From NCBI RefSeq assembly GCF_001424485.1, contig NZ_LMQC01000012.1:705012-769011 (forward strand): a stretch of 64,000 nucleotides of DNA, written 5' to 3'. Numbering within the stretch: the stretch's first letter is position 1; every line of letters begins with the position of its first letter. The notes beneath the pieces were generated by a model. It searched no databases. It was given only the letters and a program-made list of their open reading frames with translations, and had not been told where the DNA came from. The DNA is from Modestobacter sp. Leaf380. Lineage in GTDB: Bacteria; Actinomycetota; Actinomycetes; Mycobacteriales; Geodermatophilaceae. This document shows positions 1 to 64,000 of this stretch, piece after piece. Made by a program: the position numbers and the translations under genes.

Positions 1-2
1 CC

Positions 3-1340
3 GACGGCGGCCTGGCCCGCAGCATCGGCACCTTCCAGCTGATGGCCTTCGGGATCGGCGCCACCATCGGCACGGGCATCTTCTTCGTGCTGACCACCGC
101 GGTGCCCGAGGCCGGCCCGGCCGTCGTGCTCAGCTTCGTGATCGCCGCGGTGACCGCCGGGTTCACCGCGCTCTGCTACGCCGAGCTGGCCTCCACCATC
201 CCGGTCTCGGGGTCCAGCTACTCCTACGCCTACGCGACGCTGGGCGAGGTCGTCGCCTACGCGGTGGGCTGGTGCCTGGTGCTGGAGTACGCGGTCAGCT
301 CCGCCGCAGTCAGCGTCGGCTGGTCGGAGTACCTGGACCAGCTCCTGAGCGACACCGTGGGCTGGCGGATCCCGGAGGCGCTGTCCGCCGCCCCGGGCGC
401 CGGCGGGGTGGTCAACCTGCCGGCGATCGTGCTGGTCACGCTGTGCGCGCTGCTGCTGGTGCGCGGGGCCAGCGAGTCCGCGACCGCCAACGCGGTGATG
501 GTCGTGGTCAAGGTCGCGGTCCTGCTGCTCTTCGTCGTCATCGCCGCCACCGGCTTCGACAGCGGCAACCTGACGCCGTTCGCCACCATGGGCGTGGCCG
601 GGGTCAGCGCAGCTGCCTCGACGATCTTCTTCTCCTTCATCGGCCTGGACGCGGTGTCCACGGCCGGGGAGGAGGTGCGCAACCCGCGCCGCACGCTGCC
701 GCTGGCGATCCTCGGCGCCCTCGTCGTGGTCACCGTCGTCTACCTGCTGGTCGCCTTCGCGGCCGTCGGCGCCCAGCCCGCCGCGGAGTTCGAGGGCCAG
801 GAGGCCGGGCTCGCGGTCATCCTGGAGCGGGTGACCGGGGCGTCCTGGCCCGGCGTCCTGCTGGCCGCCGGGGCGGTCGTGTCGATCTTCTCGGTGACCC
901 TGGTGACGATGTACGGCCAGACCCGGATCCTGTTCTCGATGAGCCGGGACGGGATGATCCCGTCGCTGTTCAGCCGGGTGGACCCGCGCACGCTGACCCC
1001 GCTGCGCGGCACGGTCGCCGTCGCGCTCTTCGTGGGCCTGCTCGCCGGGTTCGTGCCGCTGGACTTCCTCATCGACCTGACCTCGATGGGCACCCTGGTC
1101 GCCTTCTCGGTGGTCTCGGTGGGCGTCGTCGTGCTGCGGCGGACCGCGCCGGACCTGCCGCGCGGCTTCCGGGTGCCCGGTTACCCGGTGGTCCCGGTGC
1201 TGTCGGTCGCGTTCTGCCTCTACCTGATCGCCGGGCTGTCCGGGACGACGTTCGCGCTGTTCGCCGGCTGGCTGGCACTGGCCGCCCTGGTCTACGTGAC
1301 GTACTCCCGCACGCACTCGACGCTGCGGGAGCCCCGGTGA
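3..1340 (+). CDS. APC-family amino acid permease (5' end cut by window)
   Basis: Inner-membrane amino acid transporter of the APC superfamily, closest in pattern to the cationic amino acid transporter branch. The reading frame is open back to base 3 and already encodes the typical first-helix approach (SIGTFQLMAFGIGATIGTG), so the true start lies upstream of the window. The ATG at 42 sits inside the first helix and is not the start. The glycine-rich GIGATIGTGIFF segment in TM1 and the FIGLDAVSTAGEEVRNPRR segment near the middle are family hallmarks. About twelve hydrophobic segments are visible. The stop codon overlaps the GTG start of the universal stress protein by 4 bp (GTGA), so the two are translationally coupled. 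The substrate cannot be told from sequence. Confidence 0.93.
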   Translation, partial: DGGLARSIGTFQLMAFGIGATIGTGIFFVLTTAVPEAGPAVVLSFVIAAVTAGFTALCYAELASTIPVSGSSYSYAYATLGEVVAYAVGWCLVLEYAVSSAAVSVGWSEYLDQLLSDTVGWRIPEALSAAPGAGGVVNLPAIVLVTLCALLLVRGASESATANAVMVVVKVAVLLLFVVIAATGFDSGNLTPFATMGVAGVSAAASTIFFSFIGLDAVSTAGEEVRNPRRTLPLAILGALVVVTVVYLLVAFAAVGAQPAAEFEGQEAGLAVILERVTGASWPGVLLAAGAVVSIFSVTLVTMYGQTRILFSMSRDGMIPSLFSRVDPRTLTPLRGTVAVALFVGLLAGFVPLDFLIDLTSMGTLVAFSVVSVGVVVLRRTAPDLPRGFRVPGYPVVPVLSVAFCLYLIAGLSGTTFALFAGWLALAALVYVTYSRTHSTLREPR

Positions 1341-2230
1341 CCACCGTCCTGGGCTGGGCCGGTGCGGACGACGACTCCCCGCTCCGACTGGCCGCCGCGG
1401 TCGCCCTCGCCTCGGCCGAGCCCCTGGTGGTGGCCTCGGTGGTGCCGCCGGACCCCGACGCCCCGATCGTGTCCCGGGTGGACCGGGAGTACCGGGCCTG
1501 GCGGGACACCACCGTGCGGGAGCGGCAGGAGGCCGCGGTCGGGGCACTCCGGTCGCTCGGGGTGGACGAGGTGCGCGGCACGGTCGTCCGGGCGACGTCG
1601 GAGCCGGCCGGGCTGGTCGACGCCGTCCGCCGGGAGGACGCCGGGCTGCTCGTGCTGGGGGCCGCCGCCGCGGCGCCGACCGGCCGGTTCTCCGCCGGCT
1701 CGGTGGCCGAGCGGCTGCTGCACAGCTCCCCGGTGCCGCTCGCGCTCGCGCCCCGCGACTGCGGGCCGGTCGGACCTCCGTCCCGACTGACCTGCGCGTG
1801 GGCCGGCACCGCCCGCTCGGCGGAGGCGCTGACCTGGACCCGGCGACTGGCCCGGCGCTGGGGCGTGCCGGTCCGACTGGTCACCTTCGCCCCGGAGCGG
1901 GCCGCGATGCTGCCCTCGGAGACCGGGCTGCGGATCGAGCAGACGGTCAGCGAGGAGTGGGCCACCCAGGCCCAGGGCCGCCTGGACGACGTCGTCGGCG
2001 CCTGGGAGGGCGACCCGCCGGAGACCGTGGTGGCCCGCGGTGCCGGCTGGGCGGGTGCGCTGGCCGCCGTTCCCTGGGCGTCGGGCGACCTGTTGGTCGT
2101 CGGGTCCTCCCGGCTCGGGCCCCTCGCCCGGGTCTTCCTGGGGTCGACCGCGAGCCGGATCCTGCGGCACTCACCGGTGCCGGTGGTCGTCGTGCCGGCC
2201 GGGGCGGGTGGCGCGCCGACGAGGGGTTGA
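1337..2230 (+). CDS. tandem-domain universal stress protein
   Basis: 297-residue cytoplasmic protein with two UspA-like domains, roughly residues 1-143 and 150-297. Each ends in the nucleotide-loop pattern followed by a SPVP strand: FSAGSVAERLLHSSPVPLAL in domain 1 and GSSRLGPLARVFLGSTAS then HSPVPVVVVP in domain 2. Domain 2 keeps the G-x2-G-x9-G-S/T type ATP-binding loop best. The GTG start overlaps the permease stop by 4 bp. Pairing of an APC permease with a C-terminal or downstream Usp domain is common, and Usp proteins often bind ATP and modulate transporters or stress survival. Linking it to control of the upstream permease is inference. A 15-bp palindrome follows the stop directly. Confidence 0.92.
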   Translation: MTTVLGWAGADDDSPLRLAAAVALASAEPLVVASVVPPDPDAPIVSRVDREYRAWRDTTVRERQEAAVGALRSLGVDEVRGTVVRATSEPAGLVDAVRREDAGLLVLGAAAAAPTGRFSAGSVAERLLHSSPVPLALAPRDCGPVGPPSRLTCAWAGTARSAEALTWTRRLARRWGVPVRLVTFAPERAAMLPSETGLRIEQTVSEEWATQAQGRLDDVVGAWEGDPPETVVARGAGWAGALAAVPWASGDLLVVGSSRLGPLARVFLGSTASRILRHSPVPVVVVPAGAGGAPTRG

Positions 2231-2245
2231 CGCCACTGAGTGGCG
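2231..2245. promoter_or_regulatory. 15-bp palindrome after the Usp stop
   Basis: CGCCACT-G-AGTGGCG is a perfect 7+1+7 inverted repeat starting at the base after the stop codon. It could be a weak hairpin that ends the permease-Usp transcript, or a dyad operator for the next gene. There is no T-tract. The rest of 2246-2363 shows nothing clear. Confidence 0.35.
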
Positions 2246-2363
2246 TGGGTCACAGTGGTCGTGGGCGGGGCAGCCGGCAAGATGATGGCTCCTCACTGCT
2301 GAGCGAGACCGACCAACGCGGCCAGACCGCCAGGACCGGCGCCCCGCCCCACACACTGGGTGC

Positions 2364-2645
2364 GTGCCCGAGGTCGAGTTCGACGTGCACTGGCCCGACG
2401 GCCGCTCGCAGTGGGTGTACTCGCCGTCCCTGGTGGTGGAGGACGTCTTCACCGCCGGGAACGCCTACCCGGTGGCCGATTTCCTGGCGCTGAGCCGACA
2501 GGCGATGCAGACCGCCAGCGACCGGGTGCAGGCCCGCTGGGGCTTCCCGTGCACCCGGGCGGCGGCGACCCTGGCCGTCCTGGAGACCCGGGGCGCGGCG
2601 TTCGCCGACGGCGAGGTGGTGGTCGCGGGGTTCCGGCGCTGCTGA
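2364..2645 (+). CDS. MSMEG_0570 family nitrogen-starvation response protein
   Basis: 93-residue protein starting at GTG 2364. The opening MPEVEFDVHWPDG, the central YSPSLVVEDVFTAGNAYPVADF and the following RVQARWGFPCTRA match my memory of the small MSMEG_0570 family, first noted among nitrogen-starvation-induced mycobacterial proteins. Its biochemical role is unknown. Family members often sit with MSMEG_0569-type flavoproteins and nitrilase-like genes. None of those lies in this window, so this copy looks orphaned. It ends 29 bp before the next start, so it may be co-transcribed with the aldehyde dehydrogenase. Family assignment is by recognition only. Confidence 0.75.
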   Translation: MPEVEFDVHWPDGRSQWVYSPSLVVEDVFTAGNAYPVADFLALSRQAMQTASDRVQARWGFPCTRAAATLAVLETRGAAFADGEVVVAGFRRC

Positions 2646-2674
2646 GACCCGCCCGGGAGTGGTGGGATGGGCCG

Positions 2675-4141
2675 GTGACGAGCGACGCGCAGATCCCTGG
2701 CATCCCCTCCCCGCTGCCGACCGGGGTGTTCATCGGCGGGCAGTGGCGGGACTCCTCCTCCGGGGCCACCTTCGAGGTGCTCGACCCGGCCGACGAGACC
2801 GTCCTGGCCCGGGTGGCCGACGGCACCACCGACGACGTGACCGCCGCCGTGGACGCCGCGTACGCCGCCCTGCCCGGGTTCGCCGCGACCCCGCCACGGC
2901 AGCGCGGGGAGATGCTGCGCCGCGCGTTCGAGGCGATGACCGCCCGGGCCGAGGAGTTCGCACTGCTGATGACCCGGGAGAACGGCAAGGCCACCGCCGA
3001 CGCCAAGGCCGAGCTGACCTACGCCGCCGAGTTCTTCCGCTGGTTCGCCGAGGAGGCCGTGCGCATCGACGGCGACTACCGGGTCGCCCCGGCCGGGGGC
3101 ACCCGCACCGTCGTCACCCGCCAGCCCGTCGGGGTCTGCCTGCTCGTGACGCCGTGGAACTTCCCGGCCGCCATGCTCACCCGCAAGCTCGGCCCGGCCC
3201 TGGCCGCCGGCTGCACCGTGGTGATCAAGCCCGCCGAGGACACCCCGCTCACCGCGCTGCTGCTCACCCGACTGCTCACCGAGGCCGGCGTCCCCGACGG
3301 CGTGGTCAACATCGTGCCGACGATGAACGCCAAGGACGTCGTCGCCACCGCCATGGCCGACCCCCGGCTGCGGAAGATCAGCTTCACCGGGTCCACCGAG
3401 GTCGGGAAGATCCTGCTCAAGCAGGCCGCCGACCAGGTGCTGGTGTCCTCGATGGAGCTCGGCGGGAACGCGCCCTTCGTCGTCTGCGAGGACGCCGACC
3501 TCGACGCCGCCGTCGACGGCGCGATGCTGGCGAAGATGCGCAACGGCGGCGAGGCCTGCACCGCCGCCAACCGGTTCTACGTCCAGTCCGGGGTGGCCGA
3601 GGCCTTCGCCGGCAAGCTCGCCGAGCGCATGGGCGCGGTCCAGGTCGGCCGCGGGGACGACGAGGGCGTCGGGCTGGGCCCGCTGGTCAACGAGGAGACC
3701 GTCGCCAAGGTCGACCGCATCGTCCGGTCCACCGTCGACGCCGGTGCCCGAGTCGTCACCGGGGGCACCCGGCCCGAGGGGCGCGGGTTCTTCTACCCGC
3801 CCACGGTGCTGGTCGACGTCCCCGTCGGGTCGGCGGCCGTGGTCGAGGAGACCTTCGGCCCGGTCGCGCCGATCATCACCTTCGACACCGACGCCGAGAT
3901 GCTGGAGCAGGCCAACTCCACCCCGTACGGCCTGGTCGCCTACGTCTTCACCGGCGACCTGGCCCGCGGGCTGCGGCTGTCCGAGGCGCTGGAGTTCGGC
4001 ATGGTCGGCATCAACCGGGGCGTCGTGTCCGACCCGGCCGCGCCCTTCGGCGGGGTCAAGCAGTCCGGCCTGGGCCGGGAGGGCGCCCACGAGGGCCTGG
4101 CCGAGTACCTCTCCACGAAGTACGTCAGCTTCCCGCTCTGA
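2675..4141 (+). CDS. gabD: NAD(P)-dependent succinate-semialdehyde dehydrogenase
   Basis: 488-residue aldehyde dehydrogenase that would oxidise succinate semialdehyde to succinate in GABA or polyamine breakdown. The GTG at 2675 gives a normal-length family protein beginning VTSDAQIPG, with a purine-rich stretch (GGGAGTGGTGGGATGG) just upstream. Visible landmarks are the TPWNFPAAMLTRK cofactor segment, FTGSTEVGK, the general-base Glu261 in MELGGNAPF, and the catalytic Cys295 in GGEACTAANRF. The C-terminal GRELAH-like region (FGGVKQSGLGREGAHEG) is typical of the GabD/SSADH branch. Activity on other semialdehydes cannot be excluded. It converges on the ABC ATPase gene with a perfect hairpin between them. 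Confidence 0.88.
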   Translation: MTSDAQIPGIPSPLPTGVFIGGQWRDSSSGATFEVLDPADETVLARVADGTTDDVTAAVDAAYAALPGFAATPPRQRGEMLRRAFEAMTARAEEFALLMTRENGKATADAKAELTYAAEFFRWFAEEAVRIDGDYRVAPAGGTRTVVTRQPVGVCLLVTPWNFPAAMLTRKLGPALAAGCTVVIKPAEDTPLTALLLTRLLTEAGVPDGVVNIVPTMNAKDVVATAMADPRLRKISFTGSTEVGKILLKQAADQVLVSSMELGGNAPFVVCEDADLDAAVDGAMLAKMRNGGEACTAANRFYVQSGVAEAFAGKLAERMGAVQVGRGDDEGVGLGPLVNEETVAKVDRIVRSTVDAGARVVTGGTRPEGRGFFYPPTVLVDVPVGSAAVVEETFGPVAPIITFDTDAEMLEQANSTPYGLVAYVFTGDLARGLRLSEALEFGMVGINRGVVSDPAAPFGGVKQSGLGREGAHEGLAEYLSTKYVSFPL

Positions 4142-4148
4142 GCCCGCC

Positions 4149-4174
4149 GGGCCGCCCGGTCACCCGGGCGGCCC
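4149..4174. terminator. perfect 11-bp GC hairpin between convergent genes
   Basis: GGGCCGCCCGG, the loop TCAC, then CCGGGCGGCCC: a perfect 11-bp stem with a 4-nt loop. It sits 8 bp after the gabD stop and just before the stop of the minus-strand ATPase, so it can act as a bidirectional terminator. There is no T-tract, as is usual for actinobacterial terminators. Confidence 0.75.
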
Positions 4175-4182
4175 GTCGTGGG

Positions 4183-5292
<1,110 letters not shown>

Positions 5293-5537
5293 GTCGGGTC
5301 CTCTCGGGCGGTGGGCTGGTGCGCGCGCCGACGGTCGGCTCGATCCACGTCGCCGTGACCCCAGACACTGACACGTCGTCAGCGCCGGAGCCAGCAGAGC
5401 CCCTCGGCCGACGGACACACCCGGACGGGGGAACTGACTCCAGTACGCGGATCGCCCTGCCGACCACACTGGTGGCCCCTGCGCAGGGGACGGTCGCCTG
5501 GGCGCCGAGGACGACGGGTCAGGGGCGGAGGACGACA
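5293..5537. other. divergent intergenic region with a 14-bp palindrome
   Basis: 245 bp between the TTG start of the ATPase and the GTG start of the beta-helix lipoprotein. It must hold promoters for both directions. The one clear element is the perfect palindrome CCCCTGCGCAGGGG at 5476-5489, 49 bp upstream of the lipoprotein start. It is a possible operator, but short GC palindromes arise readily in this DNA. Confidence 0.4.
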
Positions 5538-7640
5538 GTGGCGCGACGTCCCGCACGCAGCCCCTGGACCGGTGCACCCGCCTCCCGCGCCGTCTCGGGC
5601 CGGGTGCTGGTCGTGCTGACCTCGGCCGCGCTGCTGCTGACCGGGTGCGGCACCCCGGCCGGCGGTCTCCTGCCGACGGCACGTCCCGACACGGTGGACG
5701 CAACGGCCCCCGCACCACCGGAGGCCGGCTCGGTGGCCGCCACGGCCCCGGCACACGACACCCCCGCACCGGCACCGGTCCCGGACGAGGCGTCCACCGC
5801 ACCGCCCGGCTCCCCCGGGCCCGCCCCGGCTGCCGGCCCCCAGGACCCGGGCACCCCCGCCCCCACGATGTCCACCGCCCCCACGGTGCCCACCGGAGCC
5901 ACGGTGCCCACCGGAGCCACGGTGCCCACCGGTGCCACGGTGCCCACCGGAGCAGGGGCGGCCGGCGCCGGTCCCGTCGGGCCCTGGCAGACCGCCAGCC
6001 AGGGTGACCCCGGCGCGCAGCCCGTGGGCTCGACCGCGTACCCCGTCCCCTCCGACGCGGTGGTCGTGGACGCCGCTGCCGGCGTCGACAGCAACCCCGG
6101 GACCCTCGCCGCCCCGCTCGCGACCCTCGGCGCCGCCGTGACCCGCGCCCCGTCGGGGGCGACGATCGTCCTGCGCGGTGGCAGCTACCACGAGTCGATC
6201 ACCACGCCCTGGGGCAAGGCGCTCACGATCCAGTCGTTCCCCGGGGAGGGGGTCTGGCTGGACGGCAGCCGCCCGGTGCCGGCCTGGACCGCGGCCGGCG
6301 GGGTGTGGGTGTCCACCGGCTGGACCGCGGCCTTCGACACCTCCAGGAGCTTCACCCGCGGTGTCGACGTCGCCGGGTTCGTCGACGCCGCCCACCCGAT
6401 GGCAGCCGACCCGCAGCAGCTCTTCCTCGACGGCCGCCCCGTCGAGCAGGTGCCCAGCGGCGTCCGTCCGGGGCCGGGGCAGTTCTCCGTGGACACCGTC
6501 GCCGACACGCTGACCGTGGGCGAGGACCCCACGGGGCGCGACGTCCGCGCCAGCGACCTGGGACGGGCGCTGAACCTGACCGGCCCTGTCGTGCTCCGCG
6601 GCATCGGCGTCCAGCGGTACGCCACGTCCCTCCCCGAGATGGGGACCGTCGTCTTCTCCGGGCTCAGCGCCGGCAGCCTGATGACCAACGTCGTGGTCCA
6701 GGACAACGCCACCCAGGGGGTGTCGATGGTCGCGCCGCGGATCACGCTGACCCACGTCACCTCCCGGGCCAACGGCATGACCGGCGTGCACGGCAACAAC
6801 GCCGACGGGAGCGTCGTCGTCGAGTCGCTGCTGCAGGGCAACAACACCCAGCACTTCAACCGCGGGCCCAGCGCCGGCGGCATCAAGGTGACCCGGACCC
6901 GCGGCATCGAGATCTCCCGCAACGTGGTGTCGGACAACCTGGACGTCTTCGGCATCTGGCTCGACGAGTCCGTCGTCGGCTTCTCCGTGATCGGCAACCA
7001 GGTGCGCGACAACGGCGACAGCGCCGGGATCATGCTCGAGCTCTCCGACACCGGCACGGTGGCCGCGAACACGGTCTCCGGCCACACGTGGGGCGTGATG
7101 GCGCTGGACACCGGCAACGTGCAGGTCCTCAACAACGCGGTCTTCGGCAACACCCGCTACCAGATCGGCCTGCGTCAGGACGCCCGTCGCGAGGCCACCG
7201 CCACGTCGGGCCGCGATGCCCGCCGACCGCAGCCCGACCTGACGGTCCCGTGGACCACCCGCGACATCACGGTGAGCAACAACGTGATCGGCGCCCCGAC
7301 CGACCGCTCCGGCTACCAGCTGATGGCCAAGGACGACGCGACGAACACCCCCGCCTCGGCGATGAACATCCTCATCACGGGGAACGTCTTCACCGCCGAC
7401 GGGACCACGCTCGTCGGCTGGGGTGCAGCGGACAACCGCACCCTCGTCCGGTTGCAGACGACCGCGGCGGTCCAGGCGACCACGAACCAGCCCCGCCCCT
7501 CGGTGGCCCTGCCGGCGGTCCCGGTGCCCTCGGCCGGGTACACCACAGGGGTCCGGACGGCGGCCGACCCGGTGGCCGACGTGGTGGCCCGCCTGCTGGG
7601 GACGACACCCGGGGAGCGGTTCATCGGCCCGTGGGGCTGA
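5538..7640 (+). CDS. right-handed beta-helix repeat lipoprotein
   Basis: 700-residue exported protein. The GTG at 5538 is chosen because GGAGG ends 6 nt before it, and it places a basic N-terminus before the hydrophobic stretch VLVVLTSAALLLTGC, whose LLTGC is a lipobox. The ORF remains open upstream, but that part looks non-coding. Residues from about 38 to 160 are a Pro/Thr/Ala-rich linker with four VPTGAT units. From about 170 onward, parallel beta-helix features appear: AAPLATLGAAV and IVLRGGSYHES, then many N-rich turns such as VVQDNATQGV, GNQVRDNGDS and NVIGAPTD. Such folds usually bind or cleave polysaccharides, but no catalytic set is identifiable. Likely a membrane-anchored carbohydrate-interacting protein. 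Confidence 0.85.
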   Translation: MARRPARSPWTGAPASRAVSGRVLVVLTSAALLLTGCGTPAGGLLPTARPDTVDATAPAPPEAGSVAATAPAHDTPAPAPVPDEASTAPPGSPGPAPAAGPQDPGTPAPTMSTAPTVPTGATVPTGATVPTGATVPTGAGAAGAGPVGPWQTASQGDPGAQPVGSTAYPVPSDAVVVDAAAGVDSNPGTLAAPLATLGAAVTRAPSGATIVLRGGSYHESITTPWGKALTIQSFPGEGVWLDGSRPVPAWTAAGGVWVSTGWTAAFDTSRSFTRGVDVAGFVDAAHPMAADPQQLFLDGRPVEQVPSGVRPGPGQFSVDTVADTLTVGEDPTGRDVRASDLGRALNLTGPVVLRGIGVQRYATSLPEMGTVVFSGLSAGSLMTNVVVQDNATQGVSMVAPRITLTHVTSRANGMTGVHGNNADGSVVVESLLQGNNTQHFNRGPSAGGIKVTRTRGIEISRNVVSDNLDVFGIWLDESVVGFSVIGNQVRDNGDSAGIMLELSDTGTVAANTVSGHTWGVMALDTGNVQVLNNAVFGNTRYQIGLRQDARREATATSGRDARRPQPDLTVPWTTRDITVSNNVIGAPTDRSGYQLMAKDDATNTPASAMNILITGNVFTADGTTLVGWGAADNRTLVRLQTTAAVQATTNQPRPSVALPAVPVPSAGYTTGVRTAADPVADVVARLLGTTPGERFIGPWG
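5883..5954 (+). repeat. 18-bp coding tandem repeat (four units)
   Basis: Four consecutive copies of ACGGTGCCCACCGGAGCC (the third has one base changed, and the last ends in CA instead of CC), encoding repeated T-V-P-T-G-A in the linker of the beta-helix lipoprotein. A degenerate fifth unit precedes it (5865-5882). The near identity at DNA level suggests recent slippage, and length variation between strains is likely. Confidence 0.9.
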
Positions 7641-7657
7641 CCCCAGAAAGACGTCAG

Positions 7658-7684
7658 CCCCCGCACTCACGAGGAGTGCGGGGG
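7658..7684. terminator. perfect 11-bp terminator hairpin
   Basis: CCCCCGCACTC, the loop ACGAG, then GAGTGCGGGGG: an 11-bp perfect stem. It lies 18 bp after the beta-helix gene stop and immediately downstream of the minus-strand tRNA genes, so it could end transcription from both sides. Confidence 0.8.
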
Positions 7685-7706
7685 CCGGCGCTGTCTCAAC
7701 CAGACG

Positions 7707-7779
7707 TGCACCCGAAGGGATTCGAACCCCTAACCTTCTGATCCGTAGTCAGATGCTCTATCCGTTGAGCTACGGGTGC
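7707..7779 (-). tRNA. tRNA-Arg (anticodon ACG)
   Basis: On the minus strand, a 7-bp acceptor stem (GCACCCG with CGGGTGC), a D-arm with TAGCTCAACGG, and an anticodon stem TCTGA/TCAGA around loop CTACGGA (anticodon ACG). The T-loop is GGTTCGAATCC. Discriminator is A and CCA is not encoded. An A34 anticodon is normally deaminated to inosine and reads CGN arginine codons. Confidence 0.96.
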
Positions 7780-7804
7780 GTGGTCGTGCTGTTCAGTTGT
7801 CGCG

Positions 7805-7893
7805 CGGAGGCTCCGGGATTTGAACCCGGGATGGGCCAAAACCCAAACCGCATTAGCAGTGCGGCGCCATAGACCGGACTAGGCGAAGCCTCC
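7805..7893 (-). tRNA. tRNA-Ser (anticodon GCT)
   Basis: On the minus strand, an 89-nt class II tRNA. The acceptor stem is GGAGGCT/AGCCTCC. The anticodon stem CCGCA/TGCGG encloses CTGCTAA (anticodon GCT), followed by a long variable arm and the T-loop GGTTCAAATCC. Discriminator is G and CCA is not encoded. It reads AGC/AGU serine codons. It lies 25 bp upstream of tRNA-Arg on the same strand, so the two are probably one transcript. Confidence 0.96.
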
Positions 7894-7970
7894 CGGGCCA
7901 CCAGGTTCCCCCGGAGGCACCGAGGACGAAGACTACCAGCGCCTCCGACCGGTGCCACCGGGGGGGTCCC

Positions 7971-9185
7971 TCAGGCGGCGACGGTCTCCCGGACGGCCGA
8001 CACCGGCACCCGGCGTCCGGGCAGCAGGGTGACGACGACGGCCAGGGCCGCCGCGCCCGTGGCCAGCACCAACGCACCGCCCACCCCGTACGTGGTCTCC
8101 ACGAGCGCCCCACCCAGGGCCGCCCCGACCGCCGACGCGCCGAAGGCGATCGTCGACAGCCAGGTGAAGGCCTCGGTGGTGGCGTCGGCCGGGGCGATGG
8201 ACCCGACCAGCGAGCTCTGCACGGTCAGCGTCGGGGCGATGGCGGTACCACCCAGGAAGAGCAGGGCCCCGAGCAGCAGGGGCGAGGAGACGGCGGCCAG
8301 CGGGAGCATGCCGATCGTCGTCCCCAGCAGACCCCAGCGGTAGAGCCGGGGCAGGGACGCCGACAGCACCCGGGCGCCGAACCAGAGCCCACCGGCGACC
8401 GACCCGAGCGACCAGGTGGCCAGCAGGACGCCGGACAGGCCCGGCGAGCCGGCGGCGTCGGCGAACGCCGGGACGGCCACCTCGATCGCACCGAAGCCGA
8501 GCATCAGCGCCGTCCCGCTGACCAGCACCCGGGGCATGCCGGGCACCCGGACGGTGGCGAAGAGGCTGCGCTGCACCGGGACGGCGGGCTGCCAGGCCCG
8601 CATCGCGCCGGAGGACGCGATGCCCAGCGTGCCGACCACGGTCAGCACACCGGCGACGGCGATCGCGGCGACCGGGCTGGCCAACAGCGTCAGCGTGGCC
8701 ACCGTCGTGGGGCCGGCGACGAAGACCAGCTCGGTGGTGGTGGCGTCCAGCGCGTAGGCCGTCGGCCGGACGGCGGGGTCCACCCGGGACCACAGCGCGC
8801 GCACGGTGCCGCTGACCAGCGGCGTGCTCATCCCGGCCGCGGCCGAGGCGCCGAGGACGGCCGGGGTGGACGTGGAGGTCAGCACGACGGCGGCCAGGGC
8901 CAGGAGCAGCAGCGGGTAGGTGACGGACTGCACGAGCAGGATCACCCGTGCTCCGCGACGATCGGCGAGACGGCCGAGCACCGGGGCCATCACCGCCATG
9001 GCGATCCCGTAGGTGGCCGAGGCCAGGCCGGCGACGGCGTAGGAACCGGTCTGCTGCTGGACCAGGAGGAGGAGGGCCAACGGGACCATCGCCGAGGGCA
9101 GGCGACCGGCGAAGCCGGCCACCAGCAGCACCGGGGCGGACGGCAGCCGCCACACGGTGAGGTACTGACGCATGACTGTGCTCAC
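7971..9185 (-). CDS. MFS transporter
   Basis: 404-residue major facilitator protein with about twelve hydrophobic segments. The cytoplasmic loop after TM2 carries the MFS motif-A pattern GRLADRRGAR (about residues 71-80). Substrate is unknown; drug or metabolite efflux is a common role for this type. I accept the GTG start at 9185 (MSTVMRQYL). The ATG four codons later is an alternative, and neither has a strong ribosome site. The gene is divergent from a CGNR zinc-finger regulator across a region with a 32-bp inverted repeat, so regulator control of the exporter is a reasonable inference. Confidence 0.9.
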   Translation of the reverse strand: MSTVMRQYLTVWRLPSAPVLLVAGFAGRLPSAMVPLALLLLVQQQTGSYAVAGLASATYGIAMAVMAPVLGRLADRRGARVILLVQSVTYPLLLLALAAVVLTSTSTPAVLGASAAAGMSTPLVSGTVRALWSRVDPAVRPTAYALDATTTELVFVAGPTTVATLTLLASPVAAIAVAGVLTVVGTLGIASSGAMRAWQPAVPVQRSLFATVRVPGMPRVLVSGTALMLGFGAIEVAVPAFADAAGSPGLSGVLLATWSLGSVAGGLWFGARVLSASLPRLYRWGLLGTTIGMLPLAAVSSPLLLGALLFLGGTAIAPTLTVQSSLVGSIAPADATTEAFTWLSTIAFGASAVGAALGGALVETTYGVGGALVLATGAAALAVVVTLLPGRRVPVSAVRETVAA

Positions 9186-9207
9186 TTCAGACGTACGAGT
9201 GGGGAAT

Positions 9208-9239
9208 CGTAGGGGGCCAACACCCGTTGGGTCCCTACG
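9208..9239. promoter_or_regulatory. 32-bp interrupted palindrome between MFS and CGNR genes
   Basis: CGTAGGG-GG-CCAAC-ACCC-GTTGG-GT-CCCTACG: outer 7-bp arms and inner 5-bp arms are perfect complements, with only the 2-nt spacers unpaired. It lies 22 bp upstream of the MFS start. A related half-site (CGTAGGG-AG-TCAAC) occurs at 9264-9277. The arrangement fits an operator for a dimeric regulator, probably the adjacent CGNR protein. An RNA hairpin is an alternative. Confidence 0.65.
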
Positions 9240-9263
9240 TCTTCCCGACGGTAGGAGATCGTG

Positions 9264-9277
9264 CGTAGGGAGTCAAC
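9264..9277 (+). promoter_or_regulatory. third half-site of the MFS/CGNR palindrome
   Basis: CGTAGGG-AG-TCAAC repeats the left arm CGTAGGG-GG-CCAAC of the 9208-9239 palindrome with two substitutions. It lies 44 bp upstream of the CGNR gene start, on the side expected for autoregulation. Confidence 0.5.
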
Positions 9278-9321
9278 CAAGTGACGACGCCTACAGGGCG
9301 TGTCGAGGGCGAAGGGGTCCC

Positions 9322-9852
9322 ATGGACTACGACGACTACGGCTCCAACGCCGTCGAGCTGGCGATCGACCTGGCCAACGTGGACCGGTCCGCCGAGGACT
9401 GGCTGCCGGCCTTCCTGACCGCACACGACGAGTGGTTCACCGAGGGCACGTCACTGGACCTCACCGCGCGCGAGGCGAAGGCGGTGGCCTCGACGTCGGA
9501 CCTGGTCCGCGAGGTCGCCCGGGCCCAGACGCAGGCCGACGTCATCGGCGGGCTCAACGCACTGCTCGCGCTGGCCGCGCCCCGGCCCTACGCGACCGAC
9601 CACGACGGCGACCTGCACCTGCACTACGCCGCACCCGAGGCCGGCGCCCTGGACCAGCTGACGACCACGGTGGCGATGGGGCTGTCCCAGCTCGTGGTGC
9701 AGCACGGCTGGCAGCGACTGGGGGTCTGCGCCGCCGAGGGCTGCGGGAACGTCTACGTGGACACCTCGCGCAACGCGAGCCGGCGGTACTGCTCCAACAC
9801 CTGCTCGTCCCGCTCGACGGTGGCGGCCTACCGGGCCCGCCAGAGGAGCTGA
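9322..9852 (+). CDS. CGNR zinc-finger (ABATE-type) putative transcriptional regulator
   Basis: 176-residue protein starting at ATG 9322 with GAAGGGG about 5 nt upstream. Residues 1-125 form the helical ABATE-like region (VELAIDLANV at the start, DLTAREAKAVASTSDLVREV in the middle). The C-terminus is a CGNR-type zinc ribbon: CAAEGCGNVYVD, then ASRRYCSNTCSSRS, giving four cysteines for metal and a basic tail. The canonical CGNR tetrad is replaced by CSSR. Members are presumed stress-responsive transcription regulators, mostly uncharacterised. Its divergent partner is the MFS exporter, and the shared palindrome is the likely binding site. Convergent with the next gene, with the stop codons 4 bp apart. 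Confidence 0.85.
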   Translation: MDYDDYGSNAVELAIDLANVDRSAEDWLPAFLTAHDEWFTEGTSLDLTAREAKAVASTSDLVREVARAQTQADVIGGLNALLALAAPRPYATDHDGDLHLHYAAPEAGALDQLTTTVAMGLSQLVVQHGWQRLGVCAAEGCGNVYVDTSRNASRRYCSNTCSSRSTVAAYRARQRS

Positions 9853-9856
9853 GCGC

Positions 9857-10921
9857 TCAGAAGGCGAAGTGCCGGGCCGCCACGCGACGGCGCACCGTGC
9901 TGCGGCGGGCACTGAGCGCCGTCGTGCCGGCGACGCCGACCCCCAGCACGACGACCCCGCCCAGGGCGTAGACGGCGGCCACGTCGGGCAGCGGGGTGCT
10001 GCTGGCAGCCGGGTCGAGCCGGTCCAGCAGCGAGGCCAGGGTGGCCACGGCGTCCTGCACCGGGGCGGTCAGCGCGCCGACGGCGGCGACGGCGGCGTCC
10101 GCCCGGTCGGCCGACACCCGGGCAGCGGCGACGACGGTCTCGGCGAAGGCGGTCTGCCCGGCGACGCCGGGTGCCGACTGCGGGAGTGCGGCGACCTGGT
10201 CGCGGGCGGTGCTCGCCGCGACGAGCGCGGCGTGGGCCTCCGCGGCGGAGGCCCCGATGGCCTCGACCTGACCGGCGAGCAGCTCCTGCGCGGTGCGGGC
10301 CTCGTCCAGGGCCAGCGCCACCAGGGTGGCGGAGGCCGACGCGTCGGCGCCGGCAGCGGCCTGGGCGCGGGCGGCGTAGGAGGTGGCGAGCAGCTGCCCG
10401 GTCTCGCTCTCGGCGGCGGCCTGGGCGCCCTGACGGGCCTGGTCAGCGGCCGAGGCGGCGATGCCGGTGGCGGTGTCGGCCTCGGCCGAACCGCCGGTGG
10501 TCGGCTGCTCGGGGACGACGACCTGCGGCTGCGACGTCCGCGGCGCGACCTGCCCCGCGGCCGGACGCGTGGGGGTCCGACCAGCGGCGACCACGGGGGC
10601 GGCGACCGGGGCCGGCCCGGCGTCGACCACCGCGACCGGCGGGGCCTCGACGACGGGCGGGGTGACGGCGACGGGCACCGGGTCGCTGGCGACCGGGGTC
10701 GGGGCGGGCGTGGGGACCGGGTCGACCGGCGCCGGCGGGGTGGGCGTCGTCGCCGGGGGCTGCGGCGTGGGCGGCTGCGGCGGAGTGGGGGTCGAGGGGT
10801 CGGGCGCGGTCTGGTCCGTGGTCGGGCTGACCGGGTCCTCGGCCAGCGCCGGGCCCGCCGTGGCGGTGGCGCCGATCAGCGTGGCGGCGAGCAGTGGGAG
10901 GAGTCGGACCCTGGTGCGCAC
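9857..10921 (-). CDS. Pro/Ala-rich exported protein with C-terminal membrane anchor (hypothetical)
   Basis: 354 residues, start GTG 10921. Visible parts: signal peptide (residues 1-27, LLPLLAATLIGATATAGPALA), then a Pro/Thr/Val-rich linker to about residue 135. A long Ala-rich helical region (about 145-310) with regularly spaced Gln, Glu and Arg looks like a coiled coil or helical stalk. A single hydrophobic helix (about 318-340, VYALGGVVVLGVGVAG) and a short basic tail follow. The layout resembles a wall-spanning surface stalk anchored in the membrane, without an LPXTG motif. I do not recognise a family. It stands alone between a convergent gene and a divergent one. Confidence 0.75.
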   Translation of the reverse strand: MRTRVRLLPLLAATLIGATATAGPALAEDPVSPTTDQTAPDPSTPTPPQPPTPQPPATTPTPPAPVDPVPTPAPTPVASDPVPVAVTPPVVEAPPVAVVDAGPAPVAAPVVAAGRTPTRPAAGQVAPRTSQPQVVVPEQPTTGGSAEADTATGIAASAADQARQGAQAAAESETGQLLATSYAARAQAAAGADASASATLVALALDEARTAQELLAGQVEAIGASAAEAHAALVAASTARDQVAALPQSAPGVAGQTAFAETVVAAARVSADRADAAVAAVGALTAPVQDAVATLASLLDRLDPAASSTPLPDVAAVYALGGVVVLGVGVAGTTALSARRSTVRRRVAARHFAF

Positions 10922-11047
10922 GTCGTGTCAGTCCCTCGTGTGGTGGTTCGTGTGGTGACGGTGGAGCTCCGTCGTCGTCACCCCGTCCATCGACCGGCAG
11001 CACCCCTGACCTGGAGGGCGTCTCACCCCACGGGGGGATGCGGGTCG

Positions 11048-11053
11048 TAGCGT
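11048..11053 (+). promoter_or_regulatory. -10 box TAGCGT for a leaderless start
   Basis: TAGCGT is followed by 8 nt and then the GTG at 11062, the spacing of a leaderless actinobacterial promoter. The same CGTAGCGTCG decamer stands before the LCP gene at 38956-38965. Confidence 0.5.
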
Positions 11054-11061
11054 CGGACCCC

Positions 11062-12489
11062 GTGCCCTCCCCCCGTCTGCTCGACGCCCGGCTGCAGGCC
11101 CGTGTGCGCCGGCTGCCCACCACCCGCGTGGACGGCTGGCTGCGCCGGTTGTCGGAGTTCGCCGACCACGGGAAGCTGTGGCTGGTCGTCGGTCTGCTGC
11201 TGGGCTGGAAGAAGGGCGCACCGCGCCGGGCCGCGGTCCGCGGGCTGGGGTCGATGGCGGTGTCCAGCGCGCTGGTGAACGTCGTCCTCAAGCGGGTGTT
11301 CGGGCGGGTGCGGCCCGACCTGGACGCGGTCGCGTCGTCCCGGGCGCTCGACCGCGCACCGCACACGCTGTCCTTCCCGAGCGGGCACTCGGCGTCGGCG
11401 GCGGCGTTCGCCACCGGGGTCGCCCTGGAGAGCCCGTGGGCCGGGGCGCTGGTCGCGCCGGTGGCGCTGGGCGTGGGCTACTCCCGGGTGCACGTGGGCG
11501 TGCACTACCCGGGTGACGTCGTCGCCGGTCTCGCCGTCGGCGGGGCGATCGCCGCGGCCAGCCAGCACTGGTGGCGGGTCCGCCCGACCGAGCCGGCCCG
11601 GGTGCGGACGGCGTTCGACGCTCCCCCGCTGCCCGGCGGCGAGGGCATGGTCATCGCGGTGAACCCGCGCTCCGGGCGGGAGGACTACGACCCGGCCAGT
11701 GACATCGCCTCCCTGCTGCCGCGGGCCGTGGTGCGGGACATCACGCCGCAGGAGTCGGTGACCGACGTGCTCCAGCAGGCCGTTCGGGACGGCGCGCGGG
11801 CCCTGGGCGTGGCCGGCGGCGACGGCAGCGTCGCCGCGGCCGCTGCGGTCGCCCTCGAGCACCGGCTGCCCCTGGCCGTGCTGCCGGCCGGGACGCTCAA
11901 CCACTTCGCCCGCGACGTCGGCGTCGCCACCCCGGTGGAGGCGGCGGCCGCCGTCGAGGCCGGCGACGGCGTCCAGGTGGACGTGGCCACCGTGAACGGC
12001 ACCCCGTTCCTCAACACCGCCAGCATCGGCAGCTACCCGGAGATGGTGCGGCGCCGGGACCGCCTGTCCGGACGGATGGGCAAGTGGCTGGCGATGACCG
12101 TGGCCGCCGGTCAGGTGCTGCGCACCGGGCACCCCGTGCGGCTCGTCGTCGACGGCCGGGAGGTGTCGGTGTGGATCCTCTTCGTGGGCAACGGCGTCTA
12201 CACCCCGCGCGGACTGTCCCCCGCCTGGCGCCCCTCACTGGCCGACGGGCTCCTGGACGTCCAGTACCTGCGGGCCGACCTGCGCTTCGGCCGCAGCCGG
12301 GCGGTGTTGGCGACCCTGCTGGGGGCCAGCGAGCACAGCCGGTCCTACGCGCAGTTCCAGGTGCGTGAGCTGCGGGTGCAGTCGCGGTCCGGCCCGCTCA
12401 CGGTGGCCTACGACGGCGAGACCGGTGCCGCGCAGACCGAGTTCGTCTTCACCAAGCGTCAGCAGCTGACCGTGTACTGCAGTCGCTGA
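11062..12489 (+). CDS. PAP2 phosphatase - diacylglycerol kinase fusion
   Basis: 475-residue bifunctional lipid enzyme. Residues about 15-175 are a PAP2 domain with all three motifs: KRVFGRVRPD, FPSGHSASAAA and SRVHVGVHYPGD. From about 195 on is a lipid-kinase catalytic domain with the glycine-rich loop VAGGDGSVAAAA and LPAGTLNHFARDVGV. The enzyme would remove phosphate from a lipid phosphate or pyrophosphate and phosphorylate diacylglycerol or a related lipid; the order and substrate are unknown. The GTG at 11062 is preferred because TAGCGT lies 8 nt before it and there is no ribosome site. The in-frame ATG at 11038 is the alternative. It is divergent from the Pro/Ala-rich protein gene. Confidence 0.88.
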   Translation: MPSPRLLDARLQARVRRLPTTRVDGWLRRLSEFADHGKLWLVVGLLLGWKKGAPRRAAVRGLGSMAVSSALVNVVLKRVFGRVRPDLDAVASSRALDRAPHTLSFPSGHSASAAAFATGVALESPWAGALVAPVALGVGYSRVHVGVHYPGDVVAGLAVGGAIAAASQHWWRVRPTEPARVRTAFDAPPLPGGEGMVIAVNPRSGREDYDPASDIASLLPRAVVRDITPQESVTDVLQQAVRDGARALGVAGGDGSVAAAAAVALEHRLPLAVLPAGTLNHFARDVGVATPVEAAAAVEAGDGVQVDVATVNGTPFLNTASIGSYPEMVRRRDRLSGRMGKWLAMTVAAGQVLRTGHPVRLVVDGREVSVWILFVGNGVYTPRGLSPAWRPSLADGLLDVQYLRADLRFGRSRAVLATLLGASEHSRSYAQFQVRELRVQSRSGPLTVAYDGETGAAQTEFVFTKRQQLTVYCSR

Positions 12490-12510
12490 CGGTCCCCGTC
12501 CACAGCGAGG

Positions 12511-12540
12511 TTCGTGACGAGGCCCTGACCTGCATAGACT
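12511..12540 (+). promoter_or_regulatory. putative sigma-70-like promoter before the DUF6318 gene
   Basis: TTCGTG, an 18-bp spacer and TAGACT (12535-12540), 33 bp before the ATG at 12574. It is the best promoter candidate between the lipid-kinase stop and the lipoprotein gene. Confidence 0.4.
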
Positions 12541-12573
12541 CCCGCGCACTGTCGGTCGGCTCGGGGGCGTGGG

Positions 12574-13152
12574 ATGCGGGTACGAGGTCTGCGGGTGCTG
12601 CTGGTCGCTGTGGTCGGGGCGGTGCTGGTGAGCGGGTGTACCGCGGAGACGCCGGCGAACGACACCCTCCCGACCGCATCGGAGGGGGCGGAGAGCTCCG
12701 CGGAGTTGGAGCCGCTGGGGCCGGCTGACCTGCCGATGCCAGTGGAGGCTCGGGAGCGAACGCCCGCGGGAGCCGAGGCCTTCGTCGAATATTACGTGGC
12801 CCTAATTAACGCAAGCCAAGTGAGCCTCCAAAGTGACTTCATCCGGCAGCTGAGCGCCGAATGCACGACATGCCGCAGACTCGCGGACGGTGTCGACTAC
12901 TTCTCTGCTCAAGGGTTTCGCTACGACGGAGGCGCAATTACCATCAATGCGCTTTCCCTACCGACAGCGATCTTGGACACGATGGACTTCTCTGTCGACT
13001 TGTCTCAGGCCCAGGTTCGCGTCCTTGACGGAACGGGCGCCGAGGTTCCCGCTTACACGGCGGCCGAGTCCCGATACGGAAGCTCAGGCGGTCAGCTGAC
13101 GTGGGCGTCCGCCCTGGATTCCTGGACCGTCTCCGACTTGACAATCGAATGA
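12574..13152 (+). CDS. DUF6318-like lipoprotein
   Basis: 192-residue lipoprotein. The N-terminus MRVRGLRVLLVAVVGAVLVSGC contains a signal helix and lipobox VSGC (cleavage before Cys22). An acidic/Thr linker follows, then a compact domain with FVEYYVALINASQ and the CTTC pair (CTTCRRLADGVDYF) typical of DUF6318, a fold of the NTF2-like kind found in actinobacterial lipoproteins. Function unknown. From about codon 65 on, base composition drops sharply: 12781-12840 holds 28 G/C in 60. Codons such as ATT and CTA, which are rare in the neighbouring genes, also appear. The stop overlaps the next ATG by 4 bp (ATGA), so the two genes are co-translated. Confidence 0.8.
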   Translation: MRVRGLRVLLVAVVGAVLVSGCTAETPANDTLPTASEGAESSAELEPLGPADLPMPVEARERTPAGAEAFVEYYVALINASQVSLQSDFIRQLSAECTTCRRLADGVDYFSAQGFRYDGGAITINALSLPTAILDTMDFSVDLSQAQVRVLDGTGAEVPAYTAAESRYGSSGGQLTWASALDSWTVSDLTIE

Positions 13153-14081
13153 GGCGATTGTTCGCGCTGATCGGATTGGTCGGCGCGTTCATTCTGACCC
13201 CCCTGACCGCGACAGCCCTTGCAGCCCCCGCACCGTGTCCGCTCTTGAACTGCCTTGAGACAGGTGCGGGCGAGGGATCAATCAGCTTGTATGCAGCAGA
13301 CGTTTCTGACGCGGATGCCCTTGGGCTGCGGATTGCGACAAATACCGCACCGCCGGCCCCCTTGTACCGGTGGCGTCTACAGACACCATGCCAAGTCGAT
13401 GACGCGAACAACGGCGCCTGCAACAGAGGCACCACGACCTGCCCTGCGACTGAAGGGCGGGTGATCACGTACTACTTGATTCAACGACAACGTCTTGCCC
13501 AAGCCCTCGACGCAGTGGGGCAGCCCGTTCCCGTTGATGGGCTTCTACCAGCAGCTATCGATGCGCCCCCTGGAACGCCATTCGGGGGGTGGGCAACAAA
13601 TGGCCAGTCCTGCGTCGACGTCACCGCCCTGAACCCACCTCCGTCACCCGACGAGGTCTTCCGCTACTTCCAGACCCTGCCGCTCCCCCAGCTGACGACG
13701 CGCCAGCAGCCACCCGGCAACGCACTGGTCGGGCTCCCGGTCGTGTTCTTCACCGACAGCCCGACGCAGCAGACGTTCACCGTCGACATCCGGGGCTTCG
13801 CCGTGGTCATCGTGGCGGGCGCGCAGACGTTCACCTGGCACACCGGGGACGGCACCGACCTGACCACCAGCGACCCGGGGGCGCCCTACCCGGCGCAGAC
13901 GGTCACGCACTCCTACTCGTCGGGCACGTACACGGCGAACCTCACCGTGACCTGGGGCGGCACGTTCAGCGTCGACGGCGGCGCCCAGGTCGCCGTCCCG
14001 GGCACGACGACCACCGACGGACCCGATGTGACGTTCGCGGTCCTGGAGGCCGGTGCCGTCCTGACGAACCCGTACGACTGA
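13149..14081 (+). CDS. exported PKD-domain protein
   Basis: 310 residues; the ATG at 13149 overlaps the upstream TGA. A signal peptide is clear (LFALIGLVGAFILTPLTATALA, about residues 4-25). Residues about 30-150 are an unrecognised domain with several cysteines (CPLLNC, CQVDDANNGAC, CPATEG, SCVDV) that could form disulfides. Residues about 195-290 look like a PKD-type beta-sandwich: FTWHTGDGTDL followed by TVTHSYSSGTYTANLTV. A secreted partner of the upstream lipoprotein is likely from the coupling; the role is unknown. The first half is AT-richer than the second: 13321-13380 has 39 G/C in 60, 13801-13860 has 44. The composition change falls inside the gene. Confidence 0.8.
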   Translation: MRRLFALIGLVGAFILTPLTATALAAPAPCPLLNCLETGAGEGSISLYAADVSDADALGLRIATNTAPPAPLYRWRLQTPCQVDDANNGACNRGTTTCPATEGRVITYYLIQRQRLAQALDAVGQPVPVDGLLPAAIDAPPGTPFGGWATNGQSCVDVTALNPPPSPDEVFRYFQTLPLPQLTTRQQPPGNALVGLPVVFFTDSPTQQTFTVDIRGFAVVIVAGAQTFTWHTGDGTDLTTSDPGAPYPAQTVTHSYSSGTYTANLTVTWGGTFSVDGGAQVAVPGTTTTDGPDVTFAVLEAGAVLTNPYD

Positions 14082-14214
14082 GCGCGGACGGCCCCGGCGG
14101 CACCCTGCTCCCCAGGCGCCGCGGGCCACAGCTCACTACGGTCGCGATCAGGGTTGCCCCGCTGCACGAGGGGGCACAGAACGCGCTGACGTCGTCGAAG
14201 GAAGAGGTACCCCC

Positions 14215-14802
14215 ATGTTGGTCCGCCGGATCGCTCGGCCCCTGCTCGCCGCCTCGTTCGTGTACGGGGGCATCAGCACGCTGCGCAACCCGCAGAGCCG
14301 GGTCCCCGGAGCCCGCAAGATCGTGGGCCAGATCGCCGACCAGGCCGACAAGCAGCTGCCCATCGAGGTCCCCAAGGACGTCGAGCAGTGGGTGAAGGTC
14401 GACGCCGGGATCAAGGTCGGTGCTGGCGCCCTGTTCGCCCTGGGCGTCTTCCCCCGGCTGTCGGCGCTCGCCCTCGCCGGCTCGATCGTGCCCACGACGC
14501 TGGCCGGCCACCGCTTCTGGGAGGACAGCGACGACGAGAAGAAGTTCTCCAACCAGGCGCACTTCCTCAAGAACGCCGGCCTGCTGGGCGGGCTGCTGAT
14601 CGCCGCCGTCGACACCGAGGGCAAGCCCTCCGCGAGCTGGCGGGTCCGTCGCGCCAGCGACAAGGCCATCTCCAAGGCCGAGGCCAAGTTCGAGAAGGCC
14701 CAGAAGAAGGCGGAGAAGGCCCAGAAGAAGGCCAGCCGCGGCAAGACCCAGAAGAAGATCGTGAAGCAGGCCAGGAAGGCCAAGAAGTCCGCGGGCCTCT
14801 GA
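14215..14802 (+). CDS. DoxX-family membrane protein with Lys-rich tail
   Basis: 195 residues; start ATG 14215 with GAAGGAAGAGG upstream. The first 130 residues match DoxX proteins: ARPLLAASFVYGGISTLRNP in the first helix, then VDAGIKVGAGALFALGVFPR and LAGSIVPTTLAGHRFWE. DoxX members are small membrane proteins, some linked to thiol/redox stress complexes; the activity here is unknown. The last 55 residues (EAKFEKAQKKAEKAQKKAS onward) are an extremely Lys/Ala-rich predicted helix or disordered tail, which could bind nucleic acid, polyanionic polymers or membrane. It is followed by the PHP gene 25 bp later and may share a transcript. Confidence 0.85.
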   Translation: MLVRRIARPLLAASFVYGGISTLRNPQSRVPGARKIVGQIADQADKQLPIEVPKDVEQWVKVDAGIKVGAGALFALGVFPRLSALALAGSIVPTTLAGHRFWEDSDDEKKFSNQAHFLKNAGLLGGLLIAAVDTEGKPSASWRVRRASDKAISKAEAKFEKAQKKAEKAQKKASRGKTQKKIVKQARKAKKSAGL

Positions 14803-14827
14803 GCACCACGCACCGATCAGCACGGCC

Positions 14828-15847
14828 ATGACACCCGCGGGCGCGCTCCGGAGGATCGCCTTCCTCCTGGAGCGCGCCCGCGAGCCGTCCTACCGGGTGA
14901 AGGCGTTCCGCACCGCCGCCACCGTCGTCGACGGTCTGGACGACGCCGAGATCGCCCGCCGGGTGCGGACCAGGACCCTCAAGGACCTCAAGGGCATCGG
15001 CGACAAGACCGCTGCCGTCATCGTCGAGGCGCAGGCCGGCGACGTGCCCGCCTACCTCAGCGACCTGGAGGAGCGGCACGCCGTGCAGCCGCTCACCGGT
15101 CCCGCCGGCGAGCTGCGGGCCGCGCTCCGGGGCGACCTGCACAGCCACTCGGACTGGTCCGACGGCGGCAGCCCCATCCGCGAGATGGCCGAGGCCGCCC
15201 GGGACATCGGGCACGACTACCTGGCGCTGACCGACCACTCCCCCCGGCTCACCGTCGCCAACGGCCTGACCGCGGAGCGGCTCAGCCGCCAGCTGGACGT
15301 CGTCGCCGAGCTCAACGAGGAGCTGGCGCCCTTCCGCATCCTCACCGGCATCGAGTGCGACATCTTGAGCGACGGTTCCCTCGACCAGTCCGACGAGCTG
15401 CTGGGACGCCTGGACGTCGTCGTGGTCAGCGTGCACTCCGAGCTGCGGGCCACCCGGGCCCAGATGACCGAGCGGATGCTGGCCGCCGTCGCCAACCCGC
15501 ACACCGACGTCCTCGGGCACTGCACCGGCCGTCTCCTGGTGGAGCGGGAGCAGGCCGGCGGCAAGAAGCAGCGGCCCCGGCCGGAGAGCGACTTCGACGC
15601 CGAGGCCGTCTTCACCGCGTGCCTGGACAACGGCACCGCGGTGGAGATCAACTCACGCCCTGAGCGGCTGGACCCGCCGATGCGGCTGCTGCAGCTGGCC
15701 GCCGACATCGGCTGCGACTTCTCCATCGACACTGACGCGCACGCGCCCGGTCAGCTCGACTGGCAGGGCGCCGGGTGCGAGCGGGCCGCGCAGGTGGGCA
15801 TCACGGCGGACCGGGTGGTCAACACCCGTCCGTGGGGCGTGGGCTGA
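14828..15847 (+). CDS. PHP-domain phosphoesterase with N-terminal helix-hairpin-helix
   Basis: 339 residues, start ATG 14828. Residues 1-85 resemble the DNA polymerase X 8-kDa region: FLLERAREPSYRVKAFRTAA, then the helix-hairpin-helix LKGIGDKTAAVI. Residues about 100-335 are a PHP metal-dependent phosphoesterase domain with DLHSHSDWSDGG, LTDHS, GIECDI, VSVHS, GHCTG and DTDAHA, covering the expected His/Asp/Glu metal ligands. There is no polymerase domain between them, so this is the short actinobacterial form rather than full PolX. It probably cleaves phosphodiester or phosphate ester bonds in nucleic acid or a small molecule. The substrate is unknown. Confidence 0.88.
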   Translation: MTPAGALRRIAFLLERAREPSYRVKAFRTAATVVDGLDDAEIARRVRTRTLKDLKGIGDKTAAVIVEAQAGDVPAYLSDLEERHAVQPLTGPAGELRAALRGDLHSHSDWSDGGSPIREMAEAARDIGHDYLALTDHSPRLTVANGLTAERLSRQLDVVAELNEELAPFRILTGIECDILSDGSLDQSDELLGRLDVVVVSVHSELRATRAQMTERMLAAVANPHTDVLGHCTGRLLVEREQAGGKKQRPRPESDFDAEAVFTACLDNGTAVEINSRPERLDPPMRLLQLAADIGCDFSIDTDAHAPGQLDWQGAGCERAAQVGITADRVVNTRPWGVG

Positions 15848-15856
15848 GCCTGCGGC

Positions 15857-16318
15857 TCAGGAGGTGAGGGCGCGAGCGACCCGGCCGACCGGCTCCGGGG
15901 CGTCGATGACGTCCAGGGCGCGGCGCAGGATCGTGCTCGAGGTGTGCATCGTGTACGGGAAGTAGTGCACCCGGACACCGACAGCGGCGAAGTCGGCCTC
16001 GAGGCGCTCGCCCTTCTCGGTGCCACGCCAGTCGTCGCCCTTGAAGATGACGTCGAACCCGCCGACCTGGCGCCAGGTCTCGACCTTGTCCGGCACGACC
16101 TCGGCGTGCACCTGGTCCACGAAGCGCAGGGCGCCGACGATCTCCATCCGCTCCGCGAGCGGGATGACCGGGGTCCGGCCCTTCGTCAGCTCCAGGACGT
16201 CGTCCGCGACGACGCCGGCGATGAGGTGGTCACAGTGCTCCGCCGCGTGCCGCAGCACGTTGAGGTGCCCGATGTGGAACAGGTCGTAAGCACCGGGTGC
16301 GTAGCCGACGACAGGCAA
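15857..16318 (-). CDS. TagD-like cytidylyltransferase
   Basis: 153-residue nucleotidyltransferase of the HIGH superfamily, similar to glycerol-3-phosphate cytidylyltransferase, which makes CDP-glycerol from CTP. The sequence opens VVGYAPGAYDLFHIGHLNVLRHA with the HIGH catalytic motif. FKGDDWRGTEKGE and HTSSTILRR stand where TagD has its RTEGIST-type loop. The TTG at 16318 is chosen because GGAGG ends about 8 nt upstream and the family starts right there. It may supply a CDP-alcohol to the glycan locus that begins just beyond it, where a CDP-alcohol phosphotransferase lies at 33.3 kb. Other alcohol phosphates are possible. Confidence 0.82.
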   Translation of the reverse strand: MPVVGYAPGAYDLFHIGHLNVLRHAAEHCDHLIAGVVADDVLELTKGRTPVIPLAERMEIVGALRFVDQVHAEVVPDKVETWRQVGGFDVIFKGDDWRGTEKGERLEADFAAVGVRVHYFPYTMHTSSTILRRALDVIDAPEPVGRVARALTS

Positions 16319-16657
16319 GGGGTTCCTCCAACGACGATGGCCGGCCCGGGACCGGGCGGACCGAGCTTAGGGCGAGAAGACGACTCTGTGTGACGAAGCA
16401 GCGCGTCACCACTCGTCGGTGTGAGTCGTTGGACCGCAAGACCGCAGCTCAGCGCTGCATGTGCTGGTCACGGCTCGACCACCGAGAGTGACTGGGAGTC
16501 TGGCACCATGTCCGGTGATCAGGGAAGTGGTCCTCCCTCGGACGGGTGGCGGCGACGGCGCTGGGCGGTGTCCTGGGCCCCGGGCGGCCGTAGTTTCCGT
16601 TGCAGGACGACGGCACCGTGACCACACGGCGCCCAGACGAGTGGTCACGGAGGACTG
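16319..16657. other. 339-bp divergent intergenic region
   Basis: No convincing gene. On the minus strand, TAAGCT (16364-16369) within CCCTAAGCTCG is a good -10 box for the cytidylyltransferase, leaving a leader of roughly 40 nt. On the plus strand, TAGTTT (16591-16596) is a possible -10 box for the Wzz-like gene, leaving about 55 nt. The middle, 16390-16580, is somewhat less GC-rich and holds no clear repeat. A 66-codon frame at 16421-16621 shows no ribosome site or family likeness. Confidence 0.5.
16364..16369 (-). promoter_or_regulatory. -10 box TAAGCT for the TagD-like gene
   Basis: On the minus strand CCCTAAGCTCG contains TAAGCT about 46 bp before the TTG start. An almost identical CCCTAGGCTCG stands 43 bp before the glucose-1-phosphate cytidylyltransferase start at 56706. 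Confidence 0.45.
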
Positions 16658-18331
16658 GTGGAGCTGCGCGAGTACGCGGCGGTGCTGACGCGCCGCTGGA
16701 GGTGGTTGGCGGCGCTGCTCGTCGTCTGCCTCGGCATCGCCCTGTTCGCCGCGTTGGCGAGCCCCAAGACGTGGACCGCCCAGACCCAGGTGTTCGTGTC
16801 CAGCACGACCGAGACGAACACCAGCTCGCAGTTCGTCCAGCAGCGCGTCAAGAGCTACCCCGACGTCGCCCGCAGCGCCGAGGTGCTCGAGCCGGTGCTG
16901 GGCACCCTCGGCCTGGACACGACGCTGGCCGAGCTGCGCGCGGGCATCGTGGCGGAGAACCCCGCCGACACCTCGCAGATCAACATCTCGGTCACCGACG
17001 CCGACCCCCAGCGCGCGGCCCGGATCGCCGACGCGGTCGCGGAGGAGTTCAGCTCCGCCGTCGAGCGGCTCGAGACCACCGGCGAGGGCACCAGCCCCGT
17101 GGCGCTGACCGTCACCAACCCCGCGACCGTCCCGACGTCGCCGACCAGTCCCCAGGTGGTGCTGCTGCTGGCGCTCGGTCTGGTGTGCGGCCTGGGCTCC
17201 GGGCTCGCCGCCGCCCTGCTGCGCGACCGGATGGACCTCCGGGTCTGGACCCCCGAGGACGTGCGCGCTGCCTGGGGCGCCTCGGTGCCCGACGTGCTGT
17301 CCTCCGGGACGAGCCGCGAGCCCTCCGACCGCGCCGCCCAGGTGCTCGCGCGCCGCATCGAGCGCCGCGCGCAGAGCGGCCCGGTCCGCGTGGTGCTGGT
17401 GTCCCCCACCGACCGCGGCGACCGTGCCGTCGCCGCCCTGGCCGACGACCTGACCCAGGTGCTCACCCGCCGGGGCGTCGGGGTCGGCCGGACGACGTCC
17501 GCCGTCGGCGCCGACCAGCCCGACGTGTCGACCACCCCGGCCGCACCGGCCGAGGGCGCCCCGCGCACCCGTCCCGTCCTCGCCGAGAGCCTCGCCGGGT
17601 CCGAGACCGCGTCCGCCCGTCCCGACGTCGAGTTCGTCACCGTCCCCTGGGACGCCGCGCTGACCCGCTGGCGCAGCGAGGTCGCCGCCAGCGACGGGGT
17701 CGTCGTCGTCTGTCCTGCGGGCAGCGCCGACCGGGTCGACGTCTTCGAGCTCGGCCAGCTGCTGGACGGCGTCGAGGCGACGGTCGTGGGCGTCGTCTTC
17801 CTCTCCGGCCCCTCCGGCGGGTTCCCCGGCCGCGGACGTCGGACCCGCCGACGCCAGACCGAGGCTCCCGTCCCCGGCGCGGCGACCGCACCCTCGACCA
17901 GCGTCCCGGCAGAGCCCGCGGGCGACAGCGCCCGCGTCCCCTCGGCCCCGGCCACCGCGGAGACCCCGCCCCCCACCGCGACCACCGCCCCCACCTCCGC
18001 CGTGTCCCAGCGGACCGGGCCGGCGCGGGGCACGGTCCCCGGCCTCACCCCCGCCCGTCAGCTGGCGGCCGATCGACCGGCCGCGCCCCGACTGGTCGCG
18101 GCCGACCCCGGGTGGGCACCGCTGACCTCCCCCGCACCTGCCCTCCCGGCCGAACCGGGGACGCCGGACGAGGCCGCCGACGCAGCCGCCCGGCCCGTCC
18201 TGTCCGGCGTCGAGCCGGCCGCCGTCCCCCGCAGCAACCGGGTCGCCGGGGCGTCGCGCCGGGCCTCGGCCGCCTCCGGCCGTCGTCCCGCCCGGGTGAC
18301 GGCCCGCGTGCCCCGCTCCGACACGTGGTGA
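16658..18331 (+). CDS. Wzz-like chain-length protein with degenerate kinase-like cytoplasmic domain
   Basis: 557 residues; GTG 16658 preceded by GGAGGA at 4 nt. Residues 1-180 are a Wzz/polysaccharide co-polymerase unit: TM1 LAALLVVCLGIALFAALA (about 18-35), a periplasmic part with TAQTQVFVSST, and TM2 VVLLLALGLVCGLGSG (about 168-190). It would set chain length of an exported glycan with Wzy. The cytoplasmic part resembles a BY-kinase/CpsD fold (VVLVSPTDRGDRAVAALADDL), but where a Walker A GKS/T loop should be there is DRGDRA, and no Tyr cluster follows. The tail (about 395-557) is Pro/Ala/Thr-rich. It is probably a pseudokinase. It starts an overlapping operon with the next two genes. Confidence 0.82.
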   Translation: MELREYAAVLTRRWRWLAALLVVCLGIALFAALASPKTWTAQTQVFVSSTTETNTSSQFVQQRVKSYPDVARSAEVLEPVLGTLGLDTTLAELRAGIVAENPADTSQINISVTDADPQRAARIADAVAEEFSSAVERLETTGEGTSPVALTVTNPATVPTSPTSPQVVLLLALGLVCGLGSGLAAALLRDRMDLRVWTPEDVRAAWGASVPDVLSSGTSREPSDRAAQVLARRIERRAQSGPVRVVLVSPTDRGDRAVAALADDLTQVLTRRGVGVGRTTSAVGADQPDVSTTPAAPAEGAPRTRPVLAESLAGSETASARPDVEFVTVPWDAALTRWRSEVAASDGVVVVCPAGSADRVDVFELGQLLDGVEATVVGVVFLSGPSGGFPGRGRRTRRRQTEAPVPGAATAPSTSVPAEPAGDSARVPSAPATAETPPPTATTAPTSAVSQRTGPARGTVPGLTPARQLAADRPAAPRLVAADPGWAPLTSPAPALPAEPGTPDEAADAAARPVLSGVEPAAVPRSNRVAGASRRASAASGRRPARVTARVPRSDTW

Positions 18332-19581
18332 CCCGCACTCCCGGTACCCGCTCGGAGCTCGCCCGCCCGCCGCTGGCCGCGCTGCTGCCCACCCTCCTGG
18401 TGGTCGCCGGCAGCGTGGCCTGGCGGCGGGGCGACGTCTTCTCCGGCGGTGTCGACCCCGTCGTCGCCGCCAAGGCACTGGTCAGCCTGGCCGCGCTCGT
18501 CCTGGCCTGGCGGCTGGACTGCTCGGGCCGGCCCGGACGACGGGTCGGCACCGGCACCCTGTGGGTCCTCGCGGTCCTCCTCGTGGCCTCCGTGCTCGGT
18601 GCCGCCGAGCACGGCACGCTGGTCGCGGGAGCCGTCGTCGCCGTCCGGGTCGCGATCATGGCCGTCACCGTGCGGCTGCTGCTGCGCGCGGTGGGCGCCA
18701 CAGCGCTGCTCACCGCGGTGGTCTGGGCCTGCGGCATCGTCGGCGGCGTCGCCGCGCTGACCGGCCTGGCGACCTGGACCGGCGGACGGCTCTTCGGGGG
18801 CCTGCCCCCGCTGAACCCCAACGAGATCGCCCTGCTGGCCGGGGTCGTCGTCATCGGCGCCGCCTGGCCGACCCTGCTGGGCCGCGGCCGCCCACGCCAC
18901 GCCGTGGTCTTCCTCGTCGCCGCGGGCGTCCTGTGGCTGACGGGGTCCCGCACCTCGCTGCTCGTCGTGCTCCTGGCGGTCGGCGTGGGCGCGCTGCGGC
19001 TGCGCCGCCCCCAGGTCGGCCTGGTCGCCGGCGCCGGGCTCGCGGTCACCGCGGGCGCCCTCCTCATCGCCTCCACCAGTGCCGTCAGCTCCTTCGTCGA
19101 CCGCACCGACGCCTCCGGCAACAGCACCCTGGGTTCCCGGTTCATCGCCTGGGAGGCGGCGCTGGACTGGGCCGACTCGACCTGGCAGTGGGCCTTCGGG
19201 GCCGGTCTCTCGGTGAAGCTCATCCCGGTCGCCGGCCAGTGGTGGAACGAGCAGCTGCTCGACAGCAGCTGGGTCTCGGCGTTCGTGCAGGCCGGTGTCG
19301 TCGGTGTGCTGGCTGCAGCCGCGTGGGTCGTCGCGGCCGCCCGCGGTCTGCGGCACCTCGAGGCGGCAGCCTGGCCGGCCGCCGCGGGGCTGCTGTTCTT
19401 CGTGTGCGGTCGCAGCCTGCTCGAGAGCGGCCTCCTCGACGCCACGCCCGCCCTGCTGGTCCTGCTGACCGTGTCCTTCGCCGGCGAGCGCGGCACCCGG
19501 GGGCTCCCGGTGGCCGACCCGCCCCCGGCGGCCGGGTCACCTGCGCCCGCGGACCCCGTCCTGGTGGGCTCCCGTGGCTGA
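18328..19581 (+). CDS. O-antigen polymerase/ligase-like membrane protein (Wzy module 1)
   Basis: 417 residues with about ten to eleven hydrophobic segments. The GTG at 18328 overlaps the upstream TGA by 4 bp. The Wzy/WaaL signature is in the second half: LNPNEIALLAGVVVI, WLTGSRTSLLVVLLAV, then a periplasmic loop with TLGSRFIAWEAALDW. Such proteins either polymerise lipid-linked repeat units or ligate glycan to an acceptor outside the membrane; sequence alone does not separate the two. Being between a Wzz-like protein and a glycosyltransferase favours the polymerase role. It overlaps the following glycosyltransferase by 8 bp. Confidence 0.85.
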   Translation: MTRTPGTRSELARPPLAALLPTLLVVAGSVAWRRGDVFSGGVDPVVAAKALVSLAALVLAWRLDCSGRPGRRVGTGTLWVLAVLLVASVLGAAEHGTLVAGAVVAVRVAIMAVTVRLLLRAVGATALLTAVVWACGIVGGVAALTGLATWTGGRLFGGLPPLNPNEIALLAGVVVIGAAWPTLLGRGRPRHAVVFLVAAGVLWLTGSRTSLLVVLLAVGVGALRLRRPQVGLVAGAGLAVTAGALLIASTSAVSSFVDRTDASGNSTLGSRFIAWEAALDWADSTWQWAFGAGLSVKLIPVAGQWWNEQLLDSSWVSAFVQAGVVGVLAAAAWVVAAARGLRHLEAAAWPAAAGLLFFVCGRSLLESGLLDATPALLVLLTVSFAGERGTRGLPVADPPPAAGSPAPADPVLVGSRG

Positions 19582-20728
19582 CCGTGCACCGCGCGTCCTG
19601 GTCGCGCACCCCTCCTCGGACCTGTACGGGTCGGACCTCCAGCTGGTCGAGAGCGTCCGGGCCCTCGTCGGCGCCGGGTGGACGGTCACGGTCACCCTGC
19701 CGGCGGACGGGCCACTGACCCCTCCGCTGACCGCAGCCGGGGCGCGCGTCGTCGCGCTCCCGGTCCCGGTGCTCCGCAAGGCCCTGCTGCGCCCCCGCGG
19801 GGCGCTGACGCTGGTGCGGGACGTGCTGCGCAGCGTCGTCCCCTGCTGGCGGCTGCTCCGCTCCACCCGGCCGGACGCCGTCTACGTCAACACCGTCACC
19901 GTCCCCTCGTGGCTGCCCCTCGCCCGCGCGCTCGGGGTGCCCGCGCTGGTCCACGTGCACGAAGCGGAGTCCGACCTGCCCCGCTGGCAGGCCTGGGTCC
20001 TCAACGCGCCACTGCTGCTCGCCACGAGCGTGGTGGTCAACAGCAACGCGGCACGGGACGCCCTGCTCGGGGCGCTCCCCCGGCTCGGGGCCCGGACGAC
20101 CGTGGTCCACAACGGCGTCCCGGGCCCGCCCGCCGAGCCCCGCGTGGAGCCCCGCGGTACGGGACCGGCGACGCTGGTGCTCGTCGGCCGGCTCGCCCCG
20201 CGCAAGGGCAGCGACGTCGCTGTCGAGGCCACCGCCCTGCTGCGGGCCCGGGGGCTGGACGTCGACCTCGAGCTGCACGGCACGGTCTTCCCCGGCTACG
20301 AGTGGTTCGAGGACGAGCTGCGCGAGCGCGCCGCCCGCCCTGACCTCGCCGGACACGTGCGGCTGGCCGGCTACACCTCGCCGACCTGGCCGGTGCTCGA
20401 CCGTGCGGACGTCGTGCTGGTGCCCTCCCGCGCGGAGCCGTTCGGCAACGTGGCGGTGGAGGGGCAGCTGGCCCGGCGCCCCGTCGTGGCCAGCGCCGTC
20501 CAGGGCCTGCGGGAGATCGTGACCGACCGACGGACCGGCCGGTCGGTCCCCCCGGGGGACCCCACCGCGCTCGCCGACGCGGTGGAGGAGCTCCTGCGCG
20601 ACCCCGACAGCGCTGCGGCCCTGGCCGACGCCGGCCGCGACTCCGCCGTCGCCCGGTTCGGCATCGGCCAGTACCAGGAGTCGATCGTCGCCCGGGTGGC
20701 CGCGGTCGCGGGACGCCGGCGCCGCTGA
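19574..20728 (+). CDS. family 4 glycosyltransferase (GT-B)
   Basis: 384 residues, GTG 19574 inside the end of the previous gene. The N-terminal Rossmann half begins VLVAHPSSDLYGSDLQLVES, a glycine-rich acceptor-loop region. The C-terminal half carries the donor-binding segment LVLVGRLAPRKGSDVAVEA, then RAEPFGNVAVEG, where the two Glu of the E-x7-E motif contact the nucleotide sugar. The enzyme would act on the cytoplasmic face and use an NDP-sugar to extend a lipid-linked glycan. Donor and linkage are unknown. It is the last gene of the Wzz-Wzy-GT operon and is convergent with the flippase gene 10 bp away. Confidence 0.9.
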   Translation: MADRAPRVLVAHPSSDLYGSDLQLVESVRALVGAGWTVTVTLPADGPLTPPLTAAGARVVALPVPVLRKALLRPRGALTLVRDVLRSVVPCWRLLRSTRPDAVYVNTVTVPSWLPLARALGVPALVHVHEAESDLPRWQAWVLNAPLLLATSVVVNSNAARDALLGALPRLGARTTVVHNGVPGPPAEPRVEPRGTGPATLVLVGRLAPRKGSDVAVEATALLRARGLDVDLELHGTVFPGYEWFEDELRERAARPDLAGHVRLAGYTSPTWPVLDRADVVLVPSRAEPFGNVAVEGQLARRPVVASAVQGLREIVTDRRTGRSVPPGDPTALADAVEELLRDPDSAAALADAGRDSAVARFGIGQYQESIVARVAAVAGRRRR

Positions 20729-20738
20729 GCCCGTCCGC

Positions 20739-22016
20739 TCAGGACGTCGGCACGGCCGGGCGCGACCGCGGGACCAGCACCCGCCAGCGCACGGCGGCGG
20801 CTGCACCCACCGGGCCCAGGGCCAGGACCGCTGGTGCCCACTCGGCGGCCGTGGGGCGCAGGACCACGAGCACCAGGACCCCGAGCAGCGCAGCCATCTC
20901 CACGGTCCGCCAACCCAGCACGGCGCGCTGCGCGCCGTGCACCGAGGCCAGCCCCGCGTAGGGCAGCAGCAGGGCGCCGGTGACGGCGTAGGCGCCCCAC
21001 CCGGCCACCGAGGCCGACGGGACCGGGTAGTCCCCGTCGGTCAGCAGCGGCCCCAGCCACGGCGTGGCGAGGACGGTGACGCCCACGACCACGGCGACCA
21101 GACCGGCGGCTGCCAGGGCGGCCCGGTCCGCCCGCCGGAGCAGCTCGCCCGGCGGCCGGTGGCGGGCCGCGGCGAACCACGGCAGCAGGAAGGACCCCAG
21201 GCCGGCCACGAGCACGAGGGTGGGCGAGGTCAGCACACGGGCCGCCTCCACGGGTCCGTACGCCGCCGCCCCCGCGGCGCCGATGACCACCAGCCGGACC
21301 AGGGTGAGGGTCAGCGGGCGCACCGTCTGCCCGGCCGCCCGCCAGACGCCGAAGGCGAGCACCACGCGCAGGTGGGCACCGCGCCACGGCCGGCCCGGCC
21401 GCTCCCCACCGGGCAGGAGCAGCACCGCCAGGGCGCAGGAGACCAGCTGGCCCACGGCCAGGGCCGCGAACAGGTCCACCACCTCCAGCGGGGACCGCGA
21501 GGCGGACACCGCGAGGACGCCGAGTGCGACGGCGGCGCCCCCCAGGTCGACGGCCGGGAGCTTCCAGTAGCCCCCGGTCGCCATCATCAGCCGCCGCAGC
21601 ACGTCCTCGACCACGAAGGCGAGGGTGGCCAGGCCCACCCAGGCCGCGGCCGCCAGCCCGCCCCACCCGGCCCAGGCCGCGAGGACGGCCCCGAGCAGGC
21701 CGGTCCCCACGGCGACGCCCGTCGCGAGCCGGTGCAGCGCCGCCCGGACCCCGGGGTCGTGCCGGTCGAGCACGGTGAGCGAGTCACCGACGAGACCGCT
21801 GCACACCGCGGTCACCAGGACCACGGCGCCATAACCCAGCGAGAACGCGGCCAGTCCGGCGGCACCGAGCTCACGCGCGGCGGCCACCTGCAGCACGAGG
21901 CCGGAGACGGCGAGGGTGCCCTGGGCCACCAACGCCCCCACCAGCCGCCGCCGGTCCCGTGGCGGGGCCGGCCGCGCCGGGCCGGTGGGAGGCGGACTGG
22001 TGGGGGGCTGCGTCAC
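20739..22016 (-). CDS. Wzx-like polysaccharide flippase
   Basis: 425 residues, start GTG 22016, with about twelve hydrophobic segments and a Pro-rich cytoplasmic N-terminus. The first helix LVGALVAQGTLAVSGLVLQV followed by AARELGAAGLAAFSLGYGAV has the pattern of oligosaccharide flippases (MOP superfamily), where an early A-R-x-LG-x-x-x-[FY] element is common. It would move undecaprenyl-linked repeat units outward. Similarity is weaker than for the flippases at 43.8 and 61.9 kb, but the context (polymerase, chain-length protein and glycosyltransferase just upstream, convergent) supports it. Starts about 100 bp downstream of the giant protein gene on the same strand. Confidence 0.75.
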   Translation of the reverse strand: MTQPPTSPPPTGPARPAPPRDRRRLVGALVAQGTLAVSGLVLQVAAARELGAAGLAAFSLGYGAVVLVTAVCSGLVGDSLTVLDRHDPGVRAALHRLATGVAVGTGLLGAVLAAWAGWGGLAAAAWVGLATLAFVVEDVLRRLMMATGGYWKLPAVDLGGAAVALGVLAVSASRSPLEVVDLFAALAVGQLVSCALAVLLLPGGERPGRPWRGAHLRVVLAFGVWRAAGQTVRPLTLTLVRLVVIGAAGAAAYGPVEAARVLTSPTLVLVAGLGSFLLPWFAAARHRPPGELLRRADRAALAAAGLVAVVVGVTVLATPWLGPLLTDGDYPVPSASVAGWGAYAVTGALLLPYAGLASVHGAQRAVLGWRTVEMAALLGVLVLVVLRPTAAEWAPAVLALGPVGAAAAVRWRVLVPRSRPAVPTS

Positions 22017-22119
22017 GCCGGACAGCCCAGCACGTCGGGCGGGCGGGCCGTGGTCGCCGCGCGGGGCGGGGCCGGTGCGAGGGCTCCCGGGGTGACCCGC
22101 CGCACCGGCACCTCCCGCG

Positions 22120-25100
22120 TCACGGCGCGGCGGTGACCGTCAGCGGTCCGAAGCGGACCGCGGTCCCGGCGGTCGAGGACCCGGTCAGGTAGGCGGCGAG
22201 GCCCACCCCGCCGGCCGCCTGCAGGGCGGCGGTGTCGTCGGTGCGGGTCAGCGACGGGGTGGCGGGCCGGTCGGCGCCGTCGGCCCACACGGACGCCGTG
22301 ACCGTCGTCGTCCCGGTGCCCGCGACCTGCAGCCGGACCTGGAGCAGCTGGCCGGCGGTGTGGCCGGTGGCCACGGTGACCTCGGCGCCCAGCAGGGCCT
22401 CGGTGGTGGTGCCGGACAACCGGGTGACCGCGGCCCGGACGGTGCCGTCGGTGAGGAAGCGGAGCCGCACCCGGTACTCCAGGTTGGTGTCCACCCGGCG
22501 GCCCGTCACGTAGGCGTAGGTCCCGCCGCCGGTGGGGGCCGAGGTCAGCCGCACCGACGTCGCCACGTCCACACCGGTGGCGGAGACGCCCCCGAGGTAC
22601 GTCCCGGTCAGGTTGCCGGCGGTGGGCAGGGCGAGCTGGGCGGCCCCGTCGGCCACGGACAGCCGGGTGCTGCCGTTGGCCGTGGTCCACGGTCCCCCGA
22701 CGTCCGCCGTCCCCAGGCCGGGGGCCGTGGTCCGGGTGAAGGCGTCGGAGGCGAGCACCCAGACCGCGGGCCGGGTCACGGTGACCTGGCGCTCGGTGGT
22801 CGCCGTGGCGCCCCGGTCGTCGGTCACCGTGAGCAGGACTCGGTACGTGCCGGGCCCGGAGTAGGTGTGCGTGACCTGCGCCCCGGTGGCGGTCCGCCCG
22901 TCACCGAGGTCCCAGGCCAGGCCCGCGACCGTGCCGTCGGGGTCGGCCGAGGCCGAGCCGTCCAGCTGCACGACCAGGTCCGCCGGCGTCGCCGTGAACG
23001 CCGCGACCGGCTCCCGGTTCGGGGGCTCGGTGGCCGTGACCGTGCGGGTCGCCGTGGCCGTGGCGCCGTCGTCGTCGGTCACCGTGAGGGTCACGGTGCG
23101 GTCACCGGGACGGGCGTAGACGTGCGTCGCGGTGGGTCCGGTCGCCGTGGTCCCGTCGCCGAAGTCCCACGCCCACGCGGTCAGCTGACCGTCGGCGTCG
23201 GTCGACGACCCGGCGTCGACGTCCAGCGACAGATCCGTCGTGGTGGCCGTGAACGCCGCCGCGGGGGCCTGGTTGGGCACGGTCTGCGCTGCCGCCCAGT
23301 GCGCGGAGACCTGCGTGGCGGACAGCACCGTCGGGTAGACGGCGACGTCGTCGACCCGGCCGGCGAACCAGGTGCCGATGCCGGACCCGCCACGGTCGCC
23401 GCCGACCCGCCACCAGCCGGTCATCGACCGGCCGACGGTGCGGGTGTCCGCGGCCACGGGACGGCCGTCGACGTAGAGCGCCGTGCCGCCCGCGCCGGAC
23501 GTCAGCACGACGTGGTGCCAGCGCCCGTCGTTGTAGGCCGACGGCGACGCCAGGGTCACCGTGGCGCCCAGGAACGTGCCGGCGGTGGCGGTGTAGCTCA
23601 GCCGCCCGTCGGTGCGCATGGACAGCACCCGGTCGGTGGTGGCCGACGTGCCGGACTGGGCGCTGCCGAAGCCGATGAGCTCGCCACCGCGGGTGGTCGT
23701 GGAGGCGAACCACAGCTCCTGGGAGGAGGTGGTGGGCGCCGGGCGCGACACCGTCGTCACCAGCCCGTCGTCGGACCCGTCGAGGGACAGCGCCGAGCCC
23801 GCGGCGCGGCCGGGGGTCTCGGTGCTGCCGGCCGCGCCGAGGGACGCGCCGCCGGTGAGCAGGCCCGTCCCGCCGTCACCGGTGGGCTGGTTGCCCGCCA
23901 CGCGGGTGCCGGAGGGCTCGTCCAGGCGCCAGGACAGCGACGGGGCGTCGGCGTGCACGGCAGCGCCGTAGGGGTCGGTGGGCGCCGAGGTCCACCGGCC
24001 GGGGGCACCCGCGGCGAGCACGTGGGCCCGGACCGTCGCCGTGGGCAGCACGGTCGGGTACACCGCGACCGCGTCGACCTGGCCGACCAGGTCGGTCCGG
24101 CCGACGTTCGGCCAGCTGCTGAGCGGCCCCCCGCCGACCTGCCAGAAGCCGTTGTAGGCAGCGCCGCTGGTCACCGAGGCGTCGGTGCCCACGAGGACGC
24201 CGTCCACCCACAGCGACATGCCGCCGCTGCCCAGGCTGCCGACGACGTGGTGCCAGGCACCGTCGTTGTAGGCCGCCTGGCCCGCGACGGTGCGGCGACT
24301 GCCGTTGTTGACGCCGAAGTGCACCCGGCCCGATGCGTCCAGGTAGACCTGCCGGTCGTAGCTGCCGTTGGCGCCGGTGGCGGAGTTCCCGAAGCCGGCC
24401 AGCCGGCCGCCGGTGGTCGAGGAGGTGGCGAACCACAGCTCCAGCGAGAAGGTCGAGGGCGCGGCCTTGGCGCCGGCGGCCACCCCGGCGACCATCCGGG
24501 AGGCGGTCGTGCCGTCGAGCCGGAAGGACCCGCTCGTGTCGCCGGCGATCGCGCCGGTCGGCTGGGCGGAGACACCGGCGGGGACGGTCAGCGGGGCACG
24601 CCCGGTGGCGTCACCGCTGGACCCCGCAGACAGCCACCCCAGCGGCCACGCCGACGTGGCGCCGTCGGCCACCGCCCGGTCGGTGTAGGCCGAGGGCAGC
24701 GGCTCGGCGCTGACGGTCCCCGTCGTCGCGGCGCTGCGCACGGTGTTGCCCCAGGCGTCCTGCGCCTGGACGACGTAGGAGTGGGTCGAGGAGGGGTCCA
24801 GACCGCGGTCGGTGAGGGCGACCGTGCGGGGTGCGTAGAACAGCGAGTCCACGACCTGGGTGTCCACCGGGGTCGGGTCGCCGTCGCGCAGCAGCGTGTA
24901 GGTCAGCGAGCGGTCGTCCCGGTCCGACGTCGTCGGCACGGTGACCGCCAGGGAACCGGCGCCACCGGCCGTCACTGTCGGGGCCGCGAGGCTCCCGGCG
25001 ACCGGGCCCACCCGGTTGGGGGCCTTCGCCCGGACGGCGAACCGCACCAGGCCCTGCTGGCCCACGGAGTTGACGCGGGGGAACTCCCCGCCGTAGACGA

Positions 25101-26382
25101 CGTAGTCCGCGGTGCCGGTGACGCTCCAGCCGGCCTGTCCCTGACCGGTGAAGGTGCCGGGGGTGATGGTCGGGTACCAGTCCATGACCGAGGGGGCAGG
25201 GGCGCCGCGGAACGCGGTGTTGCCCCAGGTGCCGTTGCCCACCGTGCCGGTCGTCGCCTGCGTGTAGGCGATGCCGAACCGGCTCACCCGGGGGCTCACC
25301 TCGGGGAAGCCGCCGATGTTGCTGCAGACGTGCGGGTGGCCGGCGACGTACACCGCGCCGGCGACCGGGAAGGTCGAGTAGGTGTCACCGCGGCAGTCCG
25401 CGTCCCACACCAGGGCGCCGCCGGCCGCGGTCACCGCGAGCACGCCCTCGGCGTTGCCCGGGCCGGAGAAGTCGTAGGCCCCGACCCACACGGTGCTGCC
25501 GTCGGTGGACAGGCTGGTGACGCCGGAGTCGTCGCCCTGGTTGGTGATCCGCTGGCCGAGCGCGAAGGGCCGGACGTCGCCGGTGACCGCGTCGACCGCG
25601 CCGACGCCGCTGGTTGCCGTCCCGTTGATCGAGCCGAACCGCCCGCCGACGACGACCTGGTCGCCGGTGAGCACCAGGCTGCTGACGGCGGCGCTGGTGG
25701 CGGTGCTGCCGTCCCGGTTCCGCCCGGGGCCGGTGGCCGGCGCCCACGGCAGCAGCGCGCCGGCGGCGCTGAAGGCCGCCAGCCGCAGCCGGGACGCGCT
25801 GCCGACGGCGTTGAAGTCGCCGCCGACGTAGACGGTGTCCGCCGTCGCCACGAGGGCCCGCACCGAGGCAGTCACCGCGGGCGCGAAGCCCGGGACCAGC
25901 GCACCGGTGACCGGGTCCAGGGCCGCGACGCGGCGGCGGGTCTCGCCGTCCACGGTGGTGAAGTCGCCGCCGACGTAGACCCGGGACCCGTCCGGGGAGG
26001 CGGTGACGACGAGCGCCTGGGCGTTGAGCGCCGGCGCCCAGCCGGGCAGCAGCGCCCCGGTGCGGATGTCGTAGGCGAGCAGGTTGGCCCGCGGGGTGAG
26101 GTTGGTGCCGGCCGCGGCACCGGCCGGGCGGGCGTTGGCGAACCGGCCCGCGACGTAGACGGTGTCCCCCACGACCACCTGGGACCACACGACCCCGTCG
26201 ACCTGGACCGTCGGCAGCGCGTCCGCGGCCACGGTGGTGGCCGGCGCCGGGCTCGTGGTCGCGAGGACCGGGGCGTCGTCGGCAGCCTGCGCGGGAGCCC
26301 CCGGCAGGGTGCCGACGACGAGGCCCGCCACGAGGGCGCTGAGCACGCGGGTCAGCCGGCGCGGCCGAGGAGAGGGGTTCAC
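22120..26382 (-). CDS. giant secreted protein 1: beta-propeller, two LamG, two PKD, C-terminal domain
   Basis: 1420 residues from GTG 26382, chosen because a clean signal peptide follows (LTRVLSALVAGLVVGTLPGAPAQA is split by cleavage near residue 33). GTG 26457 is an alternative. Residues about 35-480 are a repeat domain with VYVAGRF, VYVGGDF, VVVGGRF and similar strands, suggesting a beta-propeller, with a conserved AGHPHVC segment. An FN3-like stretch is next. Two LamG-like domains (about 610-830 and 840-1075) each contain the YNDG.WHHVV pattern. Two PKD domains (about 1080-1250; AWAWDFGDGTTATG, LAWDLGDGRTATG) precede a C-terminal beta-rich domain of about 165 residues. Likely a cell-surface or extracellular carbohydrate-binding protein. 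It is a paralogue of the next gene. Confidence 0.85.
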   Translation of the reverse strand: MNPSPRPRRLTRVLSALVAGLVVGTLPGAPAQAADDAPVLATTSPAPATTVAADALPTVQVDGVVWSQVVVGDTVYVAGRFANARPAGAAAGTNLTPRANLLAYDIRTGALLPGWAPALNAQALVVTASPDGSRVYVGGDFTTVDGETRRRVAALDPVTGALVPGFAPAVTASVRALVATADTVYVGGDFNAVGSASRLRLAAFSAAGALLPWAPATGPGRNRDGSTATSAAVSSLVLTGDQVVVGGRFGSINGTATSGVGAVDAVTGDVRPFALGQRITNQGDDSGVTSLSTDGSTVWVGAYDFSGPGNAEGVLAVTAAGGALVWDADCRGDTYSTFPVAGAVYVAGHPHVCSNIGGFPEVSPRVSRFGIAYTQATTGTVGNGTWGNTAFRGAPAPSVMDWYPTITPGTFTGQGQAGWSVTGTADYVVYGGEFPRVNSVGQQGLVRFAVRAKAPNRVGPVAGSLAAPTVTAGGAGSLAVTVPTTSDRDDRSLTYTLLRDGDPTPVDTQVVDSLFYAPRTVALTDRGLDPSSTHSYVVQAQDAWGNTVRSAATTGTVSAEPLPSAYTDRAVADGATSAWPLGWLSAGSSGDATGRAPLTVPAGVSAQPTGAIAGDTSGSFRLDGTTASRMVAGVAAGAKAAPSTFSLELWFATSSTTGGRLAGFGNSATGANGSYDRQVYLDASGRVHFGVNNGSRRTVAGQAAYNDGAWHHVVGSLGSGGMSLWVDGVLVGTDASVTSGAAYNGFWQVGGGPLSSWPNVGRTDLVGQVDAVAVYPTVLPTATVRAHVLAAGAPGRWTSAPTDPYGAAVHADAPSLSWRLDEPSGTRVAGNQPTGDGGTGLLTGGASLGAAGSTETPGRAAGSALSLDGSDDGLVTTVSRPAPTTSSQELWFASTTTRGGELIGFGSAQSGTSATTDRVLSMRTDGRLSYTATAGTFLGATVTLASPSAYNDGRWHHVVLTSGAGGTALYVDGRPVAADTRTVGRSMTGWWRVGGDRGGSGIGTWFAGRVDDVAVYPTVLSATQVSAHWAAAQTVPNQAPAAAFTATTTDLSLDVDAGSSTDADGQLTAWAWDFGDGTTATGPTATHVYARPGDRTVTLTVTDDDGATATATRTVTATEPPNREPVAAFTATPADLVVQLDGSASADPDGTVAGLAWDLGDGRTATGAQVTHTYSGPGTYRVLLTVTDDRGATATTERQVTVTRPAVWVLASDAFTRTTAPGLGTADVGGPWTTANGSTRLSVADGAAQLALPTAGNLTGTYLGGVSATGVDVATSVRLTSAPTGGGTYAYVTGRRVDTNLEYRVRLRFLTDGTVRAAVTRLSGTTTEALLGAEVTVATGHTAGQLLQVRLQVAGTGTTTVTASVWADGADRPATPSLTRTDDTAALQAAGGVGLAAYLTGSSTAGTAVRFGPLTVTAAP

Positions 26383-26654
26383 AGTTCTGGTCACCGTCCG
26401 TGAAGGAGCACGAGGGCTGAGAGCAGCCACCTGGGAGCCTGTCCTGCGAGCGGTCACTCTGGGTAGTACCCGAGCGGGGGATCTCGGGGCGCGGTGTCCC
26501 CCGTACGGGCGCGCGCGGACGCGTCGTCCGTGCCGGATGACGCTGCGTCACGCCGACGGCGTGGGGGCGTACGCACGGACCGGGCGGCGCCGACCGTGAG
26601 GTCGACGCCGCCCGGTCCGGGTGGGTCAGGAGCGGGGTGCCCGCCGGGCGCCGG
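26383..26654. other. intergenic region between the two giant genes
   Basis: 272 bp. It contains the terminator hairpin of giant gene 2 (26577-26618). The remaining 26383-26570 must hold the promoter of giant gene 1, if it has its own, but I see no convincing -10/-35 pair. No small gene is supported. Confidence 0.5.
26577..26618 (-). terminator. long GC hairpin after giant protein 2
   Basis: GGACCGGGCGGCG pairs perfectly with CGCCGCCCGGTCC (13 bp), and inside it CGACC-GTGA-GGTCG adds five more pairs after one mismatch. It lies 37 bp beyond the stop of the 1905-residue gene, the expected place for its terminator, so giant gene 1 likely has its own promoter. Confidence 0.75.
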
Positions 26655-29600
26655 TCAGGGCACGTCGGTGACGGTCAGGGCCCCGAACCGGGCCACGGTC
26701 CCGCTGGTGGCCGAGCCGGACAGGTACGCCGTGAGGGCCACCCCGCCGGGGGCCTGCAGGCTCGCGGTCGTGTCGGTCCGGGTGAGCGTCGGCGTGGTCG
26801 GGGCCGAGGCCCCCTCGGCCCAGACGGAACCGCTGACGGTCGTCGTCCCGGTGCCGGTCACGGTGAGGGCGACCTGGAGCACCTGCCCGGCGGTGTAGCG
26901 GGTCGGGAGGGTGACCTCGTTGCCGAGGACCACCTCCGTGGCCGAACCCGACAGGCGCGTGACGGCGACGCCGACAGCTCCGTTGGACTGGAACCGCAGC
27001 CGCAGGCGGTACTCCTGGTTGAGCCCCACCCGGCGTCCGGTCACGTAGACCGTGGTGCCGCCCCCGGTGACCGCACCCGACAGGCTGACCGTCGTGCGAA
27101 GGTCCACCGCGGAGGACGAGACGCCCGCCAGGAAGGCCCCGGTCTGGTTCGTCGGGCTGGTCAGCGCGAGCTGGGCCGTCCCCGGGGTGACCGACAGGCG
27201 GGCCGCCCCGAAGCTCGGGGTCCAGGCGCCGCCGGTGTCGGCGGTGCCCAGTGCGCCCGTGACGGTGCGCCCGAAGGCGTCCGCTGCGCGCACCGTCGGC
27301 GAGGCCGGCGCCACGGTCACCGACCGGGTGGTCGAGGCGGTGGCGCCCCGGTCGTCGGTGACGGTGAGGGTCACCGTGTAGGTGCCCGGCGTCGCGTAGG
27401 TGTGCGTCGCCGTCGCCCCGGTGGTCGACTGCCCGTCCCCGAAGGTCCAGGACCACGCGGCCACGGTGCCGTCCGCGTCGACCGAGGCCCGGCCGTCCAC
27501 GGAGACCGTGAGGGCGGAACCGGACACGGTCATGCCCGCCGTCGGCGCCTGGTTGGGCGGGTCGGTGGCGACCACGTCACGCGTGGTCGTCGCCGTCGCG
27601 CCGGCGTCGTCGGTGACCGTGAGGGTCACGGTGCGGGTGCCGGCGGTCGCGTAGGTGTGCGACGCCGTGGCCCCGGTGGCGGTCGCGCCGTCCCCGAAGG
27701 CCCAGGCCCAGGAGACGATGCGGCCGTCCGCGTCGGTCGAGGACCGGCCGTCGACGCTGACCGAGCGGTCGGTCACGGTGGCCGAGGCCACCGCCGTCGG
27801 CGGGGTGTTCGCCGGCGGGGCCGGCGCGACGGTCACCGAGGTGGTCGTCGAGCTGGTCGCCCCCTCGTCGTCGGTCACCGTCAGGCCCACGGTGTAGGTG
27901 CCCGCGGCCGTGTAGGTGTGCGAGGTGGTCTCCCCGGTACCGGTGCCGCCGTCCCCGAAGGCCCAGGCCCAGGAGGCGATGGTGCCGTCGGCATCGGCGG
28001 AGCCCCGGCCGTCGGCGGCGACGACCAGGTCGGTCGCCGTCACCCGGGCCAGCGCCGTCGGCGCCTGGTTGGGCGCGGCCACCGTGACGCTGCGGGTGGT
28101 GGAGGCGGTGCCGCCGTCGTCGTCGGTCACGGTCAGCCGGACGACGTAGGTCCCGTCACCGGCGTAGGTGTGGGCGGCCGAGACGCCGGACCCCGAGGAC
28201 CCGTCACCGAACTCCCAGGTCCACGACACGACCGAGCCGTCGGGGTCGGTCGACCCACTGGCGTCGGCGACCGTGTCCAGACCCGTGGCGGTCACCGTGG
28301 CCGACGCCGTCGGCAGCTGGTTGGGCGGCGGGAGGACGGTGGTCACCGTCTGGGTCGTGCTGCTCTCCTGGCCCTTGGCGTCGGTGACGGTCAGCGTGAC
28401 CACGTGGTCCCCGGCGGTCGGGTACCGGTGGGTGACCGGGGTGCCGGTCGCCGTGCTGCCGTCGCCGAAGTCCCAGCTGTACGCCGCGACCGGCCCCTCG
28501 ACGTCGGAGGACGTCGAGGCGTCGAAGGTGGCGCTGAGACCGTCCACGGTGGAGGTGAAGCGGGCCACCGGGGTGGCGTCGGGGCCCAGGCCCGAGGCGG
28601 TGAAGTGCGCGGCCACCTCGGCGGCGGCGAGCTGCCGGTCGTAGACGGCGACCTCGTCGATCGTCGCGGCGACGTAGGGGTCACCGGACCAGCTGTTGTC
28701 CCCGCCGACCCGCCAGTACCCGGTGTAGACCTGCGACTCCGTGTTCGTCGAGGACCCCACGAGGGCGCCGTCGACGTAGAGCCGCATGCCCTCGGCACCG
28801 ATGGAGGCGGTGACCTGGTGCCACGTGCCGTCGTTGTAGGCCGCCGGGCTGGTGACCGTGTTCAGGTTCCCGTTGTAGGTGCCGAAGGTCAGCTGCCCGG
28901 AGGGCTCGAGGTAGACGTGCCGGTCGTAGCCGCCGCTGCGGCCGGACTGCTGGGTGCCGAAGCCGATCAGCTTGCCGCCCCGCGTCGTGGTGGAGGAGAA
29001 CCACAGCTCGGTGGTGAAGACGGTCGGGTTGGTGACCGCCGTGCGGGAGTACAGGCCGTCGTCGACACCGTCGAAGGTCACCGCGGTGTTGGCCGTGGTG
29101 CCCGCCAGCTGCGGGCCGGCGACGGCCAGGGTCGGGTCGCCGGTGTACGTGCCGCGGCCACCGGCCGGGCCCGCAGCGGCGGCCGAGGAGCCCGACGCCT
29201 CGTCCATCCGCCAGAACAGCGACGGGGCCGAGTCGTAGACGGCGGCACCGTAGGCGTCCGCCGGACGGGTCGGGGTGGTGGAGGCCTGGGCCGCGGCGGT
29301 CCAGTGCGCGGCGACCTGCTGCGCGGTCAGGGCACGGTCGTACACGGCGGCCTCGTCGAGCAGGCCGTCGAAGGCCGCGGTGTTCGCGCCGCCCCAGATG
29401 TTGTCCGAGCCCAGCCGCCAGTAGCCGTCGTAGCCGGCGACCGAGGTGTTGCCGTTGGTCTGCACCAGCGCGCCGTCGACGTAGAGCGCCATGCCGGTGG
29501 ACCCGAAGGTCGCCACGACGTGGTGCCAGTCGCCGTCGTTGTAGGCGCGCGGCGTGTCGATCACGGCCTCACCCGGCGCCCAGACGCCGAACCGCAGGCG

Positions 29601-32372
29601 GCCGTCGGCGAACATGTAGACGAACCGGTCGTAGTTGTTGCTCCAGGCGTCCTGGGTGCTGCCGAACCCGATGAGCCGCCCGCCGTTGCTCGAGGTGGTG
29701 TTGAACCAGGTCTCAGCGGTGAAGGTGGTCGGGTCGTCGGTGCGCTGGGAGGACACGACGTAGCCGCCGCGACCGTCCAGGTCGATGGCCCGCGAGTCGG
29801 TGCCGGGCAGGGTCACGCCGGACTGGGCCCGGGAGACCTCGCCGGTGTAGGTGCCGACGGCACCGGAGCCGGAGGCGTCGACCGCGCTGGTGGCGTTCGC
29901 CGCGTCGTCCAGGCGCCAGTACGTCGTGGGCTCGTCCGCTGCCACGGCGGCGCCGTAGACGTCGGTCGGGGCCGGGGTGCTGCTCAGCGTGCGGCCCGAG
30001 GCCGTGTAGTGGGCACGCACCTGGGCGGTGCCCAGCGCGGTCGGGTAGAAGGCGGCCTGCGACAGCTGGCCGCTGAACTCAGCGGGCACGCCCCAGCCAC
30101 CGAGGTTGCCGGTGCCGAACTGCAGCCAGCCGCGGTAGTCCTGGCCGGCCGTGACCCGCCGGTCGGAGCCGACCTTGACGCCGTCGACGTAGAGGACCTG
30201 CCCCTGGTCCGACATCGTCGCCACCGCGTGGTGCCACTGCCCGTCGTTCACCGGGCGGGAGGTGGTGAGGGTCTCGATCGCACCGGTGTAGACGCCGAAG
30301 ACGAGCTTGCCGCTGCCGTCGAGGAAGAGGTGGCGGTCGTAGGCGGAGTTGCCGCCGGTCGTGGAGTTGCCGAAGCCGGCCAGGCGGCCGGTCGTGGCCG
30401 TCGTGGAGAACCAGAGCTCGACGCTGAAGGTGTCCGGGACCTTCGTGGCGGCGCCGGTGGCACCGACGGTGCCCCGGGCCGCGGCGGTGCCGTCACCGGA
30501 CAGCGAGGTGGTGCCCAGCGCGGAACCCGGCGCCGGGGTGAGCCCACCGGCCGAGACGACGTCGGACATGCCCACGTAGTCGTAGCTGGTGGCACCGGTC
30601 TGTGCGTCCAGCGGCCAGTAGCCGGTGGCGCCGTCGGACAGCACCGTCTGCGCGTAGGGGGACAGGGCGGCCGACGAGGCGCGCACGGTGACGCTGCCCC
30701 GGGTGGCCGTGTTCCCGGCCGGGTCGGTGACCGTCACGCGGTACGTGTAGCTGGTGCCGGCGACGACGGCGCGGTCGACGAAGCCCATGGTCGGGCGGTT
30801 CCACCAGCTGGAGCTGCCGGTCGTCTCGAAGACGGGCGTGGTGGGCTTGTCCGCGCGGACGACCTTGTAGCTGAGGTTGGCGTTGTCGTTGTCGTAGGCG
30901 GCGGTCCAGGTGACCCGGACCGAGCCCGCGGCAACGGACACCGCGGTGGGGGTGATGCCGACGTCGGAGACGGGGCCGACCTTGTTGGGGGCGGCGTTGG
31001 GCATCGCGAAGCGGACGAGGCCCTGCTGGGCGGTGCCACCGGCGCGGGTGAACTCACCGCCGTAGAGCAGGTAGTCCCCGGAGGCCGCGACGTCCCAGCC
31101 GGCCTGGTAGGAGCCGCTGACCGAGCCGACGTTCAGGTCGGGGTACCAGTGCAGCAGCGAGGAGGAGGGCTGACCGTAGAAGGAGCCCCAGGTGTTGGTG
31201 CCCTGGGCGGCCAGGTCGACGGCGACGGCGAACTTGCTGACCCGCGGGTCCTGCTCGGGGTAGCCGCCGATGGACTCGCAGACGTGCGGGTGCCCGGCCA
31301 GGTACAGCGCGCCGCGGAACGCGACGCTGGCGTAGGTGTCGCCGTGGCAGTCGTTGACCCAGACCAGGTTGCCGCCGTCGGCGGTGGCCGCGAAGGAGCC
31401 CTCGAGGTTGCCGGGGCCGTAGTAGTCGTAGCCGGTGCCGTAGACGGTGGTGCCGTCGGTGGACAGGCTGTAGACCGCGGAGTTGACGCCCTGGTTGGTG
31501 ATCTGGGTGCCCATCGCGAAGGCCCGGCTCGCGCCGGTGGTCGCGTCGAGGGCGCCGACGCCCGAGGCCGGGTTGCCGTTCAACGTGTAGAAGTGGCCCG
31601 AGACGACGACCTGGCTCCCACCGTTGGTGACCACGAGGGACTTGACCTCGTTGCTGGTCTGGGCGTTGCGGGTCGGGTTGTCGGGCAGGCTGTTGCCCGA
31701 CGTCGGGCCGACCCCGGGCACGGGGGCCCAGGGCAGCAGCGCACCCGCCGTGGTGACGGCGGCCAGCCGGCTGCGGCTGACCCCGCCCACGGCGGAGACG
31801 GTGCCGCCGAGGTAGACCGTGGACGCCGTCGCCCCGATGGCCTTGACCACGCCGGAGACGCTGGGCGCGAAGGCGGTCAGCGCGCCGGTGGCGGTGTCGA
31901 AGGCGGCGATCCGGTTGCGGGTGGCCGTGCCGACCCGGGTGAACTCGCCGCCGACGTAGAGGGTCTTGCCGTCGGGGCTGGTGGCCAGGCTCCAGGCCTG
32001 CGCGTTCAGGTTGGGGTTGAACGAGCCGATGAGCACACCGGTCGTCAGGTCGTAGGCCAGCAGGTTGTTGCGCGAGACCTCGTTGGTCCCCGCGGCAGCG
32101 CCTGCCGGGCGGGCAGTGCTGAAGCGGCCGGCGACGTAGACGGTGTTCCCGACCACGGCCTGGTCCCAGACGACGCCGTTGATCTGCGCGGTCGGCAGCG
32201 CGTCCGCGGTCACCGTCGTCGGCGGGGTCTTCCCCGTCGTCGCGTCGGCGACCGGCGCGGAGTCGGCCCGGGCGGGCGGCGCACCACCGGCGAGGACGCC
32301 GACGGAGAGCGCCACGGCCAGGAAGCCCGCGGCGGCGGCGCGGAGTGCGCCGGGGAGTGCAGTGGTGCGCAT
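26655..32372 (-). CDS. giant secreted protein 2: beta-propeller, three LamG, five PKD, C-terminal domain
   Basis: 1905 residues from ATG 32372 (AGAGACCC just upstream); a signal peptide of about 36 residues ends PPARA. Residues about 40-500 are the same propeller-like domain as in giant protein 1 (VYVAGRF, LYVGGEF), with AGHPHVC conserved. An FN3-like part and three LamG-like domains (about 610-820, 830-1050, 1055-1265; each with YNDG or NDGQ then WH) follow. Five PKD domains (about 1270-1735) carry WDFGDG, WEFGDG or WAFGDG cores. The last 165 residues match the C-terminal domain of the paralogue. No sortase motif or C-terminal helix is visible, so it is probably secreted and bound non-covalently to surface glycan. 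Confidence 0.87.
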   Translation of the reverse strand: MRTTALPGALRAAAAGFLAVALSVGVLAGGAPPARADSAPVADATTGKTPPTTVTADALPTAQINGVVWDQAVVGNTVYVAGRFSTARPAGAAAGTNEVSRNNLLAYDLTTGVLIGSFNPNLNAQAWSLATSPDGKTLYVGGEFTRVGTATRNRIAAFDTATGALTAFAPSVSGVVKAIGATASTVYLGGTVSAVGGVSRSRLAAVTTAGALLPWAPVPGVGPTSGNSLPDNPTRNAQTSNEVKSLVVTNGGSQVVVSGHFYTLNGNPASGVGALDATTGASRAFAMGTQITNQGVNSAVYSLSTDGTTVYGTGYDYYGPGNLEGSFAATADGGNLVWVNDCHGDTYASVAFRGALYLAGHPHVCESIGGYPEQDPRVSKFAVAVDLAAQGTNTWGSFYGQPSSSLLHWYPDLNVGSVSGSYQAGWDVAASGDYLLYGGEFTRAGGTAQQGLVRFAMPNAAPNKVGPVSDVGITPTAVSVAAGSVRVTWTAAYDNDNANLSYKVVRADKPTTPVFETTGSSSWWNRPTMGFVDRAVVAGTSYTYRVTVTDPAGNTATRGSVTVRASSAALSPYAQTVLSDGATGYWPLDAQTGATSYDYVGMSDVVSAGGLTPAPGSALGTTSLSGDGTAAARGTVGATGAATKVPDTFSVELWFSTTATTGRLAGFGNSTTGGNSAYDRHLFLDGSGKLVFGVYTGAIETLTTSRPVNDGQWHHAVATMSDQGQVLYVDGVKVGSDRRVTAGQDYRGWLQFGTGNLGGWGVPAEFSGQLSQAAFYPTALGTAQVRAHYTASGRTLSSTPAPTDVYGAAVAADEPTTYWRLDDAANATSAVDASGSGAVGTYTGEVSRAQSGVTLPGTDSRAIDLDGRGGYVVSSQRTDDPTTFTAETWFNTTSSNGGRLIGFGSTQDAWSNNYDRFVYMFADGRLRFGVWAPGEAVIDTPRAYNDGDWHHVVATFGSTGMALYVDGALVQTNGNTSVAGYDGYWRLGSDNIWGGANTAAFDGLLDEAAVYDRALTAQQVAAHWTAAAQASTTPTRPADAYGAAVYDSAPSLFWRMDEASGSSAAAAGPAGGRGTYTGDPTLAVAGPQLAGTTANTAVTFDGVDDGLYSRTAVTNPTVFTTELWFSSTTTRGGKLIGFGTQQSGRSGGYDRHVYLEPSGQLTFGTYNGNLNTVTSPAAYNDGTWHQVTASIGAEGMRLYVDGALVGSSTNTESQVYTGYWRVGGDNSWSGDPYVAATIDEVAVYDRQLAAAEVAAHFTASGLGPDATPVARFTSTVDGLSATFDASTSSDVEGPVAAYSWDFGDGSTATGTPVTHRYPTAGDHVVTLTVTDAKGQESSTTQTVTTVLPPPNQLPTASATVTATGLDTVADASGSTDPDGSVVSWTWEFGDGSSGSGVSAAHTYAGDGTYVVRLTVTDDDGGTASTTRSVTVAAPNQAPTALARVTATDLVVAADGRGSADADGTIASWAWAFGDGGTGTGETTSHTYTAAGTYTVGLTVTDDEGATSSTTTSVTVAPAPPANTPPTAVASATVTDRSVSVDGRSSTDADGRIVSWAWAFGDGATATGATASHTYATAGTRTVTLTVTDDAGATATTTRDVVATDPPNQAPTAGMTVSGSALTVSVDGRASVDADGTVAAWSWTFGDGQSTTGATATHTYATPGTYTVTLTVTDDRGATASTTRSVTVAPASPTVRAADAFGRTVTGALGTADTGGAWTPSFGAARLSVTPGTAQLALTSPTNQTGAFLAGVSSSAVDLRTTVSLSGAVTGGGTTVYVTGRRVGLNQEYRLRLRFQSNGAVGVAVTRLSGSATEVVLGNEVTLPTRYTAGQVLQVALTVTGTGTTTVSGSVWAEGASAPTTPTLTRTDTTASLQAPGGVALTAYLSGSATSGTVARFGALTVTDVP

Positions 32373-32614
32373 GGGTCTCTCGATCTCGCTGGCCGGCAAG
32401 CCCCAGGGCGCCCGGCATCGGGTCATGACTGTGCGTGGTGTACGAGCCCGACACCAGGGGTAGCTGGCCCTCGATCGGGTGAACCGCCCTCAGCGGTTCC
32501 GTTCGAGCGACGATCCGTCGCTCAGCGTGATCACACGGTGGCTCTCACGGTAGGGCGCCGTGACGAACTCGCTGGTGTGAGCTGTGCACACGGTGACGCT
32601 CAGCTCTCACGCCC
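32373..32614. other. upstream region of giant protein 2
   Basis: 242 bp with no gene. It holds the octamer GTGATCAC (32527-32534) in GCGTGATCAC. The same decamer occurs at 59697-59706 upstream of the third sugar transferase. A GAGCT...AGCTC interrupted dyad at about 32578-32605 is also present. A promoter for the minus-strand giant gene must lie here, but I cannot place a clear -10 box. Confidence 0.4.
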
Positions 32615-33253
32615 TCAGCCGACGGCACCCCGGAACACCAGGTAGGGCGCTCCCGCCTGGTAGCCGACCTGGACCGTGACGTCGTCCCGGTCGTCCTCGG
32701 GGACGTAGAACACGTAACTCCCCGTGACTGTCGCTCCGGGGTCGACCGTGCCGGCGAGCGGGGCGGCCTGGGAGTCGTCCAGCAGCGTGGCCGGGGCCAG
32801 GTCCGACCCGGTGTAGGCCTCGACCACGGCGGCGTCGAAGGACACCGGCGCCGCGGTCCCGTTGGTCAGCTCCACGGTCACCAGCAGCGCGGGGCCGTCG
32901 ATGTTGCCGATGCCCTCGCCGTCGCCCTGCACGGCCTCCACCGAGACCAACCGGCCGGTGACCCCGTCGCCGACGGCGGCCGGGTCACCCAGCCCGACGG
33001 CGGTGAGGGCCGGGGGCAGGTCGGTCGCCTCGGCCGTCGGGCCCGAGGGCTCCGGCGTCGGCGGGTTCGTGGGCGGCGGCTCGGGGCTCGAGGACACCGA
33101 GAACGACGAGGTCGGAGCCGCCGACCCGGTCTCGTCCCCGCCACCGAGCGAGGTGAGCAGCACGGCGAGGGCCGCCAGGACGACGACCGTCCCGGCCGCG
33201 CCCAGGACCAACAGCCGGCGGGAGGGACGGCGCGGGGCCGCGGGCGAGCTCAT
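32615..33253 (-). CDS. membrane-anchored DUF4352-like protein
   Basis: 212 residues from ATG 33253, which overlaps the upstream stop (ATGA). A basic N-terminus and one hydrophobic helix (LLVLGAAGTVVVLAALAVLL, about 13-32) act as signal anchor. A Ser/Pro/Thr linker spans about 40-80. The outer domain (about 85-212; GDGVTGRLVSVEAVQG, LLVTVELTNGTAAPV, ATVTGSYVFYVPED) has the beta-sandwich pattern of DUF4352/Telomere-protein-2-like lipoproteins. Function unknown; it is the third gene of an operon with a glycosyltransferase and a CDP-alcohol phosphotransferase, so it may be an extracytoplasmic factor for the same polymer. Confidence 0.8.
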   Translation of the reverse strand: MSSPAAPRRPSRRLLVLGAAGTVVVLAALAVLLTSLGGGDETGSAAPTSSFSVSSSPEPPPTNPPTPEPSGPTAEATDLPPALTAVGLGDPAAVGDGVTGRLVSVEAVQGDGEGIGNIDGPALLVTVELTNGTAAPVSFDAAVVEAYTGSDLAPATLLDDSQAAPLAGTVDPGATVTGSYVFYVPEDDRDDVTVQVGYQAGAPYLVFRGAVG

Positions 33254-34035
33254 GTAGACGTCCTGTCCCGACGGCCGAGGGCCGCCATCTCGTTGCGCCA
33301 CCGGGGTAGCGCGAGCAGCAGGTACCCGGTGGTGCCGAGTGCCAGGAGCCCGTAGGCCCCCAGGAAGAGCGGGGTGGCGCCGAGCAGCACGAACACCAGG
33401 CACAGCACGCCGTAGTCGGTGGGCGCGACGAGCAGCGAGCGCAGCACGCTGGGCCGCTCGCCGGTACCGGCACGGGCAGCGCGGGTCTTGGCCCCGTGCT
33501 GGGCCCGCAGCGCCTCGTTGAGCAGGGTCAGCGAGAAGTGCGTGACGGCGACGACGGCGAAACCGAGCGGCACCAGGAGCCAGGCCGGGTCCAGCGAGCC
33601 GGTCCGGTAGAGCCCGATCAGCACGCACAAGTGGACGGCGACCACCTTGGCCGAGTCGACGGCGTGGTCCAGCCACTCCCCCGCCGGTGAGCCACCGCCG
33701 CGCAGCCGGGCCAGCTGGCCGTCCGCGGAGTCCAGGGCGTACCCCAGGACGAGGAGGGCGGCGACCAGCACACCGGTCGCCCAGTCGTGCGGTGCCAGAG
33801 CGACGACGGCGAGCCCGGCAGCGGTGCAGACCGCGCTCAGCCCGGTGACGGCGTCAGGGGTGAGGCCCCGGTGGAAGGCCACCGCGGCCAGGACCCGGCC
33901 GAAGGGCCGGTTCACGAAGCGGGAGTACGCCGGGGCACCCTGGGCGCCCTTCTGGGCGCCGGCCAGGCGGCGGACGGTGTCGGCCACGCTCTCCCCGGCG
34001 GCCGGACGGGCCGGCGCCGGTGCGGTCGCGGTCAC
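33250..34035 (-). CDS. CDP-alcohol phosphotransferase
   Basis: 261-residue integral membrane enzyme with the complete CDP-alcohol phosphatidyltransferase motif, written D-S-A-D-G-Q-L-A-R, eight residues, G-E-W-L-D-H-A-V-D. It would transfer a phospho-alcohol from a CDP-alcohol to an acceptor hydroxyl with loss of CMP. It has about six hydrophobic segments and an N-terminal extension of some 40 residues (RFVNRPFGRVLAAVAFHRG before the first helix), as in archaetidyl/inositol-phosphate synthase relatives. GTG 34035 overlaps the upstream stop by 4 bp. Context with a glycosyltransferase suggests a polyol-phosphate decoration or a special lipid. Standard phospholipid synthesis is possible too. Confidence 0.88.
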   Translation of the reverse strand: MTATAPAPARPAAGESVADTVRRLAGAQKGAQGAPAYSRFVNRPFGRVLAAVAFHRGLTPDAVTGLSAVCTAAGLAVVALAPHDWATGVLVAALLVLGYALDSADGQLARLRGGGSPAGEWLDHAVDSAKVVAVHLCVLIGLYRTGSLDPAWLLVPLGFAVVAVTHFSLTLLNEALRAQHGAKTRAARAGTGERPSVLRSLLVAPTDYGVLCLVFVLLGATPLFLGAYGLLALGTTGYLLLALPRWRNEMAALGRRDRTST

Positions 34036-35246
34036 GCGACCACCCGCAGTCCCGGGCGCTCGACCGGGGTCACGGGCGCGGTCGACGTCGGCGCGACGTC
34101 GGGGCCGGGCGCCGTGGGGTGGCCCCGACGACGGCCACGCGGGCGGCGCGCCGGGCTGGCGGTGGTCAGCCGGACGGCCAGCTGCTCGTAGGCGGCGGCG
34201 ACGTCGTCCCAGTCGTAGGAGGCGGCCCGCTCCCGGGCGAGGACGCCGCGGCGACGGGCGTGCTCCGGGTCGGCCTCGGTCCGCTCGACCAGGGCCGGCA
34301 CGTCCTGCGCACCGAGGAAGTAGCGACCGGCCGTGCCGAGCACCTCGCGGTTGAAGGAGACGTCGTGGGCCAGCACCGTGGCGCCGGCCCCGATCGCCCG
34401 CAGCAGCGAGGGGTTGGTGCCCCCGACCGAGTGGCCGTGCAGGTAGGAGGTGGCGTGCCGGTACAGGGTGTCGAGCAGGTCCTGGTCCCAGACGCCCCCG
34501 AGGAACCGGACGCGCTCGTCACCGAGCGAGTGGACCAGCGCGGTGTACTCGTCGGCGTAGGGGGCCGAGCCCACCACGACCAGGGGCTGGGTCGCCGAGC
34601 TGGCGGTGTAGCCCTCGACGATCTCGGCGACGTGGTTCTCCGGCTCGAACCGGGCCACGACCAGGTGGTAGCCGCGCTCGGTGAGGTCGAGCTCGGCCAG
34701 TCGGCCGGCCGGGGGGTCGATGACCGGCGCCCCGTAGGTGATCAGGTCGGTCGAGGCGCCGAACTCCTGGGTGTAGTAGTCGGCGATGCCCTGGGCGTCG
34801 GCGATGAGCGCGTCGGACCAGCGCACGGCGAGCGCCTCGGCCGCGCGGTAGTACCGCCGGCCGGCCCCGCTCCACTTCGTCCGCTTCCACTCCAGGCCGT
34901 CCACGTGCGTCGCGACCGGCACCCGGGCTGCGCGGATGACCGGCAGCAGCGGGGCATTGGCCGCGTTGAACACGAACGCGGCGTCGGGACGGTGGGCCAC
35001 CAGGTGGCCGACCGACAGCGCCGTGTGCGAGAGCGTCTCCAGGGCGCGCTTGCGTGCCGCGGGCAGGTGCACGAGCTGCATGCCCAGGTGCGTGTCCGGC
35101 GGCGCGGACGCCCCCGGGGTGGTCCGGCAGTAGACGACCACCTCGTGCCCGCGCTCGACGAGCCTGCGCCCGACCTCTTCCACGCAGGTCTCGAATCCTC
35201 CGTACGCCGCGGGCACACCACGGGTCCCCACCAGTGCGATGCGCAC
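34032..35246 (-). CDS. DUF1972 family glycosyltransferase
   Basis: 404 residues. The GTG at 35246 has GAGGAGG 6 nt upstream and gives the standard beginning VRIALVGTRGVPAAYGGFET, the DUF1972 hallmark. The N-terminal domain (about 1-170) has THVDGLEWKRTKWS. The C-terminal GT-B half has VVARFEPENHVAEIVEG and GHSVGGTNPSLLRAIGAGA for donor binding. Characterised members include rhamnosyl- and other deoxyhexosyltransferases in capsule and S-layer glycan pathways. Donor unknown here. The basic/Pro-rich tail (about 365-404) is extra. First gene of a three-gene overlapping operon. Confidence 0.9.
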   Translation of the reverse strand: MRIALVGTRGVPAAYGGFETCVEEVGRRLVERGHEVVVYCRTTPGASAPPDTHLGMQLVHLPAARKRALETLSHTALSVGHLVAHRPDAAFVFNAANAPLLPVIRAARVPVATHVDGLEWKRTKWSGAGRRYYRAAEALAVRWSDALIADAQGIADYYTQEFGASTDLITYGAPVIDPPAGRLAELDLTERGYHLVVARFEPENHVAEIVEGYTASSATQPLVVVGSAPYADEYTALVHSLGDERVRFLGGVWDQDLLDTLYRHATSYLHGHSVGGTNPSLLRAIGAGATVLAHDVSFNREVLGTAGRYFLGAQDVPALVERTEADPEHARRRGVLARERAASYDWDDVAAAYEQLAVRLTTASPARRPRGRRRGHPTAPGPDVAPTSTAPVTPVERPGLRVVA

Positions 35247-35420
35247 CGCACACCTCCTCGTTTCGTCTGGGTCGTCTTCGGTCATCGTGCGGGCGCTCTG
35301 GAGCTGGAGTGCCAGGTCGGGCCGTGCTCGTCACCCGGTCGGGCTAGACCACGGCGCCCGGTCGAGCTGCAGGTCAGCCCAGGATCGGCGCGGGTTCGCC
35401 GCCGGTCCGCGGGTGTCGGG

Positions 35421-36962
35421 TCAGTAGGCGCCGGAGGAGCGGACGACGGCACGGCCGGTCCGCCAGAGGATCGAGGCGTCCATCGCCAGCGACCAGTTCT
35501 CCACGTAGCGGAGGTCCAGGCGGACCGACTCCTCCCAGGAGAGGTCGCTGCGGCCGGAGATCTGCCACAACCCGGTCAGGCCCGGCTTCACCAGCAGGCG
35601 CCGCGTGGCCTGCCCGTCGTAGCGAGCCACCTCCGAGGGCAGCGGGGGCCGGGGGCCCACCAGCGACATGGAGCCGGCCAGCACGTTGAGCAGCTGGGGC
35701 AGCTCGTCGAGGGAGAACCGGCGCAACCAGCGGCCCACCGGGGTCACCCGCGGGTCGGTGCGCATCTTGAACAGCACCCCCGAGGCGTCGTCGGGCACCA
35801 GCTCGGCCAGCCGCTGCTCGGCGTCCACGACCATGCTCCGGAACTTGACCATGGAGAACGTCGCGCCGTCCTTGCCCACGCGCTCCTGGCGGAACAGCAC
35901 CGGCCCCGAGCTGCTGACCCGGACCGCGGCGGCGACCGCGAGCAGCACCGGGGCCAGCAGGAGCAGCGCCGCGAGGGCGGCACCCCGGTCGACCAGCGCC
36001 TTCACCACCCGTCGCCAGCCCTCGAAGCGGGGCTGCTCGACGGCCAGCAGCGGGAGGCCGTCGAAGGGGCGGATGTGCAGCCGCGGCCCGGCGACCTCGA
36101 TCAGGCCGGGGGCCACCAGCAGCTCCAGCCCCGAGCCCTCGAGGTCCCAGGACAACCGGCGGAGGTACTCCGCCGCGGTCTCGCTGGCACTGGTCACGGC
36201 CACCGTGTCGGCTCCGACCGCCCGGGCGGTCGCCGGGACGTCGGACAGGCCGGCGACGGTGTACCCGGTCCGGGCCGCCACCCGGGTCCGGTCGGCATCG
36301 GTGACGCACGCGGCGACCACGACCAGGCCCGACGAGGGGTCGCCGGCCAGCCGGGCGGCGAGCTCCAGCACCGAGGACCCGCGGCCGACCAGCACGACCC
36401 GCTTCGTGCAGCGTCCCGCTCGGCGCAGGGCCCGCAGCCGGGCCCGGGCCACGTAGCGCGCCACCAGCGAGGACAGCACCAGCGCAGGGAGGACGACCAG
36501 CACGAGCCGGCGGGAGAGCTGGAGCTGGAAGGCGTAGGAGGTGAAGCCGATGAGAGCCAGGGCCGCCAGCCCGGCGCGCAGCACGCGGGAGAGCTCCTCG
36601 CGGCCGAGCGCCGCGACGCGGGCGGCGTACCCCCCGGCGAGGCCGAGGACCGCCGGCCACAGGGCGGGGAGCAGGAGGCATGTCCAGAACAGGACGTGGC
36701 CGGGGTTGGTGTCCAGGTCGACGCTGAGCGCCAGCGCCGCGACCGCCCCCAGGACGACGTCGCCCGCGACCAGGGCGGCGACGTAGTGGCGCGACCAGGT
36801 GCCGCGCGGGCCGGGCCGCGGGCCACCGGTGGCCGGCGGGGGCGTCGGCGGGGTCGCGGCGGTGGCGACGGACTCCCCCACGGGGGTGGGTGAGGTGCCG
36901 GTGGGTGTCCGGAGGACGGGCCCGGCGTCGGTCCCGCTGGGTGCACCGATGACGTCGAACAC
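35421..36962 (-). CDS. polyprenyl-phosphate sugar phosphotransferase 1
   Basis: 513-residue initiating transferase of the WbaP/CpsE type, which loads a sugar-1-phosphate onto undecaprenyl phosphate to begin a lipid-linked glycan. The GTG at 36962 is chosen for GGAGG 5 nt upstream; GTG 36980 is an alternative. After a Pro-rich N-terminus there are about four membrane helices (about 50-170), a Rossmann-like domain (about 180-290), one more helix and the catalytic region: RVGKDGATFSMVKFRSM, FSLDELPQLLNVL with the catalytic Asp-Glu, SLVGPRPPLPSEV, and KPGLTGLWQISGRSDLSW. It ends SGAY like its two paralogues at 40.1 and 58.0 kb. The intergenic stretch 35247-35420 shows nothing clear. Confidence 0.92.
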   Translation of the reverse strand: MFDVIGAPSGTDAGPVLRTPTGTSPTPVGESVATAATPPTPPPATGGPRPGPRGTWSRHYVAALVAGDVVLGAVAALALSVDLDTNPGHVLFWTCLLLPALWPAVLGLAGGYAARVAALGREELSRVLRAGLAALALIGFTSYAFQLQLSRRLVLVVLPALVLSSLVARYVARARLRALRRAGRCTKRVVLVGRGSSVLELAARLAGDPSSGLVVVAACVTDADRTRVAARTGYTVAGLSDVPATARAVGADTVAVTSASETAAEYLRRLSWDLEGSGLELLVAPGLIEVAGPRLHIRPFDGLPLLAVEQPRFEGWRRVVKALVDRGAALAALLLLAPVLLAVAAAVRVSSSGPVLFRQERVGKDGATFSMVKFRSMVVDAEQRLAELVPDDASGVLFKMRTDPRVTPVGRWLRRFSLDELPQLLNVLAGSMSLVGPRPPLPSEVARYDGQATRRLLVKPGLTGLWQISGRSDLSWEESVRLDLRYVENWSLAMDASILWRTGRAVVRSSGAY

Positions 36963-37269
36963 GCGTGCCTCCTCGTTCACTCTCCGTTGCCCCTCCACCG
37001 GGCAGGCGGACGGGACGGTCCCCCCGGAACCCCACGCTGAGCAGGGATGGAGGTGCGACGGCAACGATCACGCAAAGTCACGCTGCGCACAACGGGCATC
37101 AACGTGGACCACCCGATCTGGTTGCGGTCCGGTGAACAACCGACGACCATGGACGGCGTTCCGTGACGCTGCGTCTTGACGCACGTACCCTCTAACGAGG
37201 ATCGGCACCGTCCGGTCCGCAGCCGGGAGCGCTCTCCGCTCCGCCCCACCGGGACCTGGAGGCAGTGCC
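36963..37269. other. 307-bp divergent intergenic region
   Basis: It separates sugar transferase 1 (minus) from a 39-codon gene (plus). TTGACG at 37176-37181 and TAACGA at 37193-37198 look like promoter elements but are only 11 bp apart, too close for a normal pair. The stretch 37050-37170 is less GC-rich than its surroundings, as expected for a promoter region. Nothing else is identifiable. Confidence 0.4.
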
Positions 37270-37389
37270 GTGCGACCACCGACCAGGGCCCGCGCCCACC
37301 TGCACTGGTTCGTGCGGACAGGCTCCGAGTGGCAGGACAACGGCAGCGTCTACCGCTGCCGGTGCGGTCGGCACCGCCCCGGCCTCTGA
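37270..37389 (+). CDS. 39-residue CxC protein (hypothetical)
   Basis: Small gene: GTG 37270 with a perfect GGAGG at 37258-37262, spacer 7. The product begins VRPPTRARAHLHWFVRTG and ends GSVYRCRCGRHRPGL, with a C-x-C pair in a YRCRCG context that looks like half a zinc ribbon. I believe I have seen similar short proteins ending RCRCG..RPGL in related genomes, but cannot prove it here. Ribosome site, codon bias and a sensible C-terminus support a real gene. It stands alone, divergent from sugar transferase 1 and convergent with the next gene. Confidence 0.6.
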   Translation: MRPPTRARAHLHWFVRTGSEWQDNGSVYRCRCGRHRPGL

Positions 37390-37408
37390 CCGGGGCGCAC
37401 CAGGCGTC

Positions 37409-37834
37409 TCAGCTCGCCGGGACGGTGAGCGTGCGTGTCGCGGAGGGTCGGCCCCCCGCGGCGTCGGCCCGGGCGTCCACCAGCACGAGGACGGCGACCA
37501 GCCCCACCAGGGCGACGACGGTGGCCGAGGTGACCGCCACGGCCGAGGTCGGCGCGGCGAGGAGCACGCCCACCGTCGCGGCACCGGCGGTCGACCAGTG
37601 GCGGGCGCGTCCGACGTCGACGACCGCCCGGAGGGCCACGACGACGGCTGCGGCCAGGGCGGCGGCGTAGACCCGCGGCAGCGCGAACGGCGCCGCGGGG
37701 TCCAGCCACCGGCCGATCGACGTCCCGGGCAGGTCGGCCGCGACGGCACCCATCAGCAGGCACCCGAGGAAGCCCAGGACCAGGCACGCGACGAGGCCGG
37801 GCGAGCACAGACGGGCGGGGGCGGGGCGGTCCAC
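37409..37834 (-). CDS. small membrane protein (hypothetical)
   Basis: 141 residues from GTG 37834, with four predicted membrane helices: LVACLVLGFLGCLLMG (about 14-30), YAAALAAAVVVALRAVV (about 56-72), STAGAATVGVLLAAP (about 81-96) and SATVVALVGLVAVLVLV (about 103-120). No recognised family or motif. It shares strand and direction with the next minus-strand membrane protein gene 119 bp upstream, so the two may be one transcript. Function unknown. Confidence 0.6.
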   Translation of the reverse strand: MDRPAPARLCSPGLVACLVLGFLGCLLMGAVAADLPGTSIGRWLDPAAPFALPRVYAAALAAAVVVALRAVVDVGRARHWSTAGAATVGVLLAAPTSAVAVTSATVVALVGLVAVLVLVDARADAAGGRPSATRTLTVPAS

Positions 37835-37953
37835 CGGGCCTGTCTACCGAGGGGGTGCCCGGCCGGCGACGCGCCGCGCCGCCGTGGCGGAGGCCGACGC
37901 CCCACCGACCCCGCCCACCTCAGCGTCACCGCCCGCTCACGTCGAGCCAGGGG

Positions 37954-38736
37954 TCAGCGACGCCTCGACAGGTCGACGACGCCGTGCACGACGACGGCCA
38001 ACAGGCCTACCGCGGCGAGTGCCTCGGCGGTCTCCTCGACCCAGGTGCCCAGGGCGAGTGCCGTCGGGCCGGCGCCGGCGACGGCGGATGCCAGCGCGGA
38101 CAGCCCGACGGCGGCCACGGCGTAGAGCGCGAGCCAGGTCGTCACCGCGATACGGGTGTCCCGGCGCACCCGCCGGCCCGATGCGGTGACCACGGCGATG
38201 CCCACGACCGCGGTGGCCACGAAGACCAGCTGCACGTCGGCCGCCGGCAGCAGGCCGGAGAGCCCCACCTCGACCAGCGAGTGCCAGGACCACGCCTTGG
38301 CCAGCGACAGGGCAGCCGCACCCACGGCCAGCGCGAGCCACCACGGGCGGGCCCCGGCCCGGTGACAGCGGACGGCCCCGGTGAGGGCCACCAGGCAGAC
38401 GACGGCGAAGACGCTGGTGACGAGGAGGCGGGGTACGGAGCCGACGTGGTCCATGTCGAGCACCCGGGCCCAGGCGGTCGCCGTGGGGCCACAGTCACCG
38501 CGCAGGCACGCCAGCCGGCCGACGAGACCACTGGTCTCCAGCACCACCGCGGTGACGCCGAGGACCACGGCCGCCACCCGGGTGGGACGGCGCAGCGGGG
38601 ACGACCAGGCCGAGTGCAGCAGCTGCCGCAGGCCGACGACCGCGCCGGCGGGCGCGGTTCCTGATCGGCGCTCGGGAGACACCGACGACCGGGTCGCGTC
38701 CCCGGTCGGGGAGGCGGCGGCGAGGTCGGGGTCCAC
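37954..38736 (-). CDS. multi-pass membrane protein (hypothetical)
   Basis: 260 residues from GTG 38736, with about seven hydrophobic segments after a 50-residue charged N-terminus. A cysteine pair in an outside loop (ACLRGDCGPTATAW, about 77-90), the loop LDMDHVGSVPRL and KAWSWHSLVEVG stand out as polar landmarks. I do not recognise the family. It is divergent from the LCP gene across 234 bp. Function unknown. Confidence 0.65.
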   Translation of the reverse strand: MDPDLAAASPTGDATRSSVSPERRSGTAPAGAVVGLRQLLHSAWSSPLRRPTRVAAVVLGVTAVVLETSGLVGRLACLRGDCGPTATAWARVLDMDHVGSVPRLLVTSVFAVVCLVALTGAVRCHRAGARPWWLALAVGAAALSLAKAWSWHSLVEVGLSGLLPAADVQLVFVATAVVGIAVVTASGRRVRRDTRIAVTTWLALYAVAAVGLSALASAVAGAGPTALALGTWVEETAEALAAVGLLAVVVHGVVDLSRRR

Positions 38737-38970
38737 CCCTCAGCGGTCGGCACCCGGTCCGGTGGGCTTGACGGTGCGGCCCCGACCGTCACTCGATCGG
38801 GGGACCGCGAGAGGTCTGCCGCGGCGTGGCTCGCCACAGCGGCGCGCCAGCAGACCCGCGCCCACCTGCTCGTGAGCAGCCACCTACGGTGCGTCAGGAC
38901 ACCCGATCAGACCCTCCTCCCACCCTTCGAGGTGATTCGGCAACGGCCCGACCCTCGTAGCGTCGTCACC
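38737..38970. other. intergenic region with leaderless LCP promoter
   Basis: 234 bp between divergent genes. The clear element is TAGCGT at 38958-38963, exactly 7 nt before the ATG of the LCP gene, with GATTCG (38934-38939) 18 bp upstream as a weak -35. No ribosome site is present, so the LCP mRNA is probably leaderless. Nothing else is apparent. Confidence 0.5.
38958..38963 (+). promoter_or_regulatory. -10 box TAGCGT for leaderless LCP mRNA
   Basis: CGTAGCGTCG at 38956-38965 contains TAGCGT. Transcription would begin at or next to the ATG at 38971. The decamer is identical to that before the PAP2-kinase fusion (11046-11055). Confidence 0.55.
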
Positions 38971-40044
38971 ATGAGTCATGAGCCCGTCGACGAGGCGCAG
39001 TCGGACGAGGTCGGTGGACCGACCCGCCGGCGCGGTTCGCCGCGCGCTCTGCGGCGGGTGCTCCTCGCCGTCGGCGTGCTCGGGCTGTGCCTGGCCCTCG
39101 TGGCCGGCGGCACGCTGTTCTTCCTGACCCAGCGCTACGGCCAGAACGTGGACCGGGTCGAGGACGTGTTCGCCGCGCTGGACCCGGCGGCCCGGCCCGC
39201 ATCGGCGGCCCCGGCGGCCGCGGCGTCGGACTCCCCGGTGACCTTCCTGCTGGTCGGCTCCGACACCCGGGCGACCGGTGGCGGCACCGCGTTCCCGGAC
39301 GCCCGCTCCGACGCCATCATGCTGGCCCGGCTGTCGGCCGACCGACGGCAGGTGCAGGTCGTGTCGATCCCCCGCGACTCCTGGGTCGACGTCCCCGGTC
39401 ACGGCATGAGGAAGATCAACGCTGCGTACGCCCTCGGCGGCCCCACCCTCCTGGTGCAGACCGTCGAGCAGCTCACCGGTGTCCGGGTGGACCACTACGC
39501 GGCCATCTCCTTCGAGGGCCTCATCTCCCTGACCGACGCTCTGGGCGGCGTCGACGTCGAGGTCGCCGAGACCACGAGCTGGGGGCCGTACACGTTCACC
39601 CAGGGCATGAACCACCTCGACGGCGACCAAGCGCGCTGGTACGTCGGTCAGCGCTACGACCTCCCCGGCGGCGACTTCGACCGGGTCCGGCGCCAACAGG
39701 CGTACCTGCGGGCGGTCTTCACCCAGCTGTTCAGCTCCGGGGCCCTGCGCGACCCCGGCCGACTGGACTCCGTGCTGCTCGCGGTGACCGGGTCGATCGC
39801 CGTCGACGACTCGCTGGGCAACGGGGACCTGCTGTCCCTGGCACTGTCCGCCCGCGACATCACCCCCGACGGGGTCGACTTCTTCACCGCCCCGGTGCTG
39901 GGCACCGGCCGGGAGGGCCCGGCGAGCGTCGTCTACCTGGACAGCGTCCGCGGCGAGCGGATGTGGGGCTACCTGCGCACCGACTCCCTGGGCGGGAACG
40001 CCGAGGAGTTCGACACCGAGACCCTGCAGCAGGTCCCGAACTGA
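38971..40044 (+). CDS. LytR-CpsA-Psr (LCP) glycopolymer ligase
   Basis: 357 residues from ATG 38971. A basic N-terminus and one helix (VLLAVGVLGLCLALVAGGTLFFL, about 29-51) anchor it with the catalytic domain outside. LCP landmarks: FLLVGSDTRA, RSDAIMLARL, VSIPRDSWVDVPGHGMRKIN, NAAYALGGP and DFDRVRRQQAYLRAV, covering the conserved Asp and Arg that bind the lipid pyrophosphate. LCP enzymes move undecaprenyl-linked glycopolymers onto peptidoglycan; in this locus the substrate would be a surface polysaccharide. No C-terminal LytR_C domain. The mRNA is probably leaderless. It is convergent with sugar transferase 2, 21 bp away. Confidence 0.92.
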   Translation: MSHEPVDEAQSDEVGGPTRRRGSPRALRRVLLAVGVLGLCLALVAGGTLFFLTQRYGQNVDRVEDVFAALDPAARPASAAPAAAASDSPVTFLLVGSDTRATGGGTAFPDARSDAIMLARLSADRRQVQVVSIPRDSWVDVPGHGMRKINAAYALGGPTLLVQTVEQLTGVRVDHYAAISFEGLISLTDALGGVDVEVAETTSWGPYTFTQGMNHLDGDQARWYVGQRYDLPGGDFDRVRRQQAYLRAVFTQLFSSGALRDPGRLDSVLLAVTGSIAVDDSLGNGDLLSLALSARDITPDGVDFFTAPVLGTGREGPASVVYLDSVRGERMWGYLRTDSLGGNAEEFDTETLQQVPN

Positions 40045-40065
40045 CCCCGTCCCCGGGCCGGCGAC

Positions 40066-41592
40066 TCAGTAGGCGCCGGACCCGAGGACCACGGCCCGCA
40101 CCGTCCTCAGCACGATCAGCGCATCCACGGCCAGCGACCAGTTCTCGACGTAGCGGACGTCCAGGCTGACCGACTCGTCCCAGGACAGGTCAGACCGCCC
40201 CGAGACCTGCCAGAGCCCGGTGATCCCCGGCTTCACCAGCAGGCGCCGGCGCATGTCGTCGCCGTACTGCTCGACCTCGCGCAGGACGTGCGGCCGCGGG
40301 CCCACCAGGGACATCGACCCACCCAGCACGTTGATCAGCTGCGGCAGCTCGTCCAGCGACCACCGCCGCAGCACCCGGCCGATCGGCGTCACGCGTGGGT
40401 CCGTGTGCATCTTGAACTGCACGTCGTTCCCGTCGCTGGTGGTCAGCATCGACTCCTGCAGCCGGTCGGCGCCAGGGACCATCGTGCGGAACTTGAGCAC
40501 GTGGAAGGGCTGCCCACCCCGGCCCACCCGCTCGTGCCGGAAGAAGACCGGACCCCGGCTGGTGACCGCGACCCCGATGGCCAGGCCCACCAGCAGAGGG
40601 GCCAGGACCAGCAGCAGTACCGCCGCGGCCACGCGGTCGGAGGCGTCCTTGGCCAGCCGGCGGACGCCCCGGAACTCCGGCCGCTCCATGTGCAGCAACG
40701 GCAGTCCGGCGGTCGGGCGGATCCGGACCCGGGGGCCGGCGATCTCGGTCACCGCCGGTGCGAGCAGCAGCTCTGCGTCGGTGCTCTCCAGGTCCCACCC
40801 CAGCCGGCGCAGGGCCGCCCCGTCGAGCTCGGGGCACGGCAGGATCGCGACGGTGTCGATGGAGAACCGCTGGACCACCTCCGCGACCGCGTCGAGGGGG
40901 CCGAGCACCGGCAGGCCGTCGAAGACGTGCGTCTCGGGCACCGGGTCCCGGGGGCCGTCCGGCAGGCAGCAGCCGACGACCCGGTAGCCGAGGCCGGGCT
41001 GGTCGTCGAACCGCTGCCGCAGGTCGGCGACGCCGCTGCGGTGGCCGACCAGCAGCGCGGTCTGCTGGTGCAGGCCGCGTCGCCTCCGGCGGCGCAGCCG
41101 GTGCCGCAGCGCCCACCGCGCGGCCAGGGTCAGCACCGTCGCCAGCGGCAGCGCGATGACCACGAAGCCGCGGGCGACCTCCAGCCGCAGCGCCCAGGAC
41201 AGCGTCCCGACCACGGCCACCAGCACCACCGCCGCGGACGCGACCCGGTGGAACTCCTCGGCACCCACCCACAGGAAGCGCTCCTCGTAGGCGCGGGCGA
41301 AGAGCATGGTCAGCGACCAGACCACCGGGAGCACGACGGCCGCCACGATCGAGGCCCGGGCGTGGTCCAGCTCGACCGGGGTCGCCGGGGAGAAGCGGAC
41401 CAGGTAGCCGGCACCGGCGGCCAGCACACCGGCCAGCAGGTCGGTCACCACCAGGAGCCGCACGTAGCCGGCGCGCCAAGCACGCCTGGCCTCGGTGCCG
41501 TCACCGCGCAACCGGGCCGGGACGACGCGCTGTCGTCGTCGGACCGTCCGGGGCGTCCGTGTCGCCGCGGTCCACAGCTGCTGCCCTGCCAC
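40066..41592 (-). CDS. polyprenyl-phosphate sugar phosphotransferase 2
   Basis: 508 residues from GTG 41592. Same layout as the paralogues: membrane helices about 40-165, a CoA-binding-like Rossmann domain (TALLVGHRSGVADLRQRF, about 178-195), one helix near 325, then the transferase region with RVGRGGQPFHVLKFRTM, WSLDELPQLINVL, SLVGPRPHVLREV and KPGITGLWQVSGRSDLSW. It would transfer a sugar-1-phosphate to undecaprenyl phosphate. It is closer to the copy at 58.0 kb (shared LWVGAEEF/LWVGPEEF and ALLVGHR) than to that at 35.4 kb. The 212 bp upstream (41593-41804) hold a possible TAACGG -10 near 41650 and no gene. Confidence 0.92.
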   Translation of the reverse strand: MAGQQLWTAATRTPRTVRRRQRVVPARLRGDGTEARRAWRAGYVRLLVVTDLLAGVLAAGAGYLVRFSPATPVELDHARASIVAAVVLPVVWSLTMLFARAYEERFLWVGAEEFHRVASAAVVLVAVVGTLSWALRLEVARGFVVIALPLATVLTLAARWALRHRLRRRRRRGLHQQTALLVGHRSGVADLRQRFDDQPGLGYRVVGCCLPDGPRDPVPETHVFDGLPVLGPLDAVAEVVQRFSIDTVAILPCPELDGAALRRLGWDLESTDAELLLAPAVTEIAGPRVRIRPTAGLPLLHMERPEFRGVRRLAKDASDRVAAAVLLLVLAPLLVGLAIGVAVTSRGPVFFRHERVGRGGQPFHVLKFRTMVPGADRLQESMLTTSDGNDVQFKMHTDPRVTPIGRVLRRWSLDELPQLINVLGGSMSLVGPRPHVLREVEQYGDDMRRRLLVKPGITGLWQVSGRSDLSWDESVSLDVRYVENWSLAVDALIVLRTVRAVVLGSGAY

Positions 41593-41804
41593 CCTGCCCC
41601 CTGCCCGTCCAGGACCGCTCCGGGGGCACCTCCCCCGGCACGATCCGTTACCGGACCGGACCGTACCGAGACCAGGCGTGCGGGCAACCGCTGGTCAGGG
41701 CCCTGTCGCCCGCCACGGAGAGTGACCCGCGTGGCGCTACACGAGCGGTGAGCACCCGACGACGGAACGCACGCGGCCGGGGCCCCGACGACCGGGACGG
41801 AGGG

Positions 41805-42683
41805 TCAGCGGGGCGCGCGGGTGTCGGCGACGCGGGCGGCGAGCTCGGGCCAGCAGGGGTCCGCCGGCAGCTGCGCGGTCTCCATGTGCACCGCGAGCTG
41901 CCGCTGCGTCGCGAGGAGCACCCGCCGCGGACGGCGGACGGCGACCACCACGTCCAGGACGGCCCGCATGAGGGGCTTGCCCACGACCTTGACCACCCCG
42001 CGCACGCTGGGCGCCGGAGCCAGGTCGGACAACAGGTGCCGGACCGGGAACGGGCGCAGCCCCTGCAGGGCGTGCCAGGTGGCGGTGTCGAAGGGCGCGC
42101 CGACCCGGCTGCCCAGCTCGAGCAGCCACCGGTCGGCCAGCAGGACCCCGGCCCGGACACCGAAGGTGGACGTCGTCTTCGCCGACCTGTCCCACACGTG
42201 GTCCCCGACGGTCACCGGGCCGCCGGGGAGGCCGTCGACCCGGCGGTCGGGCTGGCTCGGGTGGGTGTCGTGCCAGGCGGTGTCGTCCGGGGTGAAGACG
42301 GAGAAGTAGTCGGCCGCGGGCACCTCGGACGCCGCGCGGACCACGGCCGCCAGCGCCTCCGGGGTGTAGAGGTAGTCGTCCTCGGCGAACCAGACCACGG
42401 CGTCCGGCGGCAGGTCACGGGCGAGCCGACAGCCGACCTCCACCGCCCGGCGGAAGCTGCGTGCGGTCATCCCGGCGGACACCGCCACGACCTCGGCCCG
42501 GCCCTCGACCACGACGCGGAGGTCCGCCGGCACCCCGCCGTCGGCGACGACCGTCACCCGCGCGCCGGGGACCCCGTCGAGGGAGGCCACGAGGGAGTCC
42601 CAGGCCGTGCGCCGGTCGTACCAGGCCGGCCGGTCCTTGTCGTTGTCTCCAGAGCGGGTGCGGTAGACCACGGCGAACGACAT
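41805..42683 (-). CDS. EDDYLY-type putative glycosyltransferase A
   Basis: 292 residues from ATG 42683. I do not recognise a named family. It opens MSFAVVYRTRSGDNDKDRP, has a mixed alpha/beta N-terminal half and, at about 100-110, WFAEDDYLYTPEAL, where an acidic triplet after hydrophobic residues looks like the DxD metal site of GT-A enzymes. Later STFGVRAGVLLADRW and a C-terminal LAVHMETAQLP follow. The product of 45384-46286 shares the opening, EDDY motif, TFG.R.G segment and LA.H.E ending, so they are paralogues. No signal peptide; cytoplasmic. The mRNA is probably leaderless (TAACCT 7 nt before ATG). A role in glycan building is inferred from place and motif. Confidence 0.7.
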   Translation of the reverse strand: MSFAVVYRTRSGDNDKDRPAWYDRRTAWDSLVASLDGVPGARVTVVADGGVPADLRVVVEGRAEVVAVSAGMTARSFRRAVEVGCRLARDLPPDAVVWFAEDDYLYTPEALAAVVRAASEVPAADYFSVFTPDDTAWHDTHPSQPDRRVDGLPGGPVTVGDHVWDRSAKTTSTFGVRAGVLLADRWLLELGSRVGAPFDTATWHALQGLRPFPVRHLLSDLAPAPSVRGVVKVVGKPLMRAVLDVVVAVRRPRRVLLATQRQLAVHMETAQLPADPCWPELAARVADTRAPR

Positions 42684-42690
42684 CGCGGTG

Positions 42691-42696
42691 AGGTTA
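42691..42696 (-). promoter_or_regulatory. -10 box TAACCT for leaderless start
   Basis: On the minus strand GGTAACCT is followed by 7 nt (CACCGCG) and the ATG at 42683. There is no ribosome site, so a leaderless mRNA is likely. Confidence 0.5.
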
Positions 42697-42746
42697 CCGG
42701 CCCGTCCCCGGCCCGACGGGTCCCGGTCCTGGGCGTGTGCCGGTGG

Positions 42747-43769
42747 TCACCGACCGGCTGAGACCGTGGTCACCGGGGCCTTCGCGCCGGCCGCGCCGAG
42801 GAAACGCGTCCAGCCCGCCACCAGGCCGCTCCCCCAGGCCAGGTGGACGATCGGGGGGACGACGGCGCCCTTCAGCGGGTCGGCGCCGTCGGCGAGGGCG
42901 GCCCTGGCCCCGAGCGAACCGGCGGCGGCCAAGTACCCGGCAGCCGCTGCCGCACCCCACCGGGGCCGCAGCAGCAGCGCCGCGGTCAACCCGAGCACGA
43001 CCGCGGGCGGGACCAGCTGCCGGACGCGCAACGACTCCGGGTGCACGTGCAGCGTGAGGCCCTTGAAGAACCCGTACCGCCACATCTGGACCGCCAGCGC
43101 CCGCGGCGTCTCACGGACGTACCAGACCGTCGTGGCCGCGGGCTCCAGCCAGATGGTGCCCTGGTCGGCCACCCGGAGGTCGGCCTCGAAGTCCTCGTTG
43201 GCGTGGAACCGCTCGTCCCAGCCGCCGGCCCGCAGCAGGGCCTCGCGGCGGTAGCAGCCGGAGAAGACGTGCTGGATGGGGCCGGCCTCACCACCGACCC
43301 GGTGCCGGGCACCGCCCAGGCCGAAGGAGCGGCGCAGCGTGCTGGCGATCGCCCGGCCCCACGCACCGCGCCCCTGGGTGTCCATCGCCCCGCCGACGGC
43401 GACGACGTCGGGACGCTGGTCCAGCAGGCCCGCGACCCGCTCGAGGTAGTCGGGGGCGTACTCGGCGTGGGTGTCCATCCGGGCCACCACGTCCCCGCTG
43501 GCCGCGGCCAGCGCGTGGTTCAGGCCCGTCGGGACGATCCGCTCCGGGTTGTCGACGACGACGATGGGCAGCTCGGGGGTGCCCGCGGCCTCCCAGGCCT
43601 GCCGGCTGCCGTCGGTGGACCGCCCGTCGGCGACGACGACCTCGTCGGGTCGGCGGGTCTGCCCGGCCAGCACCCGCAGCACGCGGTCGACGTTGTGGGC
43701 CTCGTCCCGCGACGGGATGATCACCGACAGCCGGACGCCCGGTCCGCCGTCGTCCTGGCGCTGGCTCAT
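42747..43769 (-). CDS. family 2 glycosyltransferase (ExoA-like)
   Basis: 340 residues from ATG 43769 with GGGGAGGGG just upstream. GT-A fold: LSVIIPSRDEAHNVDRVL at the start, VVVADGRSTDGSRQ, and the metal motif MDTHAEYAPDYLER. Acceptor part VFSGCYRREALLRAGGWDERF is followed by the E-D pair (ANEDFEADLRV). Two or three hydrophobic segments at the C-terminus (about 245-330) tether it to the membrane, as in succinoglycan ExoA. It would add a sugar from an NDP donor to a lipid-linked intermediate. It lies just after the flippase gene on the same strand (68 bp) and before the EDDYLY gene. Confidence 0.92.
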   Translation of the reverse strand: MSQRQDDGGPGVRLSVIIPSRDEAHNVDRVLRVLAGQTRRPDEVVVADGRSTDGSRQAWEAAGTPELPIVVVDNPERIVPTGLNHALAAASGDVVARMDTHAEYAPDYLERVAGLLDQRPDVVAVGGAMDTQGRGAWGRAIASTLRRSFGLGGARHRVGGEAGPIQHVFSGCYRREALLRAGGWDERFHANEDFEADLRVADQGTIWLEPAATTVWYVRETPRALAVQMWRYGFFKGLTLHVHPESLRVRQLVPPAVVLGLTAALLLRPRWGAAAAAGYLAAAGSLGARAALADGADPLKGAVVPPIVHLAWGSGLVAGWTRFLGAAGAKAPVTTVSAGR

Positions 43770-43837
43770 GGTCCCCTCCCCGGTGGTCGGAGGGCCCGAC
43801 CGGCCGGTCTGTGAGCTTGCCACAGCCCGCCCGCCGC

Positions 43838-45271
43838 TCAGGGTGAGACGGCCGACTGCTCCGCCCGGGTGCGCTCGTCGTGGCGGCGGCCCAGCCGGAC
43901 CACCTGCCAGTACCAGAGCGGGACGACGGACAGGTAGGCCAGCGTGTAGCCCCACGCCACCCCCTCGGCCCCGCCGACGGCCAGCCCGCCCAGGCCCAGC
44001 GTGAGCAGCAGGACGGCGACGACCGAGTTGACCTGCAGGGCGGCGCGGGTCTCCCCCATCGAGTAGACGACGAAGGTGGCGCCGGAGGAGAACAGGTTGC
44101 ACAGCTGCCCGACCACCGAGGCCAGCAGGACGACCCGCACCTCGACCCACGACTCGCCGAGCAGCGCCTCGCCGACGGCGTCCGGGAGCAGCAGCAGGAC
44201 CGTGCCCCAGACCAGGCCGATCGTGGTCATCAGCGCACCGGCGGCCAGGGCGACGCGCAGCCGGCGGCTGCCGGAGAAGTGCGACCGGCGGGCCAGCTCG
44301 GGGACCACGAAGGCGGTGGCGCTCATGCCCAGCAGCGAGACCGGCCCCAGGACGACCTGGGCGCCCCGCAGGGCGGCGATGTCGCTGAGGGTGGCCAGTG
44401 CCCCGACCAGCAGCAGGCTGCCCTGGAAGGCGCCCTGCACGATCAGCGACTCGACCACCAGGTACCGGGTGAGGTCCCAGTGCGTGACCAACCAGGACCG
44501 GGTGCGCGCCGGGCGGGGCCAGGTGCGGGCGCCGCGGACGCCCAGCAGGGCACCAGCCGCGGCGGCGAGCCCCCAGGCCACCACGAACCAGACGGGGGTG
44601 TCGACGTCCACGACGGACAGCACGACGACCCCGACGACCAGCAGGCCCATCCACACGGCGTCGATCGCCGCGGCCCAGTGCGGGCGCCCCTCGGCCAGGA
44701 AGGCCATCCGCCAGGCGTCCTGCACGAGCAGGGCGGGCAGCAGCAGGGCCACCGCGGACAGCACGTGGCCCACGGTGCCGCCGATGAGCAGGCCGGCGGC
44801 CAGCACCAGGAGGCCGGCGGCCGAGCTCACCACCGCCGCAGACCCGGTCGAGCTCCCGGCCGCCGTGCGGAACTCCCGCGGCTCCGCGGAGGCGAAGCGG
44901 ATCGCCATCGGCTGGCTGACCAGCGCACGGGAGACCAGGACGGCCACCGAGTAGACCGAGAAGGCGACCGTGAAGGCACCGAACGCCTCGGCGTCCACCT
45001 GACGGGCGACGGCGACGGACAGCACGAGGCTGCCCAGGCTGGACAGGGCCTGGTCGACGACCGTCCACCCGGCCCGCCGGGCCAGCAGGGCGGCCACCCG
45101 GCGGCGGCCGCCGGGCTGGGCCGCGGGCGCCACCGGGGGGACGGGGACCTCGGGTCCCGGCGCCGGCCCCGGCGTCAGGACGGCGTCACCGCTCGCCGGG
45201 TCCGTGGACGCGGACGGTCCACTGGTCCCCGACACAGTGGGCACCGTAGCCGCCGGCTGCGGGAGCGTCAC
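43838..45271 (-). CDS. Wzx-like polysaccharide flippase
   Basis: About 477 residues from GTG 45271; the start is uncertain because GGGAGG lies 21 nt upstream and the N-terminal 60 residues are Pro/Ala-rich. From about residue 65: WTVVDQALSSLGSLVLSVAVA then RQVDAEAFGAFTVAFSVYSV, the typical start of oligosaccharide flippases, with about twelve hydrophobic segments to the end. It would flip undecaprenyl-linked oligosaccharides across the membrane. It sits upstream of the ExoA-like glycosyltransferase and is divergent from EDDYLY protein B; their -10 boxes appear to overlap. Confidence 0.85.
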   Translation of the reverse strand: MTLPQPAATVPTVSGTSGPSASTDPASGDAVLTPGPAPGPEVPVPPVAPAAQPGGRRRVAALLARRAGWTVVDQALSSLGSLVLSVAVARQVDAEAFGAFTVAFSVYSVAVLVSRALVSQPMAIRFASAEPREFRTAAGSSTGSAAVVSSAAGLLVLAAGLLIGGTVGHVLSAVALLLPALLVQDAWRMAFLAEGRPHWAAAIDAVWMGLLVVGVVVLSVVDVDTPVWFVVAWGLAAAAGALLGVRGARTWPRPARTRSWLVTHWDLTRYLVVESLIVQGAFQGSLLLVGALATLSDIAALRGAQVVLGPVSLLGMSATAFVVPELARRSHFSGSRRLRVALAAGALMTTIGLVWGTVLLLLPDAVGEALLGESWVEVRVVLLASVVGQLCNLFSSGATFVVYSMGETRAALQVNSVVAVLLLTLGLGGLAVGGAEGVAWGYTLAYLSVVPLWYWQVVRLGRRHDERTRAEQSAVSP

Positions 45272-45314
45272 GGGTCTGTGACCGGGTCGGTCCTCCCGGG
45301 TGAGGACGCGCGCG

Positions 45315-45324
45315 GGTCTAGGGT
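45315..45324. promoter_or_regulatory. overlapping divergent -10 boxes
   Basis: The plus strand reads TAGGGT (45319-45324) and the minus strand reads TAGACC (45320-45315); both share the central CTAG. They lie about 60 bp before the plus-strand ATG (45384) and about 44 bp before the minus-strand GTG (45271). Polymerase could bind in only one direction at a time. Confidence 0.4.
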
Positions 45325-45383
45325 GCCTTCGCACGCGGCGCGACGAGCCCAGTCCGGCGCCGTCCGCGCGAGAGAGGTGCCCG

Positions 45384-46286
45384 ATGTCGTTCCCGGTCCT
45401 GTTCCGTTCCTACGGCGGAGACAACCGCAAGGGCCGACCCGAGTGGTTCAGCAAGGCGACCGCTCTGGCCTCGGTCGTCCGGGCCGCCGAGGTGGCCGGG
45501 GCCGAGCTGGTCTTCGTGAACAACGGGCCCATCCCCGAGGACCGGCTGCGGGTGATGGAGTCCGCCGGGACCGTGGTCACGCTGCCCGGGGTCGGGGTGC
45601 ACGAGTCCTACCTGTCGGCGCTGCGGCTCGCCACCTCCGGCCGGTGGGCCGACGACCAGCTCGTCTGGATCAGCGAGGACGACTACCTGTACCACCCCGA
45701 GGCACTGCGCCGGCTCGAGCGGGCCGCCGAGACCATCACCACCGCCGACTACTTCGCGCTCTACGCCAACAACCCGGTGGAGCCCCAGCCCCGGCCGGCC
45801 CCGCCGGTCCACCGCCCCCGCGGCTGGGTGGACCTGCCTCCCTGGGACGTCGACGGGGAGCGCTGGGAGCGCATCTACAGCACCACCGCGACCTTCGGGG
45901 CCCGCGTCGGTGCGCTTCGGGAGGACCTGTCGCTGTTCCGCTTCGCGACGGTGCCGCACAAGAACATGTTCCGCGACCACGACACCTCGATGCTCTACCA
46001 GGGCTTCGAGACCTACCCCTGGTCGACCGTGGCCCGGGCGGCCGTGGGCCGGTCCGAGGGCACGCCCCGGGAGCGCCTGCGCGAGGTGGCGATGTCGCCC
46101 TTCTACGCCGCGACCAACCTGCGCTCGCACCGTCGCCGCGACCGCCGCCGGCTGCTGGTCGCGCCCCGGCCGGACCTGGCCACCCACGGCGAGTCCGGCT
46201 ACGCCTACCCGGGGCAGGACTGGGCCGGTATCGCCGCGGAGGCGGACGCCTGGCAGCGGGCCCGCGACGGGGACGCCGCGGGCTGA
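45384..46286 (+). CDS. EDDYLY-type putative glycosyltransferase B
   Basis: 300 residues from ATG 45384 with AGAGAGG 6 nt upstream. Paralogue of the product of 41805-42683: it begins MSFPVLFRSYGGDNRKGRP, has LVWISEDDYLYHPEALRRL at about 95-113, then TADYFALY, TATFGARVGAL and LATHGESGYAYPG. The GT-A-like acidic triplet EDD is preceded by hydrophobic residues, as in metal-dependent glycosyltransferases. VPHKNMFRDHDTSMLYQGFE is conserved-looking but absent from the paralogue. No signal peptide or helix, so it is cytoplasmic. I cannot name the family or sugar. Its stop runs into a 14-bp tandem repeat shared with the end of the convergent glycosidase gene. Confidence 0.7.
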   Translation: MSFPVLFRSYGGDNRKGRPEWFSKATALASVVRAAEVAGAELVFVNNGPIPEDRLRVMESAGTVVTLPGVGVHESYLSALRLATSGRWADDQLVWISEDDYLYHPEALRRLERAAETITTADYFALYANNPVEPQPRPAPPVHRPRGWVDLPPWDVDGERWERIYSTTATFGARVGALREDLSLFRFATVPHKNMFRDHDTSMLYQGFETYPWSTVARAAVGRSEGTPRERLREVAMSPFYAATNLRSHRRRDRRRLLVAPRPDLATHGESGYAYPGQDWAGIAAEADAWQRARDGDAAG

Positions 46287-46342
46287 GCGCCGGGAGTCGA
46301 GAGCCGGGGGTCGGGCGCCGGGGGTCGGGCGCCGGGGTCAGG
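46287..46342. repeat. 14-bp tandem repeat, four units, between convergent stops
   Basis: GCGCCGGGAGTCGA, GAGCCGGGGGTCGG, GCGCCGGGGGTCGG, GCGCCGGGGTCAGG: four consecutive 14-bp units starting at the base after the EDDYLY-B stop. The last unit contains the stop codon (46338-46340) of the glycosidase. The two middle units differ by one base. A slippage-prone minisatellite; no hairpin terminator is evident in its place. Confidence 0.85.
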
Positions 46343-47417
46343 CGCCGCCGCGGCCCCAGGACTCCCGGTACGCGGCCGCCGACTCCGGCATGCGAGTGTC
46401 CCCGTAGAGCAGGAAGTTGCCGTCGTAGACCTCGGCGTCGACGTCGAAGAGGATCTCGTAGAGCAGCTCACCGGGACCGGTGCCGCCGTGTTCGGCGAAG
46501 AAGTCGTGCATCTCCTGGACGAAGAGCGGGGAGTCGCCCTGGTCGGCGACCCCCGACCACTCCGACACCGCCATCGGCAGGCCCACGCTCTCCGCGAACT
46601 CGCGGTACCCCTCCAGGCCCTTGGGGGCGCCCCACTGGTCGGTGAGGTCCATCGACCGGCTCCACTCGACCGGCGTCTGCACGTAGGGGTACTGGTTGTA
46701 GTAGTCGACGCTCAGCACGTCGACGTACTCGGCACCCGGGAACGACTCGCGCCAGTCGAAGCCGGTGTCCACCGACTCACGGTTGAGGTTGAAGACCAGC
46801 TGCGACTCCGGGTAGACCTCCTGCTGCAGCTCCCGGAAGCGCTTCCAGCCGGCGATGAAGTCGTCCTTCTCCGAGGCGTCGACCGACCAGGGGTACCAGT
46901 TGCCGTTGCTCTCGTGCGCGAACCGGATGTAGAGCGTCCCGGCCCGGTCTGCCCACACGTCGCGGGCCTCGGTCAGGGTCTCGCGCCACCGGTCGTCGTA
47001 GGCGCCCTGGGCCGCCTCGGCCCAGGACTCGTCCTCACCGATCGCGCCGACGGCCAGGTCCATCGGGCCCTGCCAGTCCTCGTACTCGGCGCCGGGCTGC
47101 AGCTGCCAGAGCTCGGTCATGGCCTCGACGTTGTCCGACCAGGTCCCGGCGATCTCGACGTCGCGGCCGCGCCACTCGCCGAACTCGCCGGTGACGATGC
47201 CGGGACCGGAGGCCCCGGACAGCCAGGTGCCGGTCGCGGTGCCGATCGCCTCGGAGTAGCCCGGCGCCTCGTCGTCCTGACGCTGCACGAGGACCACGAC
47301 CGTGACCACCAGGACGACGACGAGGGCGAGAGCGGCTGCGCCCAGGAGCACGACCCGTCGAGCGGGGCGGCGACCGGGGCGGGGGTCCTGGTCGTCGGTG
47401 GGCTGGCTGACGGCCAC
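46338..47417 (-). CDS. GH26-like glycosidase, membrane-anchored
   Basis: 359 residues from GTG 47417 (GGAG 6 nt upstream). One N-terminal helix after a basic stretch (VVLLGAAALALVVVLVVTVVVLV, about 24-46) anchors it facing outside. The catalytic part (about 65-359) matches the GH26 beta-mannanase pattern: LYIRFAHESNGNWYPW holds the probable acid/base Glu, and MAVSEWSGVADQ holds the probable nucleophile Glu. Also YVDVLSVDYYNQYPY. GH26-like proteins are frequent in actinobacterial polysaccharide loci and may trim or release the locus product rather than digest food mannan. Its paralogue is at 59.8 kb. Substrate inferred only. Confidence 0.83.
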   Translation of the reverse strand: MAVSQPTDDQDPRPGRRPARRVVLLGAAALALVVVLVVTVVVLVQRQDDEAPGYSEAIGTATGTWLSGASGPGIVTGEFGEWRGRDVEIAGTWSDNVEAMTELWQLQPGAEYEDWQGPMDLAVGAIGEDESWAEAAQGAYDDRWRETLTEARDVWADRAGTLYIRFAHESNGNWYPWSVDASEKDDFIAGWKRFRELQQEVYPESQLVFNLNRESVDTGFDWRESFPGAEYVDVLSVDYYNQYPYVQTPVEWSRSMDLTDQWGAPKGLEGYREFAESVGLPMAVSEWSGVADQGDSPLFVQEMHDFFAEHGGTGPGELLYEILFDVDAEVYDGNFLLYGDTRMPESAAAYRESWGRGGA

Positions 47418-47817
47418 GGTTACTCCAGGGGTCTGGCCCGGGCGGTGTTCCGACCCGGGACGCGGACGGGCGGACCAGCGGCGGCACCCCGTGGCGGGCA
47501 CCGGGGGTGCCGGGGAACCCGCAACGCCCACTCTAGGCCGGGTCTGCACGCCTGGTGACCAGCACGCGGGCGAGGAGGTGCGCATCGTCACCCGTTCGCG
47601 CACAGGACCCCCGATCGAGCGACCCCGTCGGTTACGGGTCTTGCGATAACCTCAACTGTGTGGGGGGCCGTCAGGGAGTCGTGCCCCCCGGGGCCCGGCC
47701 CGCTGAGTGCTCCTGCGCGAGGGCCGCGACCTGACGACCGATCGGACACCCGCAGCAGTCGACGACGACGACGCTCCCGGATCCCCTGCACACCCGCAGC
47801 CGACCACTGGAGAGACC
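47418..47817. other. 400-bp divergent intergenic region
   Basis: Promoter region for the glycosidase (minus) and the second Wzz-like gene (plus). Minus-strand TAGAGT (47530-47535) is a plausible -10 box for the glycosidase. Plus-strand GATAAC (47645-47650) or TAACCT (47647-47652) could start the Wzz transcript with a leader of about 160 nt. The leader begins with the hairpin GGGGGGC...GCCCCCC (47662-47689). No gene is supported inside. Confidence 0.5.
47662..47689 (+). promoter_or_regulatory. leader hairpin before the Wzz-like gene
   Basis: GGGGGGC (47662-47668) can pair with GCCCCCC (47683-47689) across a 14-nt loop, just after the likely transcription start. It could be a transcription attenuator or an RNA-stability element. 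This is inference from pairing only. Confidence 0.35.
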
Positions 47818-49209
47818 GTGTCCCCGAACGCGACGTCCCCGCACGTCCCGCCGCTCGACGAGTCCCCCCGGGCATCGGAGCCGCCGGCCGGACCGGGTGC
47901 GCCCGACACGGCACAGGGTGAGACGGCCCAGCACGAGACGGCCGGCCCGACCGGGTCGACGCCCTCGGCGGAGTCCCGCGAGGCCACCGGCACCCGCCCC
48001 CCGGGCCCTTGGCTGGCCCCGCTGACGACTGCCGGGCAGCAGACCCAGGCGATGCGAGTCCCCACCGGACCCCCGTCGGCACCGGACGACGCGGCCCCCG
48101 CAGCCACCCCTGCCGCAGCCGCAGCCCCTGCCGCCACCCCGGCCCGCGCCGGTGGGCCGGCGACCGACCCGGTCGCGAGCCCTGTCACCGGGACTCCCGC
48201 ACCGGACCGGACGCCCGCACACAGCGCGGAGGCCGCGGAGGCCGCGGAGGCCGCGGAGGCCGCGGTGCCCACCGAGGCCCCCGTGGCACCCTCCTCCCCG
48301 GGGATCGACGAGGAGTCCCGTGGAGGAGCAGTCATCAGCGCACGCACACAGAAGACCCGGACCCCCCGGTCCCGCCGGGCCGTGGCCGTGGTCCTCGTCG
48401 CAGCGGTGGTCGGTGCCGTGCTCGGCGGGCTGGGCAGCCTGCTCGCCGGGCCCTCCTACTCCACCGAGTCCCACGTGCTGTGGAACCCGGCCGGGGTGCA
48501 GTACGCCGACGAGACGGTGAACGCCGACCCGAACCTCGTGGAGCGCCAGGTCACCGACCAGGTCGACGTCATCATGAGCGACGCGGTGATGGGCACCGCC
48601 GCGGACACCCTGGGTACCGACGTCGAGGACCTCCGCGAGGAGATCAGCGTCGGGGTCGCCACCGGCAGCAGCCTGATGGTGGTCACCGGCTCCGGCGACA
48701 GTGCCACGGCCGCAGCCGACGCCACCACCGCCGTCACCGACGCCTACGTGGGCTACCTCCGGGACAACGGCCGCGCGGTGCTCAACCAGCGCGCCGACGT
48801 CCTGCAGGGCACGATCGAGCGCCAGACCGCCCAGCTGGCCGAGCTGGACGGCCAGCTGACCGCGCTCAACGACCAGCTCGGCGGCCTGAACCCCACGACG
48901 GCCGCCTACGGTGCCGTCCAGGGCCGCATCGACCGGCTCGCCACCCAGATCTCGGACCTGACCACCCGCAGCGCCGACCTGGTCGACGAGCAGGAGACCC
49001 TGCGGGCCAACGCGGCGATATTCCCGGGCGAGGCGTTCGTGCTCCAGCAGGCGGAGGTCCCCGAGGGACCGTCGTCGCTGTCCCCGGCCAAGGCCGCCCT
49101 GGTCGGTGCCGCGCTGGGCGTGGTGGTCGGGGCGTGCGTGGTCGCCTTCACGACCTCCCGGTCCCGATCGGGCGGTCGCGGCCACAGGACCGCCCGCACG
49201 GCCCCGTAG
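47818..49209 (+). CDS. Wzz-like chain-length protein 2 with long disordered N-terminus
   Basis: 463 residues from GTG 47818 (GGAGAG just upstream). The first 180 residues are Pro/Ala/Thr/Glu-rich and low-complexity, including a stretch of repeated A-E-A coded by a 9-bp DNA repeat. Then TM1 AVAVVLVAAVVGAVLGGLGSL (about 188-208), a periplasmic domain with YSTESHVLWNPAG, a coiled-coil-like part (VLQGTIERQTAQLAELDGQL onward, about 325-390), and TM2 KAALVGAALGVVVGACVVAF (about 425-444). This is the Wzz/PCP layout for setting chain length. There is no kinase domain. The extended cytoplasmic N-terminus is unusual. Its TAG overlaps the next GTG by one base. Confidence 0.82.
   Translation: MSPNATSPHVPPLDESPRASEPPAGPGAPDTAQGETAQHETAGPTGSTPSAESREATGTRPPGPWLAPLTTAGQQTQAMRVPTGPPSAPDDAAPAATPAAAAAPAATPARAGGPATDPVASPVTGTPAPDRTPAHSAEAAEAAEAAEAAVPTEAPVAPSSPGIDEESRGGAVISARTQKTRTPRSRRAVAVVLVAAVVGAVLGGLGSLLAGPSYSTESHVLWNPAGVQYADETVNADPNLVERQVTDQVDVIMSDAVMGTAADTLGTDVEDLREEISVGVATGSSLMVVTGSGDSATAAADATTAVTDAYVGYLRDNGRAVLNQRADVLQGTIERQTAQLAELDGQLTALNDQLGGLNPTTAAYGAVQGRIDRLATQISDLTTRSADLVDEQETLRANAAIFPGEAFVLQQAEVPEGPSSLSPAKAALVGAALGVVVGACVVAFTTSRSRSGGRGHRTARTAP
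48226..48261 (+). repeat. 9-bp coding tandem repeat (four units)
   Basis: GCGGAGGCC occurs four times in a row, encoding repeated A-E-A in the cytoplasmic N-terminus of the Wzz-like protein. Perfect DNA identity suggests slippage. Confidence 0.85.
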
Positions 49210-50483
49210 TGCACGCCGTCGGCGTCGAGGTCCCGGCCCGCCGGGCACGCCTCGCGCCCTGCTCCATCGCCCTGGTGCTGGTCGGCACCCTGCTGCAGCG
49301 CATCGCCCTGCCGCTGGGGTCCGACCAGGTGCCGCTGGGCATCCCGCTGCTGCTGGGCATCACGGCCCTCGGCGTGTGGACCGGAGAGTTCCGGGTGACC
49401 GACCGGAAGCTGCGCGCCCTCGTCGTCTTCATCGGCACCGCGACCGTCTGCACCCTGCTGCAGGTCGCCACGGGGTCGACGCCGTCCCTGCTGTCGCTGG
49501 GCCTGCTCTTCTGCATCTACCCCCTCGTCGCCCTCACCGCCGACATCGGCCGGGCCGGTGTGGCCGCGGTCGAGGAGGTCTTCCTCCGCCTGATGACGGT
49601 CGCCGCCCTCGTCTCCGTCGGGCAGCTGGCGGTCCAGTACGCCGGTGTCCCCTACGAGGACCACCTGCTCCGGGTCGTGCCCGAGTCGCTGCTGCTCGTC
49701 GGCTACAACACCGGTGACCCCATCACCTACGGCGACCCGCTCTACCGGTCCAACGCCGTCCTCTTCCTCGAGCCGTCCTTCATCTCGCTCTTCCTGGGCA
49801 TCGCCGTGGCGCTCGCGCTCTTCCGCCGTCGGTCCTGGCTGATGGTGACCGTGCTGCTGGCCGGGATGATCCCGCCCCTGGCCGGCAGCGGGTTCGTGGT
49901 CCTGGCCCCAGCCCTGGTCGTGCTGGCCCTGGGACGCGACCGGGCGCGGCTGTTCGCGGCAGTCCCCGCCGTCGTGCTGGCGGTGCTGCTCGCGCTGGCG
50001 ACCCCGCTGGGCGACCTGTACCTGGAACGGTCCTTCGAGGCCTCCAACCCCAACACCAGCAGCAGCGCCCGGCTCGTGCAGCCCTACGGGGCACTGCTGC
50101 CGCCCACCTTCGAGGACTACACGACGACGCTGATCGGGCACGGCGCCGGCACCGCAGACGACTACCTGATCGACGTCGGGCTCATCGACGTCACTGCTCC
50201 CCTGGTGCCCAAGGTGCTCTACGAGTACGGGCTGGTCGGGGCGGTCGGCATCCTGGCCCTGTTGGTGGTCTTCCTCGCCGTCGAGGTCCGCCGCCGCCCC
50301 TGGACGGTGGGCATCTTCCTGCTCTTCCTCTACGTGAACGCGTCGTTCCTGCAGAGCACCCTCGTGTTCATCACGCTGTTCTGGATCTCGCTGATGCCCC
50401 CGACGGACGAGCCGGGGGACGTGCAGCCGGAGGACCTCGTGCACGTGCCCGGACGCGAACCGACACCGGCACGGGTGGGGTGA
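49209..50483 (+). CDS. O-antigen polymerase/ligase-like membrane protein (Wzy module 2)
   Basis: 424 residues; the GTG at 49209 shares its first base with the TAG of the Wzz-like gene. About eleven hydrophobic segments. A large outside loop between late helices holds YLERSFEASNPNTSSSARL and LIGHGAGTADDYLID, the region where Wzy/WaaL proteins carry functional Arg and His. LEPSFISLFLGIAVALALF and LAGSGFVVLAPALVVLAL are typical helices. It would polymerise or ligate lipid-linked glycan outside the membrane; the tight coupling to a Wzz-like gene favours polymerase. It is followed 7 bp later by the acyltransferase. Confidence 0.82.
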   Translation: MHAVGVEVPARRARLAPCSIALVLVGTLLQRIALPLGSDQVPLGIPLLLGITALGVWTGEFRVTDRKLRALVVFIGTATVCTLLQVATGSTPSLLSLGLLFCIYPLVALTADIGRAGVAAVEEVFLRLMTVAALVSVGQLAVQYAGVPYEDHLLRVVPESLLLVGYNTGDPITYGDPLYRSNAVLFLEPSFISLFLGIAVALALFRRRSWLMVTVLLAGMIPPLAGSGFVVLAPALVVLALGRDRARLFAAVPAVVLAVLLALATPLGDLYLERSFEASNPNTSSSARLVQPYGALLPPTFEDYTTTLIGHGAGTADDYLIDVGLIDVTAPLVPKVLYEYGLVGAVGILALLVVFLAVEVRRRPWTVGIFLLFLYVNASFLQSTLVFITLFWISLMPPTDEPGDVQPEDLVHVPGREPTPARVG

Positions 50484-50490
50484 GGCCGAC

Positions 50491-51693
50491 GTGACACGCA
50501 CCGGTCAGCACCGCAGTCCCCTCCCGGGTGAGGCCCCGGAGGGCCTGCCCCCCACCGCAGGGCACGGACGGGTGGCCGCCCTCGACGGTCTGCGCGGCAT
50601 CGCCGTGCTGCTCGTCGTCCTGGGCCACGGGCTGGGCGCCGCGTGGCAGCTCGAGGACACCCCGGTGGCCCGGCTGTTCGAGGTGCCGTTCAACGGCGGG
50701 GTCGGGGTCACCGTCTTCTTCGTCCTCAGCGGCTACCTGATCACCTCGATCCTGGTCCGCGAACGGGAGCGCACCGGGCGGGTCAGCCTGCGGGACTTCT
50801 ACCTCCGCCGGACCTTCCGCATCCTGCCGGCGTTCTACGTGTTCCTCGCCGTCGTCGCCGTGCTGGCGGCCGTCGGTGCGATCCGGGTCGGCGGCAGCGA
50901 CCTGCTCGCCTCCGGGCTGATGGTGCACAACTACTGGTCGGCCGGGGACACCTGGTGGCTCGGGCACACCTGGTCCCTCGCGGTCGAGGAGCAGTTCTAC
51001 CTGGTCTGGCCGCTGCTGCTGCTGTGGCTGCGCCCGCGCCGCGCCTGCCAGTTCGGCGTCGCGTACCTGCTGGCGGCCCCCGTGGTCCGGGTGGCCTCCT
51101 ACGTGTTCGTCCCCGACAGCCAGGACCAGGTCTGGGAGATGTTCCACACCCGGGCGGACTCGCTGCTCACCGGCTGCCTCATCGCGCTGCTGCCCGTGGC
51201 GTACCCGGGCGTGTGGGCGCGGGTGCGGCGGTGGGCGGGGCTCCGTGCCGCCGTGCCGCTCGCCGTCGTCGCCGTCCTGGTGAGCAGTGCCCTGGAGGTC
51301 ACCCTCGGCGGTGTCTGGTCCTTCCCGGCCGGCTACACAGTCACGAACCTGGCCACCGCGGTCGTCGTCGTGTCGATCACCACCGCCGGGGCCCGCACGA
51401 CGCGCACCACCCGCGTACTGTCCTGGCGGCCGCTGGCCGCGGTGGGCCTGATCTCCTACAGCCTGTACCTGTACCAGCAGGTCTTCCTGCCCGAGTTCGG
51501 TCTCACCCCGTCCCTGGCGGGCAGCTCCGGCCCGTGGACGGCGCTCCTGGGCATCGCCGCGGCTCTCGTGGCCGCCACCATGAGCTACCACCTGGTCGAG
51601 CAGCCCTTCCTACGGCTGAAGAACAGGTTCTCCCGCGTGAGCCTGCCGACCGGTCCCCGAGCGGCGCGGGACGAGACCGCCGACCCGTCCTGA
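50491..51693 (+). CDS. acyltransferase family 3 (OafA-like)
   Basis: 400-residue integral membrane O-acyltransferase with about ten helices and no SGNH domain. Landmarks: LDGLRGIAVLLVVLGH in helix 1 with the essential His, FFVLSGYLITSILVRER, then FYLRRTFRILPAFY, and WSLAVEEQFYLVWPL. Such enzymes add acetyl or other acyl groups to sugars of surface glycans. GTG 50491 follows the polymerase stop by 7 bp in one operon. Substrate is unknown, but the operon suggests the glycan made by module 2. Confidence 0.92.
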   Translation: MTRTGQHRSPLPGEAPEGLPPTAGHGRVAALDGLRGIAVLLVVLGHGLGAAWQLEDTPVARLFEVPFNGGVGVTVFFVLSGYLITSILVRERERTGRVSLRDFYLRRTFRILPAFYVFLAVVAVLAAVGAIRVGGSDLLASGLMVHNYWSAGDTWWLGHTWSLAVEEQFYLVWPLLLLWLRPRRACQFGVAYLLAAPVVRVASYVFVPDSQDQVWEMFHTRADSLLTGCLIALLPVAYPGVWARVRRWAGLRAAVPLAVVAVLVSSALEVTLGGVWSFPAGYTVTNLATAVVVVSITTAGARTTRTTRVLSWRPLAAVGLISYSLYLYQQVFLPEFGLTPSLAGSSGPWTALLGIAAALVAATMSYHLVEQPFLRLKNRFSRVSLPTGPRAARDETADPS

Positions 51694-51737
51694 CGGCCCG
51701 TCCGCCGTCCCACCCGTCATCGAGCAGGAGCCCCACC

Positions 51738-52892
51738 GTGCGCAGCGTCGTCGTCGGCAAGTTCGTCCCGTGGCCCCCCAACAGCGGGGACAAGCGCCGC
51801 ACCCTCGGGATCGTCCGGGCGCTGCGCGAGCAGGGCGAGGTGGTCCTGGTCGCCTACGCCGGGGAGCACGAGGACGCCGAGCCCCTGCGGGCCGAGGGCA
51901 TCGAGGTGCGGTCGGTCCCCCTGCGGCGCCGTCCCCGCGACCTGGTCGAGGGCCTGGTCCGTGGGCGGTCGATCACCACGGCCCGCTTCTGGGACGCCGA
52001 GCTGGCCCGGGTGCTGGCGCAGGCGTGCACGCCCGACACCGACGTCCTGGTGGTCGAGCACGTGCAGCTGCTGCCGGTCGCGCGCGGGCTCCGGGCCCGG
52101 GTCCGGGTGCTGGACATGCACAACGTGGAGTCCTCACTGACCGCCCGGATGGCGGCGTCGGCGGCGGGGCCCGCGAAGCTGGTCTACGCCGCCGAGGCCC
52201 GGGCCCTGCGCCGCATCGAGCGCACCGTGGACGACGTGGACGTGGTCGCCGTGGTCAGCGAGGGCGACCGGGACGGCCTGGTCGCCCTGGGCAGCCGGCA
52301 CACCCCCGTGGTGGTCCCCAACGCCTGGGGCGAACCCGACCCGCTGCCGCCGGCGGCCGACCCGGTGGTCAGCTTCGTCGCCCTGCAGTCGTGGGCGCCC
52401 AACGTCGAGGCAGCGCTGTGGTTCGCCCGGGAGGTGTGGCCGCGGGTCGTCGAGGCCGTCCCCGGCGCACGGCTGCAGGTCGTGGGCCGCGAGCCGACGG
52501 CCGAGGTCCGCGCCCTGGCCGGTCCCTCGGTCGTCGTGACCGGGACGGTGGAGGACCTGACGCCCTGGTACCAGGCGACCCGGGTGAGCGTGGCACCGCT
52601 GCTGACCGGTGGGGGCTCCCGGTTGAAGATCCTGGAGTCCCTCGCCGCCGGCCGTCCGGTGGTCTCGACCGCGATCGGGGTCGAGGGCCTCGAGGACCTG
52701 GTCGGCCGTGGCGTCGTCGTCGCCGACGCCCCTGCGGCCATGGCCGCGGCCCTCGTCGAGCTGCTCACCGACGTCGAGGCCGCTGCGGCTCTGGGCCTGG
52801 CCGGCGCCGAGGCCGTCGGGGCGGACCACTCCTGGGAGGCGGCTGTCCGACCGCTGCTGGCCCGGCTCCACACCCTGGGCGCGGAGGACTGA
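51738..52892 (+). CDS. glycosyltransferase (GT-B, family 4 type)
   Basis: 384 residues from GTG 51738; AGGAG lies 8 nt upstream. The N-terminus VVVGKFVPWPPNSGDKRRTL, the central VLDMHNVESSLTARM and the donor-site run GGGSRLKILESLAAGRPVVS are typical of this GT4 subgroup. The conserved Glu in KILE would contact the donor. Cytoplasmic enzyme, last gene of the operon Wzz-Wzy-acyltransferase-GT, so it likely extends the same repeat unit. Donor sugar unknown. A 14-bp hairpin terminator follows at once. Confidence 0.9.
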   Translation: MRSVVVGKFVPWPPNSGDKRRTLGIVRALREQGEVVLVAYAGEHEDAEPLRAEGIEVRSVPLRRRPRDLVEGLVRGRSITTARFWDAELARVLAQACTPDTDVLVVEHVQLLPVARGLRARVRVLDMHNVESSLTARMAASAAGPAKLVYAAEARALRRIERTVDDVDVVAVVSEGDRDGLVALGSRHTPVVVPNAWGEPDPLPPAADPVVSFVALQSWAPNVEAALWFAREVWPRVVEAVPGARLQVVGREPTAEVRALAGPSVVVTGTVEDLTPWYQATRVSVAPLLTGGGSRLKILESLAAGRPVVSTAIGVEGLEDLVGRGVVVADAPAAMAAALVELLTDVEAAAALGLAGAEAVGADHSWEAAVRPLLARLHTLGAED

Positions 52893-52898
52893 GGACAC

Positions 52899-52930
52899 CC
52901 CGGTGGGCCGTGCGGACACGGCCCACCGGG
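52899..52930. terminator. perfect 14-bp hairpin between convergent operons
   Basis: CCCGGTGGGCCGTG, loop CGGA, then CACGGCCCACCGGG: a perfect 14-bp stem, 6 bp after the glycosyltransferase stop and 4 bp before the stop of the minus-strand oxidoreductase. A strong bidirectional terminator candidate. Confidence 0.85.
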
Positions 52931-52934
52931 AGGG

Positions 52935-54251
52935 TCAGGAGGCGGCCGGCCCCGTCGCCGCCGCGCTGCCGAAGAACATCGTGTCCTGCTCCGCGCGCAG
53001 CCGGTCCACCAGGCGACCGGCTGGGAGCTCGACGTCGGCGTAGCCGATCAGCTCGTCCTTGACGACCGCACGCAGCAGTCGCGCCCCCTCGGCGATGCCC
53101 AGCGGCAGCACCCGGTCGGCGTGCGTGACCTCGGCCTTCTCCGCCTCGCCGTAGTAGTGGTACCCGCCCGGTGCGTCCAGCACCGTGCCGGCCGGCAGGT
53201 CGGTCTTGGCCACGGTGACCACGTCGACGCGGGGCGCGCCGTCGGGGCGGATGGTGGCCTCGCCGAGCAGAGCTGCCCGCGCGACGGTGACGGGCACCTC
53301 GAAGTGGCACAGGTGGTAGGGCGTGTAGAAGCTGTAGAGCGGCCCCGTCCCCAGCTTGTACAGCTCCAGGTAGTGGCGCTGGGCCGGGTCATCGTGGGTG
53401 CCCAGCACGTACACGCCGGGGCCCGGCTGGGAGCCGACGACGTAGTCGACGGCCCCACCGAGAGACCGCAGCTCGTCCACGTCGTAGAGCTCGGTGAGCT
53501 CGTCGACGTGCCCGCGGTGGTCCCGGCCCAGCATCCCGCGACGGTGCACGCTGAAGCCGGCGGCGTTGGCGACCAGGGCCTGCTCCACGCTGACCTTGGT
53601 GCCGTCGGCGAAGCTCGTCACCATCCACGGGTCCTGGCCCCAACGCTCGGCGAACCCCTGCTGCGTGGTGGGTGTCCGGTAGGGGTCCTGCAGGCCCTTG
53701 ATGTTCCCGGCCACCAGCGGGGTGAGCCCGATCTGGCGGACGAAGCGGATCAGGTTCATCTGGACGCCGGGCTGGTCGCCGTCGGCACCGCTGTAGACCA
53801 CGCCCGCGGCATCGGCCTTGGTGACCAGCAGCGGCCCCAGGGTGGCGTCCACCTCGGCGTTGAGCAGCACCAGGTGCTTGCCGGCCGCGATGACGGCGAG
53901 CGCGAGCTCGGCACCGAAGGCCACGGCACCGGTGGCGTCGACGACGACGTCCACCGCGCCGGCACCGGTGAGGACGGCGACGTCGTCGGTGACCGCCACC
54001 CCCCCGGCGGCGGCGATCCGGTCGACGTCGGCCGGGGACTCAGCCGCAGCCGGCTGGGCACCGGCCTGCGTGAGGATGTCGAACGCCTTGGCCGGCGTCC
54101 GGTTGCACACGACGGTCAGCTGCATGCCGGGGGTGGAGTTGACCACCTGGTTGACCAGGCCCTTGGCCATGAAGCCGGCACCGACCAGGCCGAGGCGGAC
54201 CGGGCGGTCCTCGGTCTGCCGGCGGGCCAGCAGGGTGTCGACCGGGATCAC
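52935..54251 (-). CDS. Rossmann oxidoreductase with C-terminal SAF domain (COG4091-like)
   Basis: 438 residues; start GTG 54251, overlapping the upstream stop by 4 bp. N-terminal NAD(P)-binding Rossmann domain (LGLVGAGFMAKGLVNQVV, about 19-36), then a homoserine-dehydrogenase-like middle with NIKGLQDPYRTPTTQQGFAE, which is highly characteristic of this group. The C-terminal SAF-like domain (about 345-415) has KTDLPAGTVLDAPGGYHYYG. SAF domains in sialic-acid synthases and antifreeze-like proteins bind sugars. COG4091 proteins are called predicted homoserine dehydrogenases, but operon placement with RfbF, SDR and RmlC homologues suggests a sugar-nucleotide or branched-sugar reaction. Last gene of the four-gene operon. 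Confidence 0.85.
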   Translation of the reverse strand: MIPVDTLLARRQTEDRPVRLGLVGAGFMAKGLVNQVVNSTPGMQLTVVCNRTPAKAFDILTQAGAQPAAAESPADVDRIAAAGGVAVTDDVAVLTGAGAVDVVVDATGAVAFGAELALAVIAAGKHLVLLNAEVDATLGPLLVTKADAAGVVYSGADGDQPGVQMNLIRFVRQIGLTPLVAGNIKGLQDPYRTPTTQQGFAERWGQDPWMVTSFADGTKVSVEQALVANAAGFSVHRRGMLGRDHRGHVDELTELYDVDELRSLGGAVDYVVGSQPGPGVYVLGTHDDPAQRHYLELYKLGTGPLYSFYTPYHLCHFEVPVTVARAALLGEATIRPDGAPRVDVVTVAKTDLPAGTVLDAPGGYHYYGEAEKAEVTHADRVLPLGIAEGARLLRAVVKDELIGYADVELPAGRLVDRLRAEQDTMFFGSAAATGPAAS

Positions 54252-54817
54252 GAGGGGACCCCGGCCTCGAACAGCCGGCGGTTGGCCTCGACGTCGAAGT
54301 CGGGCCAGCTGACGTCCTTGTCCGACACGAGCGACACCGGCAGCGGCAGCTCCAGGCCGAAGGCCGGGTCGTCGTGGCGGTACCCGACCTCGGCGCCGGC
54401 GGCGTAGGCGACCGAGACCAGGTACTGCACCTCGGTGTCGTCGGTGAGGGTCTGGTAGGCGTGCGCCAGGTGCGCGGGGAGGTAGAGCGCCCGGTGGTTG
54501 TCCGCGGTCAGCTCGACGGCGACCTTCTCCATGAACGTGGGAGAGTCCGGTCGCACGTCGACCGCGATGTCCACGATGGCGCCGCGGGTGCAGCGGACGA
54601 ACTTGGACTCGGGGTGGCCGGGCAGGGACAGGTGCAGCCCGCGGACGGTGCCGGCGCGGTGGTTGAAGGACACGTTGCCGTGCACGACCGCCGGGTCCAG
54701 CCCGTGCGCGGTGAACTCCTCGGCCGCGAAGCTGCGGGCGAAGAAGCCGCGCTCGTCCTCGCGCAGCTCCATGTCCACCACCATGCAGCCGGCGATCGCC
54801 GTCTCGGTGAACTTCAC
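54248..54817 (-). CDS. RmlC-like sugar 3,5-epimerase (cupin)
   Basis: 189 residues from GTG 54817, which overlaps the upstream stop by 4 bp. RmlC landmarks: DERGFFARSF, VHGNVSFNHRAGTVRGLH with the catalytic His, VRCTRGAIVDIAVDVRPDSP, and ALYLPAHLAHAYQTL. The Tyr-Gln that usually follows RGLH is replaced by Leu-Ser, so specificity may differ. It would epimerise C3 and/or C5 of an NDP-4-keto-6-deoxyhexose. With a CTP-type first enzyme in the operon, the substrate may be CDP- rather than dTDP-linked. Third of four coupled genes. Confidence 0.88.
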   Translation of the reverse strand: MKFTETAIAGCMVVDMELREDERGFFARSFAAEEFTAHGLDPAVVHGNVSFNHRAGTVRGLHLSLPGHPESKFVRCTRGAIVDIAVDVRPDSPTFMEKVAVELTADNHRALYLPAHLAHAYQTLTDDTEVQYLVSVAYAAGAEVGYRHDDPAFGLELPLPVSLVSDKDVSWPDFDVEANRRLFEAGVPS

Positions 54818-55839
54818 GCGGTCGCCCAGTACAGCTGCGAGTCGACCTGCGAGGTGCGCATCAGGTGCTCGATCTGCTTGAGCCGGGTGTGGCCGCGGCC
54901 GGTGAAGGTGGCGTCGTCCATGTCGATGGACTGGAACACCCGGTGCAGCTGGGCGGCGCCGGCGGCGGCGTTCCAGTCGGTCGCGTAGCCGGGCAGGACC
55001 TGCCCGATCTTGTCGAAGGCCACCCGGTAGCTCCGGTTGTCCGCACTGGGGTCGCCGAAGGTCAGCTCGCAGCCGGGGAACTCCGCCGCGACGATCTCGG
55101 CGATGTCGCGGACCCGGTAGTTGTTGTCGTCGCTGCCCACGTTGAACACCGCGCCGTGCACGGCCTCGCGGGGGCTCTGCACGGTCATGACGATCGCCTT
55201 GGCGATGTCCAGGGCGTGCACCAGCGGGCGCCACGGGGACCCGTCGCTGGTCATGGCGATCTTGTTCGTCGTCCAGGCCAGGCCGGACAGGTTGTTCAGC
55301 ACGATGTCGAAGCGCATCCGCGGGCTCGCGCCGAAGGCGGTGGCGTTGCGCAGGAAGGTCGGGGAGAACTCGTCGGTGAGCAGCGCGGACACGTCCCGCT
55401 CGACCAGGGCCTTGCAGCGCGCGTAGGACGTCTGCGGGTCCACGGCGCTCGACTCGTCGACGGTGCCCTCGGCGACGCCGTAGACGCTGCAGGAGGACAT
55501 GTAGACGAAGCGCTGCACGCCGGCGGCCCGGGCCGCCTCGGCCAGCTTCACCGACCCGTGGTGGTTGATGTCGTAGGTGACGTCGCCGATCAGGTCACCG
55601 ATCGGGTCGTTGGACAGCTCGGCCATGTGCACGACCGCGTCGACGCCCTCGAGGTGCTCGGGCCCCAGGTTGCGGATGTCCAGCGCCAGGGTCTCGGGGA
55701 CCAGGTCCAGCCCCGGGTACAGCCAGCCGTTCTTGTAGTAACCGGTGTCCACGCCGACGACGGCGTGTCCGGCGCGCAGCAGCTCCTGCGCGGTGAGGCA
55801 GCCGAGGTATCCCTCGGTGCCCGTGACGAGTACTCGCAT
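54814..55839 (-). CDS. NAD-dependent epimerase/dehydratase (extended SDR)
   Basis: 341 residues from ATG 55839. Extended SDR with the nucleotide motif VTGTEGYLGCLTAQEL, the catalytic Tyr-x3-Lys in SYARCKALVERD, the preceding YMSSCSVYGVAEG, and a C-terminal substrate part containing FNVGSDDNNYRVRDIAEIV. Such enzymes convert NDP-hexoses by 4-epimerisation, 4,6-dehydration or reduction. The specific reaction is not readable. Being directly after a glucose-1-phosphate cytidylyltransferase homologue and before an RmlC homologue suggests dehydratase or reductase work on the same nucleotide sugar. Confidence 0.88.
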   Translation of the reverse strand: MRVLVTGTEGYLGCLTAQELLRAGHAVVGVDTGYYKNGWLYPGLDLVPETLALDIRNLGPEHLEGVDAVVHMAELSNDPIGDLIGDVTYDINHHGSVKLAEAARAAGVQRFVYMSSCSVYGVAEGTVDESSAVDPQTSYARCKALVERDVSALLTDEFSPTFLRNATAFGASPRMRFDIVLNNLSGLAWTTNKIAMTSDGSPWRPLVHALDIAKAIVMTVQSPREAVHGAVFNVGSDDNNYRVRDIAEIVAAEFPGCELTFGDPSADNRSYRVAFDKIGQVLPGYATDWNAAAGAAQLHRVFQSIDMDDATFTGRGHTRLKQIEHLMRTSQVDSQLYWATA

Positions 55840-55887
55840 CTCAGTTCTCCAGCTCGTGGTGTCGGTTCTCGGGCGGGTACGACGCGG

Positions 55888-56706
55888 TCAGTCCGACCAG
55901 ACCTTCCACTCGGCTCGACCGTCGTCCCACAGCCCGTTCAGTTCCTTCCAGTCCCGGAAGGTGTCCATGCCCATCCAGAAGCCCTCGTGGCGGTGGACGC
56001 CGAGCTCGCCGTCGCGCGCCAGGCGCTGCAGCGGGGCGTGCTCGAGCATCTCGTCGGTGGCATCGGCGTCGAGGTAACGGTCCACGAAGGACCGCTCGAA
56101 GAAGAAGAACCCGCCGTTGACGTACCCGGTCTGGGACTGCTTCTCGTTGAACTGGGTGACCGCATCGCCCTCGAGCACCATCTCGCCGTACCGGCCGCTG
56201 GGGTGCACCCCGGTGAGGGTGCCCAGCTTGCCCGAGGCGACGTGGGCCGCCAGGGTCGCCGGGAGGTCCATGGCCCCGATCCCGTCGCCGTAGGTGAGGG
56301 CGAAGCGGGGGGCGTCCAGGTAGGCGGCGACGCGGGCGATGCGGGCGCCGGTCGCGGTGGTCAGCCCGGTCTCGGCGAAGGTGATCTCCCAGTCCTCGGC
56401 GGCCACGTCGGTGTGGAACTCCAGCTCGTGCGGCCCGCGCAGGCGCAGCGTGAAGTCGTTCGTCCGCGCGCGGTGGTCGACGAAGTAGTCCTTGATCATG
56501 TCGCCCTTGTAGCCCAGGCAGAGCACGAAGCGCCGGAAGCCGTAGTGGCTGTAGGTCTTCATGATGTGCCAGAGCACCGGCCGGCCGCCGATGTCCACGA
56601 GGCCCTTGGGGAGCTGCTCACTGGCCTCGCGCAACCGGGTCCCCATGCCTCCGCAGAGGATCACGACGGGGATGTCGGCGGGGCTCACGTCGGTGCTCTG
56701 GGTCAA
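55888..56706 (-). CDS. rfbF: glucose-1-phosphate cytidylyltransferase homologue
   Basis: 272 residues from TTG 56706, chosen because GAGGA lies 7 nt upstream and the family starts close to the nucleotide loop. GTG 56742 could serve as a leaderless start. Nucleotidyltransferase fold: VVILCGGMGTRLREASEQLP with the GG.GTRL loop and K, then VDIGGRPVLWHIMKTYSHYG, YKGDMIKDYF, TYGDGIGAMDL with the metal Asp, and GYVNGGFFFFE. These residues, including WHIMK, match RfbF rather than the dTTP-using RmlA. It would make CDP-glucose from CTP and glucose-1-phosphate, first step of the operon. Other sugar phosphates are possible. Confidence 0.88.
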   Translation of the reverse strand: MTQSTDVSPADIPVVILCGGMGTRLREASEQLPKGLVDIGGRPVLWHIMKTYSHYGFRRFVLCLGYKGDMIKDYFVDHRARTNDFTLRLRGPHELEFHTDVAAEDWEITFAETGLTTATGARIARVAAYLDAPRFALTYGDGIGAMDLPATLAAHVASGKLGTLTGVHPSGRYGEMVLEGDAVTQFNEKQSQTGYVNGGFFFFERSFVDRYLDADATDEMLEHAPLQRLARDGELGVHRHEGFWMGMDTFRDWKELNGLWDDGRAEWKVWSD

Positions 56707-56748
56707 GGTCAGTCCTCGTTCTCGTTGGTCGGGCTGCGTCACTCGACG

Positions 56749-56754
56749 AGCCTA
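56749..56754 (-). promoter_or_regulatory. -10 box TAGGCT for the sugar-nucleotide operon
   Basis: On the minus strand CCCTAGGCTCG contains TAGGCT, 43 bp before the TTG start and 6 nt before the alternative GTG. It matches CCCTAAGCTCG upstream of the TagD-like cytidylyltransferase. Confidence 0.5.
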
Positions 56755-56798
56755 GGGCGGTCGTGGGTCCGGCCGGACCGGGCGTTACCCGATCCGGT

Positions 56799-56814
56799 GT
56801 CACCCACGGGTGAC
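56799..56814. promoter_or_regulatory. 16-bp palindrome upstream of the sugar-nucleotide operon
   Basis: GTCACCC-AC-GGGTGAC is a 7-bp perfect inverted repeat with a 2-nt centre. It lies 45 bp upstream of the TAGGCT box and 26 bp after the end of the oxidase gene. Possible operator for the operon, or part of a terminator for the gene before. Confidence 0.45.
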
Positions 56815-56840
56815 GGGCTCGGCAGTGGCGTCACCGTGAG

Positions 56841-57896
56841 TCAGCGACCGGTGACGGACACCGCCATGCTGGCGTCCAGGTCGGCCAGGGACGCAGCTCC
56901 GGCGACGGCGAGCACGTGGGCGAGGTCGCTGTGCAGGGCGTCCAGGCAGGCCGCGACGCCCTCGGCGCCTCCTGCACTCAGCGCCCACAGGACGGGCCTG
57001 CCGACCAGGACCGCGTCGGCCCCGAGCGCGAGCGCCGTGAGGGCGTCGAGCCCGGTGCGGATGCCGCCGTCCACCAGCACCGGGACGTCGTCACCGACCG
57101 CGGCGACGACGTCGGGCAGGGCCAGGGCACTGGGCAGGGCGCGGTCGAGCTGGCGGCCGCCGTGGTTGGAGACCACCACGCCCGCGGCGCCGGCGTCCAC
57201 GCACCGACGGGCCTCGTCACCCCGCAGGACGCCCTTGACCAGGACCGGCAGACCACTGACCTCGGTGAGCTCGGCGATCACGTCGGGCGTCATCGAGGGG
57301 TCCTGCTCGGCGAGGGCGCGGCCGTCCGTCCCCGCCACCAGGTGCTGGGCGAGGTTGACCAGGTACTGGTCGTCGGGCACCGAGATGCGCACCCCGCTGA
57401 CCTTGCCCTTGCGGCCGACGTACGGGGTGTCGACGGTGAGCACGACCGCGGTGGCCCCGGCCGCGGCGGCGCGGCGGACCAGGGCGTGGGTGAGGGAACG
57501 GTCGCGCATGCCGTAGGCCTGGAACCACCAGGGAGCCGTCGCCACGGCAGCCACGTCCTCCACGGCCACGCTGGACCGGGTGGACAGCACGCCCAGGCAC
57601 CCGGCGGCCCCCGTGCCGGCGAAGGTGGCCCGCTCCCCCTCGGGGTGCGCGAGGGCGTGGAAGGCCATCGGGGCCACGACGAACGGCGACTCGACCCTCG
57701 CGCCCGGCAGTTGGACGGACAGGTCCACCGTCGAGACGTCGTGCAGGACGCGGGGTCGCAGCCGGTAGGCCGACCAGGCGGCCTGCGCCTCACCCGCGGT
57801 CACCTCGGCACCCGACCCTGAGGCGTAGTAGTCGTGCACAGCCGGGTCGAGCCGGGTGCGGGCGGCGTCGGCCTGCTCGCGCAGGAGCGTCAACAC
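56841..57896 (-). CDS. FMN-dependent alpha-hydroxy-acid oxidase
   Basis: 351 residues from GTG 57896 (GGGAGG 6 nt upstream). TIM-barrel flavoenzyme of the lactate oxidase / glycolate oxidase family: DYYASGSGAEVT near the start, FVVAPMAFHALAHPEGE, WWFQAYGMRDR, VLTVDTPYVGRK, VLVKGVLRGDEA with the FMN Lys, SNHGGRQLDR with the catalytic His and Arg, and VDGGIRTGLDA. It would oxidise an L-2-hydroxy acid to the keto acid, with oxygen or another acceptor. Its place between a sugar transferase and a sugar-nucleotide operon is odd and suggests an independent metabolic gene. Substrate unknown. Confidence 0.92.
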   Translation of the reverse strand: MLTLLREQADAARTRLDPAVHDYYASGSGAEVTAGEAQAAWSAYRLRPRVLHDVSTVDLSVQLPGARVESPFVVAPMAFHALAHPEGERATFAGTGAAGCLGVLSTRSSVAVEDVAAVATAPWWFQAYGMRDRSLTHALVRRAAAAGATAVVLTVDTPYVGRKGKVSGVRISVPDDQYLVNLAQHLVAGTDGRALAEQDPSMTPDVIAELTEVSGLPVLVKGVLRGDEARRCVDAGAAGVVVSNHGGRQLDRALPSALALPDVVAAVGDDVPVLVDGGIRTGLDALTALALGADAVLVGRPVLWALSAGGAEGVAACLDALHSDLAHVLAVAGAASLADLDASMAVSVTGR

Positions 57897-57984
57897 GGGG
57901 GGCCTCCCGGAGGTCGGCGGTGGGCGCCGCCGACCGGGGCCCAGGTCCGGGCCCCGACGGCACCCGTCGTGGTCGAGCAGTGGG

Positions 57985-59478
57985 TCAGTACGCCCCGGAC
58001 CCGCGGACGACGGCACCGACCGTCTTGGCCAGGATCATCAGGTCCATCGTCAGCGACCAGTTCTCCACGTAGCGGACGTCCAGTCGCACCGTGTCGTCCC
58101 ACGACAGGTCCGACCGGCCGCTGACCTGCCACAGACCGGTGATGCCGGGCTTGACCAGCAGACGACGACGCATGTCGAAGCCGTACTGCTCGACCTCGGC
58201 GGTCACGTGCGGGCGGGGGCCGACCAGCGACATGGAGCCGGTGAGCACGTTGAACAACTGGGGCAGCTCGTCCAGCGAGTAGCGACGCAGGACGCGACCG
58301 ACACGGGTGACCCGGGGGTCCGACCGCATCTTGAACTGCACGGCGTTGCCCTCGCTGAGCTCACGCAGGGCGTCGATGCCGGTGTCCGCGCCGGGGACCA
58401 TGCTGCGGAACTTCAGGACGTGGAAGGCCTGGCCGTCGCGGCCGACCCGCTCGTGACGGAAGAAGACCGGCCCGCGGCTGGTCGTCTTGACCGCCAGCGA
58501 GATGCCGATCAGCAGGGGCAGCAGCACCGCGACGATGAGCAGGGCCGCGGTCCGGTCGAAGAGGTCCTTGACGATCCGGCGGGCACCGGAGAACTCCGGC
58601 CGCTCGACGTGCATCAGCGGCAGGCCGAACATGGGACGGATGTTGACCCGCGGGCCGGCAACGTCCGTGGTCGCCGGTGCGAGCAGCAGCTCGGCCTCGG
58701 TCTGCTCCAGGTCCCAGCCCAGGCGCCGGAGCGCAGCGCCCTCGAGCTCCGGGGAGGGCAGGACGGCGACGGTGTCCACCTGGTGGCGGGCGACCACGGC
58801 CACCACGTCGTCGAGGCCACCCAGGACGGGCAGCCCGTCGAAGGTGCCGCCGGAACCACCGGGCAGGCAGCAGCCCACGATCTGGTAGCCGTGCTGGGAC
58901 TCGCGGGCGATCTGTGCCCGCAGGGCGGCCACGCCGTTGCGGTGGCCGACCAGCAGGGCGGTCTGCCCGAGGCGGCCGGCGCGACGCTGACGGTGCACCC
59001 GGTCACGCTGGACCCAGCGCTGAGCCAGCGTCAGGGCGGCGGCCAGCGGGATCGCGATGACGACGTAGCCGCGGGCGACCTCGAGCTTGAAGGCCCAGGA
59101 GACCGTGCCGACGGCGGCCAGGAGCAGAGCGGCGGCGAAGAAGACCCGGCGGAACTCCTCCGGGCCGACCCAGAGGAAGCGCGGCTCGTAGGTCCGGGCC
59201 ACCGACATCGCGACGACCCAGACGACCGGCAGCACGACGAGGAACCAGTTCGATGTGGCCGGCACGTCGACGCCGTCGTCGGCGGGCCCGAAGCGGAAGA
59301 CGTGGCCGATGACCCCGGCCAGGAGCGCGCAGACCGCGTCCAGGGCGATGATCCGCCGGACGTAGGCCACCCGCCAGGAGCGTCGCGCGGTGGTTGCGTC
59401 GTTGGCGCGATCGAGACGGTGCTGGCCTGGCGACGCAGAGCGGCCGGTGGCCCGGTCGGGCGTGTCGAGCACAGACAA
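57985..59478 (-). CDS. polyprenyl-phosphate sugar phosphotransferase 3
   Basis: 497 residues from TTG 59478 with GGGGGG about 6 nt upstream; GTG two codons later is an alternative. Membrane helices about 38-165, Rossmann domain with TALLVGHRNGVAALRAQI, a helix near 312, then RVGRDGQAFHVLKFRSM, YSLDELPQLFNVL, SLVGPRPHVTAEV and KPGITGLWQVSGRSDLSW; it ends SGAY. Very similar to copy 2 at 40.1 kb throughout. It would begin lipid-linked glycan synthesis with a sugar-1-phosphate. It lies 88 bp upstream of the oxidase gene on the same strand. Confidence 0.92.
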   Translation of the reverse strand: MSVLDTPDRATGRSASPGQHRLDRANDATTARRSWRVAYVRRIIALDAVCALLAGVIGHVFRFGPADDGVDVPATSNWFLVVLPVVWVVAMSVARTYEPRFLWVGPEEFRRVFFAAALLLAAVGTVSWAFKLEVARGYVVIAIPLAAALTLAQRWVQRDRVHRQRRAGRLGQTALLVGHRNGVAALRAQIARESQHGYQIVGCCLPGGSGGTFDGLPVLGGLDDVVAVVARHQVDTVAVLPSPELEGAALRRLGWDLEQTEAELLLAPATTDVAGPRVNIRPMFGLPLMHVERPEFSGARRIVKDLFDRTAALLIVAVLLPLLIGISLAVKTTSRGPVFFRHERVGRDGQAFHVLKFRSMVPGADTGIDALRELSEGNAVQFKMRSDPRVTRVGRVLRRYSLDELPQLFNVLTGSMSLVGPRPHVTAEVEQYGFDMRRRLLVKPGITGLWQVSGRSDLSWDDTVRLDVRYVENWSLTMDLMILAKTVGAVVRGSGAY

Positions 59479-59766
59479 GCGATTCCCCCCACGGACGAGC
59501 CGGCCGGAGATCCCGGCCGACGTGACCCGGGCAGCTGCACCCGGTGGTCAGCTGGAAGGTATCGGCCTGAGAGGCTCTCCGTGCTGCACTTTCGGGTGAA
59601 GGCCTCCCCCAGATGGGGAACGCTCCGTCTCAACCCTCACTCTGTGTGCCCGATCGGATGGGCATCTGTAGGACACGCCGCCGTCGATGCGGCTGAGCGT
59701 GATCACTCCCTGTGAGACGAACCGGTGACGTTACTCACGCGGTACGGCGCGTCGCGGCTCCTGGGC
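59479..59766. other. upstream region of sugar transferase 3
   Basis: 288 bp, less GC-rich than the neighbouring genes, without a gene. It carries GAGCGTGATCAC at 59695-59706, whose last ten bases match the region upstream of giant protein 2 (32525-32534). No certain -10 box. Confidence 0.4.
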
Positions 59767-61395
59767 TCAGAACACCCGCCGGTAGGCCTCCGCTGCTCCC
59801 GGGGCGTTGGTGCTCGGGTAGAGGGCGAACGGGTTGCCGTCCCACAGGACGTTGAAGTAGATGTCGTAGACCAGCTGACCGGGGCCCCGGCCCGCGTGCG
59901 CCCGGAAGAAGGCGTTCATGCCCTCGATGTAGGCCGGTGAGTCACCGAACTCGGCGTTGTTGCCCCACTCCGCCACCGCGAACGGGAGACCGACCGAGGC
60001 GGCGAACTCCTGGTGCCGCTTGAGGCCCCGGGGCGCGCCCCAGCGGTCGTAGGCCAGCGACGCGGCGTCGAACTGCGCGGCCGTGCCGGTGTAGGGCCAC
60101 ATGTTGTAGTAGTCGACCGCCATGACGTCGACGTACTGCCGCCCCGGGAAGGCGGTCCGCCAGTCGAGGTCGGACCAGTAGTTCGTCTCGCTGTTGGGCG
60201 AGAAGACGAGGTCGGACTCCGGGAAGACCTCCTGCTGCAGGGCCCGGTAGCGGATCCAGCTGGCGCGGAAGTCCGCCACCGACGCGCCGGTGACCGACCA
60301 GTCGTACCAGTTGCCGTTGAACTCGTGGGCGAAGCGGATGTACAGCTGACCCGGTCGCCCGGACCACAGCCGGCGGAGCTCGGTGAGGGACTGACGCCAG
60401 CGCCCGTCGTAGGCCCCGGTCGCGGCGGCCGCCCAGGACTCGCCGGGGCCGATGGCCCCCACGGCGATGTCCAGGTCGCCCTGCCAGGCGCCCAGCTCGA
60501 AGCCGGGTCGCAGCTGCCAGAGCCCGAGCATGGCCTGGTTGTTGTCGCACCAGGTCCCGGCGATCTGGGTCGGGGTGCCGCGCCACGCGGCGAACGAACC
60601 GTCCGCCGCCGTCGGCCCCGAGCCCCCGGAGGCCCACGTGAGGGGCGAGGACACCGAGACGGTGACGACCGACGGGGGGCACGTGCTGGTCGAGTCGGCG
60701 GAGAACCGCAGGGCGGTGGTCACCGTCGCCGGGCCGGAGGGGAGCGTCACGGGCGTGCTGAAGCCGCCGGTCGGGCCCAACGTGCTGGTGCCGCTGCCGA
60801 CCACGCGGCCGGACGACACCACGGACCAGTCGACCGAGCGGCCGGCGACGGTCACCGAGGGGGTGGCGGTCATGGTCGCCGCGCCGACCGGCACCGAGCC
60901 GTCGGCCCGGACGCCGGAGAACGTCACCGGCACGACCTGGCACCAGACGGCACCCTCCGTCGGCGCGCCGTCCGGGAGCGTGCCGTCCACGGAGCCGGGT
61001 GCCCGGTCCCCGGCGGGCGTGGCCCAGGAGCCGACCGCCGCCGGGTCGGGCGTCGGCGTGCGACCGCCGGCAGGTGCGACCGGGGTCGTGGTCGGGATGG
61101 TGCCCGACGGGAGGGGGGCCGTCGCCGTGGTCGGGTCACCGGTGGACGCCGGGTCCGCACCCGGCAGCCGGCCGGTCGCGCCGGTGGGCTCCTCGGCGGG
61201 GTCGTCGGTGGAGGAGCGCCCGCCCGGGTCCGTGCCGCCCGGGAGGACGTCGGTGGAGACGCCGGGGGCGGACGTCACCGCGGGGTCGCCGGCGGAGCCC
61301 GCGGACGCCCCACCGGTGCACAGGAGCAGCACGCACGTGAGCAGCACGACCCCGACGGAACGGGGGCGCCGGGGTGCGGCGGTCTTCCAGGGCAT
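59767..61395 (-). CDS. secreted GH26-like glycosidase with N-terminal beta domain
   Basis: 542 residues from ATG 61395 (GAGG about 8 nt upstream). A signal peptide with hydrophobic core VGVVLLTCVLLLC is followed by a Pro/Thr/Gly-rich linker to about residue 140. A beta-sandwich-like domain (about 145-265; WCQVVPVTFSGVRADGSV, TVTTALRFSADSTSTCPP) could bind carbohydrate. The catalytic part (about 280-542) parallels the 46.3-kb enzyme: LYIRFAHEFNGNWYDW with the acid/base Glu, YVDVMAVDYYNMWPY, and FAVAEWGNNAEFGDSP with the nucleophile Glu. Secreted or wall-associated mannanase-like enzyme, probably acting on the glycan of the locus. Confidence 0.85.
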   Translation of the reverse strand: MPWKTAAPRRPRSVGVVLLTCVLLLCTGGASAGSAGDPAVTSAPGVSTDVLPGGTDPGGRSSTDDPAEEPTGATGRLPGADPASTGDPTTATAPLPSGTIPTTTPVAPAGGRTPTPDPAAVGSWATPAGDRAPGSVDGTLPDGAPTEGAVWCQVVPVTFSGVRADGSVPVGAATMTATPSVTVAGRSVDWSVVSSGRVVGSGTSTLGPTGGFSTPVTLPSGPATVTTALRFSADSTSTCPPSVVTVSVSSPLTWASGGSGPTAADGSFAAWRGTPTQIAGTWCDNNQAMLGLWQLRPGFELGAWQGDLDIAVGAIGPGESWAAAATGAYDGRWRQSLTELRRLWSGRPGQLYIRFAHEFNGNWYDWSVTGASVADFRASWIRYRALQQEVFPESDLVFSPNSETNYWSDLDWRTAFPGRQYVDVMAVDYYNMWPYTGTAAQFDAASLAYDRWGAPRGLKRHQEFAASVGLPFAVAEWGNNAEFGDSPAYIEGMNAFFRAHAGRGPGQLVYDIYFNVLWDGNPFALYPSTNAPGAAEAYRRVF

Positions 61396-61489
61396 CAGCG
61401 ACCTCAGGGCAGGAGACGGTGTCCAGGTCGTCGACCCGCCGGGGACCGGACTTGAGCCGGGTCCCCCGTCCGGGTGAGCCACCGGCAGC

Positions 61490-61663
61490 TCAGCTCGGGT
61501 GGCCCCGGTGCGGGGTGGGCACCTGTCCCCGGTCGGCCCCGGCCAGCGTGGGCACCGACCAGTCCGGACCCGCGGCCCACCCGTCGGCGGCCCGGACGAC
61601 GGCGCCGACCACCAGGCCCAGCACCACCGCGCTGAGCACCCACCCGACCAGCAGCACCGTCAT
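61490..61663 (-). CDS. 57-residue single-pass membrane protein (hypothetical)
   Basis: ATG 61663 to TGA 61490. It begins MTVLLVGWVLSAVVLGLVVG, one membrane helix, followed by AVVRAADGWAAGPDW and a Pro/His-containing tail ending HRGHPS. GTG 61669 is an alternative start. AGGAG lies about 20 nt upstream, too far for a strong ribosome site, so support comes from composition, a clean helix plus soluble tail and location 94 bp upstream of the secreted glycosidase gene on the same strand. Function unknown. Confidence 0.5.
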   Translation of the reverse strand: MTVLLVGWVLSAVVLGLVVGAVVRAADGWAAGPDWSVPTLAGADRGQVPTPHRGHPS

Positions 61664-61805
61664 GACCACGTCGTGGTGTTCGGCACTCCTGGGGCACTTG
61701 TGAAGTCCTGGGGCGGATGAGTTCGACGACGTCGGCGGGGCCGGGACCCCGGGAGCGCCTCCCCCGGGCGGATGACGGAGGCTGCCCCGGGCCCCCGGCG
61801 GGTCG

Positions 61806-61811
61806 TAGCAT
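61806..61811 (+). promoter_or_regulatory. -10 box TAGCAT before flippase 3
   Basis: CGTAGCATCA contains TAGCAT, about 54 bp before GTG 61865. It belongs to the same CGTAGCRTC group as the boxes at 11048 and 38958, but here a leader with a ribosome site (GGGAGGGCGGGGGG) is present. Confidence 0.45.
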
Positions 61812-61864
61812 CACCGACCGGGCCGCCACCGTGCCGGAGCCCGGTCACGGGAGGGCGGGGGGAC

Positions 61865-63154
61865 GTGCTGACGCGAACGAGCCGCACGACGCCGGGTGCC
61901 CGGGTCGCCGGGCGGTTGTCCATCGGCCTGGTGGACGCCGGGGTGTCGAGCATCGGCAACCTCGGGGTCAGCATCGTGGCCGCACGGGCCCTGCCGTTCG
62001 CGGAGTTCAGCGTCTTCGCCACCGTCGTCCTCGTGCTCCTGCTGGCGACCACCGCGAGCCGCAGCGTCCACGGCGACGTCCTGGTGCTGCGCAGCCGGGG
62101 CGGTGCGGCCGACCAGGACCCGGCCGTGGACCCCCGCCGCTCGACGAGGTCGGTGCTCGCCGTCTCGGGCTCCGTGGCCCTGCTGGTGCTGACCGGCACG
62201 CTCACCGCCCGGCTCGCCGGCCTCCTCCCCGCGAGCGTGGTCCCGGTGCTCGTCGTCGCCGCGCTGGCCCTCCCCCTGCTCTGCCTGCAGGACCACCTGC
62301 GGTGGATCGAGTACGCCCGCGGCCAGAGCCAGTTCGCGCTGGCCAACAACGCCACGTGGACCGTCACCGCCCTGGTCGGTCTGGCCGTGACCACGGCGGT
62401 CCTCGAGCTGGACGCCGCCGCGGCGACCGCGGTCTGGGCCCTGGCCACGCTGCCGGGCACCGCGGTCGCCCTGCGCCGGCGGGGGCGGGACGGCCTGGGC
62501 ATGCGGCACGGCCGCTCCCGGTGGCACCGTGACGTGCGCGGGCTCTCCCGTCCGCTCTTCCTGGACTTCCTGCTCACCCAGGCCACCGCCCAGGGCGCCC
62601 TCCTCCTCGTGGCGGTGCTCGCCGGCGCCGACGAGATCGGGCACATCCGCAAGGCCCAGATCTGGCTGGGCGTGGCGACCGTCGTCACCACCGGGTTGCT
62701 GTCGGCCCTGCAACCGGTCCTGGTGGCCCGGCACGCCGACCGCGGACACCGGTCCACCGTCCGGCTGGCCTCGGTGGTCGCCGTCGGGGCGTCGCTCTGC
62801 TTCGTGGTCTACGGGGTGGTGCTGCAGCTGCTGCCGGTCCGCTGGGCCGAGGTGGTGGTCGGCGAGGGCTGGGAGACGGCGCGGGAGTACGTGGCGCCGC
62901 TGACCCTGCTGGCCGTGGGCGGCGTCGCCGGCGGCTGCCTGGGCATCGCCCTGCGAGCGACCGGCCTGGTCGCCCGGCAGGTGGCCTGGCGGGCGGTGCT
63001 GGCCCCCGGGATGCTCGTCGCCACCGGTGTCGCGACCGTGCTGTCCGGCCCGCACGCGGGCACCTGGGCGCTGGCCGGCGGTTCCGTCGTCACCGCGCTG
63101 GTGTGGGTCGGCGTCCTCGCCCGCCCGCCGCGCGCGCAGCAGGTGGACCGGTGA
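61865..63154 (+). CDS. Wzx-like polysaccharide flippase
   Basis: 429 residues from GTG 61865, with a GGGAGGG-type ribosome site. About twelve hydrophobic segments. It begins RLSIGLVDAGVSSIGNLGVS then IVAARALPFAEFSVFATVVL, the typical flippase start, with FLDFLLTQATAQGALLLVAV at the half-way repeat. It would flip lipid-linked repeat units made by the locus. Overlaps the next gene by 4 bp (GTGA), so flippase and polymerase/ligase are translationally coupled in this third module. Confidence 0.86.
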   Translation: MLTRTSRTTPGARVAGRLSIGLVDAGVSSIGNLGVSIVAARALPFAEFSVFATVVLVLLLATTASRSVHGDVLVLRSRGGAADQDPAVDPRRSTRSVLAVSGSVALLVLTGTLTARLAGLLPASVVPVLVVAALALPLLCLQDHLRWIEYARGQSQFALANNATWTVTALVGLAVTTAVLELDAAAATAVWALATLPGTAVALRRRGRDGLGMRHGRSRWHRDVRGLSRPLFLDFLLTQATAQGALLLVAVLAGADEIGHIRKAQIWLGVATVVTTGLLSALQPVLVARHADRGHRSTVRLASVVAVGASLCFVVYGVVLQLLPVRWAEVVVGEGWETAREYVAPLTLLAVGGVAGGCLGIALRATGLVARQVAWRAVLAPGMLVATGVATVLSGPHAGTWALAGGSVVTALVWVGVLARPPRAQQVDR

Positions 63155-64000
63155 GCGGCCCCGCACCCGTCCCCGCGTGGTCCGGCCGGGTGGCCCCGGC
63201 CAGGACGGCGGCCGCCCGGCCGCGGCGTCGGCGGGCCGCGCAGCTGCTCGCCCTGGTCTTCACCGTGACGGCGGCGCAGCCCTTCCCCTCCTCCGGTCCG
63301 GTGGTCTTCGCCGTCGGGGTCGGGGCGTTCGCCGTGACGTGGTGGCAGCTGCGCCTGGCCCGTCCCTCGTGGCTGGTCACCGCCTTCCTGGGGTGGTGCG
63401 TGCTGAGCGCCGGGTGGTCGGTGAGCCTGCCGCTGACCGTGCGCGGGGTGCTGGTCACCGGGGCGACGGTGCTGGCGGTGACCTCGCTCGTGCGGTCCCT
63501 GCGGGCCCCTGACGTGCTGTGGGCCCTGGCGCTGACGACCAAGGTGCTGACGGCGCTGAGCTGGGTGGTCTACCTGGCCGTGCCGACGATCGGCCGGGAG
63601 CAGGTGGCCTACCAGCAGGGCGCCTTCCGCGGCGTGTTCGTGCAGCGCAACAGCGCGGCGTTCGTGCTGGCCGTCGGGGTGCTGACGTTGATGGTCGTGG
63701 CGGCCACCGCACCGGCCGGCCGGGCCCGGCGCGGGGCGCTCGCCTGGTTGGCGGCGGTGTTCGCCGCACTGGTGCTGACCAGCAGCGGCACCGGTCTGGT
63801 CGTGACGGTGGCGTCGGCCGGGCTGCTGGGCGCCCTGCTGGTGTTGCGGCGCCGGTCGGCGGCGGTGAAGCGCACGGTCATCGCGCTGGCCGGTCTGACG
63901 GCCGTGGCCGCCGCGCTCAACGCCGCGGCCCTGCTGACGCTGGTGACCGGCTCACTGGGCCGGGACGACACGCTGACCGGGCGGACGGTCATCTGGGCCG
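63151..64000 (+). CDS. O-antigen polymerase/ligase-like protein (Wzy module 3, 3' end cut)
   Basis: At least 283 residues from GTG 63151, open to the window end. After a basic N-terminus (about 30 residues) it has paired hydrophobic segments. The Wzy/WaaL signature is visible: VFVQRNSAAFVLAVGVLTL, then LVLTSSGTGLVVTVAS, and in the outside loop LTGRTVIW just before the cut. The N-S-A-A-F and T-S-S-x-T-x-L elements match polymerase/ligase proteins well. It follows flippase 3 with a 4-bp overlap. Role: polymerisation or ligation of the flipped glycan outside the membrane. Confidence 0.85.
   Translation, partial: MSGPAPVPAWSGRVAPARTAAARPRRRRAAQLLALVFTVTAAQPFPSSGPVVFAVGVGAFAVTWWQLRLARPSWLVTAFLGWCVLSAGWSVSLPLTVRGVLVTGATVLAVTSLVRSLRAPDVLWALALTTKVLTALSWVVYLAVPTIGREQVAYQQGAFRGVFVQRNSAAFVLAVGVLTLMVVAATAPAGRARRGALAWLAAVFAALVLTSSGTGLVVTVASAGLLGALLVLRRRSAAVKRTVIALAGLTAVAAALNAAALLTLVTGSLGRDDTLTGRTVIWA

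Follow-up and report, generated by a model that had tools for sequence, protein, structure and literature searches.

Tandem beta-propeller proteins with LamG, PKD and lectin-like modules in an actinobacterial exopolysaccharide locus are candidate matrix proteins

The window, a stretch of 64,000 nucleotides from Modestobacter sp. Leaf380, contains a Wzx/Wzy-type exopolysaccharide (EPS) locus in which two long genes, here called A and B, lie in tandem. Seven co-directional genes on the minus strand encode the EPS initiating enzyme, a polyprenyl-phosphate sugar phosphotransferase (35421..37064; PF02397 E 1e-66, TIGR03025 over its cut-off), a GT4/DUF1972 glycosyltransferase (34032..35285), a CDP-alcohol phosphotransferase (33250..34035; Pfam PF01066), a DUF4352/DUF5067 protein (32615..33253), B, A and a Wzx-like flippase (20739..22016). 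Two pairs of neighbours share 4 bases each: the GT4/DUF1972 gene with the CDP-alcohol phosphotransferase gene, and the latter with the DUF4352 gene. Facing this run, the plus strand carries genes for a Wzz chain-length determinant (16658..18331; PF02706 E 7e-10), a Wzy-like polymerase (18331..19581, start approximate) and a GT4 glycosyltransferase found by Pfam (19574..20728). An earlier note on this DNA had placed A and B between Wzx/Wzy genes and sugar transferases. The EPS locus itself was borne out by Wzz, the initiating enzyme and the glycosyltransferases, whereas the Wzx and Wzy names are given by inference: each protein has 10 hydrophobic segments, and neither a Pfam match (both) nor an NCBIfam match (Wzx-like protein) was obtained.

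The DUF4352 protein is a conserved neighbour with an N-terminal hydrophobic segment, a Pro-rich linker and a DUF4352 domain recognised by Pfam; its one weak PDB match, to VirB10 (E 0.047), was taken as chance. The NCBIfam model nearest to the GT4/DUF1972 enzyme was the Cps2T rhamnosyltransferase, far under cut-off. In the CDP-alcohol phosphotransferase the columns DxxDGxxAR...GxxxDxxxD, which we take to be the usual catalytic motif, were invariant in 11 aligned members. Its best solved match was a PIP synthase fusion (PIP synthase/AF2299, E 2.7e-6), but it scored under the NCBIfam cut-offs of CDP-alcohol phosphotransferases of named activity.

Gene A (22120..26457, minus strand) is an open reading frame of 1445 codons counted from the first start, which gives a protein of at most 1445 residues whose true start is uncertain; the 1420 residues first proposed imply a later start. 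Gene B (26655..32372, minus strand) encodes the 1905 residues proposed for it if translation begins at Met 32372, and its frame is open to 32426 (1923 codons). Codon-position GC backed the coding status of both frames, and two tandem, same-strand genes of secreted type were confirmed. A simple hydrophobicity scan found a single hydrophobic segment in each protein, N-terminal and signal-peptide-like, in agreement with the shared signal peptide of the earlier note. It is followed by a propeller domain, LamG and PKD modules and a C-terminal lectin-like domain. Pfam recognised two Laminin_G_3 and two PKD_4 stretches in A and three and five in B; local HMMs gave identical counts, and these are the module numbers originally read. 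The AGHPHVC segment is likewise present in both. The propeller domains of A and B were 57% identical and the C-terminal domains 61%, and each of these domains had two matches in the own genome (4.76 Mb), all of them in A and B. The C-terminal domain is shared as claimed, with a length of about 216 residues in place of about 165. The closest named relatives of the window belong to Klenkia (Geodermatophilaceae; propeller identity 83 to 85%). NCBIfam matches of A and B were discarded, being far under cut-off for four of five families and also under it for LapB_rpt_80.

The propeller domain is about 415 residues long in both proteins and covers residues 74-485 of A (25003..26238, minus strand) and, by HMM match, residues 70-485 of B (30972..32219, minus strand), which is homologous to the modelled domain of A. 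An AlphaFold2 model of window positions 24979-26307, made from a 28-sequence input, reached a mean pLDDT of 86.6 and a pTM of 0.87. The domain was modelled as a seven-bladed beta-propeller, with seven four-stranded blades counted from the DSSP strand list that was also used to place residues. By model and fold search, the VxVGGxF repeats noticed earlier are the blade strands of this predicted propeller. The VIA matches listed were mostly WD40 rings, such as WDR5 (Z ~31, 10% identity), and the top Foldseek matches were eight-bladed designs. At the sequence level, Rax2 (PF12768) matched 28 of 28 propeller sequences and DUF5122 (PF17164) 26 of 28, with E up to 0.01. B exceeded the Rax2 gathering cut-off (32.8 vs 28.8) and the A propeller fell under it (19.5); DUF5122 scores of 20.5 and 21.7 were under the cut-off of 27 for both. 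Matches to these two beta-propeller families span a small part of the present domain. PQQ, Kelch or WD40 matches were weak and appeared in 1 to 3 of 28 members, and a sequence search of the PDB gave two short matches. Beta-propellers are a common scaffold, and a shared fold by itself shows no function; the WD40 matches, like the lectin matches described below, were taken as fold evidence only.

Blade 6 of A carries the signature C355-x-G-D ... H374-x-H376-x-C378 (25324..25395, minus strand; model positions 305-328), read from alignment columns. The alignment comprised 128 rows from 125 distinct proteins; ten partial or distant rows were omitted, and three copies of window A and one other duplicate were included. 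Both His of the HxH and the Asp were present in 128/128 rows, and H324, H326, D308, E408, W394 and Q391 (model numbering) were among the residues invariant throughout. The Cys pair was retained in 126/128 rows and lost jointly in two Modestobacter loci, L079 and L085, which keep the HxH. Since the strand register sets both Cys opposite each other across the blade-6 hairpin, they probably form a disulfide. The strict C-x-G-[AD]...HxHxC pattern occurred in 7 of 15 distant propeller ORFs, all from one genus; the eight from other families were without it, although one distant protein of another family (L111) carries the signature in the alignment. The signature is therefore not phylum-wide.

Invariant residues of this kind could mark an enzyme that trims, oxidises or cleaves EPS, with HxH, Asp, Glu and Trp building a catalytic site or a metal site, and with LamG and lectin-like modules that serve as targeting CBMs. 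Lyases or hydrolases are common in EPS loci, and propeller-fold polysaccharide enzymes exist. We nevertheless regard an enzymatic role as unlikely. Neither A nor B had an enzyme family over a curated cut-off, the PQQ-propeller matches were weak (3 of 28 members, best E 0.0016), and the WD40 rings that head the structural matches are indecisive on function; moreover, the Cys pair beside the His, probably a disulfide, may account for part of the conservation. The earlier note had named a well-known enzyme family as the outcome that would speak against a scaffold or adhesin; structure prediction returned a beta-propeller fold, and no such family was matched beyond the weak PQQ, Kelch or WD40 hits.

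The C-terminal domain lies at 22123..22770 in A and 26658..27308 in B, both on the minus strand. A model of 216 residues from 58 sequences had a mean pLDDT of 97.5 and predicts a concanavalin-like beta-sandwich of the lectin/CBM type. The best fold match was CBM66 (4azz), with a VIA Z of 19.2 and 163 residues aligned at 2.2 A; L-type lectins, among them ERGIC-53 and legume lectins, reached VIA Z ~17 to 18. The predicted fold is the same as that of CBM66 and L-type lectins, but no solved chain in the PDB was matched by sequence at E 0.1. At E 0.01, 57 of 58 members had no Pfam match and one had a weak Big_15 match.

The architecture recurs in relatives. Among 93 propeller genes from 68 loci and the window, LamG was found in 90, PKD in 90 and the C-terminal domain in 84, with one copy in 35, two in 43 and three in 6; several genes without this domain were cut at contig ends or had poor ORF calls. 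A scan of the C-terminal 60 residues of these 93 proteins flagged no LPXTG-like motif. In a phylum-wide sample of 396 genomes, 59 (the window genome among them) had a propeller match at E 1e-3, which in most cases covered the domain incompletely. Six distant propeller proteins were scanned: two carried CBM96, one of these together with LamG, and another carried fn3 and a rhamnogalacturonan-lyase beta-sheet domain. These assortments suggest a constant propeller combined with outer modules that are exchanged. In a propeller tree (FastTree, midpoint-rooted), 9 of 39 same-locus pairs were mutual nearest relatives. In this tree the A-type and B-type genes of three Klenkia loci trace back to an ancestor that they share with 56 other loci, so the A/B duplication is old.

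The surroundings of propeller genes were surveyed in 69 loci from the best 80 of 521 relatives, mostly Geodermatophilaceae and mutually non-independent (Klenkia, Blastococcus, Modestobacter, Geodermatophilus, Trujillonella, Arthrobacter, Clavibacter, Cellulomonas, Mumia, plus MAGs). The neighbour HMMs were built from gene clusters of these loci and the window, so the counts for the 69 loci are in-sample. Within about 10 kb, 62 of the 69 loci had at least one of eight EPS families, DUF4352 not counted, and 55 had three or more. The initiating enzyme was found in 53 of these loci from the best 80 relatives, GT4/DUF1972 in 54, the CDP-alcohol phosphotransferase in 50, DUF4352 in 62, a second GT4 in 49, Wzx in 28 and Wzz in 26. 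In seven of the 69 no EPS family was recognised: two on short contigs (L046, L054), two from Geodermatophilus (L064, L065) and three from Arthrobacter (L090, L091, L102). The nearest recognised upstream gene was a same-strand DUF4352 gene in 40 of the 64 loci having one, the nearest recognised downstream gene was Wzx in 21 of 54 and a same-strand GT4 in 19 of 54, and two or more propeller ORFs were present in 24 of the 69, all again within the best 80 of 521 relatives. The left flank of the EPS locus is formed by glmU-prs-L25-pth in many Geodermatophilaceae (L044, L057 to L062 and others); in the same sample, L25 was seen in 40/69 loci and pth in 42/69. Klenkia taihuensis has a second propeller locus (L048) at a site of the glmU-prs-L25-pth type.

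Loci of Microbacteriaceae and of distant relatives fall almost wholly outside the sample from which the neighbour HMMs were built. At E 1e-60 the propeller domain was present in 67 of 249 Microbacteriaceae genomes and 28 of 85 genera. Twenty loci, one per genus from 20 genera, were hand-picked from the match lists, and 18 had at least one EPS family; two (L122, L127) had none. Their 20 kb stretches held DUF4352 in 17 loci, GT4 in 15, Wzz in 11, GT2 in 11, GT4/DUF1972 in 9, the CDP-alcohol phosphotransferase in 7, the initiating enzyme in 6, Wzx in 4 and Wzy in 1. The 20 control stretches, 18 of them hand-chosen shifts within the same genomes, gave GT4 2, GT2 1 and other families 0, as weak matches of 34 to 58 bits in two stretches. 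The family name was assigned from one locus (L119) that was 91% identical to a Clavibacter locus over 17.8 kb. Thirteen distant loci, also hand-picked, came from 12 of the 59 matched genomes, six from one genus. Counting matches to the initiating enzyme, the CDP-alcohol phosphotransferase, Wzz or Wzx, EPS families were near 9 of 13 distant propellers vs 1 of 13 controls, all hand-chosen shifts in the same genomes (Fisher p 0.004, loci non-independent). A weak GT4 match as the sole hit (L168, 36 bits) was not scored positive, and a CDP-alcohol phosphotransferase match in a control (49 bits) was. In two positive loci Wzz was the only match, which Pfam placed just under cut-off (L165) or over it (L169); the Wzz-like ORF of L163, which also carries the initiating enzyme, had no Pfam match.

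In 112 Geodermatophilaceae genomes we counted 362 initiating enzymes, which corresponds to roughly 0.015 for each 21 kb if genomes are taken to average 4.45 Mb; a binomial estimate was discarded because it presumes independent loci. Because of this base rate and the control stretches, the reading of the EPS linkage as chance or hotspot was set aside. The linkage of propeller genes to EPS loci holds strongly in several actinobacterial families, and the opposite outcome envisaged earlier, homologues mostly away from glycan loci, was not obtained. A and B might instead be adhesins for foreign surfaces or hosts, resident in a variable surface-polysaccharide island without contact to the EPS. Module numbers that differ between paralogues and species, and the low share of same-locus pairs that are mutual nearest relatives in the tree (9 of 39), would fit such adhesins, but the EPS association recurs in several families with the same neighbours, which a hotspot alone does not predict, and we find a role of this kind improbable.

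Co-occurrence was scored in the same 112 genomes with cut-offs of E < 1e-60 for the propeller, 1e-40 for the CDP-alcohol phosphotransferase, 1e-10 for DUF4352 and 1e-60 for GT4/DUF1972. The association was near-perfect: propeller, CDP-alcohol phosphotransferase and DUF4352 were all present in 66 genomes, all absent from 45, and in one the propeller occurred by itself. The two window-type partners were thus found in 66 of 67 propeller genomes and 0 of 45 others. At E 1e-3 the propeller was detected in 79 of 112 genomes, 67 of which passed E < 1e-60; the 12 with distant relatives only (between 1e-3 and 1e-60) were scored as lacking it. In the discordant genome (G057) GT4/DUF1972 is present twice, on separate contigs; one copy begins at contig base 9, so an assembly gap is a possible cause. 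GT4/DUF1972 was found in 66 of 67 propeller genomes, missing in G034 (76% complete); G055 carried it too, as did G045 by a weak match. The propeller genes of G040 lie on contigs other than those of its three partner genes. The initiating sugar phosphotransferase was present in 111 of 112 genomes though 45 were without a strong propeller domain, which indicates that EPS export is generally independent of the propeller. The co-occurrence partly reflects gain and loss of one linked block, the module being one operon. Of all features, the link to the CDP-alcohol phosphotransferase has the poorest explanation and offers the most promising lead. It could mean that A and B are cargo, surface glycoproteins that carry the locus glycan through a linkage or lipid anchor made by this enzyme, as their co-occurrence with it, GT4 and DUF4352 and their Ser- and Thr-rich appearance would allow, but we hold this very doubtful, as no oligosaccharyltransferase family was found among the Pfam-scanned window proteins (several of which matched nothing) and the predicted lectin-like modules point to binding.

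We consider it fairly likely, by analogy, that A and B are secreted and act as extracellular-matrix proteins for the EPS that their own locus produces, and we gave the enzyme, plain-adhesin and cargo readings lower weight. As relatives of A and B stand in the EPS clusters of many soil actinobacteria, proteins of this type probably bind and organise the polysaccharide coat, and the predicted lectin-like folds favour a scaffold or adhesin role with it. Secretion, glycan binding, the ligand of each module and a role in biofilm or adhesion are inferred from genes and models. A and B would be exported via the signal peptide. The constant N-terminal seven-bladed propeller would act as a dock for self EPS, for the membrane-anchored DUF4352 protein encoded just upstream, or for both. 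The LamG, PKD and lectin-like C-terminal modules would form a variable stalk that extends outward and binds glycans, whether these belong to the matrix, to other cells or to a surface. Gene duplicates and shifting module numbers may adjust reach and specificity. LamG and PKD domains also mediate protein contacts, which weighs against the glycan-binding reading.

The earlier note had known of no described system with this layout. RbmC of V. cholerae, whose gene lies between the two VPS clusters, is an adhesin that combines a beta-propeller and sugar-binding folds; the propeller of RbmC and Bap1 binds VPS, their other domains bind surfaces, and the two are thought to be duplicates (PMC10102183). 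RbmC is a functional parallel that qualifies the statement of the note. Like RbmC and Bap1, A and B would be secreted modular matrix adhesins that combine a beta-propeller with putative sugar-binding folds, as judged for A and B from genes and models, and they are encoded in or beside an EPS biosynthesis locus. However, the propeller of RbmC and Bap1 is eight-bladed and that of A was modelled with seven blades; their partner domains are beta-prisms, in contrast to LamG, PKD and an unnamed lectin-like domain here; and self-EPS binding, demonstrated there, is proposed for A and B. The likeness is one of layout and proposed function, put forward as an analogy. Pfam matches of A and B included no beta-prism, with fold searches covering the propeller and the C-terminal domain, and no RbmC or Bap1 chain was among the 50 VIA matches listed for the propeller, which by the tool's own note excludes nothing. 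For the family itself, full-text literature searches found no description, a weak absence given that subscription papers lie mostly outside the texts searched.

Beyond a matrix role of A and B, we tentatively propose that the operon of GT4, CDP-alcohol phosphotransferase, DUF4352 and propeller/lectin protein could be a system, so far undescribed, by which Actinomycetota attach EPS. A phospho-alcohol group would be added by the phosphotransferase to the glycan or to the lipid that anchors it, the propeller with its invariant Asp/His/His/Glu would read this group, the DUF4352 membrane protein would hold the complex at the cell, and the swappable lectin-like modules would face outward. If such a system exists, the wider propeller family, whose distant members also tend to lie in EPS loci, would be a marker of these loci across much of the phylum. 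To our knowledge, matrix proteins that tie polysaccharide to cells and surfaces are understood in detail for few bacteria. If the matrix reading is right, soil and desert actinobacteria (Geodermatophilaceae, Microbacteriaceae and some Arthrobacter) would gain a candidate matrix protein, a lectin-like domain family that has no name yet, and a module of four genes whose near all-or-none distribution makes it testable by single deletions. Many proteins so far described by their PKD or LamG domains alone would also receive a likely context.

Three initiating sugar phosphotransferases (PF02397) lie within about 24 kb of the window (35421-37064, 40066-41592 and 57985-59478), accompanied by an epimerase (54814-55839) and a nucleotidyltransferase (55888-56742); together they possibly represent two adjacent surface-polysaccharide loci. 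The neighbouring sugar locus has two GH26-like matches (46338-47603 and 59767-61482), the second just under cut-off. A LytR-CpsA-Psr family protein (38872-40044) is a candidate for glycan-to-cell-wall attachment, and 5319-7640 encodes a predicted right-handed beta-helix (NosD-like) protein of 773 aa.
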